DNA of 64,000 bases from Bacteroidales bacterium. Its GTDB lineage: Bacteria > Bacteroidota > Bacteroidia > Bacteroidales > UBA932. Positions 1 through 64,000 of the stretch are shown here, piece after piece; position 1 is the first letter of the stretch, and the number at the start of each line of letters is the position of its first letter. Location: the NCBI GenBank assembly GCA_017527415.1, contig JAFXQA010000003.1, positions 40,407 to 104,406 on the forward strand, given 5' to 3'. The translations under genes and the position numbers were made by a program. The notes under the pieces are model-generated. The model was not told where the DNA came from and ran no database searches. It saw only the letters and a program-made list of their open reading frames with translations.

Positions 1-192
1 AAGGGTGCCAAGAAGAATCCTTACTATATGTCGATGGCGTTCGAGAAGCTGATGAGCAAATCCGAATCCGGAACCCCCACTCAGGTCAGTTCAATAGCCA
101 ACCTCTTCTCTTCCCACCCGGACACCCAGTCCCGTATCGACCGCGTCAACAAAAAGGCGGCCGGGGAAGGATTCACCCGGCCGGAGAAGTAG
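1..192 (+). CDS. M48 family metallopeptidase, C-terminal end (partial)
   Basis: The reading frame is open from the first base and ends in TAG at 190-192, leaving 63 residues of a longer protein. The tail reads SSIANLFSSHPDTQSRIDRV, close to the segment that ends many secreted M48 zinc peptidases, where a conserved S/T-H-P-x-T/S-x-x-R-I-x-R pattern follows the catalytic domain. The zinc-binding HExxH motif would lie outside the window, so activity cannot be judged. It converges on the LRR gene with only 17 bp between the two stop codons. The family call rests on the tail alone. Confidence 0.7.
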   Translation, partial: KGAKKNPYYMSMAFEKLMSKSESGTPTQVSSIANLFSSHPDTQSRIDRVNKKAAGEGFTRPEK

Positions 193-209
193 TTCTCTTT
201 TTCTTATTT

Positions 210-3200
210 TCAGTCCGCCGCTACCTTGTAAGGGTAGGTGGCGCTGTCATCATCGGTGTTCGCCTCGACGTGGTATCCGGAGGTGATGGTGACGTTTGTC
301 GCAGCGGCCGGGTCGAATGCGAACTTGCCGCCGGAGATGTAGTAATCGCCGTAAGTCCATCCGCTGGAGCTATAGTTATAGAAGCTCTGGAACCTGCCAC
401 CCTCGATGGTCACCGTGCCGGAGCCGGGAGAGGTGACATCGTTCTTCTTCATGTTGCGGATCTGCTTATAGTCTCCGCTGCGGATGATGTAGGGATGGCT
501 GTCGGTCCACAGTGTGCCCTTTACGGTCATGTTTTCGAGTATAACGGTTCCGCCGTAACCATCAGCGAAGCCGGTCTTGCCATCGAAGCAGTCGCCGGTC
601 TGGGTGAAGGTGCCGTTGCGGATAGTGATGCTTCCGCCTGTGTTCTGCATCCAGAAAACCTTGTTCTGGCTGTGTCCGTTCATGTCAATCACCCCGGTCG
701 CCGTGCCGGTGAAAGTCAGCTCGCTGGTGTTGTCGGCAAGGAAGGTCAGGGTCCCGCCGTTGTCGCAAAGGGCATTTATGATGCCGGGGATGCTGTAGTA
801 CGGCACGCTGCCGTCGCCGAGTTGCATCGAGGTGACGGGGGGCAGCGAAACTGCTATGTCAAGACCGCGGAAATACTCCCTGTAATTGCTCCAGCCAGCA
901 GCACCCTTATAAGAATCCAGCAGCCCTTCAGGCACATAGATAAGCGGCACGGGATGGGCAGGGTAATTGTTCAAGCGCGTGTTGAGCGAGCAGACGGAGG
1001 CCCCGTTTCTGATGTAGACGGCCTGCATCGTGGTGATGTTGTTGATGCAGTCCTGACCGATGGATGTGACGTGCGAACCGAAATCCACAGTCTCCAGATG
1101 CGAGCTTTCGGTGAAGGCATTGCTCCTGACGGTCACGACCGACGGCAATTCGATGGATACCAGCGCATTGTTGCGGTAGAAGGCATACTCCCCGACAGTG
1201 AGGACTTCGGGAGCCGTTACGGAATCCAGGAGGCCGCATCCGCTGAAGGCGAAATTCCCGAGGGTGGTGACATCGTTTAGGTCCACCGTGGTGAGACTGG
1301 CGCAGCCCGCGAACATATAATTCGGGATGGTGGTCATCCCGTCCGGCAGCGTAATGCCAGTCATCAGGGTATTGGAAAAGATATGTTCTCCGAATGATGA
1401 GCAGTCGTGCAGGCCTGCGGGGATATCCGCAAGGGCCGTGTTATGGAAGCAGTAGCTGCCCATTTCGTTCAGGGATGCCGGCAATGCCACCGTGGTGAAA
1501 GAGGTACAATTGTAGAATGCATACTGCTGGATGGCGGTCAGGGAACTGCCGAGCGTAGCGCTTATGAGTGACTTGCTTTCGCTGAAGGTGCTGTTGGGGA
1601 TTACCGTCCAATTGGAAATATCCACCGTTGTAAGTGGCGTGCTGGCAAATACGTGGTCGCTTAAAGTGATATCCGCCCTGTTGATGCCTGAAGGCAGGCT
1701 GGTGAGACCGCTCTGGTAGAAGCAGTAACTCCCAATGGAGTTTACATTGGCGGGGATCACCACTTTCGCCCCGTCGGTTAGCGCGGTGCATTCGCGGAAT
1801 ACGTTGGCGCCGACGGTCGTCACGCCGGTGCCGAAATGCACTTCGCTCAGGCTCTTCCATCCCCAACAGAAATTGTTCGGGATGGATGTCCAGTTATCCG
1901 GGAAGGTAATGGAGGCGATGGGGCATCCATCAAAAGGCCTGTCACCATAGCTGATGCCGCTCCGGCCCCATCCTTCCGGAAGCTCGGTGAAACCGCAATT
2001 CTTGAAGGCGTTCTGCCCGATGGAAGTGACGTTGGAAGGAATGACCGTCGTCGTCAGGTCGGAACATCCGTAGAAGCAGCTGCTGGGTATCGTCGTGAAG
2101 CTTCCGCTCGTGGGGAAGGTGACGCTGACAAGGCCCGTGCAACTCTCGAAGGCCTGCTGCGTGAGCGTGGTCAGGCCGGAAGGCAGGATGATGGACGTCA
2201 GTGCGTAGCAGCTAGCGAAGCCCCACCTGCCTATGGAAGTGACGGTCGAAGGGAGTTCTATATCCGTCAGCGCCTTGCACAGGTTGAATGATTCCTCGCC
2301 GATGGTTGTAATATCCCCGTTGAACGTCACCGAAGCCAGCAGAGGGCAGTTCTTGAACATGTAGTTCGGGATGGCCATGTCGTCGTTGATGGTGACAGAG
2401 GCCAGGACGCTGCAGTCGAGGAAGACACCCGTGCCCAGAGTCTCCGGTTTGTGGTTGATGACGACCTCCGTGATCTTCGTATTACGGAAGGCATCGAAAT
2501 CGATCCTCGTGAAGTTATCCCCAAGGGTCAGGGTTCCGCTCAGCTTGACGTTCTGGAACGCGCCGGCGTAGATGGTAGTGATGTGGGACAGGTCGTCCGG
2601 CACAAACTTGCTGCTGTTGACAAATGCATAAGTGCCGATTATTGAAAGAGAACGCGGGAAGTTGACGCTTTCAAGGTTGCCGCAACTCTCGAAGGCCCTT
2701 TCGCCTATGGATATGACCGTGTTGGGGATGGTCATCGTCTTCAGGTTGCTGACGCTCCTGAACGCATAGTAACCCACACTGGTAACGGGTCCGGAGAAGG
2801 TGATGACGCCGGTCCGGGATTCGGAATCGTAGTTGTGGCTTACCACGGAAAGGCCGCTTCCAAAGATGGCCGCATCGGCCCCGGCCGCATACTTATCTAC
2901 CTTCGAGGTGTTCGAGGTGGTGTAGGTGATCTTGGCCGCTTCGTCCTTGAAGTTGGGGCTGGATATGTTGACCGGCGTTATCTGGCTGCGGGTGATGGTA
3001 ATGGCGGATTTGCTGTTCAGCGTGCAGACGGTGCCGTCGGAAGCCTCGATGATTATCCTCAGCTTGCCGTATGTGGCGGCCGGAACGGTGATGAAGAAGG
3101 GTGTGAAGGTCTCGGTGTTCAGGGCCACCGGCGTTTCGCAGACCAGGGCGGTGCCGTTGGTCCCCGCCGTGAGCACGGCGGCATCTTCGATGACGTTGAA

Positions 3201-3782
3201 ACGCCCGCTCATAGGCTTGGGCTCGGAAGGGTCCTTGTCCACGAGGGATATGGTGCTGACGCTCTTATCGCCCTTCAGGTTAAGTTGAATCAGACCGCAA
3301 AGGTTCTTGAACGAGAAACTCTCATCGTCGGACTCGGCATACATGGGGAAGGCGGCCACGCCTCCGGCCAGGTACGGTTGTTCGCCGGGGAGGTTGAAAT
3401 ACCCGTATTTGTCCCTAAGGGTATTAGGATAAACAGCCTTATATTTGGGGCCGGAACCCGCCGCAAGGGGTTTCGATCCGGCAAAATTACCCTTCTTCTC
3501 GCCAGGGCCGTAACCGGCGGGCTGATCCTCGCTCTGAAGGGTCAGGTTGGTTCCGTTCACGTTTATGACATCACCCGTGGCCCACAAGACGTGATAAACT
3601 CCTCCATCTTCCGAAAGCACGGTTTTGGTCGCACCTTCGGTAGTGGCGGAGAACACCACCGTTTCTTCTGTTTCTATCTGGGCCGGCTCCTGAATCTGCT
3701 CAGGGTCGGTGTTCTGTTCCATCATCTTGGTGCAGGAAGGCACAAAAGCGAGGAACGCGGCTAATACTGACAGCTTTTTCAT
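210..3782 (-). CDS. BspA-like LRR surface lipoprotein with fimbrillin-like N-terminus
   Basis: A 1191-residue predicted surface lipoprotein. I start it at MKKLSVLAAF (ATG 3782-3780), which gives a normal signal peptide and lipobox (FVPSC). An upstream in-frame ATG at 3797 would add five charged residues and overlap the small gene before it. Residues of about 40-280 resemble the fimbrillin (Mfa-like) fold, including the WATGDVINV segment. About residues 300-960 are many LRR_5 (BspA/TpLRR) repeats, with recurring SIGxxAFxxC, LTSIxLPSG and TIPNYMFxGC units. The last 180 residues are Gly/Thr-rich with short repeated strands (TIRNGTF, TVTIEGGRF, YYISGGKF), suggesting a beta-helix or sandwich. BspA-type proteins are known adhesins for host proteins or other bacteria; adhesion here is inference. 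GGAGG lies 7-11 bp before the start. Confidence 0.88.
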   Translation of the reverse strand: MKKLSVLAAFLAFVPSCTKMMEQNTDPEQIQEPAQIETEETVVFSATTEGATKTVLSEDGGVYHVLWATGDVINVNGTNLTLQSEDQPAGYGPGEKKGNFAGSKPLAAGSGPKYKAVYPNTLRDKYGYFNLPGEQPYLAGGVAAFPMYAESDDESFSFKNLCGLIQLNLKGDKSVSTISLVDKDPSEPKPMSGRFNVIEDAAVLTAGTNGTALVCETPVALNTETFTPFFITVPAATYGKLRIIIEASDGTVCTLNSKSAITITRSQITPVNISSPNFKDEAAKITYTTSNTSKVDKYAAGADAAIFGSGLSVVSHNYDSESRTGVITFSGPVTSVGYYAFRSVSNLKTMTIPNTVISIGERAFESCGNLESVNFPRSLSIIGTYAFVNSSKFVPDDLSHITTIYAGAFQNVKLSGTLTLGDNFTRIDFDAFRNTKITEVVINHKPETLGTGVFLDCSVLASVTINDDMAIPNYMFKNCPLLASVTFNGDITTIGEESFNLCKALTDIELPSTVTSIGRWGFASCYALTSIILPSGLTTLTQQAFESCTGLVSVTFPTSGSFTTIPSSCFYGCSDLTTTVIPSNVTSIGQNAFKNCGFTELPEGWGRSGISYGDRPFDGCPIASITFPDNWTSIPNNFCWGWKSLSEVHFGTGVTTVGANVFRECTALTDGAKVVIPANVNSIGSYCFYQSGLTSLPSGINRADITLSDHVFASTPLTTVDISNWTVIPNSTFSESKSLISATLGSSLTAIQQYAFYNCTSFTTVALPASLNEMGSYCFHNTALADIPAGLHDCSSFGEHIFSNTLMTGITLPDGMTTIPNYMFAGCASLTTVDLNDVTTLGNFAFSGCGLLDSVTAPEVLTVGEYAFYRNNALVSIELPSVVTVRSNAFTESSHLETVDFGSHVTSIGQDCINNITTMQAVYIRNGASVCSLNTRLNNYPAHPVPLIYVPEGLLDSYKGAAGWSNYREYFRGLDIAVSLPPVTSMQLGDGSVPYYSIPGIINALCDNGGTLTFLADNTSELTFTGTATGVIDMNGHSQNKVFWMQNTGGSITIRNGTFTQTGDCFDGKTGFADGYGGTVILENMTVKGTLWTDSHPYIIRSGDYKQIRNMKKNDVTSPGSGTVTIEGGRFQSFYNYSSSGWTYGDYYISGGKFAFDPAAATNVTITSGYHVEANTDDDSATYPYKVAAD

Positions 3783-3796
3783 ATCCCTTTCCTCCA

Positions 3797-3931
3797 TTAT
3801 TCGAAATCGCCGTCCGTTAATCCCACTCCTACAATAACATCCTCAGTCCCTGAACCGCTTACGCATAAAAAAATCTCACCATGCAGTTGGATAACCTCAA
3901 CGGCCGGTGATTCATAATACCGGATTTCCAT
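3797..3931 (-). CDS. Small YxxP-motif peptide upstream of the LRR lipoprotein
   Basis: A 44-codon ORF, ATG at 3931-3929 and TAA at 3799-3797. The peptide begins MEIRYYESPAVEVIQL, continues to FLCVSGSG and ends in an acidic tail (LTDGDFE). It has no signal peptide or membrane segment. Short proteins with an N-terminal Y-x-x-P-x-x-E pattern, an aliphatic core and then Ser/Gly/Asp residues recur in Bacteroidales as unnamed small proteins, often beside surface-protein genes. Two more occur in this window at 43112-43261 and 42964-43110. The stop codon is 15 bp from the lipoprotein start, and a promoter-like sequence lies just upstream, so the two are probably co-transcribed. Function unknown. Confidence 0.62.
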   Translation of the reverse strand: MEIRYYESPAVEVIQLHGEIFLCVSGSGTEDVIVGVGLTDGDFE

Positions 3932-3954
3932 ATTATCGCTAGCTTACTATTCTG

Positions 3955-3985
3955 CAATAATACGGCTAATTACCCGAAAAAACAA
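3955..3985 (-). promoter_or_regulatory. Probable promoter of the small peptide / LRR operon
   Basis: On the minus strand TTG (3985-3983) is followed after 20 bp by TATTATTG (3962-3955), one mismatch from the Bacteroidetes -7 consensus TAnnTTTG. It lies 23 bp upstream of the small ORF. A short C5-T5-G3 hairpin followed by T-rich sequence just upstream (about 3985-4000) could end the preceding protease operon. Confidence 0.45.
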
Positions 3986-4000
3986 CACCCAAAAAGGGGG

Positions 4001-4348
4001 CTACCAGATTTCCTGATAGGTATCCGGGAGGGCTTTTGTGGCAGATTCCGCCGAAAAGGCACCATATCCTTTTCCGGACGTGCCTCCGTTGGTGCGGATG
4101 AGGGAATCGCAGATTGCGATGTCCCAGTCATCGCGCAGGGCCCATTCGGCATCGGACTTTTCGTCGCCGAGAATGCCTGTTCCCACCACCTGCCCGGTCT
4201 CGAGGGAGATATAGGTCCAGCGACCATGCTGCGAAACGAATTCCACCTCTCCGCTCACGAGTTCGGGAGCCTTGTTCCTGTCGTCGATACAGGATACCGA
4301 TAACATCAGCATGGCAGCCAGCAATACTATGTACAGGATCTTCTTCAT
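4001..4348 (-). CDS. HmuY-like lipoprotein, short form
   Basis: A 115-aa lipoprotein with signal peptide and lipobox (MLSVSC, Cys20). The mature part matches the start of the HmuY family: a W-x-Y-I-S-L-x-T-G strand, then VVGTG, SDAEWALRDDWDIAIC and RTNGGTSGKG. HmuY of Porphyromonas gingivalis is a haem-binding lipoprotein of roughly 200 residues working with a TonB-dependent receptor. This protein stops at YQEIW, about half way, so much of the beta-sandwich is missing. Whether haem can bind is unknown. The ATG overlaps the protease stop by 4 bp (ATGA), making this the last gene of the operon. It may be a decayed HmuY or a short functional variant. Confidence 0.7.
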   Translation of the reverse strand: MKKILYIVLLAAMLMLSVSCIDDRNKAPELVSGEVEFVSQHGRWTYISLETGQVVGTGILGDEKSDAEWALRDDWDIAICDSLIRTNGGTSGKGYGAFSAESATKALPDTYQEIW

Positions 4349-5706
4349 TTGGTAACGGTATATTGCAACTTGGCGTTAAGACCTGTCCGACTGATGGTTA
4401 CTTTGGCCTTTTGGCCGGATGCAGTCTTCATGTATAGGGGCGTGTCGGTCGCAAGCCGCACGGACGAGCACGACACCGTGTAGCGAGGTACCAGCCCAAT
4501 TACGAAACAGTTCTCCCCATCCACCAGGGGCTGCGGAAGATGGCCGCGGTACTTGTGTTCCACCGGAGTGCCGCTGCGGTAATCTATCACCGACAGGGCG
4601 ACCAGGGAGCCTTCTCCTTTGACCCGACCCCGCGCAGAGCGCACTATCTTGAGAAAATACCGGCAATAGTCCGGATCGGTGGACGGGATGTTGTCGGTAA
4701 GGTCCAGAGCGAACTCCAGCGGCGCCTTGTCGTAGGTCCCGCGCATGTAATGATCCCCACCCTTGTTGCTCATGCCGGTCTGCAGATAATAGTTGTCCGG
4801 AACGCCAGCCGAAACCTTGTCGGTCGCGCCTATGTTATAGGCGAGATCGTCGCGGGAAGAATAATCTATGGTAAGCTTGAATAGGATGCGGGGTTCCTGG
4901 TACTTGACTTCGGCCGTTATGGCATCTTCGCTGAGTGTCCTGGATAAGACGTTTTTGTCCCGGAAGAAGTCGTACGGATAATAGAAGCGCCCCCTGTCGT
5001 GGGACCTGGTGCCCCAGCTGTTCGCCACTATAAATGCTCCTTCGTGCTTGCCTCCGGAGTTATCGGTGTAAGTGACGAGGTCGTCGTAGCCAACAATAGT
5101 CATAGCGTGGCCTCCATCGTTCGGAAGGGTGGTCACCAGCGCCTTGTAGCCTGTGCCGGAAGGACCGTCGTAATTCTCAACCATGTTCCATCCGTAGCAG
5201 TTGCCCGAGAAGGAAAGAATGCCGCCCGGACGGCCGTCGCTGCCGGCAAGATACCTCTTGTACGTATCTACGTCCCTGTCGAAGCGCACGAAACGTGCAA
5301 CCCTGTACCTCAACGCATTATGATACTTCTCGAAGCCGGAAGGCCAGGTGAAGGAAGAGGTCATGAGGGTGGAGAAATCCTCTTCGGTCATGGCGCCGGA
5401 ACGCATGGCCACGAACAGCCCGTCTTCGGCAAATCCGCCCTGGTCCACTCCGTCGTTGACGAGGTTCCAGATGAACTGGTAGCTGAAGCGGTTGGCGGGG
5501 CTGGCAGATGCGTCCCTGTCCAGGTAGCGGTTCATCTCGTAGGTGAATACATAGCCAATACTGGATGCCTGGGCGCAGGAGCCTCCGCTCTGGTCGATGA
5601 TGGGAGGAAAGTATTTGTTGGTGGAGTTGTCTACATACTGAGGCAACTCCTGCCCGGTCACAAGGACTGGCAGGAGTGAAAGCAGCAATGCGACAACAAA
5701 TCTCAT
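4345..5706 (-). CDS. Papain-like (C1) cysteine protease, secreted
   Basis: 453 aa with a signal peptide (MRFVVALLLSLLPVLVTGQ). The catalytic centre is readable: Gln39 and Cys44 in IIDQSGGSCAQASS, His200 in GGHAMTIVGYDD, and Asn229 in IVANSWGT, the Gln-Cys-His-Asn set of papain-family peptidases. There is little room for a propeptide before the active-site Cys, unusual for a C1 enzyme. After about residue 260 comes a beta-rich extension of 190 residues with no recognised family. It overlaps both neighbours by 4 bp and lies between a gingipain-like gene and the HmuY-like gene, suggesting a role in degrading external proteins, perhaps haemoproteins. Substrate is inference. Confidence 0.82.
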   Translation of the reverse strand: MRFVVALLLSLLPVLVTGQELPQYVDNSTNKYFPPIIDQSGGSCAQASSIGYVFTYEMNRYLDRDASASPANRFSYQFIWNLVNDGVDQGGFAEDGLFVAMRSGAMTEEDFSTLMTSSFTWPSGFEKYHNALRYRVARFVRFDRDVDTYKRYLAGSDGRPGGILSFSGNCYGWNMVENYDGPSGTGYKALVTTLPNDGGHAMTIVGYDDLVTYTDNSGGKHEGAFIVANSWGTRSHDRGRFYYPYDFFRDKNVLSRTLSEDAITAEVKYQEPRILFKLTIDYSSRDDLAYNIGATDKVSAGVPDNYYLQTGMSNKGGDHYMRGTYDKAPLEFALDLTDNIPSTDPDYCRYFLKIVRSARGRVKGEGSLVALSVIDYRSGTPVEHKYRGHLPQPLVDGENCFVIGLVPRYTVSCSSVRLATDTPLYMKTASGQKAKVTISRTGLNAKLQYTVTK

Positions 5707-7865
5707 TCAGAGATGCGTTTGAAGGTCTTCAGGGCTTCCCGGCTCACTTCTTCGGGGAGAGCATCGTCGGAACTCATTGCCTTGGCAACACTGGCTATTT
5801 CGCCGGCATTCCAGGCGTGGCCGTGCCATCCCAGGGCCTCGAGGAGGGTCACCTGGACCTTGGCATCAGTGCAAGACTGCAGGTATTCAAGCAGGCCGGG
5901 CACGTTGCCATAATTGAGGTTGGAACGGATCTGGCGAATGTTGGTGCGGCGTTCCTTTGCGCTGGTGGCAGGATCGGTAATGGCAGCCTGGTCGTCGAGG
6001 AAGCGGGTTGCGGATCTTTCGAAAGACTGCCTCAGCTTGGCGGCATCCTCCTCGGCGTTCACCATCTTAACGTCTGCAATCTGCTTGTCGAATTCGGCAA
6101 AGAGTGCATCCTTGTCGAAGGAGAGCAGGGAGTAGGAGGTGTCGAAAACGATTCTGGAGGTGGCGTTGTTGGTGAGGAACATCTTCACCATGCCGGGAAT
6201 CAGGCGCGGATCACCGCTCTTTCCGGCATACTTGACGGCAATGCGGCGGATAAACTCATCGGCATCGTCCATCGCAAGGCAGATGGCCTCCACAAAGGCA
6301 TCTCCCTTGGCCCTGGACAGACAGTAGAATGCCTCCAGGCGCACCACGGCATAAGGAGAAGTCTTGCAGATGTCCAGCAATTTGGCCGTGGAGACGGCAC
6401 CCTTCCTGTAGAGATGCTCGAGCGCGAGGGCCTTCTGGTCGGGGGTTCCTTTGCGCAGGAGGCGCTTCCAGACGCACTTGCTGTCTTTCTGGATAAGCTT
6501 GTCGAGATTCTTTCCGGAATATGCGAAGCGGAAGGTCGGGTCCCCGATGAGATGGCTCTCGATGTAGGGAGCGTAGCGCACGAGGTCGCCGGCGCAACCG
6601 CCTGCTGCCACAATGCCGAAGAAACGGTCGTGCCATTTATCCTGAAGGGAATTCACGCTGTTGGCCTGCACGGCGACGGTGCCTCCTTCCTGGAAGATAT
6701 ATTCGTCGGCTATGCAGTTGTTCAGTTGGAAGGAGCCGTTGTAACAGGCATCAAGGATTACGAGCTGGGCGGAGGGCTTGTAGCCGTAGGCGGCAAAGTC
6801 CTCTATGTAGAGGTCGAGCGAGGCGTCATCAAGCGAATCGGCCTTGTGGATATCCTCATCGAAGGCATCCTTGAACCAGCTGTCCGGCACGTCGAAGCGG
6901 GCCTTGAGATCGGCCTGGAGCTTCTTGTAGTCCTTGCCGCGCGCCCTGGCACGGTAGAGATGGTCGCGAAGGTTCTTCATTATATATTCCTTGGCATCCT
7001 TCACCATGTAGGGACGCTCCGCGGCGTTCAGGTACTCGGTATCGGGGGCGCCATGGTGATGCAGCATGGCCACGTTGAGTTCGGGGCGCATTATCTCGTT
7101 CATCAGATGAGGCTTCACGGGCACTACATCTGAATAATCGATATAGCTGATATGGTTGCGGCCATCATCTATCAGGGGGAAATGCTCGAACCATAAGCGT
7201 TTCTCGTCGAGGCGCGCGGTCTTGCTCTCGGAGATGTAACCATGCCCGCTGAAGAAGAGCATCTGGTCCATCACAGGAGGATTGAGGCGGGCATCTGCAG
7301 CTTTCAGGAGGAAGGCCTTGAGGGCATCTATACGCACCTTTCCATTCTCGTCCATAGGGCGGATGCGACCTGTGAAGATGTCCGGGCTGAGTGTCTGGGC
7401 ACCGTCAGCCGTGAGACCATAATAGTATAGAGGTGTTCCCTCGTCGTGCCCGATGAACTCGAACTCGAGGGAGAAATCGTCGTAGAAACGGTCGCTGGGA
7501 ATCGAGGACTGCTCGCGCGGGTATTTTTCCTCATCCATCTTGAAGGCGCTGGCCAGATGCTGTGCTCCGCGGACCATCGCAACGGGAATGTCTCCCACGA
7601 AAACAGCCCCTACAATGGGGTTCCTGCGGGAGAAATGGAGCCCTTTCAAGACTGCACGGATGCTGTCCGGCACGCCCCATACGTCCTCCACTATCTGCAC
7701 TTTGTAGCCGTCGGCCTTGGCGATGGCGGCGGCATAGGCATCCACTTCAGCCTTGGCGGCGGAGTAACTCTCGGGGTCGATTACTATTGCGAAGCCCTCC
7801 TTCGCCCCGGCGGAAAAAGCGCTCAGTAGCAAAAGGCAGGAAAAGAACAAACGGATTGTTTTCAT
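5703..7865 (-). CDS. Gingipain-like (C25) cysteine peptidase with HEAT-like tail
   Basis: 720 aa with signal peptide (ending AFSAGA). The N-terminal two thirds resemble the C25/caspase-like fold: AVFVGDIPVAMVRG, IFTGRIRP, FFSGHGY, a candidate catalytic His in MLHHHG (269-271) and Cys374 in LDACYNGSF, followed by YIFQEGGTVAVQANS and IGDPTF. C25 enzymes (Arg- and Lys-gingipains) use such a His/Cys pair. About 80 residues between His and Cys (roughly 285-360) are partly absent from the paralogue encoded next upstream. From about 470 to the end the protein is helical with HEAT-like repeats (ALALEHLYRKG, VVRLEAFYCL, FIRRIAVKYAG). No Por-type C-terminal sorting domain was seen. Confidence 0.8.
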   Translation of the reverse strand: MKTIRLFFSCLLLLSAFSAGAKEGFAIVIDPESYSAAKAEVDAYAAAIAKADGYKVQIVEDVWGVPDSIRAVLKGLHFSRRNPIVGAVFVGDIPVAMVRGAQHLASAFKMDEEKYPREQSSIPSDRFYDDFSLEFEFIGHDEGTPLYYYGLTADGAQTLSPDIFTGRIRPMDENGKVRIDALKAFLLKAADARLNPPVMDQMLFFSGHGYISESKTARLDEKRLWFEHFPLIDDGRNHISYIDYSDVVPVKPHLMNEIMRPELNVAMLHHHGAPDTEYLNAAERPYMVKDAKEYIMKNLRDHLYRARARGKDYKKLQADLKARFDVPDSWFKDAFDEDIHKADSLDDASLDLYIEDFAAYGYKPSAQLVILDACYNGSFQLNNCIADEYIFQEGGTVAVQANSVNSLQDKWHDRFFGIVAAGGCAGDLVRYAPYIESHLIGDPTFRFAYSGKNLDKLIQKDSKCVWKRLLRKGTPDQKALALEHLYRKGAVSTAKLLDICKTSPYAVVRLEAFYCLSRAKGDAFVEAICLAMDDADEFIRRIAVKYAGKSGDPRLIPGMVKMFLTNNATSRIVFDTSYSLLSFDKDALFAEFDKQIADVKMVNAEEDAAKLRQSFERSATRFLDDQAAITDPATSAKERRTNIRQIRSNLNYGNVPGLLEYLQSCTDAKVQVTLLEALGWHGHAWNAGEIASVAKAMSSDDALPEEVSREALKTFKRISE

Positions 7866-7874
7866 ATCAGGTTA

Positions 7875-9677
7875 TCAGTATGTATATGCAAGACGGTGCC
7901 ATTCGATGGCTTCTTTTATGTTTGCGGCCAGCACCTCGTTGGAGCAGGTGTCGGCAAAGTCGCGCACCTCGCGCAAGCGGTAGGCGGGGAGGTAGATACG
8001 GAAAGATCTCGACAGGAACATCTTCCATTTTTCGCTCAGTTCACCGCTGATGAGTTTGTCGATGTCCTCGTCCCAGGTTCCGCAGCGGGTGTTGGCTATG
8101 GAGCGTACTTTTTCGAAGTAAGCGGTGTCGGCACTCTGGCAGGCAAGGCTGTCAAGAGAAGCCTCTATGGCGGAGAGCATCTGCTCCCGGGGGAAGAACT
8201 GGAGGCTCTCATAGGTGTTCTGTCGCACTCGGGCCGAGGCGTTGTTGAGGGTTGCCATGCGGGCTACCAGCGGTATCAGTTCCGGGTCTCCAAGCGGAGC
8301 AAAGCAGTTCACAGCCTCGCGCTGGATCTGCTCGGCGCTGTCTTCGATGGCTATTTTGACTGCTTTGAGGCGGGTTGCATGGTCGCAATTCCTGATGATT
8401 GTGTTGAAAGCCTCATGCCTTTCGAGGGATACGGGAGAAGACTTAAGGATGCCGAGCAGCTGCTCCGGGCTCTTCTTGCCATAACGGATATCGAGACAGG
8501 CCTTGTCGGCAGAGTTGCGGACCTTCTCTTTCTTGAAGGTAAATGTGGGATCTCCAACTATGTGCATCTCAAGATAAGGAGCAAAACGGTTAAGGTCGCC
8601 AACAGGATAGCCCTGGGCCACCAGACCGAGAAATTCGTCCGGCCACTTGTCCTGCAGCACATTGACTGTGCCGCCCCATGCCACCAGGCATCCGCCGGGC
8701 TGGAATATATACTCGTTGGCTATACAGTCTTTCATGTTGAACGCTCCGTTGTAGCAGGCGTCCATCAATACGACTTTCGCCTCCGGGCGGAAGTTCGTAA
8801 AGTCTTTCAGGGTCAGATTGTCCTCTTTCCTGACCTTGAAGTACTGGGTGTCAAAATCCCCGTGGTGATGCAGGATGGCAATATCCAGTTCCGGGCGCAT
8901 CAGCTCGTTCTGTATACGGGGTTTCAATGGATCGAAATCCGTATGGTCCATGTAGGTGAACGCATCCGGAAGAGCTTTCATCCACGGGAAATGCTCACGG
9001 TGCGCGGCCTGCTCGTCGATATGGGCCCACTTGCTTTCTGCAATGCTACCCGATCCGTTAAAGACAAACAGATGATCCATCCTGTCCGGATTCCGGTGAT
9101 AGCGGGCGGCCTTCGCAAGATAAAGGCGGAGTTTGTCATAACGGGAGGATGCTTCGGTGTCCGTAGGACGGATGCGGCCGCTGAAAATGTCCGGTTGCAG
9201 CGGAACGTCTCTCCCGGATGTCAGGGAATAGTAGAAATAAGGATCCCCGTCATCGTCTTTACCGATATACTCGAACTCGAGATCGAAGTCGTCATAGTAA
9301 CGATCCGACGGCACGCTGGACTCTTTGCGGGGCCGGGTCTGATCCATCTTGAAGGCGCTGGTAAAGAACTGGGCGTCGCGGACCATCGGTATGGGAATGT
9401 CGCCAATGAATACGGCGCCGCATATCTTGCCTTTGGAATAGAGGGTTTCAAGCTGTTCCCGTATTTCTTCGGGGCTCTGCCATTCTTCACAAAGGCGGAT
9501 TACGTTGTATCCGTCCGCCTCACGCAGGGCACTCTCATAGTCGGCGAGCTCGGCAGCCGCTTCGCGCTCGCTGACAGGATCTATAACTACAGCGACCCCT
9601 GCCCGATTGGAGCAGGAGGATAACAAGCTGAATATCAGAATGGCAGAAACCCCTGCCATTATCGATTTATAATTCAT
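7875..9677 (-). CDS. Gingipain-like (C25) lipoprotein peptidase, second copy
   Basis: 600 aa paralogue of the 5703-7865 product, but lipid-anchored by its signal (LLSSCSNRAG, Cys22). Shared landmarks are AVFIGDIPIPMVRDAQ, SVPSDRYYDDF, DIFSGRIRPTD, HHHG (270-272) and MDACYNGAF with Cys308, then IVGDPTFTF. The His-to-Cys spacing is 36 residues against about 103 in the other copy. The FFSGHGY segment of the first copy is FNGSGS here, so that conserved His is missing while the HHHG His is retained. The C-terminal 200 residues are again HEAT-like (RHEAFNTIIRN, IQREAVNCFAPLGD). Placed between the beta-barrel gene and the first C25 copy, it is probably surface-exposed and active or substrate-binding. 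Confidence 0.78.
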   Translation of the reverse strand: MNYKSIMAGVSAILIFSLLSSCSNRAGVAVVIDPVSEREAAAELADYESALREADGYNVIRLCEEWQSPEEIREQLETLYSKGKICGAVFIGDIPIPMVRDAQFFTSAFKMDQTRPRKESSVPSDRYYDDFDLEFEYIGKDDDGDPYFYYSLTSGRDVPLQPDIFSGRIRPTDTEASSRYDKLRLYLAKAARYHRNPDRMDHLFVFNGSGSIAESKWAHIDEQAAHREHFPWMKALPDAFTYMDHTDFDPLKPRIQNELMRPELDIAILHHHGDFDTQYFKVRKEDNLTLKDFTNFRPEAKVVLMDACYNGAFNMKDCIANEYIFQPGGCLVAWGGTVNVLQDKWPDEFLGLVAQGYPVGDLNRFAPYLEMHIVGDPTFTFKKEKVRNSADKACLDIRYGKKSPEQLLGILKSSPVSLERHEAFNTIIRNCDHATRLKAVKIAIEDSAEQIQREAVNCFAPLGDPELIPLVARMATLNNASARVRQNTYESLQFFPREQMLSAIEASLDSLACQSADTAYFEKVRSIANTRCGTWDEDIDKLISGELSEKWKMFLSRSFRIYLPAYRLREVRDFADTCSNEVLAANIKEAIEWHRLAYTY

Positions 9678-9687
9678 TCCTTATTGT

Positions 9688-11265
9688 TTAAAAGTTCAGG
9701 AAGGCCCCTGCGGACATTGCGCAATAATCGGTCCCTTCCAAAGACGGGCTTTGCAAGGCAGCGCCCGTCTGACGCAGTATTGAGCCTTTGGCGAAAAGGC
9801 CGGGGCGCAGTTTTCCGCCTTGCGATGCCGGCATCACCCAGTCGGCACGGATGAATGCGGAAATCCTGGCCGATGTCTCGTAGGCAAAAGCCGGAGCGAC
9901 ATACCATTCCGAAATATCTTCTTTGGCCGGAGCGGAGTTTCCACTGTCGTAAGAAGGCTCTCCCAGAGGGAGGACATATCCTGCACCCGCGCTTATGTCG
10001 AGAATGTGTTTCCCAATCAAAAATGTCTTCCACCCACTTGCGGACAGTTCAAGGAGATTCCAACTCTGAACATGCGGATCTCCGTCGGTATAGTGAGTGT
10101 CGTTCTCCATGCAGACCCCTGCATTCAGGACGGCCGACCATGAATCCGGGCTGCTGACTCTGTAACTGCCTCCTGCCCGGAGCCGGAAAGCCTCGTTGTT
10201 CAGATATCTGCTTTTCACTTCAAAATAGGTCCTGTTCCCATGCTCGGTATCGACGCTGCGTTTCTGGTCGTACCAGTATCCCTCGCGCATCTTGAAATCG
10301 GCCGTAAGGGAAATACTGTGAACAAGCTGTTTCTTGATGTCCAGGCGGTCCGTGAGCTTGAACTGCATGTGGGAATAGTCTCCGGCTTTCCACTCATAAG
10401 AAGAACCGCCGTCGCGGGCATCTTCCTTGCCGGAATCGAAGACAATTTCTACAAAATTGACTGTCTGCCCATAATCCGCAAGCGCGTTGATTCCTCCCGT
10501 CCACGTAATCCCGGAATACTCGCGGGGCGCAGTGGAACTGTCGGATGAACTGAACGCGAAGAAATCGCCCATTCCCTTCATCTTGTAATAACGGTATACC
10601 TTCTGGCCGTCTTCGAGGTAGTAGCGGAAATCGGAACGGAACAATTCAGCTCCGCCGAAAACACCAAGAGTCCAGATATCCCCGACAGGGCGCTCTATTC
10701 CGAAGGAAACCGGTATGCGGGAGATGTCGTTACGAGGACGAGGATCCCGGATATCGGACAGCGTCCCTGTTTTCAATGCGACGGACCCTCCGACTACCCA
10801 GCCTGAACCAAAACTCCATGACAAGGCGCCGTGAATGTCGAAAAGTTCCGTCACTGACCTGTCCGACAGGGAATCGCAGATTACGTAAGGATTGTCCGGG
10901 TCGTTGCCGATCAGAGAGTTCCAGTTCCGGTCGAATTCCCTGGTATTGCGGTAGCGGATACTGCCCGCAGTACGGAATCTGCCTACACTTTGGAGTTCCT
11001 CGACTCCGATATCCATTTCGCTCTTGCCCGAAGGTGCATCCGGCCTGTGGAATGCTCCGTTTTCGTAATTCCATCCGGCAATGACGGAATGCCAGTCGGA
11101 TGTTGGGTTGGAGTAGCTGGCGGAGGGAGAGGCGCTTCCGCTCCGGGTGTTGAATAATTCGTTATTCCTTTGCTGGTGCCAGACTTGAGCGAATGCGTCC
11201 CCTGCCGGTGAAAAAAACACCGGCAGAAGGAGCATCACGCAAATCTTATTCAGTTTATTCAGCAT
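9688..11265 (-). CDS. DUF6850-like outer-membrane beta-barrel protein
   Basis: 525 aa when started at MLNKLNKICVML (ATG at 11265), which gives a signal peptide ending DAFAQ and an 11-bp overlap with the upstream gene. A longer frame to 11349 lies inside that gene and is unlikely. The sequence has alternating hydrophobic strands rich in aromatic residues and Gly, ends in a C-terminal Phe (GAFLNF) typical of barrels, and contains RNTREFDRNWNSLIGNDPDN, which I associate with the DUF6850 barrel family found beside DUF4876 genes. Function is unknown; its constant company with a TonB receptor suggests a surface platform or channel for the same substrate. Confidence 0.68.
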   Translation of the reverse strand: MLNKLNKICVMLLLPVFFSPAGDAFAQVWHQQRNNELFNTRSGSASPSASYSNPTSDWHSVIAGWNYENGAFHRPDAPSGKSEMDIGVEELQSVGRFRTAGSIRYRNTREFDRNWNSLIGNDPDNPYVICDSLSDRSVTELFDIHGALSWSFGSGWVVGGSVALKTGTLSDIRDPRPRNDISRIPVSFGIERPVGDIWTLGVFGGAELFRSDFRYYLEDGQKVYRYYKMKGMGDFFAFSSSDSSTAPREYSGITWTGGINALADYGQTVNFVEIVFDSGKEDARDGGSSYEWKAGDYSHMQFKLTDRLDIKKQLVHSISLTADFKMREGYWYDQKRSVDTEHGNRTYFEVKSRYLNNEAFRLRAGGSYRVSSPDSWSAVLNAGVCMENDTHYTDGDPHVQSWNLLELSASGWKTFLIGKHILDISAGAGYVLPLGEPSYDSGNSAPAKEDISEWYVAPAFAYETSARISAFIRADWVMPASQGGKLRPGLFAKGSILRQTGAALQSPSLEGTDYCAMSAGAFLNF

Positions 11266-12448
11266 CAGCGGCAGTAGGAACAGCGCCCGGAACAACCTTT
11301 CCGGTGACAAAGTCCTTGGAAGAGTTGTTGGTATCTTTGTAATAAGCACGGCCGTTTTCGACCTTGGACACCTTGCGGCGGACCGCCTGTCCGCTCCATG
11401 CTTCGGGGCCTATGATGCCCTGAGCATCATCCACGGGGAGGAATGTAGGATAGTGTTCTTCCTCGGTGCCGTCCCAGATATCGACTGCGTCAAGCACATA
11501 TTCGTTGGGGAATACAAGATACTGGGTAGCGGATGTGGTTCCGGGTGTGGTCATCAGGTTCTCTTCCTTTGAAACATACTGGGAAGGGGTGGTTCCGGCA
11601 GGAAGCTTGATGATGGCTGCTGCATTGGCGAAGAAACCCTGTCCCCAGTTAGCCTGATACTTGTTGCTGTAGTACACAAGTTCGAGATTGGGGTATCCCT
11701 CGTAGTCTACGTCGTTTGCATTGTATTCGCAGTAGAACTCCCAGTCAGCCTTGGAGAGGTCGGCGCAGTTCGGGTGATCCCCGTCGACATGATTCTTGGG
11801 GTTGTTGGCGACAACCACGCTCTGGCCGGGCTGCAAAGGATACTGGGTACCATTTCCGGGGAATGCGAAAACGGGGCTCTGGCTGGTGCCGCCATAGAGC
11901 TTCTCGAAGTTGTTGGACTGCCATGCATTGGCCTGCTTCTGGCCGCCCATGCCCCCGACAAGAATGATCTGGTCGAGATACTGGACCTCATCGGAATTGT
12001 TTACGATTTCGATCCATGTGTCGCCGCCCTGAATGTAGTACTGGGCGCCGGGAGAGTACTGGAATGCCTTGATAAGCAGAGGAGACTCGCTGACTACGCT
12101 GAGGGCGATGCTGGTCTGGATGTCTTCGTAAAGGGAAACGGCCACGGAGCCGACGACACGGGAAGTACCGGTAACCGCACCGGATACCGTAATGTCGTAG
12201 TCGCCCTGAGTGAGAACCGCGTTGATCGTATAGCCGGTTTCAGTGGCGACGACTTCGAGAGGAGTGGTCTTGGACCCCTTGACTGCCTCTGCGGTGACAT
12301 CGGTGACATCGGACACCGTAACGATTTCGGGAAGGGTTACGTTTACAGATAGATTGTAATCCTTTGCCTTCTCCTTGTTGCAGGATGCGGACACGACAGC
12401 TGCAGCTGCTACAGCCACAATGCTGAGAATTTTAACTGTCCTTTTCAT
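11255..12448 (-). CDS. DUF4876 lipoprotein
   Basis: 397 aa with lipobox VVSASC (Cys23). An N-terminal beta-sandwich (about 30-120: YNLSVNVTLPEIV through a run of Val/Thr strands) resembles a carboxypeptidase-regulatory or Ig-like fold. The C-terminal part begins PLLIKAFQYSPGAQYY and has WIEIVNNSDEVQYLDQII, the hallmark of DUF4876, which looks like a lamin-tail-like domain. It lies directly after the TonB receptor with a 5-bp gap and overlaps the beta-barrel gene by 11 bp. DUF4876 proteins travel with TonB receptors in Bacteroidetes. The biochemical role is not known to me. Confidence 0.8.
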   Translation of the reverse strand: MKRTVKILSIVAVAAAAVVSASCNKEKAKDYNLSVNVTLPEIVTVSDVTDVTAEAVKGSKTTPLEVVATETGYTINAVLTQGDYDITVSGAVTGTSRVVGSVAVSLYEDIQTSIALSVVSESPLLIKAFQYSPGAQYYIQGGDTWIEIVNNSDEVQYLDQIILVGGMGGQKQANAWQSNNFEKLYGGTSQSPVFAFPGNGTQYPLQPGQSVVVANNPKNHVDGDHPNCADLSKADWEFYCEYNANDVDYEGYPNLELVYYSNKYQANWGQGFFANAAAIIKLPAGTTPSQYVSKEENLMTTPGTTSATQYLVFPNEYVLDAVDIWDGTEEEHYPTFLPVDDAQGIIGPEAWSGQAVRRKVSKVENGRAYYKDTNNSSKDFVTGKVVPGAVPTAADAE

Positions 12449-12453
12449 AAATT

Positions 12454-15264
12454 TTAAAGATTAATCTTGAGTTCTGCGCCGAAATACATATTCGGGTAGA
12501 GCTGCGTCTTGGAATATGAATGTTTGTTTATATGATATTTGCTTGTATTGGTAACGTTGTTGGCAGTGAACGACAACTGGGCCCCCTTGCCGAATTCCTT
12601 GGTCAGGCGTATATTGAGCAACGCCCACGGTGAAATCCTGTCTGCGAGAAAACTGTAAGTGTAGAATCTGGACACCATCAGGTTCAGGGCCGGGTCGGAA
12701 TTCATCGACGCCGCATTCCATGCCGTGTAGTTTCCGTCCAGATCGTAGTAACCGAGAGGATCGACTCCCAGATAGTCCTTCCCCTGATAGCTGAAATCGT
12801 GTGTCCTCTGATTGCCGTCCCCGTCGATGTACACACTTCTGCGGGACTCGAACCATACTACCTGAAGGGTCGTGGTGAACACGAGTTTAAGTTCCGGGAT
12901 ATGGGTGATGAAGCGGAAACTTGTATTGACACGGTCCTGCACGGAACCGCTTCCCGCCGGCATCGTCGGAGCGTATGCATAGTTCTTGTTTATATAGGAA
13001 GTGGACGTGGTCTCCCTGGTGCGGCGGATGTGGAACCATGCGCCGTTTATATTGACAGTGGTCCTGAGCGGACGGATGGAGCCCAGGTCGATACCGTATT
13101 CTATGCCGTGCTTTTCGGAGTGTGTGTTGTTGGAAGGGCGTCCCCAGCTGACATATTCCACCAGTTCCGTCCTGGCGGCAGTCTGCCTCGCTCCGCCGAG
13201 AGAATAGACGACATCGTTCCCTTCGAGTGCCGGAGCGACGGAACCGTCCGGAACGGTAAAGCGAGGATAACGTCCCCAGTACAACTGGGAATCGAAACCG
13301 AACTCGTGCGTGTGATTCTCATTGAAATAGGTGACAAAACCGCTGGTCTTGCCGACCTTCCAACTGATGCCGATTTCGTGTTTTACGGCATGCGCCGGCT
13401 TGAGGTCCGGATTGTATGTATCCTTGACCACATCCGTGCTCATCACGGCTATCCGGTTTTCGGGAGCTTCGGTATATCTGTTCAGACTGATGAAATCGAA
13501 ATATGTCGGTTCGGGATAAAGATAAAGCAAGGTCGGCATCTTGTTGGATATTCCGAATCCGCCGTTGAGCGAGAAGTCGTCGAAAATGCCGTTGTTGTCG
13601 GAGTTCAGCAGACTGAGCGAGAGGTTCACCCTCGGCTCGAGCACGAAATACCCGTCATTTCCTCCACTCTTTGCGGAATCCAGGAACAGACGGGAGGCGC
13701 GCAGACCTATTTCCGATTTCAAGACAATGTCCCCGAAACTCAGGCGTCCCTTGTCGCTGACAAAAACGGATGCGTTGTTCAAAGCCGGAATATCCTTGTA
13801 TGCCCGGGGCCGGAGAGTATGTGCAGAAGACCCCTGGGGAGGATTGTCAAGGTCGTAGGTAAACCCGCGGCCCCTGTTCGCATCCATCGTGTATTCGATG
13901 CCGGCTTTTATCCGGTTGTAATCCTTTTCCCCTATCTGGAAATATCTGCTTCCCGCCAGCTGCCCGAATAGGTTTATCGGCACTCCGTGGAGCCTGTATT
14001 CGGAATAGTAAGGCGAAGTTTTCTGCACTGCGACATGAAGGCCGCTCTCACGGGCATCCGTCACCGCGGCGTCCGGGCTCCATACTTTGGAATTGTGGAT
14101 ATCCTCGGTACGGGCTACCTGGGCGGAGAAATTGTAATCGAGCGATGTCAGCAACGCCGCCTTCGGCGAGAAGGATCCGTTGACGGAGAGCCTGCCTCCA
14201 ACATTCTTATTGGTAAAAACAATGTCCTGCACCTCGAGCTGAGGGTCCTGCTTGCGGTTGTTGACGTTGGAATAGACAGATCCCTTGATATTCAACGTTG
14301 CCTTGTTCCATACCTTGGAATAGCCTCCCGCGGCAGTCAGGCGGTCGTAGCCGAGATAGCGGCGCCGGGGATCGCTGAAACTCTGGCTCCAATCTCCTCC
14401 TATGTTGATGGACCCTCCGCTGCGAAGGGAGAATCCCTTTCCAATGTAGGCCAATTTGGAGTTGGGATCGGTCTGGGCCTTGAATTCCCAGGGGGTCCGC
14501 CCGGCCTTTGTCTTTACGATTACCACGCCGGACGTGAGGTTGCCGTATTCGGCGGAAGGGATTCCGCTGATAACCTCCATCGATTCCACAACTCCGGCAC
14601 TCACCGTACGCAAGTCGGTACCGCCGCCGGCGGTGGTCTGCTCGCTCATCCCGTCGGTCTGCACACTGGAAGCCGTGCCGAAACGCGTGGCTGCGATGGC
14701 CTGAAGGTTGGCGTCGTTGCTCACGGGTGTGCCATCGATTATGACCGAAGTGCCGAGGGAGTTGTTCGCGTTGGAGGAAATCTCCCTGACCGTAGCCTGC
14801 GATAACTCGTTGAGGTTAGGGTTCTTGGCGAGGTTGCCAGGCACGAGCTGCAGAAGGTCGCTCACGCTCTTGGGCTGCAGATGCCGCACGGCTTCTTCGT
14901 TAATAACCGACTTGGAGCCCATATCCTCGCGCTCGGCGGTAACCGTGACGCTGTTCAGCTCGAGGCTGAGGGTCTGCAGAGTGAAATTCAGGATGGTGTT
15001 GTTGGAAATCTCAACCGTTCCGGAGAGATCCTTATAGCCCACGAAGGATACCTGGTATTCGTATTTTCCTTTCTTAAGATTGGAGACGGTATAGTTTCCG
15101 TCCTTGTCGGTGGTTGCCCAGATGGATTTGTTGAGCGAAACCACAGCGAGTTCCACGGCGGAGCCTTCGGCGTCCACGACACGCCCCGACAGGCTGAAAG
15201 ACTGCGCCCAGACCGTTTCCGATATGGGCAAAAGAAGGCATATGAGGAGGAGAAACTTCTTCAT
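12454..15264 (-). CDS. TonB-dependent outer-membrane receptor (first gene of protease/HmuY operon)
   Basis: 936 aa starting at MKKFLLLICL (ATG 15264-15262; an in-frame GTG at 15273 is less likely). A signal peptide ending VWAQ is followed by a carboxypeptidase-regulatory-like domain (about 25-110), then the plug (INEEAVRHLQPKSVSDLLQL, VIIDGTPVSND, VESMEVISGIPSAEYGNLTS) and a 22-strand-type barrel ending in AELKINL. It lacks the SusC signature and has no SusD partner, so it is more like a metal, haem or peptide receptor than a glycan importer. Together with the gingipain-like, papain-like and HmuY-like genes it probably imports something released by proteolysis, with haem or iron the leading guess. 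Confidence 0.85.
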   Translation of the reverse strand: MKKFLLLICLLLPISETVWAQSFSLSGRVVDAEGSAVELAVVSLNKSIWATTDKDGNYTVSNLKKGKYEYQVSFVGYKDLSGTVEISNNTILNFTLQTLSLELNSVTVTAEREDMGSKSVINEEAVRHLQPKSVSDLLQLVPGNLAKNPNLNELSQATVREISSNANNSLGTSVIIDGTPVSNDANLQAIAATRFGTASSVQTDGMSEQTTAGGGTDLRTVSAGVVESMEVISGIPSAEYGNLTSGVVIVKTKAGRTPWEFKAQTDPNSKLAYIGKGFSLRSGGSINIGGDWSQSFSDPRRRYLGYDRLTAAGGYSKVWNKATLNIKGSVYSNVNNRKQDPQLEVQDIVFTNKNVGGRLSVNGSFSPKAALLTSLDYNFSAQVARTEDIHNSKVWSPDAAVTDARESGLHVAVQKTSPYYSEYRLHGVPINLFGQLAGSRYFQIGEKDYNRIKAGIEYTMDANRGRGFTYDLDNPPQGSSAHTLRPRAYKDIPALNNASVFVSDKGRLSFGDIVLKSEIGLRASRLFLDSAKSGGNDGYFVLEPRVNLSLSLLNSDNNGIFDDFSLNGGFGISNKMPTLLYLYPEPTYFDFISLNRYTEAPENRIAVMSTDVVKDTYNPDLKPAHAVKHEIGISWKVGKTSGFVTYFNENHTHEFGFDSQLYWGRYPRFTVPDGSVAPALEGNDVVYSLGGARQTAARTELVEYVSWGRPSNNTHSEKHGIEYGIDLGSIRPLRTTVNINGAWFHIRRTRETTSTSYINKNYAYAPTMPAGSGSVQDRVNTSFRFITHIPELKLVFTTTLQVVWFESRRSVYIDGDGNQRTHDFSYQGKDYLGVDPLGYYDLDGNYTAWNAASMNSDPALNLMVSRFYTYSFLADRISPWALLNIRLTKEFGKGAQLSFTANNVTNTSKYHINKHSYSKTQLYPNMYFGAELKINL

Positions 15265-15277
15265 AATAAACACACTA

Positions 15278-15307
15278 CTTCGGCAAAGGTAGGAAACTCT
15301 GCCGAAG
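15278..15307. repeat. 8-bp inverted repeat across the operon promoter
   Basis: CTTCGGCA (15278-15285) and TGCCGAAG (15300-15307) are perfect inverted copies 14 bp apart. They flank and overlap the -7 element of the protease/haem operon promoter, which is where a repressor such as a Fur-like regulator would act. The sequence is not a classical Fur box. Confidence 0.4.
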
Positions 15308-15314
15308 AATGCAA
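15284..15314 (-). promoter_or_regulatory. Promoter of the TonB/protease/HmuY-like operon
   Basis: On the minus strand TTG (15314-15312), a 20-bp spacer and TACCTTTG (15291-15284) give a perfect match to the Bacteroidetes promoter TTG-N19/20-TAnnTTTG, 19 bp from the receptor start codon. Confidence 0.75.
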
Positions 15315-15331
15315 TACCTATATATTATGAA

Positions 15332-16369
15332 TTATACTTCGGTGGCTCCCTCGAACTCCCGCAGGAATCGCAGGTCGTTTTCGAAGTAGTGGCGGAGGTC
15401 GTTCACCTGCCACTTGAGCATGGCGATGCGCTCGATACCCATTCCGAAGGCGAATCCGCTGTACTTCTTGCTGTCGATGCCGGAGGCCTCGAGCACGTTC
15501 GGATCCACCATGCCGCAGCCCAGTATCTCGAGCCAGCCGGTGCCCTTGCATATGTTACAGCCCTTTCCGTGACAGATGTTGCAGCTCACGTCCACCTCCG
15601 CCGAAGGCTCGGTGAAGGGGAAGAAGGAGGGGCGCATGCGGATTTGGGCGTCGGCCCCGAACATCTCGCGGGCGAAGAGCAGGATGGCCTGCTTGAGGTC
15701 CGCGAAGGTGACGTTCTCATCTATGTAGAGGCCTTCCACCTGATGGAAGATGCAGTGTGCGCGGGCGGAAATCGCTTCGTTGCGGAACACGCGGCCGGGG
15801 CAGATTACGCGGATGGGGAGAGGAAGTTTCTCCATCGCACGCACCTGGACGGAGGAGGTGTGGGTACGGAGAAGCAGCGGATTGAGATGCCCTGCGGAGA
15901 CGAAGAAAGTGTCCTGCATATCGCGGGCTGGGTGGTTCGGAGGAAAGTTGAGGGCCTCGAACACGTGGTAGTCGTCCTCGATCTCGGGGCCTTCCGCCAC
16001 GTCGTATCCAAACTTGCGGAAGATGTCCACTATCTGCTGGCGGACGATGCTCACGGGGTGGCGGCTGCCGAGCTCGTACTGCTCACCGGGGAGGGAGGTG
16101 TCCTCTTTGGACCCTTCGTCGGAACCGCCGGACTGGGCGGCGCCGCGCAGTTCTTCTATCTTCGCCAGAGCGGCCTGCTTGAGTTCGTTGAGCGGACGGC
16201 CGAAGGCGCGTTTCTCGTCTCCGCTGACGCTGCGGAACTCCTCGAAGAGGGCCGTTATCTCGCCTTTTTTACCCAAGAAGCGCACGCGCGCTTCTTCCAC
16301 TTCTTTCTCTGTCTTGCATTTGAGGGCGTTCAACTCGCCGAACACCTTCTCTATAATCTCGATTGTCAT
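15332..16369 (-). CDS. pheS: Phenylalanine-tRNA ligase alpha subunit
   Basis: 345 aa, the usual length for the bacterial PheRS alpha chain, which charges tRNA-Phe as an alpha2-beta2 tetramer with PheT. An N-terminal coiled-coil (about 1-85, including VRFLGKKGEITALFEE) precedes the class II catalytic core. Motif 2 is visible as RVFRNEAISARAHCIFHQ and motif 3 as FGMGIERIAM near the end. Residues 255-285 hold a cysteine-rich segment (CNICHGKGCNICKGTGW), an insertion seen in many Bacteroidetes PheS proteins. pheT is not adjacent. It follows a small secreted-protein gene by 3 bp and may share its promoter. Confidence 0.97.
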   Translation of the reverse strand: MTIEIIEKVFGELNALKCKTEKEVEEARVRFLGKKGEITALFEEFRSVSGDEKRAFGRPLNELKQAALAKIEELRGAAQSGGSDEGSKEDTSLPGEQYELGSRHPVSIVRQQIVDIFRKFGYDVAEGPEIEDDYHVFEALNFPPNHPARDMQDTFFVSAGHLNPLLLRTHTSSVQVRAMEKLPLPIRVICPGRVFRNEAISARAHCIFHQVEGLYIDENVTFADLKQAILLFAREMFGADAQIRMRPSFFPFTEPSAEVDVSCNICHGKGCNICKGTGWLEILGCGMVDPNVLEASGIDSKKYSGFAFGMGIERIAMLKWQVNDLRHYFENDLRFLREFEGATEV

Positions 16370-16372
16370 ATC

Positions 16373-16792
16373 CTATTTAGTTCCTTCCCTCTTGGCCGCA
16401 CGCTGGTTGCGGGCCTTCTTGGCCCTGCCTGCGCCGGATTTGAGGTATTTCTTCCATTGTTCGTCCGTCAATATCCTGCGGAAAGCATTGTAGGTTTCTT
16501 CTTCCCACTTGTCCCCGACCATCGTATAAAGGTCGTAATTCGCGACCTTGTTGGAGGCCATGGCCTCCATCTCCTTGTTCCTTTCTTCCAGGTTGTGGGT
16601 GAGGATGGAATCGGCATAGAAAGCCTGCCAATCCTCAAGCTGGAGGTTGCGTTCGTAATCCTCCACCATCTTGTCGATGGCCTCGCGCATCTTTTTCGCA
16701 CGCTGCTCCGGCGTGAGGGGCTGTTCCTGCGCGGATGCGGCGAGGAACATGAGAAGGCCGACGACTGTCAAGAGTATGTGCTTTGTTTTCAT
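16373..16792 (-). CDS. Small secreted protein of unknown function, upstream of pheS
   Basis: 139 aa from MKTKHILLTV (ATG 16792-16790), with signal peptide ending LAASAQ. The mature part is short, helical and highly charged (LTPEQRAKKMREAIDKMVED), with ILTDEQWKKYLKSG near the end and a basic tail rich in Lys and Arg. The repeated LTxEQ/LTDEQW phrasing recalls Spy/CpxP-like periplasmic helical proteins, but the resemblance is loose. It probably co-transcribes with pheS. Confidence 0.75.
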   Translation of the reverse strand: MKTKHILLTVVGLLMFLAASAQEQPLTPEQRAKKMREAIDKMVEDYERNLQLEDWQAFYADSILTHNLEERNKEMEAMASNKVANYDLYTMVGDKWEEETYNAFRRILTDEQWKKYLKSGAGRAKKARNQRAAKREGTK

Positions 16793-16798
16793 AACTTG

Positions 16799-16819
16799 CA
16801 AAAATAATCAATATATTTG
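16799..16819. promoter_or_regulatory. Divergent -7 elements in a 48-bp intergenic space
   Basis: The gap between the small secreted protein gene (minus) and the C69 dipeptidase gene (plus) holds TATTTTTG on the minus strand (16806-16799) and TATATTTG on the plus strand (16812-16819), both fitting TAnnTTTG. No well-spaced TTG was found for either, so the two promoters probably overlap and may compete. Confidence 0.45.
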
Positions 16820-16840
16820 TAATCGAGTAAAATTCGAATC

Positions 16841-18544
16841 ATGAAAGTACAATCATTATGCCTCGCGGCGCTTGCCGCACTCCTCCTCGCGGGTGTCCGC
16901 GGAGAAGCCTGTTCCAATGTGATAATCACAAAAGGCGCCAGCGCCGACGGTTCCTGCATGGTGTCGTATGCCGCCGATTCGCACGTGCTCTTCGGCGAGC
17001 TGTATTTCACCCCTGCAGGCAAGTTCCGCAAGGGTTCGCGCCTGCAGATAACCGAGTGGGACACCTATAAGCATCTCGGTGAGATACACCAGATTCCCCG
17101 CACTTTCAAGACGGTCGGGAACATGAACGAGAAGCAGGTAATCATCGGCGAGACCACCTGGGGCGGGCGCGAGGAGCAGGCCGATTCCACTGGCATAATG
17201 GACTATGGTTCACTGATTTATGTTACCCTGCAGAGGGCTGCCACCGCACGTGCGGCCATCGACACGATAGTATCGCTCGCGAACCGCTACGGTTATCCTT
17301 CCGAAGGAGAATCCTTCTCCATCGCCGACGCAAACGAGGCCTGGGTGATGGATATCGTAGGCAAGGGACCTTCGAACAAGGGCATAGTGTGGGTGGCCCG
17401 CCGGATTCCGGACGGATACATCTGCGCACACGCCAACCAGGCCCGCATCACGCGCTTCCCCCTGAACGACCCGGAGAACTGCCTGTATGCGCCGGACGTG
17501 ATTTCTTTCGCCCGCGAGCAGGGATGGTTCAGCGGGGCGGATGAGGACTTTTCCTTCCGCGATGCGTACAACCCCCTGGATTTCGGCGGGGCACGTGCCT
17601 GTGACGCCCGTGCCTGGAGCGCCTTCAACATCCTCTGCGACGGAGTTTTCACGTATGAGGAGAATGGTGTGGAGGTCTCCCGCCCCGCGTCCGACTGGAC
17701 GGAGTACGCCCTGGGGCACGACCTTACCGGGGAGATGCCGCTGTTCGTGAAGCCTTCCCGCAAGATTACCGCGAAGGACGTGGCCGACGTGATGCGCGAC
17801 CATTTCGAAGGCACGCCCCTGGATATGACCCAGGATATAGGTGCGGGCGGCAATGCCCTGCCTTACCGCTGGCGCCCCATGCACTTCAGTTGGAACGGAA
17901 AGGAGTATGTGAATGAACGCGCAATCGCCACCCAGCAGACCGGATTCTGGTTCGTGGCGCAGGCCCGCGGATGGCTGCCGGAAGAGGTGGGCGCATTGAT
18001 CTGGTTCGGTACGGACGATGCAGCAACATCCTATCTTACACCTATTTACGTGAGTACGCAGCGCGTGCCCGAGTGCCTGCGCGTAGGGAACGGCGACATG
18101 CTACACTACTCCCCGACCTCACAGTTCTGGATCTGCAACCGCATCGCCCAGGCCTGCTACAAGATGTACAACGTGATGGCCCCGACCGTGCGCTGCGCGG
18201 TGGATTCCTTCGAGCAGGAGCAGATGTTCTCGGCCGTGCCTTCGTTCGACGAAAAAGTGGCGAAGCTGGTTTCCCGCGGACGCCTTCGCAAGGCCCGCAA
18301 GCTGATGACGAAATACACCGTGGAGACTGCCCAGAAGCAGTTCGCATCCTGGGTTGCGCTTGAGGAGCTGCTGCTCGTCAAGTATCTGGACGGCAACGTG
18401 AAAGCCCAGAACGAGGATGGTTCCTTTGTATGCAGCGAATACCACTCCGGCACCCCCAAGGGCATAAAGAACGTTCCCTATGTGGAAGCCTGGCGCAAAG
18501 CAGTCGCTGAATCCGAGCACGGAAAGGTGTTGGAAGTTAGATAA
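16841..18544 (+). CDS. C69 family dipeptidase, secreted
   Basis: 567 aa. A short signal sequence leads straight to GEACSNVIITKGASADGS, in which Cys24 is the expected N-terminal nucleophile after processing, as in PepD/C69 Ntn-hydrolases. Further family marks are GETTWGG, IMDYGSLIYVTLQRA, ARAAIDTIVSLANRYGY, GESFSIADANEAWVMDIVGK and VAVSAN-like IPDGYICAHANQARI. C69 enzymes cleave dipeptides; with an export signal this one would act in the periplasm or outside, downstream of larger proteases such as those encoded at 4345-9677. A paralogue lies at 56582-58102. Confidence 0.9.
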   Translation: MKVQSLCLAALAALLLAGVRGEACSNVIITKGASADGSCMVSYAADSHVLFGELYFTPAGKFRKGSRLQITEWDTYKHLGEIHQIPRTFKTVGNMNEKQVIIGETTWGGREEQADSTGIMDYGSLIYVTLQRAATARAAIDTIVSLANRYGYPSEGESFSIADANEAWVMDIVGKGPSNKGIVWVARRIPDGYICAHANQARITRFPLNDPENCLYAPDVISFAREQGWFSGADEDFSFRDAYNPLDFGGARACDARAWSAFNILCDGVFTYEENGVEVSRPASDWTEYALGHDLTGEMPLFVKPSRKITAKDVADVMRDHFEGTPLDMTQDIGAGGNALPYRWRPMHFSWNGKEYVNERAIATQQTGFWFVAQARGWLPEEVGALIWFGTDDAATSYLTPIYVSTQRVPECLRVGNGDMLHYSPTSQFWICNRIAQACYKMYNVMAPTVRCAVDSFEQEQMFSAVPSFDEKVAKLVSRGRLRKARKLMTKYTVETAQKQFASWVALEELLLVKYLDGNVKAQNEDGSFVCSEYHSGTPKGIKNVPYVEAWRKAVAESEHGKVLEVR

Positions 18545-18559
18545 TAATTCGTATATTTG
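18530..18559 (+). promoter_or_regulatory. Promoter of tRNA-Ser, overlapping the dipeptidase 3' end
   Basis: TTG (18530-18532), 19-bp spacer, TATATTTG (18552-18559): a full consensus match. The TTG lies inside the last codons of the C69 gene. The tRNA begins 50 bp downstream. Confidence 0.65.
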
Positions 18560-18609
18560 CAGTCCCAATTGCCGAAAGGGGTTGGGAACGGTTCAGCAAA
18601 AGACCTTCC

Positions 18610-18696
18610 GGTGGGGTGGGTGAGTGGCTGAAACCAGCAGTTTGCTAAACTGCCGTACGGGTAACCGTACCACGAGTTCGAATCTCGTCCCCACCG
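18610..18696 (+). tRNA. tRNA-Ser (anticodon GCT)
   Basis: An 87-nt serine-type tRNA. The acceptor arm pairs GGTGGGG (18610-18616) with CCCCACC (18689-18695), followed by discriminator G. The anticodon stem GCAGT/ACTGC encloses TTGCTAA, anticodon GCT, reading AGC/AGT. A long class II variable arm (GTACGG, GTAA loop, CCGTAC) and a T arm with GTTCGAATC are present. CCA does not appear to be fully encoded (GCAAAA follows). Confidence 0.95.
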
Positions 18697-18697
18697 C

Positions 18698-18752
18698 AAA
18701 AGAGAAGCAGACCGGCACCAAGCTCGCTTGAGTGCCGGTCTGCTTCTCTTTT
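18698..18752 (+). terminator. Exceptionally long hairpin terminator after tRNA-Ser
   Basis: A perfect 21-bp inverted repeat (18698-18718 with 18732-18752) begins two bases after the tRNA. The 13-nt spacer can itself extend the stem (CAAGC/GCTTG). The descending arm ends in TTTT. It fits an intrinsic terminator or processing structure but is far longer than needed for termination. Confidence 0.7.
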
Positions 18753-18969
18753 GGACTGCCCGCCGCAGGCGGCAGAGATGTCGGAGCGAAGCGACGAAAT
18801 CTCGGAGGGGAATGTGCGAAGGCCAATGATACAAAGGCGTCCTGTCGAACGCACCTGCATCTTGATTGCCGGCGGTGGCTCCGAGATAGCGCGACCGCAG
18901 GGAGCGGAATCTCGCACGATTCCCTCGGCAAGCCCCTGCATGGCAGGCTTAATCCCTGCCTTATAGTTA
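18753..18969. other. Non-coding region with several short palindromes
   Basis: No convincing gene. Short self-complementary pieces are visible: CCGCC-GCA-GGCGG (18760-18772), and two nested GAGAT...ATCTC units (about 18776-18804 and 18883-18914). Several ORFs cross this stretch and the tRNA, but they read through the tRNA and have no protein character. Confidence 0.4.
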
Positions 18970-19091
18970 CCGAGTTTTGTATAAATTTCCGGAATCTTTC
19001 AGGACCTGTAGAGAAAACCCACCCAAACTTATACAAGTCGGCCTTTTTTCGGCCTACCTGTACAGAAATAGGCCGAAAAACTCTACAGGTC
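18970..19091. repeat. Nested inverted-repeat element (possible structured RNA or miniature element)
   Basis: Three interleaved inverted repeats. The outer pair GACCTGTAGAG (19003-19013) matches CTCTACAGGTC (19081-19091) over 11 bp. The inner pair TTTTTCGGCCTA (19045-19056) matches TAGGCCGAAAAA (19069-19080) over 12 bp with a 12-nt loop. A third, imperfect pair matches CCGAGTTTTGTATAAATTT (18970-18988) with AAACTTATACAAGTCGG (19026-19042). The right arms of the first two abut, so they could stack with a 31-nt bulge. ACCTGTAGAGAAAA also recurs as the near-direct repeat ACCTGTACAGAAAT (19056-19069). No gene from here to 19163. Confidence 0.5.
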
Positions 19092-19163
19092 TTCAACTAA
19101 AAGCCAGCACCTGCCTCCCGGCCGACGGTTTTTCAAATGAAAATGTTGCAGGAATCAAGGATA

Positions 19164-19730
19164 CTAGAACCGATATACAAACCCTATCGAAAGATCGTCT
19201 CCTATCTTCAGGGCATTATCTCCACCGAAAGCGCCAGCCAAAATATAGTTGCCGTCAAAATCGGTCGAGGCCAGCAATCCCGCAAAACCAAGTCCGGTTT
19301 TCAACAGAAAGTGATGGCTCAGGCTATATGTCAAGACAGGAATTGCATATATGGTAACGGTTGTCTTGCCAATTCCTTCCTGCTCAGGAATAAGCTGGAA
19401 ACCACCTTCTACCCACGCAGCGAAACATCCAAAACGGACAAGTCCCCAACCGACATATGGATTTAATGTAAATGCACGCGTTTCTGCATTGGAATACTCA
19501 AGACCAGGACTGGAGATGGCTGCATTGGACTTCCCCCAGGAGATACGGCCTCCGACCGCAAGCCTGTTCCGGAAGATGTATCCGGTTTCCGGGCTCAAAT
19601 TGAAGGCCTGGATTTCTGCGCCATTGGTTTTAACATACGCCCCTGCTACAGAACCTCCGGCATACCACTGCGCCGAAGCAGAAAAAGCTCCGGCAACCAT
19701 GCATATAAAAGCAATTATCAACTTTTTCAT
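19164..19730 (-). CDS. Small outer-membrane beta-barrel protein
   Basis: 188 aa with signal peptide (ending FSASAQ). The mature protein has amphipathic strands (WYAGGSVAGAYVKT, NRLAVGGRISWG, TLNPYVGWGLVRFG, HHFLLKTGLGFAGL) and ends in GFVYRF, with the terminal Phe used for barrel insertion. It looks like an eight-stranded OmpA/OmpW-sized barrel. Ligand unknown. It is the second gene of a pair, 4 bp after the 173-aa ORF upstream. Confidence 0.75.
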   Translation of the reverse strand: MKKLIIAFICMVAGAFSASAQWYAGGSVAGAYVKTNGAEIQAFNLSPETGYIFRNRLAVGGRISWGKSNAAISSPGLEYSNAETRAFTLNPYVGWGLVRFGCFAAWVEGGFQLIPEQEGIGKTTVTIYAIPVLTYSLSHHFLLKTGLGFAGLLASTDFDGNYILAGAFGGDNALKIGDDLSIGFVYRF

Positions 19731-19734
19731 TACA

Positions 19735-20232
19735 TCAGAAGTTTAGCGCGAAACCGACACCATTACGGGTAGGACCGAAATCCAAACTTGAAGCATAAGG
19801 ACTGTGAGCGCAGCGTTCCGCATAATCATCCAACATCAAGTCCATCTCCTTCCGACCTTTAGACCAAAGGGAAATACCGCCCCAAAGACTGGCGGCAACG
19901 GCCACAACCCCTGTTGGAATCATCACTGCCGCAGCGGTCTTGTCCCAATAGATATTATTAATTCCGGCAACTGTCCACAATCCCGCGGCAGGGACCCCAA
20001 GAAAAGAGATTGCCATGCCCCAACCCAGATTTGCCCTCGCTTTGCGATAACGGCTTCCATACAATACCAATCCGAGGTCTCTATCTAGAGGGCGTATGGC
20101 AAAACTGTTTTCTGTCTGGTCTACATTTATTTCCGTAGATGACGAGGCATCCGGCCAACCCCAATCTTTGTTTTGTGCAAAAAGGCTCGTGGACAAGGCC
20201 AACGCAGCTAAAATCATTACAATTTTTTTCAT
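19735..20232 (-). CDS. Secreted or membrane protein of unknown function
   Basis: 165 aa from MKKIVMILAA (ATG 20232-20230) with signal peptide ending SLFAQ. Two further hydrophobic stretches are visible (WGMAISFLGVPAAGLWTVAG and AAVMIPTGVVAVAASLWGGI), then a charged segment and a final FALNF, which may be the last strand of a small barrel. I do not recognise a family. Paired with the small barrel gene downstream. Confidence 0.65.
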   Translation of the reverse strand: MKKIVMILAALALSTSLFAQNKDWGWPDASSSTEINVDQTENSFAIRPLDRDLGLVLYGSRYRKARANLGWGMAISFLGVPAAGLWTVAGINNIYWDKTAAAVMIPTGVVAVAASLWGGISLWSKGRKEMDLMLDDYAERCAHSPYASSLDFGPTRNGVGFALNF

Positions 20233-20253
20233 AGTTCTCATTATTTGAGGGCG

Positions 20254-20278
20254 CAAAGATAGTTTTTTTTTAATTTTG
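20254..20278. promoter_or_regulatory. Divergent -7 elements between envelope gene pair and DUF486 gene
   Basis: On the minus strand TATCTTTG (20261-20254) lies 21 bp before the 165-aa gene. On the plus strand TAATTTTG (20271-20278) lies 22 bp before the DUF486 gene. Both match TAnnTTTG. The best plus-strand TTG (20245-20247) is 23 bp away, slightly long. Confidence 0.5.
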
Positions 20279-20300
20279 CAGCGCTTTTTACAAGAGAATT

Positions 20301-20669
20301 ATGCAAGGAATCTGGACAATACTGATGCTCATCCTGTCGAACGTGTTCATGACGTTCGCATGGTACGGCCATCTCAAACTGCAGGAAATGAAGATCTCTA
20401 CCGGATGGCCGCTGATCCTCATCATCCTGTTTTCGTGGGGAATCGCATTTTTCGAATACTGCCTTACGGTTCCGGCAAACCGCATAGGATTCGCCGGTAA
20501 CGGAGGGCCTTTCACCCTCGTTCAACTTAAAGTCATCCAGGAAGTTATCTCGCTGACGGTCTTTACCGTAATCATCTCCTTCATGTTCCACGGACAGCAT
20601 CTTCAGTGGAATCACATTGCCGCCTTCGCCTGCCTGGTCCTGGCGGTCTTCTTCGCCTTCTTGAAATAG
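20301..20669 (+). CDS. DMT family membrane protein, DUF486
   Basis: 122 aa, nearly all of it in four transmembrane helices. The family signature is clear: SNVFMTFAWYGHLK at the N-terminus, FSWGIAFFEYCLTVPANRIG in the middle and QLKVIQEVISL before helix three. DUF486 belongs to the drug/metabolite transporter superfamily of small proteins that probably dimerise. The substrate is unknown. Its stop codon abuts that of the convergent esterase gene. Confidence 0.9.
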   Translation: MQGIWTILMLILSNVFMTFAWYGHLKLQEMKISTGWPLILIILFSWGIAFFEYCLTVPANRIGFAGNGGPFTLVQLKVIQEVISLTVFTVIISFMFHGQHLQWNHIAAFACLVLAVFFAFLK

Positions 20670-21446
20670 CTACTTGATATAATTCATCAGCAGCAGATGA
20701 GCGGGAGCGGCCATCCCCCCGTGGTCGAAACCATCTTCCTCGTAAAAGGTGATGTTCTTGTGGCCGACCAGTTTCATCATCTCGACGAAATATGCATTCT
20801 CCTCGTAGCGACGGTAGAGTTCCGCATCGCGCCCGCCGGTAATCACCAGGAAGGGCGGGGCATCCGGGCGGATGTGGTACAGGGGCGCCAGCTCGTCGAT
20901 GAGGGGCTGGGTGGCAGACATCCCCCTCGCGGCCCGTTCGGTGAAATGGGTTATCATCTGTCCGCTGTAGGGCACGATGGCTGCCATCTTGTCGGCATCC
21001 ACCCCATATTTGGCAAGCCAGTGCCTGTCCAGGCCCAGCATGGCGACCAGATATCCGCCGGCGGAGTGGCCAGCAAGGTAGATTTTTTCCGGCGAACCGC
21101 CATAGCGGGAGATGTTCTTTACTACCCAGGCAACTGCCGCGGCGGCATCATCTATTATCTCTGAAACCTGCGCGTCCGGATACAGGCGGTATCCCGCCGC
21201 CACCACCACATAATCCTTTGCCAGAAGTTCCTGCGGGGTATGCTTCTGGCCTCCGGTCAGGCCTCCTCCGTGGAACCATACGATCACCGGACGGTCCGCC
21301 GATTTCTTCACATAGCTCACGTCCAACTTGCAGCGGGGGTGTGAGTTCGCGTCGCGGTAGGCGATGCCGCGGTCCTGTTTGTATTTTTCGGCCGATGCCG
21401 GCAGCATGCAGAGCAGCATCAGTACAATTGTCAGAATCCGTTTCAT
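20670..21446 (-). CDS. Secreted alpha/beta-hydrolase (esterase/lipase-like)
   Basis: 258 aa with signal peptide (ending LPASA). The oxyanion motif is WFHGGGLTGG (59-62 HGGG), the nucleophile Ser128 is in LAGHSAGG, Asp207 in TGGRDAE and His242 in GFDHGG, a complete triad of the hormone-sensitive-lipase/BD-FAE type. Such enzymes include carbohydrate deacetylases and feruloyl esterases, so a role in polysaccharide de-esterification is possible. It overlaps the upstream PrsW-like gene by 4 bp. Confidence 0.85.
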   Translation of the reverse strand: MKRILTIVLMLLCMLPASAEKYKQDRGIAYRDANSHPRCKLDVSYVKKSADRPVIVWFHGGGLTGGQKHTPQELLAKDYVVVAAGYRLYPDAQVSEIIDDAAAAVAWVVKNISRYGGSPEKIYLAGHSAGGYLVAMLGLDRHWLAKYGVDADKMAAIVPYSGQMITHFTERAARGMSATQPLIDELAPLYHIRPDAPPFLVITGGRDAELYRRYEENAYFVEMMKLVGHKNITFYEEDGFDHGGMAAPAHLLLMNYIK

Positions 21447-22168
21447 TGGTCGTCGATGTTATGCGTGGATTCGTATTGGTTCCGCGCGGCTTCCGAAAGG
21501 ATGCGCTTGCGGGTGAACTTGAACAATTTGATGCAGAAGTAGATAAGAAGGATGGTGATCAGGCCCGAGTATTCCGGGGCTATGCCGGAAGAGAAGGCCA
21601 GGGTGTCGTAGATGCCGTGCAGCAGCACCGGGAAGAGCCAGACTTTGAGCCGGTCGGCATCGGTGGTCTCGCGCCAGTCGAAATGGTTGCGGGAGTAGAA
21701 ATATCCCATCACGATGGCGAATGCGAAGTGCCCCGGCACTGCGAAGATGGCCCGCGTGACACTCACGTAGAACCATCCGGCACCGGCCGACAGCACATAC
21801 ATCAGGTTCTCCAGGCAGGCGAACCCCAGACCCACAGAGGCGGCGTAAACCATTCCGTCGTAGCGCTCGTCGAACTCCGGACTGTTGCGCAGCAGCAGCC
21901 ACAGCATCAGCAGCTTGGCACTTTCCTCGGGGATGGCTGCGCCGAAGAAGGATGTCTTGACGGCTTCGAGAAGGCTCGAAGGCTCGTTCGTGAAGAATCC
22001 CAGCGACATGAGCGGGCCGGAAATCGCGAACGATGCCAGCACAGACAGGCCTCCGTACAGGAATCCTTTGTAAACCATCCTCTTGGGTTCTGGGTTGAAA
22101 TCCCTGCTGTAAACATAATACATCAGCAGGATTCCCGGCACGATAGCCGCCGCAAGTATCATCCACAT
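21443..22168 (-). CDS. PrsW-family intramembrane metalloprotease
   Basis: 241 aa started at the ATG of 22168-22166 (a TTG at 22174 is in frame). Multi-spanning membrane protein with the PrsW/CPBP-like motifs FFGAAIPEESAKLLML (EExxK), GLGFACLENLMYV and FAVPGHFAFAIVMGYF. PrsW of Bacillus cleaves an anti-sigma factor. Here it is translationally coupled to the esterase gene and its substrate is unknown. Confidence 0.85.
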   Translation of the reverse strand: MWMILAAAIVPGILLMYYVYSRDFNPEPKRMVYKGFLYGGLSVLASFAISGPLMSLGFFTNEPSSLLEAVKTSFFGAAIPEESAKLLMLWLLLRNSPEFDERYDGMVYAASVGLGFACLENLMYVLSAGAGWFYVSVTRAIFAVPGHFAFAIVMGYFYSRNHFDWRETTDADRLKVWLFPVLLHGIYDTLAFSSGIAPEYSGLITILLIYFCIKLFKFTRKRILSEAARNQYESTHNIDDQ

Positions 22169-22229
22169 AAGCAAATAGAGCCGCGGTGTCTGCCCGAGGC
22201 TCTACAAAGATAGTGTTATTTTTCGGGAT

Positions 22230-22682
22230 TTAACCTTTCTGCTGCTTCTGGGCCGTTTCAATTTGGGTCTTCATCGTATTAGCCGCCAGGGAAATGTCCT
22301 GTTTGGTCATATCCTTATACTCCTCCGTGCAGTCGATGGTAAGCGTCTTTCCGCTGACAGAAACCTTCGCCTTTTCTTCGTCATTCAATGATTCTTTGAC
22401 GAGAAGGGCGACTGCCGCATTGGGGCAGTTGTAAGTCACTATACAGGAGACACATGCGTTGTTGCGGAATTTCCATACAATATTATAATCATAACTCCAA
22501 TCAGCCGCATTGAGCTTGTAAGAGAATGTTACGGTATCGTCGGTTTCGACAACCTTGACGTCGGTGTAGCCGTATTCGGTATCGTCGCCGTCTTCGTCAC
22601 CACCATTGAGAAGCCCCTCACAGGAAGAGAAGCCGAAGAGCATGGCACAGGAGGCCATAAGAGCATAGACAAACTTTTTCAT
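22230..22682 (-). CDS. Small lipoprotein of unknown function
   Basis: 150 aa with lipobox FGFSSC (Cys21). After an acidic linker (GGDEDGDDTEYG) comes a compact beta-rich domain with two further Cys in NNACVSCIVTYNCPNAA, then a helical end rich in Lys and Gln. No family recognised. A -7 match (TAACTTTG, 22712-22705) lies 23 bp upstream without a well-placed TTG. Confidence 0.7.
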   Translation of the reverse strand: MKKFVYALMASCAMLFGFSSCEGLLNGGDEDGDDTEYGYTDVKVVETDDTVTFSYKLNAADWSYDYNIVWKFRNNACVSCIVTYNCPNAAVALLVKESLNDEEKAKVSVSGKTLTIDCTEEYKDMTKQDISLAANTMKTQIETAQKQQKG

Positions 22683-22739
22683 TGCGTTAAATCATTAGTT
22701 TCCGCAAAGTTAAAGCATATTTATCTCCAATACACTACC

Positions 22740-22916
22740 CTAAAGGGTGGTTTTAACCTTGAATCGATGCTTTCCGCCAACGACGACCTTGGGTTCGGTG
22801 GCGTTCACCTGCTGCATCACCGACCCTACCAGGGTGAGGATGAGCGTCAGGGCCACCAGCAGGCGGTATGGCCTTACGAAAGGCTGGATGTTGCGGAATA
22901 GCTGGAAGATACTCAT
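22740..22916 (-). pseudogene. N-terminal stub of an ABC exporter
   Basis: A 58-codon frame from ATG 22916-22914 to TAG 22742-22740. Its first 39 residues (SIFQLFRNIQPFVRPYRLL, then VALTLILTLVGSVMQQVNA) look like the first cytoplasmic segment and first transmembrane helix of fused ABC-transporter permease/ATPase proteins. After QVNA it switches to an unrelated basic tail (KVVVGGKHRFKVKTTL) and stops. No more exporter sequence follows. A -7 match (TATCTTTG, 22947-22940) and a short ACCCT/AGGGT hairpin at the stop suggest it is or was transcribed. It could be a decayed gene or a short membrane peptide reused from one. Confidence 0.55.
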
Positions 22917-22952
22917 ATCCTGGTTCTTCTCAGTTATCGCAAAGATATGTAT

Positions 22953-24800
22953 TTATTCCGAATACCAGTCCTGCAAAACGAAAAAGGCCCGCTTCTTTTC
23001 CCCCTTGTCCGAGATTACTCCCTTACGGTTGAAATCGTCCTGGATGCCGTTCAGGGCGCGGCGCGGAGAACGGAAATCTTTCAGCACCCAGGGCGTGGTT
23101 CCGGCAAAGCCGGGCATGCGCTCGGTCATCATCTTGATGTTCTTCCTATAGCAGTCCGCCATATATTCTTCGGTGAAGCGCTCGCGGACATCCCCATGAT
23201 TGCCATACAGCGCGCCCGCTCCGAATTCAGAGATGAACACAGGCTTCTTGACATCGAAAGTCCACCAGGTGCGGTCGCAATCCTCAAGAGAACTGCTGTA
23301 CCATCCTTGATATTGGTTGAAAGAAATCAGGTCGGTATACTCTAGCAGGGGATCATCTACCGTAAAGTGGTCTTTCTCCACCCTGGTTTTTTCCATTGCC
23401 GCACTGATCAGACGGGTAGGATCCATCTCGCGGGCACGGGCAATCAAGCGGGAGAGGAAAAGAGTTCTCGCCGCCGACACCGGGGTCTCGTTGGCCACCG
23501 ACCAGATTACGATGTTGGCGCGGTTGATATCCCTGGTTATCATCTCTTCCAGCTGATTCTGCGCATTTGCATAAGTGGCGGGGTTGCCCCAGGAAATGGT
23601 CCAGTACACGGGAATCTCCGACCATACCATCAGGCCCTTCTCCTCTGCAAGACGCACCATATCCTCGTTGTGTGGATAATGTGCCAGACGGACGAAATTG
23701 CAGCCGAGTTCCTTGGCGGTATTGAGTAGCTCTTCGCACTGGGCTGTGGTTGTGACGCGCTTGCTGGCCCCTATCGACTCTTCGTGTATCGAGATTCCTT
23801 TGCAGAAAATTTCCTTGCCGTTGAGAAGGATCTTGTCTCCGGAGGTTTCAATATAGCGGAATCCTATGCGGTCGACGGTTTTGTCTTCTGCAGATTTGAT
23901 CTCGACCTTATAAAGTTTAGGGTTGTCCGGACTCCAAAGTTCCGGCGCTGCGAGCATTTCGAAAACGGCCTTTCCGCTAGCATCGGTCGTGCATTCCGCC
24001 ACCAGCTTAAGTTCGGGGATGGCTACTCGCACCTGTTGCCCGGCGACCAGCTCTCCATCCAGCTGCACCTGGCCGAATATCTTATGGCGTGCTGGCTTGC
24101 CCTTGCGGACCTTTCCCACCACGGCCTTGTCCATCAGCACGGAATAGTCGCGGATGAAGGTGGAGGGCATCTCTACAAGGCTGACCGCTCGGGTGATGCC
24201 GCCATAATTCCACCAGTCGCTGTTGTCGGTGGGCACGCCGTCTTTTTTGCGGGTGTTGTCTACCAGCACTACCAAGGAATTATCGCCGGATTTAAGAAGC
24301 CCGGTAACCTCGACATTGAATGGAGTGAAGCCACCTTCGTGGCGAGCCAGGCGCTTGCCGTTAAGCGCGACTATGGCAGTATGGTTGACGGCTCCGAAAT
24401 AGATGAAATACCTTTTGCCCTCAAGGGGTTCCGCACGGAATTTGGTGCGGTACCAGACGCATCCCTCATAATAATAGAGCTTTTCGTACTGGGTGTTCCA
24501 GTCTCCGGGGACGCTGATGTCTCCGGCGCGGTCGAAGCTGTATTCTATGAGTTTTGTGCGATCATCGTCAAAACTCTTGTCGGCAAAGAAGGAGCCGGCA
24601 TCGGAATGGGGCACCTGATGATAGTTGTGATAGCCCAGTTTGTACGGGTCCACCAGATACTTCCATTGCCCATCCAGCGACATGCAGTTTCTGTCCGAGA
24701 TATTTATAATCTGCGGGGCAGGTGCTTCTTCTCCGGCAAAGGCGGAGAAAAATGCAAGCATCAGGGCCGCCGCGGCGCTAACTATTCTCTTAATGCTCAT
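22953..24800 (-). CDS. Glycoside hydrolase family 2 (beta-galactosidase/glucuronidase type)
   Basis: 615 aa with signal peptide (ending FSAFAG). Three GH2 domains can be followed: the sugar-binding jelly roll (about 35-230: NMSLDGQWKYL-like start, SVPGDWNTQ, CVWYRTKF), an Ig-like sandwich (about 240-330) and the TIM barrel (from GKEIFCKGISIHEE). The acid/base Glu is in WSVANETPV (about 436) and the nucleophile in FISEFGAGA (about 524). It ends shortly after the barrel, so it lacks extra C-terminal domains. As last gene of the PUL operon, overlapping the agarase-like gene by 11 bp, it probably trims oligosaccharides in the periplasm. The exact sugar cannot be read from sequence. Confidence 0.9.
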   Translation of the reverse strand: MSIKRIVSAAAALMLAFFSAFAGEEAPAPQIINISDRNCMSLDGQWKYLVDPYKLGYHNYHQVPHSDAGSFFADKSFDDDRTKLIEYSFDRAGDISVPGDWNTQYEKLYYYEGCVWYRTKFRAEPLEGKRYFIYFGAVNHTAIVALNGKRLARHEGGFTPFNVEVTGLLKSGDNSLVVLVDNTRKKDGVPTDNSDWWNYGGITRAVSLVEMPSTFIRDYSVLMDKAVVGKVRKGKPARHKIFGQVQLDGELVAGQQVRVAIPELKLVAECTTDASGKAVFEMLAAPELWSPDNPKLYKVEIKSAEDKTVDRIGFRYIETSGDKILLNGKEIFCKGISIHEESIGASKRVTTTAQCEELLNTAKELGCNFVRLAHYPHNEDMVRLAEEKGLMVWSEIPVYWTISWGNPATYANAQNQLEEMITRDINRANIVIWSVANETPVSAARTLFLSRLIARAREMDPTRLISAAMEKTRVEKDHFTVDDPLLEYTDLISFNQYQGWYSSSLEDCDRTWWTFDVKKPVFISEFGAGALYGNHGDVRERFTEEYMADCYRKNIKMMTERMPGFAGTTPWVLKDFRSPRRALNGIQDDFNRKGVISDKGEKKRAFFVLQDWYSE

Positions 24801-26205
24801 CTATGTACTTTATAAGTCTGTATGTTCTGTCGTTGAATTGTTGCATACGCTCCAGCAATTCAGGATAAGGCTCGAAATTCCACTTTACCATACCCTTGTT
24901 GGAGTCGCGGTTGGATGGATCTGTCTTCAGATCTTCGGGATCGTTGTCCATATATTTGAACCAGTGCCAGCCCACACAGCATTTACTCTTGAGAAGCTGG
25001 AGACAGAAGTTCTGATAGAACCATCCGCGGTCTTCCTGGGTGCGCACATTCCAACCGGCACCGGTGGTATTGGGCAGGCCGGAGTCCTCTCCCTTGGTGT
25101 AGAATTCCGTGACGATGAACGGCTTGCCGGACCACTTCCCGAAATTGCTGATTTCCTCCATATCGGGGGACCATCTCTGGTAGTGATTTACGGAGATAAC
25201 ATCCATATATTTGCCGGCCACCTCGAACATCGTCTTGCTGGTGAGTTCTTCACGCCATTGATTGAAGCGGCATCCCAAATACAGGTGATTGGTGTCGTGA
25301 CGGCGCAAGGCCTTCGTGACTTTCGAAAGATAGGTATCCAGATAAAAGGCATTGAAGGCTTCCCTGTCTTCAGGGGTGATATCCTCCACACGGGCCCCTT
25401 TACCCTTACGCTCATCCAGCCACTTGCGGGCTGCAAGATATCCGGGTTCGTCGTGGGCCAGCAGAGTCAGATGCCTGTCAAGGGCATCCCGAACCCAGGG
25501 AATCTCATTGTCGGTGAAGTATCCCACCAGCCAGGGATCATCTTTGTATTCCTCAATTCTGGCAAGCTCGCTATCTACGTATTTATCGAATTCCGGATCG
25601 AACACCATTGCCAGGTCGAAGCGGTAGTTCTGCCATCCGTGCTGCAGATATTTTCCTCCGTAGCGCTTCAGGTGAACTCCGTGATAGCGGCCCATAGGGC
25701 TGACGATGACCGTATAGGGCATGGGATTGTCGCTTGCCCTTACCTCTTTTACCGACGACCAGGCTCCCAGGCCGTTGAAACCCATAGAGCGGAGTTTCTC
25801 CATCTCGGAGTCCGCCCAGTTCTGCCTGGTGCCGAACCGTTCCTGCAGTGCCTTTCGCTGACGGTCGGAATTGCCTACGGAAAAAACCGCAACCCCTTTG
25901 AAAATATAAGGATGCCCTTCCGGATCGACCAGCCACCAGCGGTCTCCCACCTTTTGTGTGCGGAAGAATCCGGTCGCTTCATAGCTTTCCGATTTCCAGC
26001 CCCCATATTGGTCGGTGGCAGGATCAGCCTTGCGTAGCTTAAAGCCCTTCAAACGGTCAACCGTAGGAGTGGGGGAACTTTTCCACTCCTGTACGGTTGC
26101 GTTCTTTCGGTATTCTATCTGCCGAGGTGCCTGTGCCTGCAGCGAAGCGGACGCAAGCATCAGCACGCAAGATGCGGAAATCTTATTCAACAAGTTCGAC
26201 ATCAT
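24790..26205 (-). CDS. Agarase-like glycoside hydrolase (GH-A clan), secreted
   Basis: 471 aa; signal peptide ends SLQAQA. Characteristic phrases are GFFRTQKVGDRWWLVDPEGH near residue 80, LRSMGFNGLGAWSS, VGYFTDNEIPW (candidate acid/base Glu in DNE) and FIVTEFYTKGEDSG (candidate nucleophile Glu). These fit the (beta/alpha)8 proteins commonly named agarases; the true CAZy family and substrate are uncertain. It is a paralogue of the 29011-30519 product but lacks a lipobox, so one copy may be periplasmic and the other surface-bound. It starts inside the 3' end of the preceding lipoprotein gene (23-bp overlap). Confidence 0.75.
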   Translation of the reverse strand: MMSNLLNKISASCVLMLASASLQAQAPRQIEYRKNATVQEWKSSPTPTVDRLKGFKLRKADPATDQYGGWKSESYEATGFFRTQKVGDRWWLVDPEGHPYIFKGVAVFSVGNSDRQRKALQERFGTRQNWADSEMEKLRSMGFNGLGAWSSVKEVRASDNPMPYTVIVSPMGRYHGVHLKRYGGKYLQHGWQNYRFDLAMVFDPEFDKYVDSELARIEEYKDDPWLVGYFTDNEIPWVRDALDRHLTLLAHDEPGYLAARKWLDERKGKGARVEDITPEDREAFNAFYLDTYLSKVTKALRRHDTNHLYLGCRFNQWREELTSKTMFEVAGKYMDVISVNHYQRWSPDMEEISNFGKWSGKPFIVTEFYTKGEDSGLPNTTGAGWNVRTQEDRGWFYQNFCLQLLKSKCCVGWHWFKYMDNDPEDLKTDPSNRDSNKGMVKWNFEPYPELLERMQQFNDRTYRLIKYIDEH

Positions 26206-27649
26206 CGAAGTATACTATCTGGGTGTTGGTTGAGGTAGCTCCCGTAGTGATGGCATTGTTGTTATTATAATCCACCATAAAGCGGAACTGGAACTGGTCC
26301 ATAGGCGCAAGGGTCTTCTCGGTGCCGTCAGGATAATTGTATTTTGCGGTTCGGACATCGTACTCGAGAACGTTCCAGTCGTTGGCTTTGAAGAGGGAAT
26401 CCCAATTCGCCTTGGAAGCGGCCGAAGGATAGAAGTCGCTGCCGTTGATCTTGGTGGGCAGGCTGTCCTGGTTTCCTCCGACAGTGATCCTCATATACGG
26501 ATAATACTGGTTGACGCCCATATAGACCTTCACACGGATTGTGGTATATTTGGCCTTGTCTTCGTTGCTTATCTGATTCAGCATTATCTGCACATAACCG
26601 GAGCTTGAAGAAGTGCGCGCCGACATATCGTCTATGAAGACCTTGTTGCCAGAGTTCCCCTCATTCTTCAGAGGATTGTCCACAATGCCGAGAGCAGGAT
26701 TGCCAGCGACGATATTGCCGGTTACGAAGGCAGGAACCGAAGTCAGATTCTCAGCGTCAAGGTACATATAGGTGAGCGCCACTTTCTCCGTGACGGTAAG
26801 GGTCCAGTTGTTGGTGGATTCCTCGCCGGCGGCATTGGTGATGCTGACCGAAACCGCAAAGGTTCCAAGCGACTCGCAATTGAAGGTGTAGCCGGATGCC
26901 GTGCCGACCTCACTGCCATCTACCTTCCAGGAATAGACTGCGCCTCCCGCACCGTGTTTGATGCTTGCGCTGAAAGCGACCTGGTCGCCCTGCATTGCGG
27001 ATACGGCATCGTTCGCTGGAGTGTAAACCACTTCAAGAGGCATATCCTTGACGGTGATCGCCCACGTCTTGCTTGCAGTCATACCGTCGATATTCACTCC
27101 ACTGTATTTGAGCGTATGGGCGCCTATCTCTTCTTCGGTAAAGGTCTTGCTGAAGGACAGTCCGGTGCTTGCCTCGACGCCGTCCAATTCCCAACTGTGA
27201 ACAGTGCCCTTGTCCCCTCCCTTTATGGTGATGGAGACCATTACCTCATCTCCGATCACTGCTTCGAAAGCATCTTCGGGTTTGGAATACTCGACATCAA
27301 GAGGAATTCCGGCGACTACGACGGAATAGTTCTTCTCAACCTTGCCGAGATCGTTCGAGGCCACAAAATGAACCGTGGTGGTGCCCACCTTGGTGAATTT
27401 CCAAACAAGCGAAGGGGTGCTGGAGACTTTTTCGTCATCAACATACCAAGCCGTGGCTACGTTCGTACCCTCGACTATGGTAACCTTGAACTCGACCGCC
27501 TCGTCGACGGAAACGTTCAGGGTCTCCTGCTCCACGGAGAATTCCACTTTGGGCGCAGCAGGTTTCTGCTGGGCTTCTTCTCCCTGTTTCTGGCAAGATG
27601 CCAGGCCGGCAAGCAGCACAGCTGCAGCCAATATCAGTCTATATTTCAT
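26183..27649 (-). CDS. PKD-type surface glycan-binding lipoprotein
   Basis: 488 aa from MKYRLILAAA (ATG 27649-27647), lipobox LAGLASC. It has three to four PKD/Ig-like repeats of about 80 residues (VEFSVEQETLNVSVDEAVEF, VEYSKPEDAFEAVIGDEVMV, VVYTPANDAVSAMQGDQVAF), each with a W-x-x-D/E-G strand. Then comes a C-terminal module (about 320-488) with GIVDNPLKNEG, KINGSDFYPS, DWNVLEYDV and YFDDVELVE. That module recurs in three other lipoproteins of the locus. The architecture fits a SusE/SGBP-like surface glycan binder. Carbohydrate binding is inferred from context. Confidence 0.75.
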   Translation of the reverse strand: MKYRLILAAAVLLAGLASCQKQGEEAQQKPAAPKVEFSVEQETLNVSVDEAVEFKVTIVEGTNVATAWYVDDEKVSSTPSLVWKFTKVGTTTVHFVASNDLGKVEKNYSVVVAGIPLDVEYSKPEDAFEAVIGDEVMVSITIKGGDKGTVHSWELDGVEASTGLSFSKTFTEEEIGAHTLKYSGVNIDGMTASKTWAITVKDMPLEVVYTPANDAVSAMQGDQVAFSASIKHGAGGAVYSWKVDGSEVGTASGYTFNCESLGTFAVSVSITNAAGEESTNNWTLTVTEKVALTYMYLDAENLTSVPAFVTGNIVAGNPALGIVDNPLKNEGNSGNKVFIDDMSARTSSSSGYVQIMLNQISNEDKAKYTTIRVKVYMGVNQYYPYMRITVGGNQDSLPTKINGSDFYPSAASKANWDSLFKANDWNVLEYDVRTAKYNYPDGTEKTLAPMDQFQFRFMVDYNNNNAITTGATSTNTQIVYFDDVELVE

Positions 27650-27650
27650 A

Positions 27651-29009
27651 TTACTTGAAGAATTCAATGTTGTCGATATAAACCTTTCGGTTGTTCGTAG
27701 CATCGTCCCGTCCGGACACATTGCTTCCCGCTTCATTATACATCATACGGAAGGTAATGTTCTTGGTGTTGTCGAAGAAGGTCCCCTCGGGGAGACGGTA
27801 TTCGAGCACTTCCCATTCACCCTGGAACTTGGGAGGAGTGACGGAAGGATACTTGGTGCCACCGTAATCTATCCTGGGATAGTACTTGTTGCCGTTCAGG
27901 TGCACCATAAAGCGGATTCCCGAGTACTCGGAAACGTCAAAGCCTGCCTGGGAAAGCATCTGGGCCGCCTTCATAGTGAAGTAACCGGACGTGCCACCGG
28001 AGCCGTTCACCTCGTCGCAGAGGCACTGCGCACTATCGTTGATGCCGGTCTTGTCGGGGTTCTCGACCAGGTGGATACCGGGCTGGTTTTCGTTGAGATT
28101 GAACCAGGGGCCGATAGTCTCTGCCTCGAAGTCGTCGAATAACCTTCCGGAAGATGTCACGCTGATCTTCCAGCTGCGGGAGACCTTCTCTTCCTTGGCA
28201 TTTTCTCCCTCATAGCGGAGGGCGAACTCGCCCGCAACGGCAAAGTAGCGGCTGAACGTGGCGGCTTCTCCAATAAGCACATCGTCAAGATACCACTTAT
28301 GCTGTATGCCGGTGCCGCCGAACAGTACGGAGGCGGTGATGGTCACGGTGCGGCCAGAGGTGATTGCAATGATTTCGTCGGGGTTAGAGAAGGATATCTC
28401 CAGGGGTCGCTCATTCGCCACAACGGTAAAGCTGTGTTCAAAAGAACCCTGGGTGTTGACGCCGCGATAATGCACGAGATAGTTGCGGGCCTCTTCCATC
28501 TTATATGTTCCAAAATAGGCCTCGTCACCGAGCACAACGCCGTCCACGCTCCACTCATGAGTCACGTTCGCCCCGTGTTCGACTATGGCCGCGACCTGGA
28601 TGTATTCCAGTTGCAACCTGTTTACCACGGTAGAATCACCCACGGACAGATGAATGGACAGGATATCGGACACGTTGACCGTATAAGTATGGGTCACGGT
28701 GCCGGAGCCGTTACGGGCTTCGAAACGGACGCTGTACGTGCCGGGATTATCGAAAACATAGTCAAATGCCTGCGAACTGGAGATGAGCACACCGTCGATA
28801 TACCAGGCGGTGGAGACTTTGTCGCCAGACACAACCTTGGCGCTGAAAGACACGGTCTCCCCGACATTGACGGAGATATTGTCGGAACTCATTGTGAACT
28901 CCACTTCGGGCTTCTGATATTCTACAGGTTGGGCTTCATCCGTGCTGCAGGCCGCGAAATATGGCAGCAGCAACAGGGCCAGAGCAGAAAGACGGATTAT
29001 GGTTTTCAT
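27651..29009 (-). CDS. PKD-type surface glycan-binding lipoprotein, second copy
   Basis: 452 aa from MKTIIRLSAL (ATG 29009-29007), lipobox PYFAAC. Three Ig/PKD-like repeats (VEFTMSSDNISVNVGETVSF; IHLSVGDSTVVNRLQLEYI; ISFSNPDEIIAITSGRTVTI) carry the repeated D-G-V/D-V-L strand (AWYIDGVLI, WSVDGVVL, WYLDDVLIG). The C-terminal module (about 290-452) begins IHLVENPDKTG and ends KVYIDNIEFFK, like the 26183-27649 product. It follows the lipoprotein agarase-like gene and precedes the other SGBP gene by 1 bp, so the two binders look like a tandem duplication. Confidence 0.75.
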   Translation of the reverse strand: MKTIIRLSALALLLLPYFAACSTDEAQPVEYQKPEVEFTMSSDNISVNVGETVSFSAKVVSGDKVSTAWYIDGVLISSSQAFDYVFDNPGTYSVRFEARNGSGTVTHTYTVNVSDILSIHLSVGDSTVVNRLQLEYIQVAAIVEHGANVTHEWSVDGVVLGDEAYFGTYKMEEARNYLVHYRGVNTQGSFEHSFTVVANERPLEISFSNPDEIIAITSGRTVTITASVLFGGTGIQHKWYLDDVLIGEAATFSRYFAVAGEFALRYEGENAKEEKVSRSWKISVTSSGRLFDDFEAETIGPWFNLNENQPGIHLVENPDKTGINDSAQCLCDEVNGSGGTSGYFTMKAAQMLSQAGFDVSEYSGIRFMVHLNGNKYYPRIDYGGTKYPSVTPPKFQGEWEVLEYRLPEGTFFDNTKNITFRMMYNEAGSNVSGRDDATNNRKVYIDNIEFFK

Positions 29010-29010
29010 A

Positions 29011-30519
29011 TTATTTACTCTGATCATAGAACCTTGCAAGATTATATGTGCATTCGTTGATTTCCCGCATCTGGGCAATCAAGGCATCGTAGCGGGTGCA
29101 GTCCCACTGCACAATTCCTTTATTGGAATCAACATTGGAAGAATCTGAACCCGGATTGGTAGGATCGTTGTCCATATAAGTAAACCACTGCCAGCCCACA
29201 CAAACTCCGCTCTTCACCAACTGGTTGACGAAGTTCTGGTAGAAAAGCCCCCTGTCGTTCTGGGTCTTCACCACCCAGCCGGCTCCGGAAGTGTTGCCAA
29301 GCCCGGAATCCAATCCCTTGGTGTAGAACTCGGTTACCATAAAAGGTTTTTCAGCCCAGGCTTCCCAGTTGCGCATAACCGCCTGGTCGGGCTCCCAACG
29401 CTGATAATGATTGATCGAAACAACATCCACATACTTCCCTGCGACTTTGAACATTTCTTCATTCACGAGCTCGTGACCCCACTGATTGAATCGGTCGCCA
29501 AGGAACAGGTGATTGGGGTCGTACTTTTTGAGCGCAGCGCTGACCTTTTGTAAATAAACCTCGTAGCAATAGGCAATGAACGCCCTTTTGTCGGAGGTAC
29601 TGGCATCGGAAAGGGTGCTTCCGCTCTTACCTTTGCGCTGGTCCAGCCACTCCTGGGCCTTTTGGTGGTTGATATGGGTGGAGGGCCATTTGGTCAGGCA
29701 ATACTCCAGGGCATATTCCTTCCAGGGGATTTCGTTGTCGATAAAGTACCCTATCAGATACTTGTCGTTCTTATAGGTCGAGGCCTTGGAAATGACGCTT
29801 TCCACTTCCTGGTCGAAGCGTTCGTCGAACACGAACGCAAAATCATAGGGATATCCTTCAAATCCGGCTGCCTTGAACCCAGCGGCTTCGGCTCCGTTGC
29901 TTTTGAGCCAGCCGTTGTAGCTGCCCATAGGGCTGAGTATCACAGTGTAAGGCATAGGCTCCGGGATTCCCTTCACCACATCCACAGAAGACCAGGCACC
30001 CAGGGAATTGAAGCCCTGCTCGCGGAGGAAGGTGGTTTCCGCCTTGGCCCAGTTATAGTTGCTGCCGAACTTCTCCGTAATATTCGCTTTCTGCCTGTCG
30101 GAGCTGCCCGGAGAAAACACGGCCACTGCCTTGCTGAGGAAGATGTTTCCGAGAGGATCCACCAGCCACCAGCGCCCAGCTGCTTTCTGCACCTTGAAAA
30201 AGCCCTCGGCATTCCCCACGTTCATAATGGTCCAGCCGCCGTATTGGTCGACTCCAGGGTCGGCGGATGGGGTAAAACCGCTGATGCATTTCACTGTGTA
30301 CGCATTGTAAGTGGTCCAGGACGTTGTCTCCACATTCTTCTTGCACTCGACTTTGTAAGGATCGAGCACATTGGTGGGCGGTGTTTCACCATTGTCGTCA
30401 TCGTCGCCGGGATAAACCACCGGGATGACAACATCCTCGTCTTTATTCCCGTTGCAGGCTGACAAGGCAGACAATGCAGCCAGCGCAGCGATTGCCAATA
30501 TGATGGTTTTTCTATTCAT
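29011..30519 (-). CDS. Agarase-like glycoside hydrolase (GH-A clan), lipoprotein
   Basis: 502 aa with lipobox ALSALSAC, so probably outer-membrane anchored. It shares GFFKVQKAAGRWWLVDPLGN, REQGFNSLGAWSSVDVV, PMPYTVILSPMGSYNG, IGYFIDNEIPW and FMVTEFYTKGLDSGLGN with the 24790-26205 enzyme, including both candidate Glu residues. A linker of about 40 residues rich in Asp and Pro follows the lipobox. As a surface enzyme it would make the first cuts in the target glycan. Substrate family is uncertain. Confidence 0.75.
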   Translation of the reverse strand: MNRKTIILAIAALAALSALSACNGNKDEDVVIPVVYPGDDDDNGETPPTNVLDPYKVECKKNVETTSWTTYNAYTVKCISGFTPSADPGVDQYGGWTIMNVGNAEGFFKVQKAAGRWWLVDPLGNIFLSKAVAVFSPGSSDRQKANITEKFGSNYNWAKAETTFLREQGFNSLGAWSSVDVVKGIPEPMPYTVILSPMGSYNGWLKSNGAEAAGFKAAGFEGYPYDFAFVFDERFDQEVESVISKASTYKNDKYLIGYFIDNEIPWKEYALEYCLTKWPSTHINHQKAQEWLDQRKGKSGSTLSDASTSDKRAFIAYCYEVYLQKVSAALKKYDPNHLFLGDRFNQWGHELVNEEMFKVAGKYVDVVSINHYQRWEPDQAVMRNWEAWAEKPFMVTEFYTKGLDSGLGNTSGAGWVVKTQNDRGLFYQNFVNQLVKSGVCVGWQWFTYMDNDPTNPGSDSSNVDSNKGIVQWDCTRYDALIAQMREINECTYNLARFYDQSK

Positions 30520-31504
30520 AATGCGCGCTGTTTTCGTCCTGCCACTCGTTCACGCCGTCACGAAGCCTGTTCCTGAAGGTCAAGGTGTCGTGGGCGTGAA
30601 TGGTGTTGGCGCCGTTTGCATACTGATAGTTCAGGACTATCTTTCTGTCCTGCAGTAGTTTGGAACGGAGGAAACGGCTTTCGCCATCGGGCTGTACCGC
30701 ATATTTGGCTCCAGCGACGGAAGAAATGGTGATGGAATCATCAGTTCCAAGGGTGAGTTTCATCTGAGCGGAAGAGCCGTTGAACTCCGAACCCACGGCA
30801 TTTACCGTGAGGGCGAAAGGTTCTACGGTAGTGAGCGTCCACACAAGGTTATCGGCCTGGGGAATGGTCGTCTTGTAGACTTTTGTATCCACCAGATTGC
30901 CGCCGGCATCGTATTCTTCGGAGTATCCGCCGTGGTACCAGGTACCAAAAAGCATATTCTCGTAGCGCACTCCTATTACCGTACTCTCTTTGCCTTCGAT
31001 AACGTCGGTGCCATTGCCGTCTACGATTACCAGAGGTATCACGTTTTTCGGATAAACCCTGCCCACATCGGCAAGGAAGGCCGCGGAATCGATTTTGACG
31101 ACGACGGTCCCGAGGTGGCTACCTTTCCGGATGAGCACGTCTCCGGTATTGCTGCCTTCCGTTTCCAACTCATAGAGGCTCGCCGGAAGGGCGCTGATGG
31201 AAGGGACATTCTTCATCAGATTGGCAATGTACGAAAAGGTGTGGTTGCGCATCAAGGTCCAGGTGTCGTCGGTGACCAGGGAAAAGTCGGTGCCGATGCT
31301 GATATGACGGTCCTTGTCGTTGGAGATGGTGCCGCCGAGGGCGACTCCTGTCGAGAATTTCATTCCCTCGCCCACTATGACGCTGCGGACGTCTGTCTGG
31401 TTGGCAAATCCGCAAGCCACGGTGGAGTAGTCTCCTACATAGCTGTCATAGCACGAAACCGCGCAGGCAGCGACGATGGCAAGTATTATTATTCTTGATT
31501 TCAT
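30512..31504 (-). CDS. DUF1735-type (SusE-position) surface lipoprotein
   Basis: 330 aa from MKSRIIILAI, lipobox CAVSC. The start is chosen for the signal peptide; an in-frame start 36 bp upstream lies in the intergenic side. The N-terminal half shows the DUF1735 pattern (SVIVGEGMKFSTGVALGGTI, then DRHISIGTDFSLV). The second half contains MLFGTWYHGGYSEEYDAGG, which resembles DUF4361, a C-terminal domain commonly paired with DUF1735. Such proteins follow susD genes and are thought to bind glycans at the surface. Located directly after the second SusD. Confidence 0.8.
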   Translation of the reverse strand: MKSRIIILAIVAACAVSCYDSYVGDYSTVACGFANQTDVRSVIVGEGMKFSTGVALGGTISNDKDRHISIGTDFSLVTDDTWTLMRNHTFSYIANLMKNVPSISALPASLYELETEGSNTGDVLIRKGSHLGTVVVKIDSAAFLADVGRVYPKNVIPLVIVDGNGTDVIEGKESTVIGVRYENMLFGTWYHGGYSEEYDAGGNLVDTKVYKTTIPQADNLVWTLTTVEPFALTVNAVGSEFNGSSAQMKLTLGTDDSITISSVAGAKYAVQPDGESRFLRSKLLQDRKIVLNYQYANGANTIHAHDTLTFRNRLRDGVNEWQDENSAHYE

Positions 31505-31518
31505 ATTCTTTTCTCCTT

Positions 31519-33315
31519 TTATCTGGTCCAATTCTCCCATCCCTCATTCTGCACAAGGCCAGGCACATTCAGCATTTCCTTATAGGGGATTGGAAGGTAG
31601 GCCGAGGTAAATGAGCGGTCCTCGATGACAGTGGAATAATCGTAAGTGAATCCTGCGCCGGACTTGCTTATCGAAGGACGGTACAGGGTCTTGTTGAGAT
31701 CCGCGAGAGTGGTGCTCCAGCGGCGGAGGTCGAAGAACCACTGCCCCTCGAAGGCTGTTTCGATGCGGCGCTCGTTCCTGAGGAAGCGGTCGAAGGCCTT
31801 TTCGCCCAGGAGGGAAACCTGATCAAGATAAGGATCTTCCTCGATACCGGTTTCACCATCGTAGGTGCTGCGGCTACGCAGCCAGGAAATAGCCTCCTTC
31901 GCACTGAGCCCCTCGACGGTGCCCGTGGGGCCGGCGATATGGTTGGCAGCTTCGGCATAACAAAGCACCATATGCGTCCAGCGGATCAGGAATTTGCTGT
32001 GTGGCATACGTCCGACGGTGCTTTCAGACCAGTTCAAACCCTTATAGACGAACTTCTTGATATGGTAGTTCGTGCGGGAGTTGGTGCTGGAAGCTTCCGC
32101 CTCGTCTTTTCCGCCGTCCCAGTTCTCGAAGGTATAGGTCCTGCTCGAAGATCCTGTGGTGATGGTGCGGTTGTTATAGAAAATGTTGCTGTAGAAGCGG
32201 GGATCGCGGTTGATGTAGGGATCCTGGTCGTCGTAGGCATAAGTGGGAGACTGCCCGAGAGGGTATCCGTCCGCCATACCAAAGGCATCCACGAAATCCT
32301 GGGTGGCGCCCATAGTGCCGTCGCCCTGGAAGCCGCCAGGATAGAACATCTTCTCCATCGCCTCGGAACCAGAATTATAGCGGGAACCGAAGACGATTTC
32401 GGGACTGTTGGGGTCGAACCAGTTCACGGCGTTCCTGCGGTTGAATCCGCCGCTCACGCCGGCATCCACGTTCTTCTTGAAGTCCATCACTTCCTTGGCA
32501 TACTTGGCGGCCATCTGCCAGCGGGTCTTGTCCCCGGTGGGGTTGAAGCGCGGGCTGGCCCAGGTCTGATAGACAAGGGCCTTCAGGGCCACGGTGGTAA
32601 TGCCATCCATCCTTCCCCAGTTGCGTGAGCCAAGAACAGTGAGGTCGTTGGCTTCGGCCACCAGAAAATCGCGGTGGGCGAGAGGAAGATATTTGTAGGC
32701 GGAGTCGCAGTCGGCAAGGATCTGTGCCACACACTCGTCGTAGGAGTTGCGGGTAAAGCCTTCTCCCCACTCTTTCACCGGTTCGGTCAGGATGGGGAAT
32801 CCGAGCAGTTCTCCGTTGGTGCCACGGCCACCGAATTTCTGGAGAAGATCCCACTCAAACCAGGCGCGGAGGGCATAAGCCTCGCCCCAGAGCATATTAG
32901 AGAGGAGTTCGTCCAGATGGCGGTCGAGCATATAGCGGATTTTGCGGCCGGCTCCATCCTTAAGGAAGAGATTGGTGTTGTATATTCCCTGATAGTCCCT
33001 GGTCCAATAGGTCTGGAAAGGATTGTTGTCAGGAGCGTTCACACCTATCGCCATACGGCTGATGGCATCGGTCTTGGATGTGCGCACCGCATTGTCGGTG
33101 AGGCAGTCCAGGTAAGCACCTTCGTTGTTGTTGTAATTGGTGGATATCCATTCGTAGCACTCTCCAAGCAGGCCCTGCATAGCGGTAGGGCTCGACACTA
33201 CATACTCTCCGTCACGGATTGCTGAAGGATACGGGTCCAGGAATCCGTTGCAGGAAACAGCGGCAAGAACCGTCATTGCGGCGATTACCACTCTTTGTAT
33301 AGTATTCATTTTCAT
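31519..33315 (-). CDS. SusD/RagB-family nutrient-binding lipoprotein (second pair)
   Basis: About 598 aa (ATG at 33315 used; 33309 is also possible), lipobox VLAAVSC. SusD features: FLDPYPSAI after the anchor, TPR-like helices with WGEAYALRAWFEWDLLQKFG, and the C-terminal RWTHMVLCYAEAANHI and FLRNERRIETAFEGQWFFDLRRW signature. SusD proteins cap the SusC barrel and bind the oligosaccharide. Its SusC partner is the gene just upstream (33324-36449). Confidence 0.93.
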   Translation of the reverse strand: MKMNTIQRVVIAAMTVLAAVSCNGFLDPYPSAIRDGEYVVSSPTAMQGLLGECYEWISTNYNNNEGAYLDCLTDNAVRTSKTDAISRMAIGVNAPDNNPFQTYWTRDYQGIYNTNLFLKDGAGRKIRYMLDRHLDELLSNMLWGEAYALRAWFEWDLLQKFGGRGTNGELLGFPILTEPVKEWGEGFTRNSYDECVAQILADCDSAYKYLPLAHRDFLVAEANDLTVLGSRNWGRMDGITTVALKALVYQTWASPRFNPTGDKTRWQMAAKYAKEVMDFKKNVDAGVSGGFNRRNAVNWFDPNSPEIVFGSRYNSGSEAMEKMFYPGGFQGDGTMGATQDFVDAFGMADGYPLGQSPTYAYDDQDPYINRDPRFYSNIFYNNRTITTGSSSRTYTFENWDGGKDEAEASSTNSRTNYHIKKFVYKGLNWSESTVGRMPHSKFLIRWTHMVLCYAEAANHIAGPTGTVEGLSAKEAISWLRSRSTYDGETGIEEDPYLDQVSLLGEKAFDRFLRNERRIETAFEGQWFFDLRRWSTTLADLNKTLYRPSISKSGAGFTYDYSTVIEDRSFTSAYLPIPYKEMLNVPGLVQNEGWENWTR

Positions 33316-33323
33316 CGCGTACA

Positions 33324-36300
33324 TCAGAATGTCATTTTAAGTCCGACGGTGAAGGTTTTCATAAGAGGATAATTGCTGATTCCGGAGCCCAGTGCCTCGG
33401 GATCCACATCCTCTATGCCAGACAAAGTGAGAAGGTTGTTGGCTCTGGCATACACCCTCACGCCACGCACGACTTTTCCGAGTCTGTGGGAAACGGGGAT
33501 GTTGTAGCCGAGCTCCACGCTCTGCACTTTGAAGAAGGATCCGTCTGCAAGCCAGCGGGACGATGCCTGGAAGTTGTTGTTCACCTTGTTGTAGGTGAGC
33601 CTCGGTGCCGCAGGATCGTTAATGTGCCGCAGAGTGTAATTGGAGTAGTTGTTGTCGCCCCAGCCATTCCAGAACCAACTGTTGGTCAGCTGCACCTCAT
33701 AGAAGGCGCGGAAGGTGCCGAGAACGGCAAGGTCGAAATTCTTCCATCCAAGATTCAAGTTCAAGGCGCCCAGGAGCTTAGGCGTGGCATCGCCTATCAC
33801 GCAGGCATCGGAACTGTCGACATAGCCGTCACCGTTCATATCCTGATACTTGAAATCGCCCGCCTTCAACTCATCGTCGAAAAGCTGGGGGATGGTGAGA
33901 GTCTCGGCATCCGTGGCAAACTGCCCCAGATACTTGAGCCCCCAGATCGCGCTGGCGGATTTGCCGACACGGGTGCGGTAGAGCTCCGCATAGGGCAACT
34001 CGTCGATCTTGAGGATCTTTGAGTCTTGTGCCGCAATCCATCCGCTCACGCCATAACTGAAGTCTCCCCTGCGGTCTTTCCAGGAAGCGCTGAGCTCCAG
34101 TCCGCTGCGGAGGTTCGTATCGTAGTTCTGGTAGAAGGATCCAGTGGAAATGCCGGCTACGAGGGGCACCGCATTCGACATCTGGGTGATGATTCCGTCC
34201 TGAATGAATGCATAGGCGGTAAGTGCCACATCCAGCTTCCTTTCAAAGGCGGAGAGGTCGAAGCCACCTGATATCTCCTTGCGCTTTTCGAGTCGCAGAT
34301 TGGGATTGCCAAGCATACTTACGTAGGTCCTGTTCACGTTCGCGCTGGTGGTGCTGCCGAACCACTGGTTGGTGGTGTACGGGCCGAATTTCTGGCCGCT
34401 GTTGTTCCAGGAATAGTTGTCTACGTCGCGGTTGGCGCTGGTGCGGGAGTCGTAGTTCAGGGAACTAAGTTGCAGGCGCAGTTTCAAGAAGTCGATTGCC
34501 GGGATGCCCTTGAAGAAGTCCTCTTCCGAAACGATCCAGCCGAAACCGACCGAAGGAGAGAAGGACCAGGCGTCCAGCAGGGAGTATGTGCCGTGCTCGT
34601 TCAGGGCTGCCTGAACAAGGTAGCGGCCCTTGTAGGAGTAGGCTCCGTTGAAACCGAAATTCATCTCGCGCCTGTGCTCGGTTATGAACTTCTGACTGCG
34701 CTTGGTAATCATATAGTCAGCCGAGAGCGAAAGGTCGTGATCGCCGAAACTGCGCGCCCAGTCGAGCTTCTCCACAAAGTAGAGGCGGTTCGAGTAGTAA
34801 TCGAGCAGTTTGGCGTTGCTGGACATTTCCTTTACGGAGTGGCTCGAACTCTGGATGGGAATGACGGTAGGGTCACCGTTTTCGTCGAGGGCTTCGGTAA
34901 TAATGTATGCCGCGTAGTCCTCTGCTTGTCCGATACGCACAAGGTTCGTGGAGCCGTAGGCTGCGTAGGTTCTGGACTTGAGCCCCTTGGTCATGAAATC
35001 CATATCCGTATCGAGGCGGAAGTTGAACAAGGCGTTTCTCACGGTTTCGGTGTAGGATCCGTTTTCAAGGATATTCGCAATGGGGTTCTGCGTGAACTTT
35101 GAGGTTACGGCATACCAGGGGAATTCCAGATCTTCGGAATTGTCGGCATAGACAGGGAACGCCAGCCGGGGGATAGTGGTGACGTGGCCGAGTATCGAGG
35201 GAAGCTCGAACGCGCTCAGCGTGGTGTTCGACGATTCGTCGGTGCTGGTGTAGTTCGCAGAGTATCCATAGTTGTTGGATTTGCGGATTCCTATCGACGA
35301 GATTATACCGAATGCCGCCTTCATATACTTGTTGAAGCGGACGTCCAGGTTGCCGTGGAGATTTACGTTGTTGTAGTTCGATTCGGGGCCTATCTTGTAG
35401 ATGTCGTCCTCGCCGGTGTATCCGAGATATGCATAGTATTTGACTATATCGTTTCCGCCGCCGGAAGAGAGCCCCGCCTTGGTGTAGGACATAGTATTCT
35501 TGAACAACATCGAATTGAAATCCACTGCGGGATGAAGCAAGTCATAGGCGTCTCCGCGGAGATACTGGTTCACGTCATCCTGGGAATAGAGCATAGCCAG
35601 GCCGCTGTTCGAGCGTGCCAGGTTGTTAAGCTGAGCATACTGCGCAGCGTTCACGAAACCGGGCATTCTGTCCACCACGTTCACACCGCTCTCCACGCTG
35701 ACGTTGAGATAGCGGTCGTTATAGGCGCCGCTGCGGGTCTTGATGAAAACGATGCCGTCGGCGGCTACCGGGCCATACATAGTCTTCTCCAGACCGTCGC
35801 GGATAATGGTAACCGACTCGATCTGTTCTGGATCGAGGGGCATCTCATTGATCTGCACGGGCACATCGTCCACCACATACATCACCTGGCGGCCGCGAGC
35901 CGTTACGCCTATCGCCGTCGAAGCACCGTACTGGCCGATATGTTCCAGGGGGCTCATACCAATCTGTCCGTAGTTCTCGCGGACCTCGACACCCGGCAGC
36001 ACCCCGGTAAGGGCGTTGCGTATGTCGGCGGATGAATACCGCGCAAGTTCGTCTCCGCTGATGGTGACGGTGGATCCGACCGAGAAACGCTTTTTTAAAG
36101 AAGTATACGGGAGTATGATGTCGTCTTTGTCGCCGGCGAAAAGCACATCCGGCACAAGCACGACCGAGTCGGAATCCACCAGCACGCTGGCGCGGATAGC
36201 GACCGCCTTATATCCTCCCTTGCTGACGGTAACTACATCGAAGACCTGGCAGCTGACGCTGACGCGGCCTTCGGAATCTGTAGTGTACCGGCTCAGGCCT

Positions 36301-36449
36301 TCGCCGATGGTGACATCGGCATTGCTGACGGGCTCTCCCGCCGAGTCCACGACCGTGAACTTGATGGCAACCTGCTCAGCAGCCTTCTTCTGTGCGAATG
36401 CAGGGATGACTGCAATCGCTAAAAGGAGCATTGTCAAAATCTTTTTCAT
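33324..36449 (-). CDS. SusC/RagA-type TonB-dependent transporter (second pair), atypical N-terminus
   Basis: 1041 aa, signal peptide ends PAFAQ. A carboxypeptidase-regulatory-like domain is present (about 25-110) but its end reads DDIILPYTSLKKRFSVGSTV in place of the usual DEVVVVGYG. The plug (ISGDELARYSSADIRNALTG, QVMYVVDDVPVQINEMPLDP, VTIIRDGLEKTMYGPVAADG) and barrel (ending MKTFTVGLKMTF) are complete. The plug segment MYGPVAADGIVFIKTRSG replaces the more common A-x-Y-G-x-R/A-G-A-x-G-V-I. It would import oligosaccharides with the adjacent SusD. Confidence 0.9.
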   Translation of the reverse strand: MKKILTMLLLAIAVIPAFAQKKAAEQVAIKFTVVDSAGEPVSNADVTIGEGLSRYTTDSEGRVSVSCQVFDVVTVSKGGYKAVAIRASVLVDSDSVVLVPDVLFAGDKDDIILPYTSLKKRFSVGSTVTISGDELARYSSADIRNALTGVLPGVEVRENYGQIGMSPLEHIGQYGASTAIGVTARGRQVMYVVDDVPVQINEMPLDPEQIESVTIIRDGLEKTMYGPVAADGIVFIKTRSGAYNDRYLNVSVESGVNVVDRMPGFVNAAQYAQLNNLARSNSGLAMLYSQDDVNQYLRGDAYDLLHPAVDFNSMLFKNTMSYTKAGLSSGGGNDIVKYYAYLGYTGEDDIYKIGPESNYNNVNLHGNLDVRFNKYMKAAFGIISSIGIRKSNNYGYSANYTSTDESSNTTLSAFELPSILGHVTTIPRLAFPVYADNSEDLEFPWYAVTSKFTQNPIANILENGSYTETVRNALFNFRLDTDMDFMTKGLKSRTYAAYGSTNLVRIGQAEDYAAYIITEALDENGDPTVIPIQSSSHSVKEMSSNAKLLDYYSNRLYFVEKLDWARSFGDHDLSLSADYMITKRSQKFITEHRREMNFGFNGAYSYKGRYLVQAALNEHGTYSLLDAWSFSPSVGFGWIVSEEDFFKGIPAIDFLKLRLQLSSLNYDSRTSANRDVDNYSWNNSGQKFGPYTTNQWFGSTTSANVNRTYVSMLGNPNLRLEKRKEISGGFDLSAFERKLDVALTAYAFIQDGIITQMSNAVPLVAGISTGSFYQNYDTNLRSGLELSASWKDRRGDFSYGVSGWIAAQDSKILKIDELPYAELYRTRVGKSASAIWGLKYLGQFATDAETLTIPQLFDDELKAGDFKYQDMNGDGYVDSSDACVIGDATPKLLGALNLNLGWKNFDLAVLGTFRAFYEVQLTNSWFWNGWGDNNYSNYTLRHINDPAAPRLTYNKVNNNFQASSRWLADGSFFKVQSVELGYNIPVSHRLGKVVRGVRVYARANNLLTLSGIEDVDPEALGSGISNYPLMKTFTVGLKMTF

Positions 36450-36468
36450 TGTCTTTGCAGGTTAAATG

Positions 36469-38325
36469 CTACCATTCCATTTTGGGGACATAATTCGACA
36501 TCTTGAGGAGATCGTCGTTGCGGAAGCGGAACCAGTACATACCGTCGTTCTTCCAGGCTATCTGCCTGTTGGCGGGGAGCGCAAAACGCTCATACTTGAA
36601 TCCCGTAGGATAGTCGACCGAAGTGGCAACCTTGGTGGCACGCATTCCGTAGAGGGTGGAACGCCCGATCTGCGGAGCGTCCATCCAGCGGCGGATATCG
36701 CACCAGTAGTGATTGCCCTCGAAGCAGAGTTCAACCGTCCGTTCGTTCTTGATACGGTCCCGGAAATCGTCCTTGGTGCCGGTGAATTCTGCAAGAACTG
36801 CAGGCATCTCGACGCGTTCGCGGATAGTGTTGATGGCCTCAACCGCCGTGATGGTGGCGGAAGGAGCCTTTCCGTCCGGTCCCCAAGCCTCGTTGGCGGC
36901 CTCGGCATAGTTGAGGTAGATTTCCGCCAGACGGATGATGGGATCCGTAAGGATTACGTTCTGGTTACCCTTGTTGGAGAGGGGGCCGGTACGTTTGCGT
37001 TCATAGTAGAAGGTCTCGGAAACGCCGTCGGTGGCACCCTGGGGATAGGCCAGAAGGGATCCGCTGGGCTTGCTTCCATCGGCATTGATGTAGATGGAGG
37101 CGGGGGTGTATCCCTGGAAGGTGCAGCCGTTGTACACCACGCAGTTTTCGAAGCGGGGATCCCTGTTGGAGTAAGGGTCCTGCTCGTTATACTTGCCGGC
37201 GGCTGTCGCTGCGGCACGTTGGGCCTCGGTATTCAGGGGCCATCCGTCCGCAGTTTCAAACTTGTCGACGAAGTTCTGGGTGGGGCACTGCGCTGCGGCA
37301 TAGGCGTTGTTCGAGAAGGGATACCCCACGAACGACTGTATGGTTGCAGCATTGTAGTTGGTAGTGCTTCCGGTGGAATATGCCCAGAGCTGCTCGTTTG
37401 TATAGCGGTTTCCGTAGAAATTCTTGGAATAATCGGCCTTTGGGAGGAGCTTGTATCCATTCGCGAGCGCAACGTTGAGCGCTACGGCACAGGCTTCCGC
37501 GGCATCCTCCCAGCGCTTGGCATCTCCGCCCGGATTGTTCAGAGGACTGGCGGCATAAAGCAGCACGCGCCCCTTCATCGCAAGAGCGGTGGCGCCATTA
37601 GGCTTATCCTGATTGGGATCGGCAAGGTTGCCTGCTCCCGATGCAGGATCACGGCGAACAACTCCGGCCTTATCGAGATATTCATAGGCGGTCTGATAGT
37701 CGGCAGCGCACTTGAGAAGGAACTCATAATCCTCTTCAGGGGCGATATCCCATTCGTCGTTGGCGCCGAGCACCTTGTCGACATAAGGGAGGGATCCGTA
37801 CATACGGAAAAGCTCAAAGTGGCAGAATGCGCGCACGAAGTAGGCCTGGCCGATGAGGTCGTTGCGTTCCGCCTCGGTGCAATCCTGAATCTGCGAGGCC
37901 TTTTCTATGGCCATATTGCAGACACGGATGCACTTCCAGCTGTTCGGGACTTTGGCATTGAGCGGATAGTTTGCATCCGCCTCAGCGTAGCCTATCCACT
38001 GGGTGGCATCGGCGCCGTTTCCTAGTTTGATCGACTGGGCGCGCTGTATGCGCGATTTGTCGCACATATCCGTAAGCTCTTCAAGCGTCAGCTTCTGGCT
38101 GTTCATACACCAGTGCAGAGGATAATGGCAACGGATGTTGAAATTGGATCCTCCATACACGGAGTAGAAATAGTTCTTGAAGTTGGCATACTTCGTAAAC
38201 ACTTCAGCCTCGGTAAGGCCCGCATTGGGGGCCTTGTCGAGGTATTCATTCAGACAGCTCGTGCCTATTGCTGCGGCCGAGATGATAAGAACCGAGTTCA
38301 GTATAATCGATTTGATCTTTTTCAT
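36469..38325 (-). CDS. SusD/RagB-family nutrient-binding lipoprotein (first pair)
   Basis: 618 aa, lipobox AIGTSC. SusD features include LNEYLDKAPNAGLTEAEVF after the anchor, IGQAYFVRAFCHFELFRMYG, IIRLAEIYLNYAEAANEAWG and IKNERTVELCFEGNHYWCDI near the end. The mid-region NWADPNQDKPNGATALAMKG-like helix is typical of the RagB subfamily. Pairs with the SusC at 38338-41484, 12 bp upstream. Confidence 0.93.
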   Translation of the reverse strand: MKKIKSIILNSVLIISAAAIGTSCLNEYLDKAPNAGLTEAEVFTKYANFKNYFYSVYGGSNFNIRCHYPLHWCMNSQKLTLEELTDMCDKSRIQRAQSIKLGNGADATQWIGYAEADANYPLNAKVPNSWKCIRVCNMAIEKASQIQDCTEAERNDLIGQAYFVRAFCHFELFRMYGSLPYVDKVLGANDEWDIAPEEDYEFLLKCAADYQTAYEYLDKAGVVRRDPASGAGNLADPNQDKPNGATALAMKGRVLLYAASPLNNPGGDAKRWEDAAEACAVALNVALANGYKLLPKADYSKNFYGNRYTNEQLWAYSTGSTTNYNAATIQSFVGYPFSNNAYAAAQCPTQNFVDKFETADGWPLNTEAQRAAATAAGKYNEQDPYSNRDPRFENCVVYNGCTFQGYTPASIYINADGSKPSGSLLAYPQGATDGVSETFYYERKRTGPLSNKGNQNVILTDPIIRLAEIYLNYAEAANEAWGPDGKAPSATITAVEAINTIRERVEMPAVLAEFTGTKDDFRDRIKNERTVELCFEGNHYWCDIRRWMDAPQIGRSTLYGMRATKVATSVDYPTGFKYERFALPANRQIAWKNDGMYWFRFRNDDLLKMSNYVPKMEW

Positions 38326-38337
38326 ATCCGAGATGTC

Positions 38338-41300
38338 TTAGAATGTGAGCTGAAGGCCAAGTTTTACAGTGCGCATCTGAGGATATTCGCCCCAGACCAG
38401 ATACTTTTGTTCGGGGTCGCCCTCGAGCAGGCCGGTGAAAGTCAGCAAGTTATTTGCTGTCAGATAAGCCTTGATGGATTCGACACCCATTACCTGCTTG
38501 ATTTTAGGGGTCATCCACACATAGCTGATATTCAGTTCTTTCAGGCGGAGGAAGTCGGCGTTACGCCAGGAATGGCCAAGAAGTTTGGCATTGTAACCGC
38601 CGGTGGTTGCACTCTCGTTATACCCGGACCAGGCAAGGTTGGAAAACGATGTGGCGGAGTAGTGAACCGTGGCGTGGGTGCCGGAGGTATGGCCGGGCGA
38701 CCAGTAATCCACAGAAGAGGTATGGAGGCGGTAGTTGCCTTTGTAGAACTCCCACTCATACATCTGGTCGAAATTCACATATTTGCCTGCATATCCCTGG
38801 AAAAGGATGTTCACGTCCAGGCTCTTCCAGCGGAAGCCGGCCTTGACTGCGTAAGCGATGGGCGGATAGAGCGAACCCGCCATACGGGTGAGGTCGTCCT
38901 TGTCAATAATGCCGTCCGCGGTATAATCGAGGAACTTGTAGTCACCCACTACCACGTTCCCTACGTTTACGGGAAGGAAGTTGGAGTGGATGTCGTCGAT
39001 GGATGTGAGGATTTCACCGTCAATCAGGTATGCGCCGCTCGTCTGGGAACCCAGAGGGGTGCCGACGCGCTTCTGATGCTCGAGCGAGAAGGGAGCATCG
39101 TCATAGGCAAGGATGCGGTTCTCGTTGAAAGAGAAGTTGCCGCCCACGTGGAAGCGGAAATCCTTGTTGATGCGCTTGGTGTAGTCGGCTTCGACCTCGA
39201 TTCCGTGCTTCTTGATAGCGCCCTTGTTGAGCTCTTTTGAAGAGTTGCCAACCCACATCGGAGTGTTGTTGTTCACCGAGATGAGCATCTTGTCGCGGTG
39301 CTCGTCGAAGAGGTCTACGCTCACGGATAGGTCTCCGTTGAAGAATCCCATTTCGATACCGAGATCGCGCTTGAGAGCCTCCTCCCACTGCACGAACAGA
39401 TTGGCGCCCTTGTCCTCAACTATGTATCCGTTCGAGTCTTTGCTGAATTCGCTCATGTAAAGCCAACGGTTGTTGGCATAGTCGCTACCCACGAGACCTT
39501 CTGAAAAACGGAGTTTGAGCTTGCTGAACACTGGTTTTAGGGGCTCGAAGAACTTTTCTTCGGAAACCACCCAGCCGATTGCTCCGGAAGGGAAGAAACC
39601 GAAGCGGTTTTCGGGCGAGAAGCGTTCGGACCCGGTGTAACCCATATTGAATTCCACCAGATACTTGTGTGCGAAATCGTAGGTGACGCGGCCGACGAGA
39701 GCCTCATTGTAGTACGGGAAATCAGACCCTTTGTCCTGCTCCTGTCTGTTGAAGAGGAAAAGCCCGGTGACGTTATGTCTGCCAAAAGTGCGGTTGTAGT
39801 TCAGCGACATATCGTAGTAAAGGTCCAGATAGTACCCTCCTTGCAGGTTGTTCTCGGCCGTGGTATAGAGCGGGGGCTCCACATAGTAGAATCCGTCGGT
39901 GCCGGTGCGGCTCCAGGGATTCTCTCCCGTGCCGATCTTGCTGAAGTTCAAGAACCAGCTCGGACGGTTGTACTGGGTGGTGAGGGTGCTATATTTATAA
40001 TAGGTACTCAGAGACACCTTCGCCTGGACCGAAAGGCCCTTGGTGATGAAGTCCAGATTCTGTTTCGCGATGATATCGGAGAAAATCTTGGTATCCGTGA
40101 GCTGGATGAAACTTCCCTTCATCAACTGATAGTAAGGATTGCCGGTGGTCTGGTCGGCCTCGCTCATCAGGCGCGCGCCCGATGCGTCGGGATAATCCAG
40201 GTCCGGGACCTCCTCAAGCACCCAGGAAGGATAATACATGGGGTATTTTGTGGAGGAACTACCGAAGATATACTTCCACATTCCCTCGTCACCATCCTGA
40301 GGGACAGGCTTGTTCTTGATTCCGATGTTTCCGCCGAGCTTGAACGAGACCAGCGTACTGCGGGTGACGTTGAAGTCGAGGTTGGTGCGGAAGTTCACGC
40401 GGTCGTAGGCATAGCTGGAGTCCACCTTGCCATCATTGAAGCTCTTGAACAACGAGCCCTCGTGCCAATATCCCACGGATGCGAAATACTTCACGAACCT
40501 GGTGCCACCCTGAATGTTGAAGTTGGCGTTCTGGGTGTTGGAAAACGCGTTGGTCAGTTCACCCAGCCAGTTCACGTCGGGATAGCGTAGCGAGTTGAGC
40601 TTTGAGGATGGAGAATGGTATTCGGCCAGGGCTGCATCGGAAATGAGTCCGGTGAAGTTCTGGTCGTTCATCATAGCGTCGTTCATCGTGGTCATCGTCG
40701 TGTAGGCGTCCACGTGGCGGGCCATATTGATAGGGTTGGAGAAACCGGAAGAATAGGAAACATCCATCTTCGGTTTACCCTCCTGCCCGTTCTTGGTCGT
40801 TACTATGATTACGCCGTTCGCTCCCTTGGCACCGAACACTGCGGTTGCAGATGCGTCCTTGAGAACGGAGATATCGGCAACCTCGTTAGGGTCGATGGAC
40901 GCGAAGTCACGCTCCACGCCGTCCACGAGCACCAGAGGGCTGGACCCATTGAAGCTGGATACGCCGCGCACGAGGATTTCGGCATCGTTCTGGCCAGGCT
41001 GGCCGCTGGTTTGTATGGTAACCACACCTGATAGTTTACCGGCAATGGCACTGGTGATGTTGGAAACACCAGTTTCCACCAGGGCATCGCCTTTGACGGA
41101 GGTTATGGCTCCCACGACGCTTTCTTTGCGTTGGGTGCCGTAACCGACCACAACGACCTCGTCCAGGACTGTGGTATCGTCGCTGAGGGTGACGTTGATC
41201 ACGTGCTGCTTCCCGACGGTGCGCTCGACGCTGGCGTATCCCATACAAGAGAAGATGAGCACGTCACCTTCCCTGGCTTGTATGGTGTAGCGCCCGTCAA

Positions 41301-41484
41301 GGTCCGTTATGGCGCCGTCCGTAGTCTTGCTGACCACGATTCCGGCACCGGGAACCGGCCCGAGAGCATCTGTCACGACACCCGTCACGGTCACTTTGCC
41401 CTGCGCCCACGCACCACTGCTGGAAGCAAGGATGCCTCCGGCAATAAGTGCAAGGGTCAGAAGGTGTCTGAGTTTTATGTACAT
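38338..41484 (-). CDS. SusC/RagA-type TonB-dependent transporter (first pair)
   Basis: 1048 aa, canonical SusC. Signal peptide ends SGAWAQ. A regulatory-like domain (VTGVVTDALGPVPGAGIVV) is followed by the SusC signature DEVVVVGYGTQRKESVVGAI, and the plug has QPGQNDAEILVRGVSSFNGS and DISVLKDASATAVFGAKGAN. The barrel ends LGLQLTF. It is the first transporter gene of the PUL operon, just after the fimbrillin-like lipoprotein gene. It should import the main oligosaccharide released at the surface. Confidence 0.95.
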   Translation of the reverse strand: MYIKLRHLLTLALIAGGILASSSGAWAQGKVTVTGVVTDALGPVPGAGIVVSKTTDGAITDLDGRYTIQAREGDVLIFSCMGYASVERTVGKQHVINVTLSDDTTVLDEVVVVGYGTQRKESVVGAITSVKGDALVETGVSNITSAIAGKLSGVVTIQTSGQPGQNDAEILVRGVSSFNGSSPLVLVDGVERDFASIDPNEVADISVLKDASATAVFGAKGANGVIIVTTKNGQEGKPKMDVSYSSGFSNPINMARHVDAYTTMTTMNDAMMNDQNFTGLISDAALAEYHSPSSKLNSLRYPDVNWLGELTNAFSNTQNANFNIQGGTRFVKYFASVGYWHEGSLFKSFNDGKVDSSYAYDRVNFRTNLDFNVTRSTLVSFKLGGNIGIKNKPVPQDGDEGMWKYIFGSSSTKYPMYYPSWVLEEVPDLDYPDASGARLMSEADQTTGNPYYQLMKGSFIQLTDTKIFSDIIAKQNLDFITKGLSVQAKVSLSTYYKYSTLTTQYNRPSWFLNFSKIGTGENPWSRTGTDGFYYVEPPLYTTAENNLQGGYYLDLYYDMSLNYNRTFGRHNVTGLFLFNRQEQDKGSDFPYYNEALVGRVTYDFAHKYLVEFNMGYTGSERFSPENRFGFFPSGAIGWVVSEEKFFEPLKPVFSKLKLRFSEGLVGSDYANNRWLYMSEFSKDSNGYIVEDKGANLFVQWEEALKRDLGIEMGFFNGDLSVSVDLFDEHRDKMLISVNNNTPMWVGNSSKELNKGAIKKHGIEVEADYTKRINKDFRFHVGGNFSFNENRILAYDDAPFSLEHQKRVGTPLGSQTSGAYLIDGEILTSIDDIHSNFLPVNVGNVVVGDYKFLDYTADGIIDKDDLTRMAGSLYPPIAYAVKAGFRWKSLDVNILFQGYAGKYVNFDQMYEWEFYKGNYRLHTSSVDYWSPGHTSGTHATVHYSATSFSNLAWSGYNESATTGGYNAKLLGHSWRNADFLRLKELNISYVWMTPKIKQVMGVESIKAYLTANNLLTFTGLLEGDPEQKYLVWGEYPQMRTVKLGLQLTF

Positions 41485-41493
41485 ATATAATTA

Positions 41494-42951
41494 CTATTTG
41501 ATTACAAAAGCGACATCGTCCCAATGGACAATGAGATTGTATCCGTCTCCTGTCTTTAATGGACCGTCATCCCAATTGACAAAGTTGCGGATCCTGACAG
41601 ACTCGAGCCAGCCCCAACTGGTCTTGGCGCTTCCATCTTCAAACTGGTCGTAGTCCCACTCGAGTTCATTCCAGTCATTCGCCCTGAAAGCCGCGTCAAA
41701 TTCATCTTTAGTTGAAATCGCCGTTCCGTTCAAACGAGCGGGATGCTGTTTTAATCCGGAAACGCCAGCCCCGGTGCCCCAATACATTTTAGGATAATAT
41801 TTCAAATCCGCATTTCCAGAGTTGATTTCTCCCCAGTACATTTTGATTCTGAACGTTTTGAAGAACTTGCGGAAAGACCTGTCACCATTGGATATAGGGA
41901 ACTTAATCTCATTGATATTGAAATCAATATAACCGGATGTGGTTGAACTCGCTGAACGAGTGTGCATATCCAATCGCATAACTTTGGAACTGGGATTGTA
42001 TGCATTAACCATCGGATTATCGATGACTGAAATACCATCGTTTCCGAAATACTCATTAGCGTATGAAAAACCATTTTCGAAAGAACTGTAGATATATTCC
42101 TTTGTCTTTCTAAGGACGCCCAGATTATAGACCTTTCCAGCTTCGAGAGTTATTTCTGCTCCTGAAGCAGCGCGACCTATATAATTTCCGGAATAGGTCA
42201 TTTTCAAATCAACCCCTTTAGAAAGATAGGCGGGAAGTACCGGGATATAATAAACACCGGGCTCATAATAACTTGCGGAGTTCAAAGTAACGGTATGCGG
42301 AGATGAGGTGTCAGCAGTTACCGTGACCGCAGGTTCGGAAGAAGTCATATCCACATCGAAAGTCCCGGTAAGAGACCCATTCAACTCTGAAGCCCTGTTG
42401 AAAACGTCAACTGTTTTCAGATCAGTCATCCCGGAAGGAACTGTTATCTTCAGCAGCGCACATACGCTGTTAAACTCAAGAGTATTATCTGTTGTTTTTG
42501 CAACAAATACTGCCTGCTGGGAAGCGAATCCTCCGGCAACAGGGGAGGATGTCTTGGCTAAAACGACATCTTTGATTACCCCTTCATCGATAGTTGCCGA
42601 TGAGCTGTATGGGAAAAGTGCATAGAATGTTGCGGCATCAACATCAGCGGCATCCATACTTCCGGTAAAAGTGGCGACGGAACCGCCTTCTGTGGTCGTA
42701 AACTCATAATTATTCCCGTTGGCAAAGATCGAAATCCTATCTCCAGCGGAGAATGCAACATTACGGAATTCATCCATGGCAACTTTAGTCAAATCAGAAG
42801 ATGCGGTAAAGGATACCTCGACAAGATCCGCCTTGTTATCTTCGACTGTCTGTTCAGGCTGATCGGCAATAATTGAGTCTTCTCTTGCGAACTTTTCACA
42901 AGCAGAAAGCAGTATGGAGGATATGGCAATTAAGTATAATATCTTTTTCAT
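41494..42951 (-). CDS. Fimbrillin-like lipoprotein with C-terminal glycan-binding-type module
   Basis: 485 aa from MKKILYLIAI (ATG 42951-42949), lipobox ILLSAC. Residues of about 45-280 resemble the fimbrillin/Mfa-like fold (DLTKVAMDEFRNVAFSAGDR, FYALFPYSSSATIDEGVI, TVDVFNRASELNGSLTGTFD). The rest (about 290-485) matches the shared C-terminal module of this locus: GISVIDNPMVNAYNPSSKV, RLNGTAISTKDEFDAAF, DWNELEWDYDQF and HWDDVAFVIK. Its place directly before susC suggests a surface glycan-binding role rather than a pilus. Confidence 0.72.
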   Translation of the reverse strand: MKKILYLIAISSILLSACEKFAREDSIIADQPEQTVEDNKADLVEVSFTASSDLTKVAMDEFRNVAFSAGDRISIFANGNNYEFTTTEGGSVATFTGSMDAADVDAATFYALFPYSSSATIDEGVIKDVVLAKTSSPVAGGFASQQAVFVAKTTDNTLEFNSVCALLKITVPSGMTDLKTVDVFNRASELNGSLTGTFDVDMTSSEPAVTVTADTSSPHTVTLNSASYYEPGVYYIPVLPAYLSKGVDLKMTYSGNYIGRAASGAEITLEAGKVYNLGVLRKTKEYIYSSFENGFSYANEYFGNDGISVIDNPMVNAYNPSSKVMRLDMHTRSASSTTSGYIDFNINEIKFPISNGDRSFRKFFKTFRIKMYWGEINSGNADLKYYPKMYWGTGAGVSGLKQHPARLNGTAISTKDEFDAAFRANDWNELEWDYDQFEDGSAKTSWGWLESVRIRNFVNWDDGPLKTGDGYNLIVHWDDVAFVIK

Positions 42952-42963
42952 AAGCATTGACAA

Positions 42964-43110
42964 TTAATTACCAAACAGGCCATAATCGGTTTCGCCAGAA
43001 TCGAAAGGATTGATGGAGGCATTTTTTGATGCCGTTACACACATCGCCGCCTCCGCGGATAATTCATACTCCACGCATTGGGGAGTAATGTATGTTTTGA
43101 AAGATTTCAT
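42964..43110 (-). CDS. Small YxxP-motif peptide B
   Basis: A 48-codon ORF, ATG 43110-43108, TAA 42966-42964. It starts MKSFKTYITPQCVEYELSAE, continues AAMCVTASKN and ends in an acidic DSGETDYGLFGN tail. It shares the Y-I-x-P-x-x-E start with peptide A immediately upstream (1 bp between the stop of A and this start) and with the 3797-3931 peptide. No signal peptide. It ends 12 bp before the fimbrillin-like lipoprotein start, so it is almost certainly co-transcribed. Function unknown. Confidence 0.62.
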   Translation of the reverse strand: MKSFKTYITPQCVEYELSAEAAMCVTASKNASINPFDSGETDYGLFGN

Positions 43111-43111
43111 G

Positions 43112-43261
43112 CTACCAGGCTCCAAGGACTACATCATCGTAATTTTCTGCGGCAACTCCGTCGGTTATATCCAATACAAGGAGGGAAGCCTGAAGGATGG
43201 CATTATCAGTAGAGATTTTTACAGTCTCTGCTTTAGGCTGTATATATTGCGTCTTTTTCAT
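43112..43261 (-). CDS. Small YxxP-motif peptide A
   Basis: A 49-codon ORF, ATG 43261-43259, TAG 43114-43112. It reads MKKTQYIQPKAETVKIST, a central hydrophobic AILQASLLVLDI, and an acidic tail AENYDDVVLGAW. It starts 9 bp after the stop of the first fimbrillin-like lipoprotein gene and is followed at once by peptide B. Like B it has the conserved Tyr and Pro near the N-terminus and no export signal. Function unknown. Confidence 0.62.
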   Translation of the reverse strand: MKKTQYIQPKAETVKISTDNAILQASLLVLDITDGVAAENYDDVVLGAW

Positions 43262-43270
43262 ATCTCTGTC

Positions 43271-44662
43271 TTATTTAATGTATTCCATATCGTCGATAAG
43301 CATAATGCGGGTTCCAGTGGTTGCATTGTCTCCGGAAATGGTAGCGAAGGGAGTAATCTCCATCCTCCAGGTACCAGCGCAGTTGGATGTCCACTGAAGG
43401 ACATTCCACTCGCCGGGCTTGATCAAACTTGCCCAGGTTTCAGCATTCTGGGGAGTAAAATCCTTCCCGTTGACCTTGTCCGGAAGGCGCTTTACATCTG
43501 AAACGTCTCCAACTTTTCCTCCATTGACGTATGCCCAGGGATAGTATATGGCAGCATCTGCTGCATTGTTGTAGCGAATCTTCATCTTGAAGGCTTTCGT
43601 TCCATCCCTGAAACCATTAGAATAATCAGAATTCTGAGTCTTCAAAAGGAAGTAGCCTCCTTTATTCTGGTCGGCATCTGAAGGGTCCTGCGCACTGGCA
43701 TCAACCTTGACAACCTTGTTAGAAGCATTGATAATTTCCTTTGAAGGGTTATCGACTACTGTTAAAGAAGTCCCTTCAGTATTAGAATAACCATTATTGT
43801 AATTTGCCCGGAGCGTTCCGTCCTCATTGTCTGCCAGCATCACCTCATTCAATGTGACTTCAGGCATATTTACCATTGTCCCGCGACCAATAGTTATTGC
43901 AGATGTAGAGGTGGTTTTGCTAGCAATCATATCCCAATTGGCTTTCTGGGCCGAGATTCTTGTAGTAGTATATGTTCCAACGGGAACAGGGAAATTCACA
44001 ACATAAACATTGCCGATACCATCTGCAGGGGCGTTTACCTTGAGATTGAAGTCAGAAGTTCCTCCGGAGGGTGAAGCGGTAATCTGAGGATTAGCCTCAT
44101 TCATATCCACATCAAAATCTCCGAAAAGAACATTGTCGGAAGAGCGAAGACGAAGGAACCCGACTGTGTTGGGCACATTATACACCGTGATTCTAAAAAG
44201 CCCGTCCAGCTGCTTGAACTGGATGGTGCCGGAACCGTTGTATTTGGCAGCCATGTGGCTCTTGGTTACGCCCTCAACCCAATCCATAGTCTGCGGCTGA
44301 TTATAGGTCAGGTGCTTGGTAGCAGGATCATAAGAATGACCGGCACGGTAAGGATACACGGCAGGACCCTCAACGGTAACTCCTGCTTCGAGCTCTGCGG
44401 TAAAAACTGCAGTATTCTTGCCGGCTTCGCCGTCTTTGAGGGAGAATTTTGTGAACTGTCCGTCGGAAGTCCACACTCCGATTTCATCTCCGGTCGCCCA
44501 GGTAAAAAGACCGGCATCGGTAACTGTTGCTTTTACACCATCTCTTGAAATGGACGCGGTCAGACTGACCACCCTGTCATGAGAAGCAGAATCTTCTGCT
44601 TTTTCGCATCCGAGAACCAGCAGGGAAAACGCTGCGAATGCAATAAGAATTGGTTTCTTCAT
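43271..44662 (-). CDS. Fimbrillin-like lipoprotein, first gene of the PUL operon
   Basis: 463 aa, lipobox LLVLGC (Cys19). Residues of about 25-250 are fimbrillin-like (VKATVTDAGLFTWATGDEIG, VWTSDGQFTKFSLKDGEAGK, PAVYPYRAGHSYDP). The C-terminal 190 residues are the shared module (LTVVDNPSKEIINASNKVVK, KVNGKDFTPQNAETW, EWNVLQWTSN, IMLIDDMEYIK). Being first in the operon and lipid-anchored, it is probably abundant on the surface when the locus is on. Binding of glycan is inference. Confidence 0.75.
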   Translation of the reverse strand: MKKPILIAFAAFSLLVLGCEKAEDSASHDRVVSLTASISRDGVKATVTDAGLFTWATGDEIGVWTSDGQFTKFSLKDGEAGKNTAVFTAELEAGVTVEGPAVYPYRAGHSYDPATKHLTYNQPQTMDWVEGVTKSHMAAKYNGSGTIQFKQLDGLFRITVYNVPNTVGFLRLRSSDNVLFGDFDVDMNEANPQITASPSGGTSDFNLKVNAPADGIGNVYVVNFPVPVGTYTTTRISAQKANWDMIASKTTSTSAITIGRGTMVNMPEVTLNEVMLADNEDGTLRANYNNGYSNTEGTSLTVVDNPSKEIINASNKVVKVDASAQDPSDADQNKGGYFLLKTQNSDYSNGFRDGTKAFKMKIRYNNAADAAIYYPWAYVNGGKVGDVSDVKRLPDKVNGKDFTPQNAETWASLIKPGEWNVLQWTSNCAGTWRMEITPFATISGDNATTGTRIMLIDDMEYIK

Positions 44663-44700
44663 TTTGTATTTTTTTAATGATAATTAGTTTCAATGTTCTG

Positions 44701-44731
44701 CAAAAATATATATGCTCACATATGCGCACAA
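44701..44731 (-). promoter_or_regulatory. Promoter of the PUL operon
   Basis: On the minus strand TTG (44731-44729), 20-bp spacer, TATTTTTG (44708-44701): a full match to the Bacteroidetes consensus, 38 bp before the first lipoprotein gene. The spacer contains the near-palindrome GCGCATATGTGAGCATATA, a possible site for the divergent LuxR-type regulator. Confidence 0.7.
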
Positions 44732-44760
44732 GAAAAAGACCCCTACAAAACTACAACATC

Positions 44761-44790
44761 TTGTGTTTTTACCTAATTTTCTTATATTTG
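44761..44790 (+). promoter_or_regulatory. Promoter of the propeller/LuxR regulator gene
   Basis: TTG (44761-44763), 19-bp spacer, TATATTTG (44783-44790), then 10 bp to the ATG: a full consensus match with a very short leader. Confidence 0.7.
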
Positions 44791-44800
44791 CGTAACGATT

Positions 44801-47356
44801 ATGAGAAGACTCTCCATTCTGTTCTTCCTGGTTGCCAGCCTTCTTTTCTGCCCTGTTACGGGGGCGGACAACAACTTTTTGGGGCTGCGGAAGGTCGAAA
44901 AGATGAGTGATTCCGAGGGCCTTATTTCGGAATCCCAGGTATGGAGCGTGGTATGCGGCGACGCGCCTGTCACCTATTTCGCAACCAACGACGGTTTGTT
45001 TTCTTTTGACGGCGGGCGTCTGCGCAGACACTTCGACAGAAGGGTTGTCACGCTTAGGTCGCTTGCTCTCGACAAAGATTCCGGCCGCCTGTATTCTGCT
45101 GGAAACACCGGCTTTGGGTGGTGGGAGCGCGACGGGTTCGGCGGGTATGAGTACCACCCGATAGAAACCGACGACTATGCAATCATCAATCAGGATTTCT
45201 GGAGGGTCTGCATCGCGGCAAATGGTGACATCTTCTTTCAGAGCAGTAACAGGATTTGCGTTTTCTCCCCCGCCAGCGGAGAGATACGCACTCTGCATCC
45301 GGCCGGGCAGTTCCGCTATATGTTCGAGGTCGACGGGCGCATCCTGGTTCAGGACGAAGACAGTCTTTATCGGGTGAGAGAGGATCTATCCACAGAACTT
45401 GTCTGCCGCACCGGCGACAGAATTATGAATATTGTATCAATCGCCGGGAAAAGCATAGCCGCCCTTGAGAGAACAGGGCTGATGGAGCTCGGGGATAACG
45501 GCCTTTCTCCTTTGGATGCCGGGAGCAACAAGATTCTTTCAGAGGCAAAGATCCTTTCTTTGGCGACCTATGACGACAGTCATCTAATTGTGGGTACCAC
45601 CCAGGGAGGTTTTTTCATTACAACGGCTGAGGGTAAGATCTGCAATAAAAGAATGCGTTTCCAGCAGACGGGAAATGCCACCGTGCTTGCGCTGGCAAGG
45701 GATGGAAACGGTGATATCTGGCTGGGTATGGAGGCCGGTATCGCCAGGGCTGACGGCAGTTCGATGGATTATTATCTTCAGGACTCCAGACTCGGGCGGG
45801 TCCGCGGAATGGTCAATTTAGAGAATGGGGCGCTACTCGTCGGTTCCAACAAAGGCGCATTTATCTACAAAGATGATTCCTTCCTTCCGGTTCCAGGCAC
45901 GACTGGGTCGGTCTGGAATGTCGCCAAGATAGACGGAGTACCATATATCGCCCACGACCAGGGACTGTTCGCTCTGGGCGGATGCTTCAGAGCCAGGCCG
46001 GTATACACTGGAGCAGGCGTTATGAGCATCGTGCAGTGCAATACAGACAGAGACGCCTATATCTGCGGCACATACGACGGCCTGATTCTTCTCCGGAAAA
46101 AGGCAGGGGAACTGTCGTTTATCTCCAGTATCTCGAATTACGATGGCTTTTGCCGCAGTATGCATATGGACGACCGCGACAGGCTGTGGATACGCGATAG
46201 CCACAAGGGTTTTATACGCCTCTCTCTCAGCCCGGGTTTTACAAAGGTAGAAGACAGGAAGGATTTCAATCTGGTAAGGGATGAAAGCGACCGCGTCTTC
46301 ACTGTCGACACAAATGGCGATATCCTTTTCTGCTGCAATCGGGATGCATACCGCATAGACTATGGCACGGGGGATCTGGTCCGGAGCGAGCAGGACGACT
46401 GGATTGCGGAGGAGTTCGAAAATATGGATCCGTTCCTGCTGGACGACGGTGCATACGCTTCCGGCCTGCTTAACGGGCTGCGCATCCATTACGGCCCGCG
46501 TATCATCGAGGAAAACCTTTATATTTCCGAGGTGGATCTGCTCGGCGCCAATGGCAATAAGGCTGCCGCGGTCGACGGATCAAGGATAAGGGTTCCGTTC
46601 AGTATGAACTCCGTCCGCGTGTACCTGGCCGGGAATTTCAACGGCAATCTTGTAGATTACTCGATGGATTCCAAGGAGTGGGGAACGGCCCAGGTCCGCG
46701 AGGCCGTGCAGTTTTCTTCAATACCCTTCGGCAAACACACGATATTCTTCCGTCTCCCGGGAGCATCTCAGGCCACCTGCTCGCTGAACCTGCATATCCT
46801 CCGCCCGTGGTACCTGGCCGGCTGGACCATCCTCACATACCTGGCCCTGATTGCCGGAGCAATACTCATCGTGAGGGCATACTACCGCAGAAAGACAGAA
46901 CGTCTGAGGCTGAAGGCAGAACTCAAGACAAGAAGCGAGGAACTCGCGAACATCAGTTTCAATAAGGCCCAGCGCAACAACCAGCTTAACGAGATCAGGA
47001 AGATGCTTACGTCCGCTGCCGCTATCAGCAGACCGCAAGATCTGGCTAGGGCCTCGATGAAAACCGTCCAGTTGATCGACAGCTACCTGCAGGATGAAGA
47101 GGACTGGGAGAAGTCGGAAGAATACTTCAACGTCATTTATGATGGTTTGCTGGAAAAGCTAAAAAACGCCCATCCCGGCATCTCCAAGACCGATATGAAG
47201 ATTTGCGTTTACACAAAACTCAACCTTTCCACAAAGGAGATTGCAGACATAATGAACATTTCGGTCCGGAGCGTGGAGATGGCACGTTACCGCCTTCGAA
47301 AGCGCCTTGGTTTGCCGCCCGGCCAGGATATCAATCTTTTCCTCAAAGAAGTTTGA
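44801..47356 (+). CDS. Membrane-bound propeller sensor with LuxR-type HTH (PUL regulator)
   Basis: 851 aa. A signal/anchor (LFFLVASLLFCPVTGA) leads to a large periplasmic region of beta-propeller repeats (about 30-580: SQVWSVVCGDAPVTYFATND, NGDIWLGMEAGIARADGSSM) and a Y_Y_Y-like sandwich (about 600-665). A transmembrane helix follows at about 670-690 (GWTILTYLALIAGAILIV), then a coiled coil (about 695-790) and a C-terminal LuxR-type helix-turn-helix (about 799-838: LSTKEIADIMNISVRSVEMA). There is no histidine kinase or receiver domain, so it is a one-component relative of hybrid two-component PUL sensors. Divergent from the PUL operon, it is the obvious candidate to sense the oligosaccharide and switch it on. 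Its 3' end overlaps GH28 by 14 bp, tail to tail. Confidence 0.85.
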   Translation: MRRLSILFFLVASLLFCPVTGADNNFLGLRKVEKMSDSEGLISESQVWSVVCGDAPVTYFATNDGLFSFDGGRLRRHFDRRVVTLRSLALDKDSGRLYSAGNTGFGWWERDGFGGYEYHPIETDDYAIINQDFWRVCIAANGDIFFQSSNRICVFSPASGEIRTLHPAGQFRYMFEVDGRILVQDEDSLYRVREDLSTELVCRTGDRIMNIVSIAGKSIAALERTGLMELGDNGLSPLDAGSNKILSEAKILSLATYDDSHLIVGTTQGGFFITTAEGKICNKRMRFQQTGNATVLALARDGNGDIWLGMEAGIARADGSSMDYYLQDSRLGRVRGMVNLENGALLVGSNKGAFIYKDDSFLPVPGTTGSVWNVAKIDGVPYIAHDQGLFALGGCFRARPVYTGAGVMSIVQCNTDRDAYICGTYDGLILLRKKAGELSFISSISNYDGFCRSMHMDDRDRLWIRDSHKGFIRLSLSPGFTKVEDRKDFNLVRDESDRVFTVDTNGDILFCCNRDAYRIDYGTGDLVRSEQDDWIAEEFENMDPFLLDDGAYASGLLNGLRIHYGPRIIEENLYISEVDLLGANGNKAAAVDGSRIRVPFSMNSVRVYLAGNFNGNLVDYSMDSKEWGTAQVREAVQFSSIPFGKHTIFFRLPGASQATCSLNLHILRPWYLAGWTILTYLALIAGAILIVRAYYRRKTERLRLKAELKTRSEELANISFNKAQRNNQLNEIRKMLTSAAAISRPQDLARASMKTVQLIDSYLQDEEDWEKSEEYFNVIYDGLLEKLKNAHPGISKTDMKICVYTKLNLSTKEIADIMNISVRSVEMARYRLRKRLGLPPGQDINLFLKEV

Positions 47357-48737
47357 CGTTCTGCAAATTGATGCTCCCTGGGCTGAAGACTGTCAAATCT
47401 ATCTCGGCCTTCTTCTCCGTGCAGAAAAGGGTGCAGTCGCTGATGCTGATGTCGTGGATCATCTGTGCTGTGCCTTTGGCGGCTATGCCGATGCGGGCGT
47501 CGCGGCAGACAACGTTACTGATGCTGATATCGGTGAATTCCGGGAGGAAGTCCTGCGCTGTGGAAGCCTTGCCGTCCGTACCCACCGGCACATCCACGTA
47601 GGAGGTCTCGAAGACTATTGCCTGGTCCCGGATGTCGCTCATGTAAATATCTGATATTCGGATTCTTGCGGTCTTGCCACCCCGGCCGGGAGCGCTCTTG
47701 AAACGAAGCCCGGTGTCGGTGCCGGAGAAGCTGTTGCCGCAGACCACTATGTCCTCTATGCCGGCAGAGAATTCCGAACCGATTACGAAGCCGCCGTGGG
47801 CGTGGAAGACGGTATTGTCCCGTATCAGCACGCGGGCCACCGGGGGATATTTCAGGGCCGCGGGGCCGCCGCCTGCTTTCAGGCAGATGCCGTCATCTCC
47901 CACATCTACCTTATTGTTTACTATCAGCACATCCTGGCAGTACATCAGGTCGATGCCGTCGCCATTCTGGGCATTCCAGGGGCAGCGGACGGTGACTCCG
48001 TCGATAATCACCTGCCTGCAACGGGTAGGAACGATATGGAATTTGGGGGAGTTCTGGATGGTTACTCCTTTGACCAGCACGCGCTCGCAGTCGGTCAGGC
48101 GTATCATGTGCGTGCGCATCTTCTCCTGGGCCTTGTAGTCCGGAGCTATATCTTTCTGTGTCTTGAGGCCGAAAGGATACCACAGTTTGCCGCCGTCCGC
48201 TTCGGTGCCACCCATACGCCTGAAGTCGTTCCATTCCGTGTCGCTGACCTTGCCGCGCTTGACGGCCCTCCACCACTCTCCGTTGCCGTCGATAATCCCC
48301 TCGCCAGTGATGCTGATGTCGTGGCGCTTGCTGGCGCTGATGCAGGGCTGCACCTTGCCGTCCTTAAGATGGGCGCTGCGGTCCGGAGTGAAGAGCAGGA
48401 TAGAATTACGCTCGAGGTGGAGATCGATGTTGTCTTTCAGGGAGATGGGGCCGCTGAGCCAGATGCCTGCAGGGATTACGATGTGGCCGCCTCCGAGTTT
48501 GGTGATGGCTTTGATCGCGCTGGCAAACGCTTCGGTGTTGAGGGTCGTGCCATCTCCGACCGCACCGAAATCCGTTATGCTCACCGTATTATCCGGAATC
48601 TGCGGGGTCTGGGGCTCGGCGAGGCTGATTCCCGTGCGGCCGGGCAGATCGTTATAGTATTTGGCATAGTCTCCGGCTGTGGCGGTGAAGGCCAGCAGTA
48701 GGGTCAGGGTTATGGCAGATAACTGTTTGATAGTCAT
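47343..48737 (-). CDS. Glycoside hydrolase family 28 (polygalacturonase-like)
   Basis: 464 aa with signal peptide (ending FTATAG). GH28 right-handed beta-helix enzymes open with SITDFGAVGDGTTLNTEAF, seen here. Catalytic-region marks are NGDGIDLMYCQDVLI (about 257), VGDDGICLKAGG (about 281, the paired Asp) and HGGFVIGSEFSAG (about 314). They cleave galacturonic-acid or rhamnogalacturonan linkages, so pectin-like sugars are a likely part of the target glycan. The gene lies behind the fucose-isomerase-like gene on the minus strand. Confidence 0.92.
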   Translation of the reverse strand: MTIKQLSAITLTLLLAFTATAGDYAKYYNDLPGRTGISLAEPQTPQIPDNTVSITDFGAVGDGTTLNTEAFASAIKAITKLGGGHIVIPAGIWLSGPISLKDNIDLHLERNSILLFTPDRSAHLKDGKVQPCISASKRHDISITGEGIIDGNGEWWRAVKRGKVSDTEWNDFRRMGGTEADGGKLWYPFGLKTQKDIAPDYKAQEKMRTHMIRLTDCERVLVKGVTIQNSPKFHIVPTRCRQVIIDGVTVRCPWNAQNGDGIDLMYCQDVLIVNNKVDVGDDGICLKAGGGPAALKYPPVARVLIRDNTVFHAHGGFVIGSEFSAGIEDIVVCGNSFSGTDTGLRFKSAPGRGGKTARIRISDIYMSDIRDQAIVFETSYVDVPVGTDGKASTAQDFLPEFTDISISNVVCRDARIGIAAKGTAQMIHDISISDCTLFCTEKKAEIDLTVFSPGSINLQNVKLL

Positions 48738-48756
48738 AGCTTTATCGATTATCTTC

Positions 48757-48779
48757 CCCTCTGTTTTCTTGGGGGAGGG
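48757..48779. repeat. Short GC-rich hairpin in the isomerase-GH28 gap
   Basis: CCCTC (48757-48761) and GAGGG (48775-48779) flank a 13-nt loop, extended by neighbouring C/G runs and followed on the plus strand by a T-rich stretch. It may attenuate read-through between the isomerase-like gene and GH28. Confidence 0.35.
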
Positions 48780-48808
48780 TTTATAGTATTTTATTAATAG
48801 TCAACCAT

Positions 48809-50095
48809 TTAGATGCCATTCACAAATTCGTGGAGCAACTCGCCGTGGTGGCCGGGGATGATTATGTGATGGTTGCCGATGGGATTGGTGAGGAAGTAGC
48901 GGGCATCGGCCGGAGCAAGGCGTAGCCAGACTTGTGTGCGGCAGAGATTGGCCTCGTACTGGTTACGAAAGAGTTCGCCCTCGGCGATAAAGGCGCGATC
49001 CAGCGAACCGGATATCTTGAACACGGTTACAGGGCCTTCCGGATAATGCCCGTGGATGCCGACGCCTATGCCGGATTCAAAGTGGGTGTCATAATTAAAC
49101 TCGTCTACCAGATCGAAAGGGATGGTGCAGTGCGCGAAGAGCATCTCACCGGTTTCGACGTCGATGCTGGCAGGATTGGCCTGGAAGCCGGTCCGGCCGG
49201 TCAGGGCACGGGCAATCATCATGCTAAGCAGGGCGGGAACGTCTCCCTCGCAACTGGAGGGGATGCCTTCGCTGTTCAGCTTCGCGAGGGCGTAGCAGCC
49301 CGTGTTGCGGACCGAGGTCAGGAGGTCGAAGCAGCGGATGGTAAGGGCGCCCAGCCCGCGGTCGTCAACCAGCGCTTTCAGCGCCTGGTAGATGCGGGCT
49401 GCGTCCGGCAGATTTTTACGGAGCTCCCCAGAACGACCGGCGGAGACCGGGACGGAGCCGCATAGCGGCGATGTCGGTAGGTCGGGAGCCGCAGGGTACT
49501 TTAGGGACAGCGCCCCTGAAAAAAAGGGCCCCGGTACAAGCATTCCCTGCGCCTTTCCAAACTCAACCAACAGGTCGTCCATCGGAATATCCACCAGCGA
49601 GAGGCCGAGCTGTCCCAAGAGAACATCGGCATCCCAGGTGCTGGAGATAAGCCAGTCGGAGGGTTTGCCGATTATGCCGATGGTGGACCCGGAGAGGGTG
49701 GCACGGGTGGTCGCAACTTTATCAAGATTGGCAATACGGCGGGAGATGTATTCCGGCGAGCCCTGAAGGACTTCGCCTTTCAGGCCGTTCTGCTTCAAAT
49801 AGGAGAGGATCTCCAGCGAAGCGGCCAATGAGTTACTTTTCCCCGAAGCAAGCAGGGTGAAAAATTCCACTCCGGCATCCAGCATATCCGGAAGGAGCTC
49901 TTTAAAGATGCCCTCCGCACCACCTGTGCGTATATAAATTATGTTAAGGTCCGCCTCCTGCCCGAAAGATGAGAAATCAGGTCCCTTCAGTTCGTATCCG
50001 CCATTAGGAAAGATGGATTGCAGGAATTCGTCCGAAACGGCTTTCACGGCCGCTGCGTCGTGAAGACCGGAAGTAATGGTATAGATTGCAATCAT
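48809..50095 (-). CDS. L-fucose/L-arabinose isomerase-like protein
   Basis: 428 aa, cytoplasmic (no signal). The C-terminal half has the ligand-site residues expected in FucI/AraI-like proteins: SSCEGDVPALLSMMIARALT, LFAHCTIPFDLVDEFNYDTH, GIGVGIHGHYPEGPVTVFKI and NHHIIIPGHHGELLHEFVN. The N-terminal half is a Rossmann-like region (IIYIRTGGAEGIF, GIIGKPSDWLISSTWD). At 428 residues it is shorter than classical hexameric FucI (about 590), matching the shorter COG2407-type proteins. It should process a sugar liberated by the PUL, possibly L-fucose or a related deoxy sugar or pentose. Confidence 0.78.
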   Translation of the reverse strand: MIAIYTITSGLHDAAAVKAVSDEFLQSIFPNGGYELKGPDFSSFGQEADLNIIYIRTGGAEGIFKELLPDMLDAGVEFFTLLASGKSNSLAASLEILSYLKQNGLKGEVLQGSPEYISRRIANLDKVATTRATLSGSTIGIIGKPSDWLISSTWDADVLLGQLGLSLVDIPMDDLLVEFGKAQGMLVPGPFFSGALSLKYPAAPDLPTSPLCGSVPVSAGRSGELRKNLPDAARIYQALKALVDDRGLGALTIRCFDLLTSVRNTGCYALAKLNSEGIPSSCEGDVPALLSMMIARALTGRTGFQANPASIDVETGEMLFAHCTIPFDLVDEFNYDTHFESGIGVGIHGHYPEGPVTVFKISGSLDRAFIAEGELFRNQYEANLCRTQVWLRLAPADARYFLTNPIGNHHIIIPGHHGELLHEFVNGI

Positions 50096-50110
50096 AATGT
50101 ATGGAGCAAT

Positions 50111-50133
50111 TTAGCAATTATTTGCTAATTTTG
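50111..50133. promoter_or_regulatory. Palindrome and -7 element between isomerase and GH3 genes
   Basis: TTAGCA (50111-50116) and TGCTAA (50123-50128) form an inverted repeat with flanking AATT on both sides. A plus-strand -7 match, TAATTTTG (50126-50133), overlaps its right arm, 20 bp before GH3. No well-spaced TTG was found. It could be an operator for the divergent pair. Confidence 0.4.
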
Positions 50134-50153
50134 TAGCAAACGAACACTAAAAC

Positions 50154-52271
50154 ATGCCCAGAATCATTATTTCTCTTGCAGTTCTCTGCATTTCCGCAGC
50201 GGCGCTGGCCCAGCCATATCCCTTTAAGAATCAGGCTCTGAGCCCTGAGGAGCGCGCGGACGACCTCATCTCCCGCCTCACTCTCGAAGAGAAAACCGCC
50301 CTCACTCTCAATGCTTCCGAAGCCATCCCCCGCCTTGGAATAAAGGCCTATGACTGGTGGAACGAGGCTCTGCACGGAGTGGGGCGCAACGGCTCCGCCA
50401 CCACCTTCCCCATGCCTATCGCCATGGCTGCATCCTTCGATGACGCTATGGTTTACGATGTGTTTACCGCGGTGAGCGACGAAGCCCGCGTAAAGCACCG
50501 CATCGCCGACGAGGCCGGGCCGATCGCACGCTATCAGGGACTTACTTTCTGGACTCCGAACATCAATATTTTCCGCGACCCCCGCTGGGGCCGCGGGATG
50601 GAGACCTACGGAGAGGATCCATACCTGATGGGGCAGATGGGCATGGCCGTGGTGCGTGGCCTGCAGGGGCCGGACGAATGCCCGGTGCGCAAGCTATTCG
50701 CCTGCGCCAAGCACTATGCCGTGCACTCCGGGCCCGAACCGGACAGGCACCGTTTCGACGCCAGACCCACACGGCGCGACCTTTATGAAACCTATCTCCC
50801 TGCATTCAAAGACCTGGTGACCAAGGCCGGTGTGGAGCAGGTGATGACCGCCTACAACCGCTTCGAAGGCCAACCCTGCAGCGCGAACGACTATCTGATC
50901 GACACCGTACTCCGCGGAAAATGGGGCTATAAAGGCGTGATCGTCTCCGACTGCTGGGCGGTCGCAGACTTTTATATAAAAGGCCGCCACGAGTATGTGG
51001 AAACAAAGGCCGAAGCCGCTGCGCTGGCCGTGAAATACGGTGTGGATGTGGAATGCGGACACGCCTATCAGGCTATCCCTGAAGCAATCAAGGCCGGGCT
51101 TCTGACCGAGGCCGAACTCGACCGCAATCTCAAGAGGATCATCGTCGCCCGCATCCGCTTGGGCGAGATGGACGGCATCGATCCATGGAACAATCTGCCG
51201 GAGGACATTGTGGAGGGATCCGACCATAAAGCCCTTGCGCAAACCATGGCGGAGAAATCTGTTGTCCTGCTTCAAAACAGGGGCATCCTTCCCCTGGCCG
51301 ACGATGTGCCGGTTGCCCTGATCGGGCCTAATGCGGATGACACTACCATGCAATGGGGCAATTACAGCCCTGTTCCCAAAGAGACCATCACCTTGCTGGC
51401 CGCCCTAAAGGAAAGGCAGAAGGACCTCAGGTACGTGAAAGGATGCGCTCATTTAGACGGGGCGGAACCTTTCGATGAGGTGATCTCCGCGCTTGACGGA
51501 ATCGAAACCGTCATCTTCGCTTCGGGAATCACTCCTTTCCTGGAGGGAGAACAGGGCGATGCGGGCGGATTCCCCGGATTTGAAGGGGGAGACCGCACCG
51601 TTATCGAACTCCCTCAGGTGCAGAAGGACCTGATTGCCGCATTGCACGGGGCCGGGAAAAAGATCGTCCTCGTGAACTTCAGCGGTTCTGCTATGGCTCT
51701 TACCGAAGAAGCCGCCTGCTGCGATGCCATACTCCAGGCCTGGTATCCGGGACAGATGGGCGGCCTGGCCATTGCAAACATTCTTTATGGGGATTGCAAC
51801 CCGTCCGGCAAACTTCCGCTCACGTTCTACGCCTCCACGAAACAGCTTCCCGACTTCTCGGATTACAACATGAAAGAGCGCACCTACCGTTTCTTCACAG
51901 GCAAGCCGCTGTGGCAGTTCGGATACGGCCTGAGTTATACGACATTCAAGGTCGGCAAGCCCCGGGTGCGGGATGGAAAGGTGGTCGTGAGAGTTCGCAA
52001 CACCGGCAAATGCGGCGGGGATGAAGTTGTGCAGCTCTACATCCGGCGTCCGGCCGACAAAGAAGGCCCCATCCGCACCCTGCGTGGCTACAAAAGGGTT
52101 TTCGTGCCTGCCGGCAAGACCATAAAGGTGGAGATCCCGCTCACCGACGAGACCTTCCTCTGGTGGGATGAGTCCGCACAGGATATGGTTCCCACCCACG
52201 GCCGTTATGTGCTCCAGGTGGGTACAAGCTCAGCCAAGGAGGATCTCCGCTGCCGCAGGTACCGCTTCTAG
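50154..52271 (+). CDS. Glycoside hydrolase family 3 (beta-xylosidase/glucosidase type)
   Basis: 705 aa, signal peptide ends AALAQ. The (beta/alpha)8 domain carries WWNEALHGVGRNGSATTFPM, NINIFRDPRWGRGMETYGED, KHYAVHSGPEPDRH and the nucleophile Asp266 in GVIVSDCWAV. The second domain has ASGITPFLEGEQGDAGGFPG, and a fibronectin-III-like domain ends the protein (GGDEVVQLYIRRPAD). The DWWNEALHG and VHSGPEP phrasing is typical of plant-type beta-xylosidase/alpha-arabinofuranosidase GH3 enzymes. Divergent from the isomerase-like gene and probably part of the same degradative pathway. Confidence 0.92.
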   Translation: MPRIIISLAVLCISAAALAQPYPFKNQALSPEERADDLISRLTLEEKTALTLNASEAIPRLGIKAYDWWNEALHGVGRNGSATTFPMPIAMAASFDDAMVYDVFTAVSDEARVKHRIADEAGPIARYQGLTFWTPNINIFRDPRWGRGMETYGEDPYLMGQMGMAVVRGLQGPDECPVRKLFACAKHYAVHSGPEPDRHRFDARPTRRDLYETYLPAFKDLVTKAGVEQVMTAYNRFEGQPCSANDYLIDTVLRGKWGYKGVIVSDCWAVADFYIKGRHEYVETKAEAAALAVKYGVDVECGHAYQAIPEAIKAGLLTEAELDRNLKRIIVARIRLGEMDGIDPWNNLPEDIVEGSDHKALAQTMAEKSVVLLQNRGILPLADDVPVALIGPNADDTTMQWGNYSPVPKETITLLAALKERQKDLRYVKGCAHLDGAEPFDEVISALDGIETVIFASGITPFLEGEQGDAGGFPGFEGGDRTVIELPQVQKDLIAALHGAGKKIVLVNFSGSAMALTEEAACCDAILQAWYPGQMGGLAIANILYGDCNPSGKLPLTFYASTKQLPDFSDYNMKERTYRFFTGKPLWQFGYGLSYTTFKVGKPRVRDGKVVVRVRNTGKCGGDEVVQLYIRRPADKEGPIRTLRGYKRVFVPAGKTIKVEIPLTDETFLWWDESAQDMVPTHGRYVLQVGTSSAKEDLRCRRYRF

Positions 52272-52290
52272 CGCCTCTCGATAATAATTT

Positions 52291-52329
52291 AATAAATCGT
52301 CAAATTCGTTTTGGATTTGACGATTTATT
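52291..52329. repeat. Perfect 15-bp palindrome, probable TA operator
   Basis: AATAAATCGTCAAAT (52291-52305) and ATTTGACGATTTATT (52315-52329) are exact inverted copies around a 9-nt spacer. The right arm sits between the -33 and -7 elements of the downstream promoter, the place for autorepression. It could double as a terminator for GH3, whose stop is 20 bp upstream, though its stem is AT-rich. Confidence 0.7.
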
Positions 52330-52339
52330 TATATATTTG
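52311..52339 (+). promoter_or_regulatory. Promoter of the AbiEi-MntA/HepT module
   Basis: TTG (52311-52313), 18-bp spacer, TATATTTG (52332-52339). The ATG follows only 4 bp later (52344), about where transcription should begin for this promoter type, so the mRNA may be leaderless. Confidence 0.6.
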
Positions 52340-52343
52340 CGGT

Positions 52344-53312
52344 ATGAAAAAGATGTCTGATATTTCAAAGAAGATGCTTGCCCTCCTGGAGAAGCAGGGA
52401 GAAGTTTCTGCGGCGGAGTTCAAGGCCATGATGCCCGGGGCGCCGGAGCAGACGGTGTTTTCCCGCATCCGCGCGCTTGAGCGCAAAGGGCTGATTTATG
52501 AGTCCGGGCGGGGGCGGTATTCCCTTGGGGCAAAGCCTGTCTATAAAGCGAAGGTGAGTCCCAAGATGCTGGAACTAAACAAGTTGCTTGTCAGAGAGTT
52601 TACGGGGGCCTTGCTGTGCATTTCAACCATGGACGGAAGCAATGTCGTGGTGGAAACCGACAGGAAGGTGGTGGATAAGATGCTGGTTTTCCTGCGTGGG
52701 CGATACCTAAACGTGTTCACTTTCCGCGAAGCAATTGCAAACAGGTCGGCGCTGAAAGATGCCATTGTCGTAAAGGCATTGATTACAGATTCTCCGTTGG
52801 TTTCTTTCGAGGAGATGAACGCACCTTCGCTGGAAAAGACCCTGGTTGACCTTGTGGCAGACAAAGACTTCTTCCGACTGGACGATGAAGCCATTCACAA
52901 GGAATTCCAGCGCGCATTCGAGGTTTATCCCATCAACCGCAACCGCCTTGTACGCTATGCCGGGAGGCGCGGCGTGACAGCTTCGGTGTATGAACAGATG
53001 GCGAAAGTGGATCTGTTCCGTGTCGATATTATCTCCAAGATACAGCAGACCCTTAAGAAACAGCCGGTAATACGGGCGTGGCTGTTCGGTTCCTGGTCCC
53101 GAATGGAAGAGCGTCCGGACAGTGATATAGATCTGTTGGTTGACTTTAAAAATTCAGACAGCATCAGTTTGCTTGATTATACCGGATTTATGCTTGACAT
53201 TCAAGATATTACCGGAAAACAAATTGATTACGTAGAAAATGGAACATTACTTCCATTTGCAAATAAAAACGCAAACCAAGACAAATATATTATATATGAG
53301 AGAGCTAGCTAG
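52344..53312 (+). CDS. AbiEi-like winged-helix regulator fused to MntA nucleotidyltransferase antitoxin
   Basis: 322 aa from MKKMSDISKK (the ATG of 52344; MSDISKK at 52353 is also possible). Residues 1-65 are a winged helix (LALLEKQGEVSAAEFKAMMP, FSRIRALERKGLIYESGRGR). Residues 70-215 resemble AbiEi-type antitoxin or DUF6577-like regulators (NAPSLEKTLVDLVADKDFF, NRNRLVRYAGRRG). Residues 240-320 are a minimal nucleotidyltransferase with GSWSRMEERPDSDID, the GSx10DxD motif (G249, S250, D261, D263), and a third carboxylate D295 (QIDYV). Known MntA antitoxins AMPylate the HepT toxin on its RX4HXY tyrosine. Here DNA-binding and enzymatic neutralisation would be on one chain. It overlaps hepT by 17 bp. 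Base composition drops sharply within the nucleotidyltransferase part. Confidence 0.82.
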   Translation: MKKMSDISKKMLALLEKQGEVSAAEFKAMMPGAPEQTVFSRIRALERKGLIYESGRGRYSLGAKPVYKAKVSPKMLELNKLLVREFTGALLCISTMDGSNVVVETDRKVVDKMLVFLRGRYLNVFTFREAIANRSALKDAIVVKALITDSPLVSFEEMNAPSLEKTLVDLVADKDFFRLDDEAIHKEFQRAFEVYPINRNRLVRYAGRRGVTASVYEQMAKVDLFRVDIISKIQQTLKKQPVIRAWLFGSWSRMEERPDSDIDLLVDFKNSDSISLLDYTGFMLDIQDITGKQIDYVENGTLLPFANKNANQDKYIIYERAS

Positions 53313-53655
53313 AGACCCCGGCCGGCTGGAACACATTCTGGCCGCAATTGATTATTGTTTAAAATACACTCAAGGAAAAACAAGTGATGATATCGTAGAT
53401 AAAGATCCTTTGTTTTACGCACTGGTTAAAAACGAAGAAATAATCGGAGAAGCAGCATATATGCTATCACGGGAGTTTAAAGATACCCATCCTAAGACAG
53501 ACTGGAGAAAGATAATCGCAATGCGTAATGTGCTTGTTCACGGTTACTTTGAAATATCAAAGGGTCATATTTGGTCTGTTATCCAAAACGACCTGCCACC
53601 GTTGCGGAAGCAGGTCGTGGAATATCTTAAAGAATTCGAAACTACAGCAGGCTGA
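53296..53655 (+). CDS. HepT-like HEPN toxin
   Basis: 119 aa, a compact four-helix HEPN-domain protein (DUF86/HepT type). The ribonuclease motif RX4HXY is intact: Arg77, His82, Tyr84 in MRNVLVHGYF. EIIGEAAYMLSREF and TDWRKIIAMRN are the family's other conserved segments. In type VII systems HepT is an RNase silenced by AMPylation of that tyrosine by MntA. The start (ATG 53296) overlaps the antitoxin end, giving the usual antitoxin-first operon. Its 3' end overlaps the convergent Gate-domain gene by 14 bp. Confidence 0.88.
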   Translation: MRELARDPGRLEHILAAIDYCLKYTQGKTSDDIVDKDPLFYALVKNEEIIGEAAYMLSREFKDTHPKTDWRKIIAMRNVLVHGYFEISKGHIWSVIQNDLPPLRKQVVEYLKEFETTAG

Positions 53656-54781
53656 CCAGCAGGTAGCTGAAGTGGGCGATGATGCCGGCGCAGAGGCCGG
53701 CGATGGTGTGAGCGCCGAGGGCTTTGGGGATGGCTTTGCGCCAGCCCAGCGAATCGAGCATTGCGGTGTGGGTGGAGAGATAGCCGCTCCAGCACATTCC
53801 GATGGCGGTGCAGACAGCGATGGCGTTTCCGTCCAGGAAGCCGGCGGCTTCGAAAGTGGGCAGCAGGCCGAGGGCGGCTCCCACAGCGCCGAGTGCGGTC
53901 ATCGGGAACGCGATGAGTTCCATCGCCTTGAAGCCGAACAGCCACTCGAACACCCAATGTATCTTATCTGCCAGCCAGGGAAGGATAGGAACGCCCTGCG
54001 AGGATGCACCCGTGTACCCCTCGGCTCCAGGGCCGAATGTGATCATAATGACGGCCGTGGTGATGATCAGCACGCCGGGGATAATCTGCATGCCAAGTTC
54101 CACACCGTTCTTTCCACCGTCCAGGATGGCGTTCAGGAAGCGCATGAAGATGCTGTTATGCGATCCGGATTCAACACGCTCCTCTGCCAGCTCCTCCTGG
54201 GAGGCGTTCACTACCATTTCTTCCATTTCGGTCGGCCAGGCCTTGAGGCAGGAGCGCTGCATCAGGCGGGTGGAGATGATTGAGCCGCAGAATGCGCCGA
54301 ACAGGCCGACGAAAGCGGCACCGACGCTGCCATAACCGAACATCGTGATCAGCACCACGAAACCCATTCCAAAAGCGGTGCCGAAGTTGGTAAGGGATAT
54401 CAGCTGATACTTCTTGAAGTAGGATGCGAACGAACGGTCCTTGCTGAGGGCGATGATGGCGGGGTTGTCCGAAAGGAAAGTCATCACAGCGCCGAGGGCA
54501 GCAACTCCCGGGAGATGGAAAAGGGGCTTCATCAGCGGCCGGAGGAATTTCTCCAGAAGCGTAACCACTCCGAATTCTGCCATGAGTTTAGAGAGCGCAC
54601 CCGTCAAAACGGTGATGCCCATCAGGTAGAACACGGTATTCAGCAGCAGGTCGTGAGCCGTATTCATCATCGTCTTGAGCATGTTGCCCCCGCCCATGCG
54701 GGAGCCAAGGGCCCAGAAAACGGCTATCAGTACTGCCAGGAATATAATCGCCTCAACGGTCGATCGTTTGGATGCTTTCAT
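53642..54781 (-). CDS. Gate-domain (nucleoside-recognition) membrane protein
   Basis: 379 aa with about nine transmembrane helices and no signal peptide. Two Gate-like halves can be seen (LLLNTVFYLMGITVLTGALS and GVELGMQIIPGVLIITTAVI). Between them are TFLSDNPAIIALSKDRSFAS and LTNFGTAFGMGFVVLITMFG, which I associate with the CD0519/CD1768 group of nucleoside-recognition-domain proteins. The substrate is not established. No operon partner; it faces hepT tail to tail. Confidence 0.75.
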   Translation of the reverse strand: MKASKRSTVEAIIFLAVLIAVFWALGSRMGGGNMLKTMMNTAHDLLLNTVFYLMGITVLTGALSKLMAEFGVVTLLEKFLRPLMKPLFHLPGVAALGAVMTFLSDNPAIIALSKDRSFASYFKKYQLISLTNFGTAFGMGFVVLITMFGYGSVGAAFVGLFGAFCGSIISTRLMQRSCLKAWPTEMEEMVVNASQEELAEERVESGSHNSIFMRFLNAILDGGKNGVELGMQIIPGVLIITTAVIMITFGPGAEGYTGASSQGVPILPWLADKIHWVFEWLFGFKAMELIAFPMTALGAVGAALGLLPTFEAAGFLDGNAIAVCTAIGMCWSGYLSTHTAMLDSLGWRKAIPKALGAHTIAGLCAGIIAHFSYLLVSLL

Positions 54782-54827
54782 TTCGGGTTATCGGTTTCAG
54801 GCTGCAAAAATAGCAATAAAAACTTAT

Positions 54828-55715
54828 CTACGGCACGGGGGCGGCAAGGTAGCGTTCCCGGAGTGTCCGGATGTCGGCATCGGTCAGGCCGATGGGGCCT
54901 TTAAGATATGCTTCCATCGAGCCATAGCGGCGGTCGATCTCTTCCAGGGTCTTGACGAAATTCCTGGTATTGGCGCCCAGGAAGGCCTTTACGACCTCTA
55001 TTTCCTCGTCTTTTCCTCCCCAGAATCGCACGCGGCGGGAATACTTTCGAACGTCGGCCTCATAAACCTGGTTGGTGGCATCGAAATCCGCCACTATCGT
55101 CTCCCTGTCTGCACCAAGGGCAGCCAGAAGGAGGGCTGAAGCGATGCCGGTGCGGTCTTTACCCTGTGTGCAGTGATAGAGCACCGCCCCCTTTTCGGTG
55201 GCGAGGACCTCCCGGAAAAAGCGGGCGAACTGCTGCTGGCATTCCGGGTTGAATATTAGAGTGGGATACATTTCGCGGGCCACCTTCTTCGCCTTCTCGT
55301 TAAAAGCGGCCATCACGATAATCTTCTTGACATCGAACTTCTTGCGGCCGGTGAACTTTTTTCTTTCCTCTTCGGAGGCCTGCGCGGCCACGTTCCCGCT
55401 GGCATCCACCGGGATACGCACGAATTCCGCGCCGGGCACGGGACGGTCCGCTTTCCCCTGCAGTTCCTCTTCTTTTCTGAAGTCCACGACCTTGGTTACG
55501 GGGATGGAGGATAGATGGTCCAGGTCCGCATCGGAGGCTTCGGCCAGATGCGCGGCGCGGATCAGCACCCCGGCGCGCAGGGAACGTCCGTCCCGCATCC
55601 TGTAGCCTCCAAGGTCCCGGGCATTCACTATGCCCTTCACCGGGAGGAACTGTTGAGCGAAAAGGGAGGAGGAAACAAGCATAGCCGGCAGTAAAAAGAT
55701 GAAACGGATATTCAT
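54828..55715 (-). CDS. Tyrosine-protein phosphatase-like, secreted
   Basis: 295 aa from the ATG at 55715-55713, signal peptide ending SSSLFAQ. The active-site loop is HCTQGKDRTGIASALL (Cys182, Arg188), fitting the CX5R phosphatase family of atypical lipid/tyrosine phosphatases, with GIVNARDLGGYRMRDGR near the N-terminus as in the Y_phosphatase3 family. The start overlaps the stop of the kinase-like gene (TGATG). Export suggests an extracytoplasmic substrate such as a phosphoester nutrient; this is inference. Confidence 0.85.
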   Translation of the reverse strand: MNIRFIFLLPAMLVSSSLFAQQFLPVKGIVNARDLGGYRMRDGRSLRAGVLIRAAHLAEASDADLDHLSSIPVTKVVDFRKEEELQGKADRPVPGAEFVRIPVDASGNVAAQASEEERKKFTGRKKFDVKKIIVMAAFNEKAKKVAREMYPTLIFNPECQQQFARFFREVLATEKGAVLYHCTQGKDRTGIASALLLAALGADRETIVADFDATNQVYEADVRKYSRRVRFWGGKDEEIEVVKAFLGANTRNFVKTLEEIDRRYGSMEAYLKGPIGLTDADIRTLRERYLAAPVP

Positions 55716-56575
55716 CAAGAAAAATACTGTTTAATTAGACGCCTTATGTGGAAAGCGAAGAACAGTTTTTCCGGCAAGCTGGGTTTCTGGAATTCGTAGC
55801 GAAGGACAATGTCCAGGCAGGAAAACTTCCCGGCGAGACGGTCGAAGGCCGAATGGTCGTCCTCTCCGGTGTAAGCGCGGGCAAAGGCCACCCAGAAACT
55901 GCGCAGCTGAGCCTCTCCCATATGGAAGATATCCTGCACCTGCTTCATCGGCGAGTATACGTTGCAGACCAGGAACAGGTGCCCTACGTCGAAGAGCGGA
56001 TCACCATAGCCAAAGCGGTCCAGGTCGATCCAGAAATAGCCTTCGCCGGAACGGATGATGTTGCCGGTCTGGAAGTCCCCGTGGACACAGGTGGTCTTGT
56101 CTTCTATGGTGCGGGCGAAATCCGAAAGGATGCGGCGGTTCTTTTTGCTGATGAACTGCACCTTCTCCAGGGCGCGCATCAGCTGCTCCCTCCTGTTGGG
56201 GAACATCTCCGTATTGCACTGGGTGCCGAAGAGCTTCTTGCCGTGTTCGCAGAGCACGCTGGCCATGGCTTCGGTGAGGGCTGGCTCGTCGCAGCAGATG
56301 CGGGAGAGGGATTTCTTACTCTTGACGCGCTCGGAAATCGTGGCGTAGGCATCTCCAACACGGACTATTTCGTACACCTTGGGGATGGGAATACCCAGGG
56401 CCTCGACCGCCTTGGACACATCGAATTCGTGCTTTACGAATTCCAGCGTGCTGAGCGCCGGCTTGTTGACCTTGAGGATGACGTCCGGCTCATCCAGGCT
56501 GACGTAAGTGACTCCGTTGCCACCTTCCCCGAACTTGGTCCAGGCAGAAAGGTCGATTTGTCTGTAGTTTTCCAT
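55715..56575 (-). CDS. APH-like phosphotransferase (TIGR02172-like)
   Basis: 286 aa, cytoplasmic. Kinase-like layout: a glycine-rich start (GEGGNGVTYVSLDEPDVIL), an ATP-site Lys in VILKVNK, and the catalytic loop TCVHGDFQTGNII followed by YFWIDLDRFGYGDPLFDVGH. The last matches the aminoglycoside-phosphotransferase/choline-kinase fold. Its target is unknown; the neighbourhood does not suggest antibiotic resistance. It lies between a C69 dipeptidase gene (6 bp) and a phosphatase gene (1-bp overlap). Confidence 0.82.
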   Translation of the reverse strand: MENYRQIDLSAWTKFGEGGNGVTYVSLDEPDVILKVNKPALSTLEFVKHEFDVSKAVEALGIPIPKVYEIVRVGDAYATISERVKSKKSLSRICCDEPALTEAMASVLCEHGKKLFGTQCNTEMFPNRREQLMRALEKVQFISKKNRRILSDFARTIEDKTTCVHGDFQTGNIIRSGEGYFWIDLDRFGYGDPLFDVGHLFLVCNVYSPMKQVQDIFHMGEAQLRSFWVAFARAYTGEDDHSAFDRLAGKFSCLDIVLRYEFQKPSLPEKLFFAFHIRRLIKQYFS

Positions 56576-56581
56576 GATATA

Positions 56582-58102
56582 TCAGAATCCTCTGCCGAAT
56601 TCCACCCAGTATTTGGCCTCGAGTTCAGCCCAGCGGGCGGCGGCGTTGTTATAAACCTTGCGGGTGTAGGCGTCGAGTTCCTCCGGAGTGGCTTCCGCGC
56701 CGGGAAGCTCTGCAAACGCGGCATCCTCAACCTCTTTCAGCACCTTGTTGAAGCCTTCCTTGGTAGTCTGCCAGCTGAGGGTGGCTAGCTTGTTGGCCTT
56801 GCGGAACTGCCAGACGAAAAGACCCGGATCGTAGCGCTTCTGGCCGCAGGCCGACATGGGTCCGGGGAGGGAAGAGCCTCCGGCGAAGATGGGAATGTGC
56901 GGGCTCTGGGCGGGGTTGTCTATCGCCAGCCAGCATATGCCTCCGACTGCATCCGGAAGCCAGTCCCGGAGCTGGATGACCGTGGAATATGCGCACCAGG
57001 CTACCGCCACGGTGCGGCGGAAGGTGATGGTGCCGGGGGCGATGGTGTTGATGGTTTTCTGATAGTTGGTGGTGGGCCAGGGGTTAGCCAGAGGGCTGAC
57101 TTTATCCCCCAGTTTAATGTTTTCGGTCATATCGAAGCCTTCCACTCCCTCGTAGGTAGAGCGTAGCAACTGCATCACGTCCCGCACGCTGACGGGCTTC
57201 TCGGGCTTGACGCTGAAAGGCATTTCGTCGTCCTCATATTTAAGGCCGAGCGAGGGGGCGAGGGTGCTCAGGATCCACCATTCGCGCTCGCGGAAATTCT
57301 TGCCTGCGCCATAAGCGGCATGGTAGGCCTTGTAGAAATAGAACTCCCCTTCGCCGTCCCAGAGGCCGTATTTGAGGGCTACCTTCTCGACATTGTCGGA
57401 GGCCATGAAGTTCTTGCTGTCTTTGCGGTCGATGCGCCCGATGCGGGGGATATTCGCTGATACCGCCACCTCACCGTCCGGCACCCTCTGGGCTGCCCAC
57501 ACGGCACCTTTCTCCCCCCTTCCGCAACCAAGTACCTCGAAGAACCAGACCTCTTTCTTGTCGGCCACGGTGAGGCATTCGCCGCCGTCGATGTAGCCGT
57601 ACTTCTCGGACAGTTCTCCCATCAGCTTGACCGCATCCCGGGCGTTGTCGCAACGCTGAAGGGCGATGCGGCAGAGTTCCTCCACCAGGAAGATGCCGTT
57701 GCTGCTGCGCAGGGTGTCGGGGCCGGAGAAGGTGGTTTCTCCTATGGCCACCTGTTTCTCGTTAAGCGAGGGGTAAGCGGTATTGAGATATGCGAAGGTC
57801 TTGCGGGCCTCGGGGATTTCCCCGGTCTTACGCAGGCCGGTGGTGTCCCCCGGGAAGGCTACGTGGCGGCCGCCGCGATAAACGGGATGCATCGTGCCTT
57901 TGGGATAGCGGGCCGCAGGTTCCTGGGTAAGCCAGGTGCGGGATTTGCCATCGCAGGTGTGCGACGTGATTACGCTGCCGTCATCGCTGGCCAGCCGCCC
58001 CACGGCGATGCTGGTACAGTCAAGGCCGTCGGTTTCCCAATCTTGTGAGTAGGCCGCGGCAGACAGGGCCAGTGCGGCCAGAAGTATCAGGTATCTTTTC
58101 AT
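56582..58102 (-). CDS. C69 family dipeptidase, secreted (second copy)
   Basis: 506 aa. Signal peptide ends AAAYS; DCTSIAVGRLASDDGSVITS places the nucleophile Cys at residue 29. Other marks are KQVAIGETTFSGPDTLRSSN, LMGELSEKYGYIDGGECLTV, VWFFEVLGCGRGEKGAVWAA and VAVSANIPRIGRID. It resembles PepD-type Ntn-hydrolases and is clearly related to the 16841-18544 product. ATGA overlap with GH97 shows translational coupling, an unusual pairing of a dipeptidase with a starch-type glycosidase. Confidence 0.88.
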   Translation of the reverse strand: MKRYLILLAALALSAAAYSQDWETDGLDCTSIAVGRLASDDGSVITSHTCDGKSRTWLTQEPAARYPKGTMHPVYRGGRHVAFPGDTTGLRKTGEIPEARKTFAYLNTAYPSLNEKQVAIGETTFSGPDTLRSSNGIFLVEELCRIALQRCDNARDAVKLMGELSEKYGYIDGGECLTVADKKEVWFFEVLGCGRGEKGAVWAAQRVPDGEVAVSANIPRIGRIDRKDSKNFMASDNVEKVALKYGLWDGEGEFYFYKAYHAAYGAGKNFREREWWILSTLAPSLGLKYEDDEMPFSVKPEKPVSVRDVMQLLRSTYEGVEGFDMTENIKLGDKVSPLANPWPTTNYQKTINTIAPGTITFRRTVAVAWCAYSTVIQLRDWLPDAVGGICWLAIDNPAQSPHIPIFAGGSSLPGPMSACGQKRYDPGLFVWQFRKANKLATLSWQTTKEGFNKVLKEVEDAAFAELPGAEATPEELDAYTRKVYNNAAARWAELEAKYWVEFGRGF

Positions 58103-60357
58103 ATTTCTTTCAGGGAGATGGCAAATCCGCCGGAAGGGGCCATGGTGATGGGCAGCACGGTGGAGGCGTCGATTGTCTGTTTGGTGATGGTATAGCGGGC
58201 GCAGGGGGCCGAGCCGGTTTCCTGCGATACATTGACTCCGTCGGCATCGGGAGCATCGGCGTAGATGGTGGCCTCATACTTCGCGCCGGGTTTCAGGTAC
58301 TCGAAAGTGATGTCGAAGCTGCGGCTGTTCTCGTCGGTGATTCCGCCTACGAACCAGATATCTTTACTTGGATCCGGTTTCCCGTTCACATCCGTCAGGC
58401 AGAAACGGCTGGCTCCGTTCACGTAATCCTTCTTGCCGTCGGCGAGGGCGGCGACACCCTTCGCAGCGAGTTCCATCGTAGATTTGCGGGGCTGGCGGGC
58501 GACCACTATATAATCTCCCGGCTCGGCATAGAGATACTTGCTCTGCTCCCAGTCGACAGCCACATCCTTTATGAACTGGAAGGCATCGGCATACCTCTCG
58601 TAGTTTTCCGGCAGGTCGCAGGCCATCTGGAGGGGAGAAGGCATGGTCAGATACAGGCCAAGCTGCTTGCAGACGGTGAACTTGAGCACGTCCTTGCGCT
58701 TGGGGGTTATGAGTTTCAGGTTCATCTCCAGCGCACCCGGGGTGTAGTCCATCGGACCGCCCTGCAGGCGCGTGAAAGGCAGGATGGTGAGGTGCTTGGG
58801 CTCCACGCTGTCGCAGAACTCTCCTCCCTTGGCCGACTCGTTGCCCACCATATTCGGCCAGGTGCGGCAGAGGCCGGTCGGGCGCACCGCCTCGTGGGCA
58901 TTGACCATGATGTGATGCTCCGCAGCACGGCGGATCACATAGTTATAGTGGTTGATGATGCTTTGGCTGTAGTGATGCTCGCCTATCGGGAGGATATCTC
59001 CCACATAACCGGTCTTGACCGCGTCGTAGCCGTACTCGTTCATAAGGCCGAAAGCCTCGGGGATCCAGCGCTCGTAATTGGCTGTGGACGAGGAGGTTTC
59101 GTGATGCATTATCAGGCGAATGCCTTTTGAATGGGCATAGGCGTTGAGGGCGGGAAGATCGAAGTCCGGATAGGGTGTGACGAAGTCGAACACCCTGTCT
59201 TTCTGGTGCCCGAACCAGTTCTCCCAACCTATGTTCCAGCCTTCTATCAGCAGGCCGTCCATGCCGCTTGCGGCAGCAAAGTCGATGTAGCGGCGGACAT
59301 TCTCGTTGGTGGCGCCGTGCCTGCCGTGGGGTTTGGAGTTGGCATAATCGGTTTCTCCTATGATGATGACCGGATGGTCGTCGGTGTAGGACCAGGTGGT
59401 GCGCCCCACTATCATCTCCCACCATACACCCATATATTTGGTAGGGTGGATCCAGCTCACGTCCTCCAGGGCACAAGGCTCGTTGAGATTAAGTATCAAC
59501 CTGGAAGAGAGCACCTTGCGGGCATCGTCGACCACCATTACCGTGCGCCAGGGGGTGTGGCTTCCAGCCTGCAGGAGAGCGCCCCAGCCTTCGGCGTCGG
59601 GAGTAAGATGGGTGCGAAAAGTCTTGCGCTTCAACGCCAGGTTGGTAGTTGGATAATTGACCACGGCAGCCTCGTGGATGTTGATATAAAGTCCGTCATC
59701 GGTCTTAAGTTGAAGGGCGGTCTGCACACCGGAGGGGCTGAAGGTCTGCTGGGAGGCGTTCCCCACCCTCATCTTCTTCGCCGTCCGGCGGATTTCGCTC
59801 ATACGCGTGACGTTGTAGCTGTATTCCTGAGTGTCGTAATCCCCAGGGATCCAGTATGCGGTATGGTCCCCGGCCATCGCGAACTCCGTAAGTTCATCCT
59901 TGACCACGAAATCGATCAGCTTCGGCTGCTCGGGGAACTCGTAGCGGAAGCCCAGGCCGTCGTCGTAGAGGCGGAAGCGCACTATCATCGTTATGCCGTT
60001 CTTCTCGAGGGTGACGGCCATCTCGTTGTAGTTGTTGCGGATGCAGGACTCTTCTCCCCACACCGTCTGCCAGGTGTCGTCGAAACTGGAAGTCTGCACA
60101 TCCTTCAGGGCAAAGCCGCGCTGCATATCCACCGGCTTGCGGTAGCGCTTGCCGCGGTTCTTTGCGGTTTCGGGGATGTGTATCTTTTCTCCGCGGAAGG
60201 TGAAGCCAAGCTTGCTGGGTTTCACCACCTCCCGCCCATCGTACTGGAGTTCATAGGTGGGAACGCCTTTTTTATTTACGTCAAAATCCAACTGGAGCTT
60301 ACCGCTCGGGCTGAGCAGGGTGCCAGCCGCCATCAGCAAGAAGAGAAGAGTCTTCAT
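58099..60357 (-). CDS. Glycoside hydrolase family 97, inverting alpha-glucosidase type (SusB-like)
   Basis: 752 aa, short signal peptide. The N-terminal super-sandwich (about 20-290) leads to a TIM barrel containing MDGLLIEGWNIGWENW, LIMHHETSSSTANYERW and VKTGYVGDILPIGEHH. The Glu residues used by inverting SusB-type enzymes appear at the same spacing: E420 (HHET), E489 (NAHEAVRPTG) and E513 (NESAKGGEF). VKTGYV replaces the VKVDF nucleophile segment of retaining GH97 alpha-galactosidases. It should release glucose from the non-reducing end of maltodextrins in the periplasm. Starts 5 bp after the LytTR gene. Confidence 0.92.
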   Translation of the reverse strand: MKTLLFLLMAAGTLLSPSGKLQLDFDVNKKGVPTYELQYDGREVVKPSKLGFTFRGEKIHIPETAKNRGKRYRKPVDMQRGFALKDVQTSSFDDTWQTVWGEESCIRNNYNEMAVTLEKNGITMIVRFRLYDDGLGFRYEFPEQPKLIDFVVKDELTEFAMAGDHTAYWIPGDYDTQEYSYNVTRMSEIRRTAKKMRVGNASQQTFSPSGVQTALQLKTDDGLYINIHEAAVVNYPTTNLALKRKTFRTHLTPDAEGWGALLQAGSHTPWRTVMVVDDARKVLSSRLILNLNEPCALEDVSWIHPTKYMGVWWEMIVGRTTWSYTDDHPVIIIGETDYANSKPHGRHGATNENVRRYIDFAAASGMDGLLIEGWNIGWENWFGHQKDRVFDFVTPYPDFDLPALNAYAHSKGIRLIMHHETSSSTANYERWIPEAFGLMNEYGYDAVKTGYVGDILPIGEHHYSQSIINHYNYVIRRAAEHHIMVNAHEAVRPTGLCRTWPNMVGNESAKGGEFCDSVEPKHLTILPFTRLQGGPMDYTPGALEMNLKLITPKRKDVLKFTVCKQLGLYLTMPSPLQMACDLPENYERYADAFQFIKDVAVDWEQSKYLYAEPGDYIVVARQPRKSTMELAAKGVAALADGKKDYVNGASRFCLTDVNGKPDPSKDIWFVGGITDENSRSFDITFEYLKPGAKYEATIYADAPDADGVNVSQETGSAPCARYTITKQTIDASTVLPITMAPSGGFAISLKEI

Positions 60358-60361
60358 ATTA

Positions 60362-61258
60362 TCAGTTTTCTAGCCAGGACAAAAAATCATCTACACGCGC
60401 CCTGCTGACTTCCAGCGGGGTGGAAAGTTTTGTATCCAGCACAAGCTTCCCGCTTGGCTGCCTTTCCGCCCCCAGAACCTCGCTCTTGGAGATGATGGCG
60501 CTGCGGGAAATGCGGAAAAACAACAACGGGTCCAGACTGCCGGACAGCTCGTCCAGGGAAGGATTCACGGCATAGCGGGAGCCATCCTTGCAGATGATGT
60601 AAGTTCCTTTGTTTTCGGAGATTACGCAAGCGATTTCGCTGGTTTGCCGCGGGATTATCTTGTCTCCCACCCGCACCAGGAATCTCTCTTTATAGATGGG
60701 GTGCGTCTGCGCATCGCGCACGCTGCGTGCGATAAAAATCACGTCTGCCACAAACAACAGCAGGGCGATGGAGTTGCCTATGATCTCCCCGCGGGAACCC
60801 TCGCCGCTGGAGTAGAGATCCAGCAGGACTCTTGCCACATAGATGATTGCAATGGCGATGATGAGCACCGTCATCTGCTTGTCTTCCACTATCAGGCCCG
60901 TACCTCTTCCGAAGGATGCTACCCTGGAACGCGCCACAAGCATGAGCACCCATCCAATAAGTTCGGTAGTGAGAAAGGTGGCAAGCCCGGCACGAAGGGT
61001 TGCGTCCGCCGATATGAAATCGAACAGCGCCGCAAGCCCGACCCCGGCGAAATAACCCACCACGTTCACCAGCACTATGGCCAACGCTGTGAATTCCAGC
61101 GACAAACGCTCGCGGGCGCAGAGGAGCACCGTAAGCGTCATTGTAAGCATTGTAAGGAGCAGAGTGTCGCTCAGCCCGGACTCCTTGCATACGATTGCCG
61201 TAAGCAGGTGAAAAAGGGCGAAGATATGTATCAGCCAACAGGCTCGCATTTTACTCAT
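60362..61258 (-). CDS. Membrane-anchored LytTR transcription regulator
   Basis: About 298 aa when started at MSKMRACWLI (ATG 61258-61256); the frame stays open to an ATG at 61300. A TATCTTG element close to 61258 makes the shorter form more likely. Five to six hydrophobic helices occupy residues 1-185, and a LytTR DNA-binding domain fills the last 100 (VISENKGTYIICKDGSRYAV, LLFFRISRSAIISKSEVLG, TPLEVSRARVDDFLSWLEN). There is no receiver domain. As first gene of the GH97 operon and divergent from the sugar transporter, it probably controls both. Signal unknown. Confidence 0.82.
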   Translation of the reverse strand: MSKMRACWLIHIFALFHLLTAIVCKESGLSDTLLLTMLTMTLTVLLCARERLSLEFTALAIVLVNVVGYFAGVGLAALFDFISADATLRAGLATFLTTELIGWVLMLVARSRVASFGRGTGLIVEDKQMTVLIIAIAIIYVARVLLDLYSSGEGSRGEIIGNSIALLLFVADVIFIARSVRDAQTHPIYKERFLVRVGDKIIPRQTSEIACVISENKGTYIICKDGSRYAVNPSLDELSGSLDPLLFFRISRSAIISKSEVLGAERQPSGKLVLDTKLSTPLEVSRARVDDFLSWLEN

Positions 61259-61398
61259 AGTCTTGCAAGATACGAAAAATTCGTCATCAAATAGCTTCAT
61301 TTCATCCGCAAAAATCTGCTGTTCGTCGAAAATGCCTTATTTATAAAATAAAAACACATATATTCGCGCCGTTTTTAACACTGAAACTGACCGATCGT

Positions 61399-62736
61399 AT
61401 GGCAAATAAAAGCAACTTGTCCTTCTGGCAAATGTGGAACCTGAGCTTCGGATTCTTCGGAGTGCAGATAGCTTATGCTCTGCAGAGCGCCAACATCAGC
61501 AGGATATTCGCAACGCTGGGAGCGGATCCTCACCAGCTGAGTTTCTTCTGGATCCTTCCTCCCCTTATGGGAATGCTGGTCCAGCCGCTCATCGGCAAAT
61601 GGTCGGACCGCACCTGGTGCCGTATGGGACGCCGCAAGCCCTACCTTCTGGTGGGTGCGATAGTGGCAGTGCTGGTGATGGTTCTCCTGCCCAATGCCGG
61701 CAGCCTGAACCTCTCCACCGCCTATGTTTTCCTCGGCCTCAACGCCGCGATGTGGTTCGGTCTTTTCAGCCTTATCTTCCTGGATACCAGCATCAACGTA
61801 GCGATGCAGCCTTTCAAGATGATGGTGGGCGATATGGTGAACGAGGAGCAGAAGGCAAAGGCCTACTCCATCCAGAGCTTCCTCTGCAACGCCGGAAGCC
61901 TGTTCGGATACCTCTTCCCCATCTTCTTCACCTGGATAGGGCTTGCCAACGAGGCTCCCGAGGGGCAGGTGCCGCCGAGCGTCATCACTTCCTTCTATGT
62001 AGGCGCCGCCATCCTCATCATCTGCGTGCTCTATACCTTCATGAAGGTGAAGGAGATGCCCCCGGCAGAATATGCGGAGTTCCACGGAATTACCGCCTCC
62101 GCCGACGACAGCAGCAAGAAAGAGGGGCTCCTGAGCCTCCTTGCAAAGGCCCCGCGCACCTTCTGGACCGTGGGTCTCGTGCAGTTCTTCTGCTGGGCGG
62201 CGTTCCTCTATATGTGGACCTATTCCAACGGCACCCTCGCATTCAACTGCTGGGGCGGAGTCACCGACACCGCTTCCGCAGATTATCAGGCCGCCGGCAA
62301 CTGGGTGGGCGTGGTATTCGCGGTGCAGGCCGTCGGATCCATCCTCTGGGCAACCATCCTCCCCAAGTTCAGGAACCTCAAGACCGCATACGTGGTGAGC
62401 CTGCTGATCGGGGCCGTGGGATTCGCATCCCTGCTCTTCATCCACGACAAATTCATCGCCTGCGGGGCATACTTCCTCATCGGAGCCGCCTGGGCTGCGA
62501 TGCTGGCACTGCCCTTCACCCTGCTGACCAACGCCCTCGAAGGCAATCCCTATATGGGCAGCTACCTGGGCCTGTTCAACTGCACCATCTGCCTACCGCA
62601 GATCGTGGCCGCCGCAACCGGAGGTCTGGTGCTGAAACTTGTTGGAGGCAGCCAAGCAACGATGCTGGGGCTTGCCGGCATCTTATTGGTGCTTGGCGCC
62701 CTGGCCGTAAGATTGATTGATACAAAACAAAAATAG
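61399..62736 (+). CDS. SLC45-like MFS sugar transporter (maltose type)
   Basis: 445 aa with twelve predicted transmembrane helices. FWQMWNLSFGFFGVQIAYAL, FWILPPLMGMLVQPLIGKWS and DRTWCRMGRRKPYLLVGAIV are characteristic of the GPH/SLC45-like MFS group, in which the D-R-T-x-R-x-G-R-R loop is conserved. Bacteroidetes members are commonly annotated as maltose transporters. Divergent from the LytTR-GH97 operon and 5 bp before a SusC gene. It should move maltose or glucose released by GH97 across the inner membrane. A weak -7 match (TATATTCG) lies at 61359-61366. Confidence 0.88.
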   Translation: MANKSNLSFWQMWNLSFGFFGVQIAYALQSANISRIFATLGADPHQLSFFWILPPLMGMLVQPLIGKWSDRTWCRMGRRKPYLLVGAIVAVLVMVLLPNAGSLNLSTAYVFLGLNAAMWFGLFSLIFLDTSINVAMQPFKMMVGDMVNEEQKAKAYSIQSFLCNAGSLFGYLFPIFFTWIGLANEAPEGQVPPSVITSFYVGAAILIICVLYTFMKVKEMPPAEYAEFHGITASADDSSKKEGLLSLLAKAPRTFWTVGLVQFFCWAAFLYMWTYSNGTLAFNCWGGVTDTASADYQAAGNWVGVVFAVQAVGSILWATILPKFRNLKTAYVVSLLIGAVGFASLLFIHDKFIACGAYFLIGAAWAAMLALPFTLLTNALEGNPYMGSYLGLFNCTICLPQIVAAATGGLVLKLVGGSQATMLGLAGILLVLGALAVRLIDTKQK

Positions 62737-62741
62737 TTGAT

Positions 62742-64000
62742 ATGAAAAAATTATTGACCATTGTGGCTCTGGCAGCATTCGGACTGCTATCCACAACAAT
62801 GTCCGCACAGAACGGCTACACCGTAAAAGGTGTGGTGGTGGACCCCCTCGGCCCTGTGTATGGCGCCACCGTTCTCGAGCGGGGCACCAGCAACGGTGTT
62901 TCGACCGGGTTGGACGGAGACTTTGTCTTTACCGTTTCCAGCGCGGACGCCATAGTCGAAGTGAGTTGCATCGGATATGCCACGCAGGCATTCAAGGCCA
63001 GCGAGGTGCCCGAAACGATCAACCTTACCGACGACACCACCTTCCTCAACGAGGTCGTGGTTATCGGCTACGGTTCCCAGAAGAAAAAGGAAGTTACCGG
63101 CAGCGTGGCTTCCATCAAGAGTGAAGATTTCAATGCCGGCGTGAAGACCAACCCCATGGGTCTCCTTCAGGGCAAGGTGGCCGGCCTGAACATCATCAAG
63201 ACAACCTCCGACCCTACCAGCACCGGCTACAACATCCAGATCCGCGGTTTCTCCACCCTCGACAAGGGCACGGGAACCAGCCCGCTGTTCATCGTGGACG
63301 GAGTGCCCGTGAGCAATATCGACAATATCTCTCCCGATGAGATTGCCTCGATGGATGTGCTGAAGGACGGTTCCGCCGCTGCAATCTACGGCACCCGAGG
63401 CACCAACGGCGTCATTATCATTACCACCAAGCGTGGGGATGCCTTCTCCGACGTGGCCAACACACGTGTGGAGTATTCAGGATACGCCTCCGCATCCGTG
63501 CGCAACGCGAGCACCGGCATGGCGACCCCCGAGCAGTTCCGCAACCTTGCCACCCTTTCCGATGGCATGGCGGCCGCCAATATCTACACCGGCCCCAACG
63601 GCGAGAGCTACAACACCGACTGGATGTCGGAGGTGTGCCGCCCCGCAGCGATTGCTCACAATCATAACATCGCCATCGTGGGTTCCTCCAGCAAGTTCAA
63701 CTACCGCGCAGCCATCAACTACAAAAACGCAGAAGGTATCGCAAAGACCACCAACCGCAACGAGCTGATGGCAAAGCTGGCCGCCGGCCAGAAGGCCCTC
63801 GACGGTTGGCTGGACCTCCAGTACGACCTCAGCTACATGCATTATCGCAACGACTACTTCTGCGGCGACTTCAAGAATGCGGCCCTGCTGAACCCTACCT
63901 ATCCCGTCTATGACGAAACCACCCCCAACGGCTATTTCTGGCGTTCCGAGGAAACCGGATTCGTGAACCCGGTAGAGAACATGAACCAGAAGGAATCCTA
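62742..64000 (+). CDS. SusC/RagA-type TonB-dependent transporter, 5' part (partial)
   Basis: The frame opens at ATG 62742-62744 and is still open at the window end, 419 codons. Signal peptide MKKLLTIVALAAFGLLS... ends MSAQ. A regulatory-like domain (VKGVVVDPLGPVYGATVLE) is followed by the SusC signature NEVVVIGYGSQKKKEVTGSV. The plug has NIQIRGFSTLDKGTGTSPLF, IASMDVLKDGSAAAIYGTRG and TNGVIIITTKRGD. The gene follows the sugar transporter by 5 bp; a susD would be expected beyond the window. With GH97 and the transporter it indicates a starch or maltodextrin uptake locus. Confidence 0.93.
   Translation, partial: MKKLLTIVALAAFGLLSTTMSAQNGYTVKGVVVDPLGPVYGATVLERGTSNGVSTGLDGDFVFTVSSADAIVEVSCIGYATQAFKASEVPETINLTDDTTFLNEVVVIGYGSQKKKEVTGSVASIKSEDFNAGVKTNPMGLLQGKVAGLNIIKTTSDPTSTGYNIQIRGFSTLDKGTGTSPLFIVDGVPVSNIDNISPDEIASMDVLKDGSAAAIYGTRGTNGVIIITTKRGDAFSDVANTRVEYSGYASASVRNASTGMATPEQFRNLATLSDGMAAANIYTGPNGESYNTDWMSEVCRPAAIAHNHNIAIVGSSSKFNYRAAINYKNAEGIAKTTNRNELMAKLAAGQKALDGWLDLQYDLSYMHYRNDYFCGDFKNAALLNPTYPVYDETTPNGYFWRSEETGFVNPVENMNQKES

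Follow-up and report, generated by a model that had tools for sequence, protein, structure and literature searches.

Seven genes on the minus strand of the window, by which is meant the whole 64,000-nucleotide stretch of DNA that was analysed, formed one cluster between positions 15273 and 4001 and encoded a TonB receptor, a DUF4876 lipoprotein, a DUF6850 barrel protein, two C25 peptidases with HEAT repeats, a papain-like protease and a lipoprotein corresponding to one half of HmuY. The proposed mechanism, taken as a whole, is that of an iron-linked, protease-associated import system, and we give this reading a probability of about 0.5.

The operon was delineated from gene calls and Pfam matches (Table 1). 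Intergenic distances, read 5' to 3' along the operon, were 5, -11, 10, 9, -4 and -4 nt, the largest gap being 10 nt. Together with the promoter scan, these junctions bore out the sequence-only reading insofar as it had described a single promoter followed by seven tightly spaced or overlapping genes, and they supported its placement of proteases, barrel and TonB receptor in one operon resembling a transcription unit. The claim that this promoter was a consensus one held in the Bacteroidota sense only. Thus, ATTG-20-TACCTTTG at 15315-15284, which we take to be the promoter from a Bacteroidota-type consensus, was the sole match on that strand in the region, compared with 0.165 matches per strand expected from simulated sequence, whereas a sigma-70 promoter scan of the region gave no signal above chance. 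The inverted repeat that overlaps the -7 element was not seen, by eye, in three near relatives (L063, L065 and L066). At the other end of the operon, a stem at 4019-4001 was listed by the scan just ahead of the terminator hairpin. Since pheS is co-oriented with the operon and lies 58 nt upstream of it, read-through from this gene may occur. Also noted in the vicinity were a large BspA-type leucine-rich repeat protein downstream on the same strand (210-3797) and a family C69 peptidase on the opposite strand (16841-18544).

Table 1. Features of the operon and its flanking signals, with positions in the window.
Feature	Position	Strand	Evidence and remarks
Promoter	15319-15284	minus	AGGTATTG (includes -33 element ATTG), 20 nt, -7 element TACCTTTG
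11-bp inverted repeat overlapping -7 element	15278-15307	minus	CTTCGGCAGAG / CTTTGCCGAAG; by eye
TonB receptor	15264/15273-12454	minus	Plug and N-terminal CarboxypepD_reg domains
DUF4876 lipoprotein	12448-11255	minus	PF16215, 3.8e-43; same family as BT_1938 (PDB 4q1z)
DUF6850 protein, predicted outer-membrane beta-barrel, 18 long strands	11265-9688	minus	PF21012, 3.7e-67
C25 peptidase domain and HEAT repeats, lipoprotein-type N-terminus without surface-export motif	9677-7875	minus	PF01364, 5.7e-10
C25 peptidase domain and HEAT repeats, signal-peptide type N-terminus	7865-5703	minus	C25, 1.4e-6; HEAT, 8.3e-10
Papain-like (C1-type) protease with C-terminal beta region	5706-4345	minus	PF00112, weak, 0.018
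Final 34 codons of papain-like gene, including stop	4345-4446	minus	Match to HmuY C-terminal strands (family profile)
Half-HmuY lipoprotein (HmuY N-terminal half)	4348-4001	minus	PF14064, 3.8e-10; 4-nt overlap with protease gene
Probable intrinsic terminator 3' of operon	3968-4003	minus	CCCCC/GGG hairpin and T-run; read by eye

Recurrence of the operon was evident at several taxonomic depths. The window's family was sampled evenly, 299 genomes being taken out of a larger group with the window's own among them. Of these, 196 carried DUF6850 and 100 carried the first of the two C25 proteins of the window, and the two were associated, DUF6850 occurring in 98 of the 100 C25-positive genomes as opposed to 98 of the 199 C25-negative genomes (Fisher 2e-20, kinship ignored). 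When named genomes were scanned with the C25 alignment, at least 498 stretches were confirmed, and 78 loci were kept among the matches listed. The same-strand cluster at these 78 listed loci included DUF6850 in 64 cases, DUF4876 in 52, a TonB receptor in 52, the papain-like gene in 40 and a called HmuY gene in 31, while C25 stood alone in 9; contig ends cut many of the loci. The sources were rumen and gut Bacteroidales MAGs, Prevotella, Bacteroides fluxus, Paraprevotella xylaniphila, Alistipes sp. An66, Coprobacter secundus, Muribaculaceae, Prolixibacteraceae and Proteiniphilum, among others. Across the phylum, the C25-HEAT protein was found at E <= 1e-20 in only 7 of the 296 genomes sampled, the window's own included, and 5 of these carriers were outside the window's class. 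The order TonB-DUF4876-DUF6850-x-C25 was seen in three of the five out-of-class loci (L246, L247 and L248), x being a BNR-repeat protein with a T9SS tail in L247; in L250 two genes separated DUF6850 from C25, and in L249 the contig ended at C25. The sequence-only reading would have been refuted by a gene order confined to this genome; when checked, the order recurred at the 78 listed loci as well as outside the class.

The protease cassette varied among relatives, with one to five copies of C25 in addition to C1, S9 and M16 enzymes. Thus, an S9 oligopeptidase was the first operon gene in L072 and L079, and in one distant relative (L248) an M16 peptidase was last in the operon, 20 nt behind the C25 gene. 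This pattern of recurrence indicates a core of TonB receptor, DUF4876 and DUF6850 with a variable protease set. It also bears on a reading in which the proteases would mature other exported proteins, as in the processing of toxins or adhesins, and the barrels would be parts of an export route. Clan CD proteases frequently process other proteins, but the TonB receptor with its plug is an import part and no recurring cargo gene was seen among the annotated neighbours in the operons, which makes this reading highly improbable.

Several other arrangements were noted among the relatives. Long C25-HEAT frames of about 1420-1466 aa, apparently tandem fusions, were found in L078 and in genomes G057, G071, G095 and G148. 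A 731-aa protein with a DUF4876 domain was encoded outside the usual operon (L224, 933-3128), after a heavy-metal-associated protein. Upstream of the operon, a bacterial alpha-2-macroglobulin was encoded in L151 (2019-7865) and a long protein of nearly the same length in L153 (2058-7910).

With regard to the outer-membrane components, DUF4876 matched PDB entry 4q1z, titled BT_1938 of Bacteroides thetaiotaomicron, while PDB contained no sequence match for the TonB receptor and no sequence relative of DUF6850. The predicted structure of DUF6850 (pLDDT 83.6), in which the 18 long strands were seen, resembled in Foldseek only outer-membrane barrels of a general kind, including TonB receptors and AlgE, with TM scores by query length of 0.26-0.41 among the best 50 rows.

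The proteases retained their active sites. The clan CD catalytic residues, His-Gly and Cys, were invariant in 24 aligned C25 proteins, including both window copies, which also matched the C25 profile, and the papain triad (Cys44, His200 and Asn229) was invariant in 40 papain-like proteins, so the catalytic Cys, His and Asn of family C1 were all present. A PF00112 match was obtained for 11 of 11 papain-like proteins, with weak E values (best 0.018). No Por_Secre_tail match, the T9SS tail, was found by Pfam in the two C25 proteins of the window, and SprA, the T9SS translocon, was not found in eight genomes of the family, namely the window's own (67% complete) and seven relatives, nor in B. fluxus; it was present in two operon carriers, Prevotella sp. 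BV3P1 and Paraprevotella xylaniphila (G299 and G300). The missing tail in the two C25 proteins of the window and the failure to find SprA in the eight family genomes argue against gingipain-type export, and the extracellular, gingipain-like digestion that had been suggested for these enzymes is not supported. Judged from these absent export signals, the C25 proteases are probably periplasmic. A different picture was obtained for the other lipoproteins when a simple lipobox rule was applied to 67 DUF4876, 33 half-HmuY and 152 C25 proteins. Acidic residues at +2 to +6 after the lipid-bearing Cys, a signal of the surface-export type, were noted in 59 of 61 DUF4876 and 25 of 26 half-HmuY lipoproteins as opposed to 7 of 28 C25 lipoproteins, and DUF4876 and half-HmuY may therefore be displayed at the surface.

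The seventh gene was HmuY-related, as the sequence-only reading had stated, but it encoded only half a HmuY. The window protein, of 115 aa (about 95 aa when mature), covered positions 4-59 of the 157 in PF14064 and thus lacked a complete HmuY fold in one chain. A frameshift or truncation confined to this contig was rejected as the cause, given that the half form recurred: all 39 called half-HmuY ORFs, a count that includes the window and repeat fetches of the same contigs, were of 112-158 aa, and all 39 lay directly behind the papain-like gene. Similarly, half-HmuY was located within 700 nt behind a papain-like gene (350-650 aa) in 54 of 54 loci, which represent 47 distinct contigs and of which 13 are the 7 profile-building sequences and repeat fetches of them; the paired genes were often joined by start-stop overlap. 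Stops in rows from G102, G002 and G183 did not denote broken half-HmuY genes, the HmuY match ending before the gene's own stop, and the half-HmuY genes of L075, L269 and L270 were whole. The C-terminal half of HmuY was also absent downstream of the window operon, where the terminator is followed by the leucine-rich repeat gene.

The location of the missing strands was indicated by a PF14064 scan of 199 family genomes. Full-length matches accounted for 36 rows, half-length matches for 11 and a single tandem for two; in a further two rows, positions 111-157 or 125-157 lay inside a papain-like frame. The tandem HmuY domains occupied one 483-aa frame (G055 C182, 1194-2108; L268), possibly a step towards a permuted split form. 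In view of the rows inside the papain-like frame, a full-length HmuY profile was built for comparison. Half-HmuY matched the first half of this profile (99.6%, E 2.7e-24), and the C-terminus of the papain-like family matched its last 44 aligned columns (hhalign 96.0%, E 3.8e-9); the corresponding values for the papain-like tail by itself were 97.5% and E 4.9e-12, compared with 0.1% for the remainder of the protease and 0.3% for the reversed tail. The assignment of the tail to HmuY rests on the family profile, since the window's own protease tail alone gave no significant match to HmuY (E 13).

The axial haem ligands of P. gingivalis HmuY are given as His134 and His166 in the portion of PMC2671838 available to us. 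By hand count, these residues are chain positions 109 and 141 of 3h8t, which correspond roughly to columns 140 and 161 in the profile of 211 columns. Half-HmuY matches of closely similar profiles stopped at or before column 132, and firm matches of protease tails began at about column 176, with the tail-only alignment and some single tails starting from about 153-165. Thus, as a rule, neither piece contained the position of the first ligand, and that of the second fell at the margin of the protease tail. Two weak tail matches, from L136 and from the protease of L269, began at columns 110-120, so loss of the middle of HmuY may have been uneven. Neither the two histidines nor a pair of Met ligands was found in their place; ahead of the RTADG motif, no alignment column had His or Met in at least 3 of 40 tails (columns by hand). 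The haem contacts Arg79 and Tyr80 were likewise replaced and not conserved in half-HmuY (by hand). As far as these alignments go, the pair retains both ends of the HmuY fold without the haem ligands, and the two halves may fold together.

These findings also bear on haemoprotein foraging, in which proteases would free haem for capture by the HmuY-like protein and uptake by the TonB receptor. Capture of haem in the manner of HmuY is unsupported because half-HmuY ends ahead of both axial ligand positions, and the loss of the Arg79/Tyr80 contacts, the uniformly short half-HmuY ORFs and the C25 proteins devoid of T9SS tails argue in the same direction.

An alternative is that half-HmuY, instead of serving as a tether, inhibits the papain-like protease or helps it to fold. 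Small inhibitors are encoded beside C10 proteases of Bacteroides, and the consistent pairing at 54 of 54 loci, the frequent start-stop overlap and the size of the mature protein would all suit such a role. That half-HmuY is homologous to HmuY while the protease itself carries the opposite end points instead to one shared fold, and a lipid anchor is unusual for an inhibitor. We regard an inhibitor or helper as rather unlikely.

The link to iron was an indirect one and came from published expression data as well as from a shared operator. In the available part of PMC10434189, genes BT1933-39 of B. thetaiotaomicron, whose listed products include a HEAT repeat protein, DUF4876 and a TonB receptor, were 3.5-7.4-fold up in low iron, PG1019-22 of P. 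gingivalis were 21-214-fold up and a P. intermedia locus was drawn as equivalent. The two operons of this iron stimulon, PG1019-PG1022 and BT1933-BT1939, share TonB receptor and DUF4876 with that of the window, and BT1933-39 probably represents the same core, given the HEAT repeat protein also listed there. They are described in the same part of that source as hypothetical transport loci, with no mention there of C25 or split HmuY. In the open-licence literature searched, PMC10434189 alone was found for BT1938/BT1939, and no paper was found on DUF6850, on the operator or its iron regulon, on the combination of C25, HEAT, TonB and iron or, by title, on HmuY together with papain.

At least seven of the eight bases of AGGTATTG were present upstream of the TonB gene in 27 of 60 regions, compared with a mean of 4 and a maximum of 8 in shuffles. 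In many relatives this element forms the right arm of the palindrome AATACC-N8-GGTATT, which overlaps the -33 element. The full palindrome was absent from the window promoter, in which the right arm was kept and the left arm was not conserved, 5 of 6 bases differing (by hand); with this arm lost, iron control of the window copy is a mere possibility. When the pattern with promoter was searched at up to 3 mismatches in 15 genomes (13 via operon loci, plus G175 and the window's own, G000), 92 sites were found, as opposed to 17 with the pattern backwards and 11, all at 3 mismatches, with the left arm reversed. When no more than 2 mismatches were allowed, 41 sites remained, compared with none for the arm-reversed control, although 12 of the 41 belong to the very operons under study, most of which had supplied sequence for the motif.

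The other 29 sites included 16 that precede iron-linked or TonB-receptor genes, a raw count not set against random promoters. These were feoAB (3 sites), full-length hmuY with a TonB receptor behind (1, in Prevotella sp. BV3P1), tetR (3), hemerythrin-type genes (4), MMPL/LolA-like (1), porin/imelysin (1), PepSY_TM (1) and TonB receptors (2). Among the tetR sites, an ABC gene was confirmed in L192 only. Of the genes behind the sites as a whole, those of L208, L209 and L210 were judged by N-terminus only. Ten sites preceded genes without an evident iron link, namely two PALP enzymes, a leucine-rich repeat protein, PFL, an enolase (by look), a TonB/SusD pair, an M20 peptidase, an OprB porin, a small gene (by look) and one gene without a family; of the remaining three, two had no called gene and one was before an unscanned gene. 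In the window's own genome, the operator occurred with 2 mismatches directly before feoAB (L218, G000 contig C2, 79228). CbiK/CbiX-type chelatase genes were found behind 3-mismatch sites.

A second recurring form, AATCAT-N8-GGTATTG, with a left arm unlike that of the palindrome, was noted at 3-mismatch sites (L219, L221, L222 and L223, in G299, G307 and G309) before chelatase/TonB receptor genes, feoAB and one protein without a family. The hemerythrin domain behind the operator in L202, L208, L209 and L220 was fused to a LuxR-type DNA-binding domain, as scanned in L202 and judged alike by N-terminus in the other three. To go by its domains, this protein is a possible iron or oxygen regulator, and both it and the TetR protein are candidate regulators whose genes carry an operator site.

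The rise of related operons in low iron (PMC10434189, available part), the operator shared with full-length hmuY and its TonB receptor and the chelatase genes at 3-mismatch sites are what remains in favour of haemoprotein foraging. With its iron theme supported in relatives, and both HmuY-type capture and gingipain-like extracellular digestion unsupported, haemoprotein foraging, as the sequence-only reading had proposed it, appears unlikely. The same iron data bear on general foraging for peptides or proteins as a source of nitrogen or carbon, to which the iron response would be incidental. Protein breakdown predicts a protease cassette as variable as that observed, and peptide foraging without iron is compatible with most of the same facts, but induction of related operons in low iron (PMC10434189, same part) and an operator common to feoAB and hmuY speak against it, and we consider it improbable.

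In the import system that we favour, a polypeptide or a protein fragment carrying iron would be bound by the TonB receptor together with DUF4876 as a surface lipoprotein and would cross the outer membrane by way of this pair, with the DUF6850 barrel perhaps serving as a second channel or as part of the receptor. Periplasmic C25-HEAT proteases would then cut the cargo, releasing iron, haem or peptides. Half-HmuY, as an obligate partner, would complete the HmuY fold begun by the last strands of the papain-like protease and so act as a tether that keeps this enzyme at the outer membrane, probably on the cell surface. More tentative is the wider proposal that cysteine-protease protein import under iron regulation is widespread in Bacteroidota and that the HmuY fold, split and free of ligands, is now a docking pair, made up of the protease C-terminus and a surface lipoprotein coupled to it in translation, that anchors an enzyme in trans.

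Comparison with known systems placed the operon nearest to FusA/FusC, which takes up ferredoxin, and YddB/PqqL, described as protease-associated import systems (PMC6793856, available part). Both types combine a TonB-dependent receptor and a protease in one cluster, with a predicted periplasmic protease; iron-dependent expression is reported here for related operons, the window copy having half an operator, and the M16 peptidase of L248 is a further likeness. In contrast with those clusters, which the same part of PMC6793856 describes as widespread across Proteobacteria, the present operon belongs to Bacteroidota, has C25 and C1 cysteine proteases with no M16 protease of the FusC/PqqL type (Pfam) and adds DUF4876, DUF6850 and half-HmuY. 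Thus, it would work like Fus but is not a member of that group, its proteases not being M16. With HmuY/HmuR and the gingipains of P. gingivalis (PMC3040768, PMC2671838 and PMC7956564, each in part) it shares a C25 domain, an HmuY-related lipoprotein and the iron theme, but here the genes form one operon, C25 is joined to HEAT repeats and lacks a T9SS tail, and HmuY is split and its ligand residues are missing; since the axial ligands were not found, the operon is not an HmuY haemophore system. Polysaccharide utilisation loci of the SusC/SusD type likewise combine a TonB receptor and a surface lipoprotein in one operon, whereas neither SusD nor a glycan enzyme family was found among the operon proteins here (Pfam).

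Fus-type systems across Proteobacteria are known to bring in whole proteins as nutrients (PMC6793856, available part). If gut and rumen Bacteroidota have a conserved counterpart, a function could be assigned to iron-stimulon loci that lack one in the literature found. The split HmuY provides a clear and cheap test case for reuse of a binding fold as a protein-docking device, and it cautions that a short match to the HmuY family is no evidence for haem uptake. The operator, in turn, offers a handle on an iron regulon of these bacteria that includes feoAB and hmuY.
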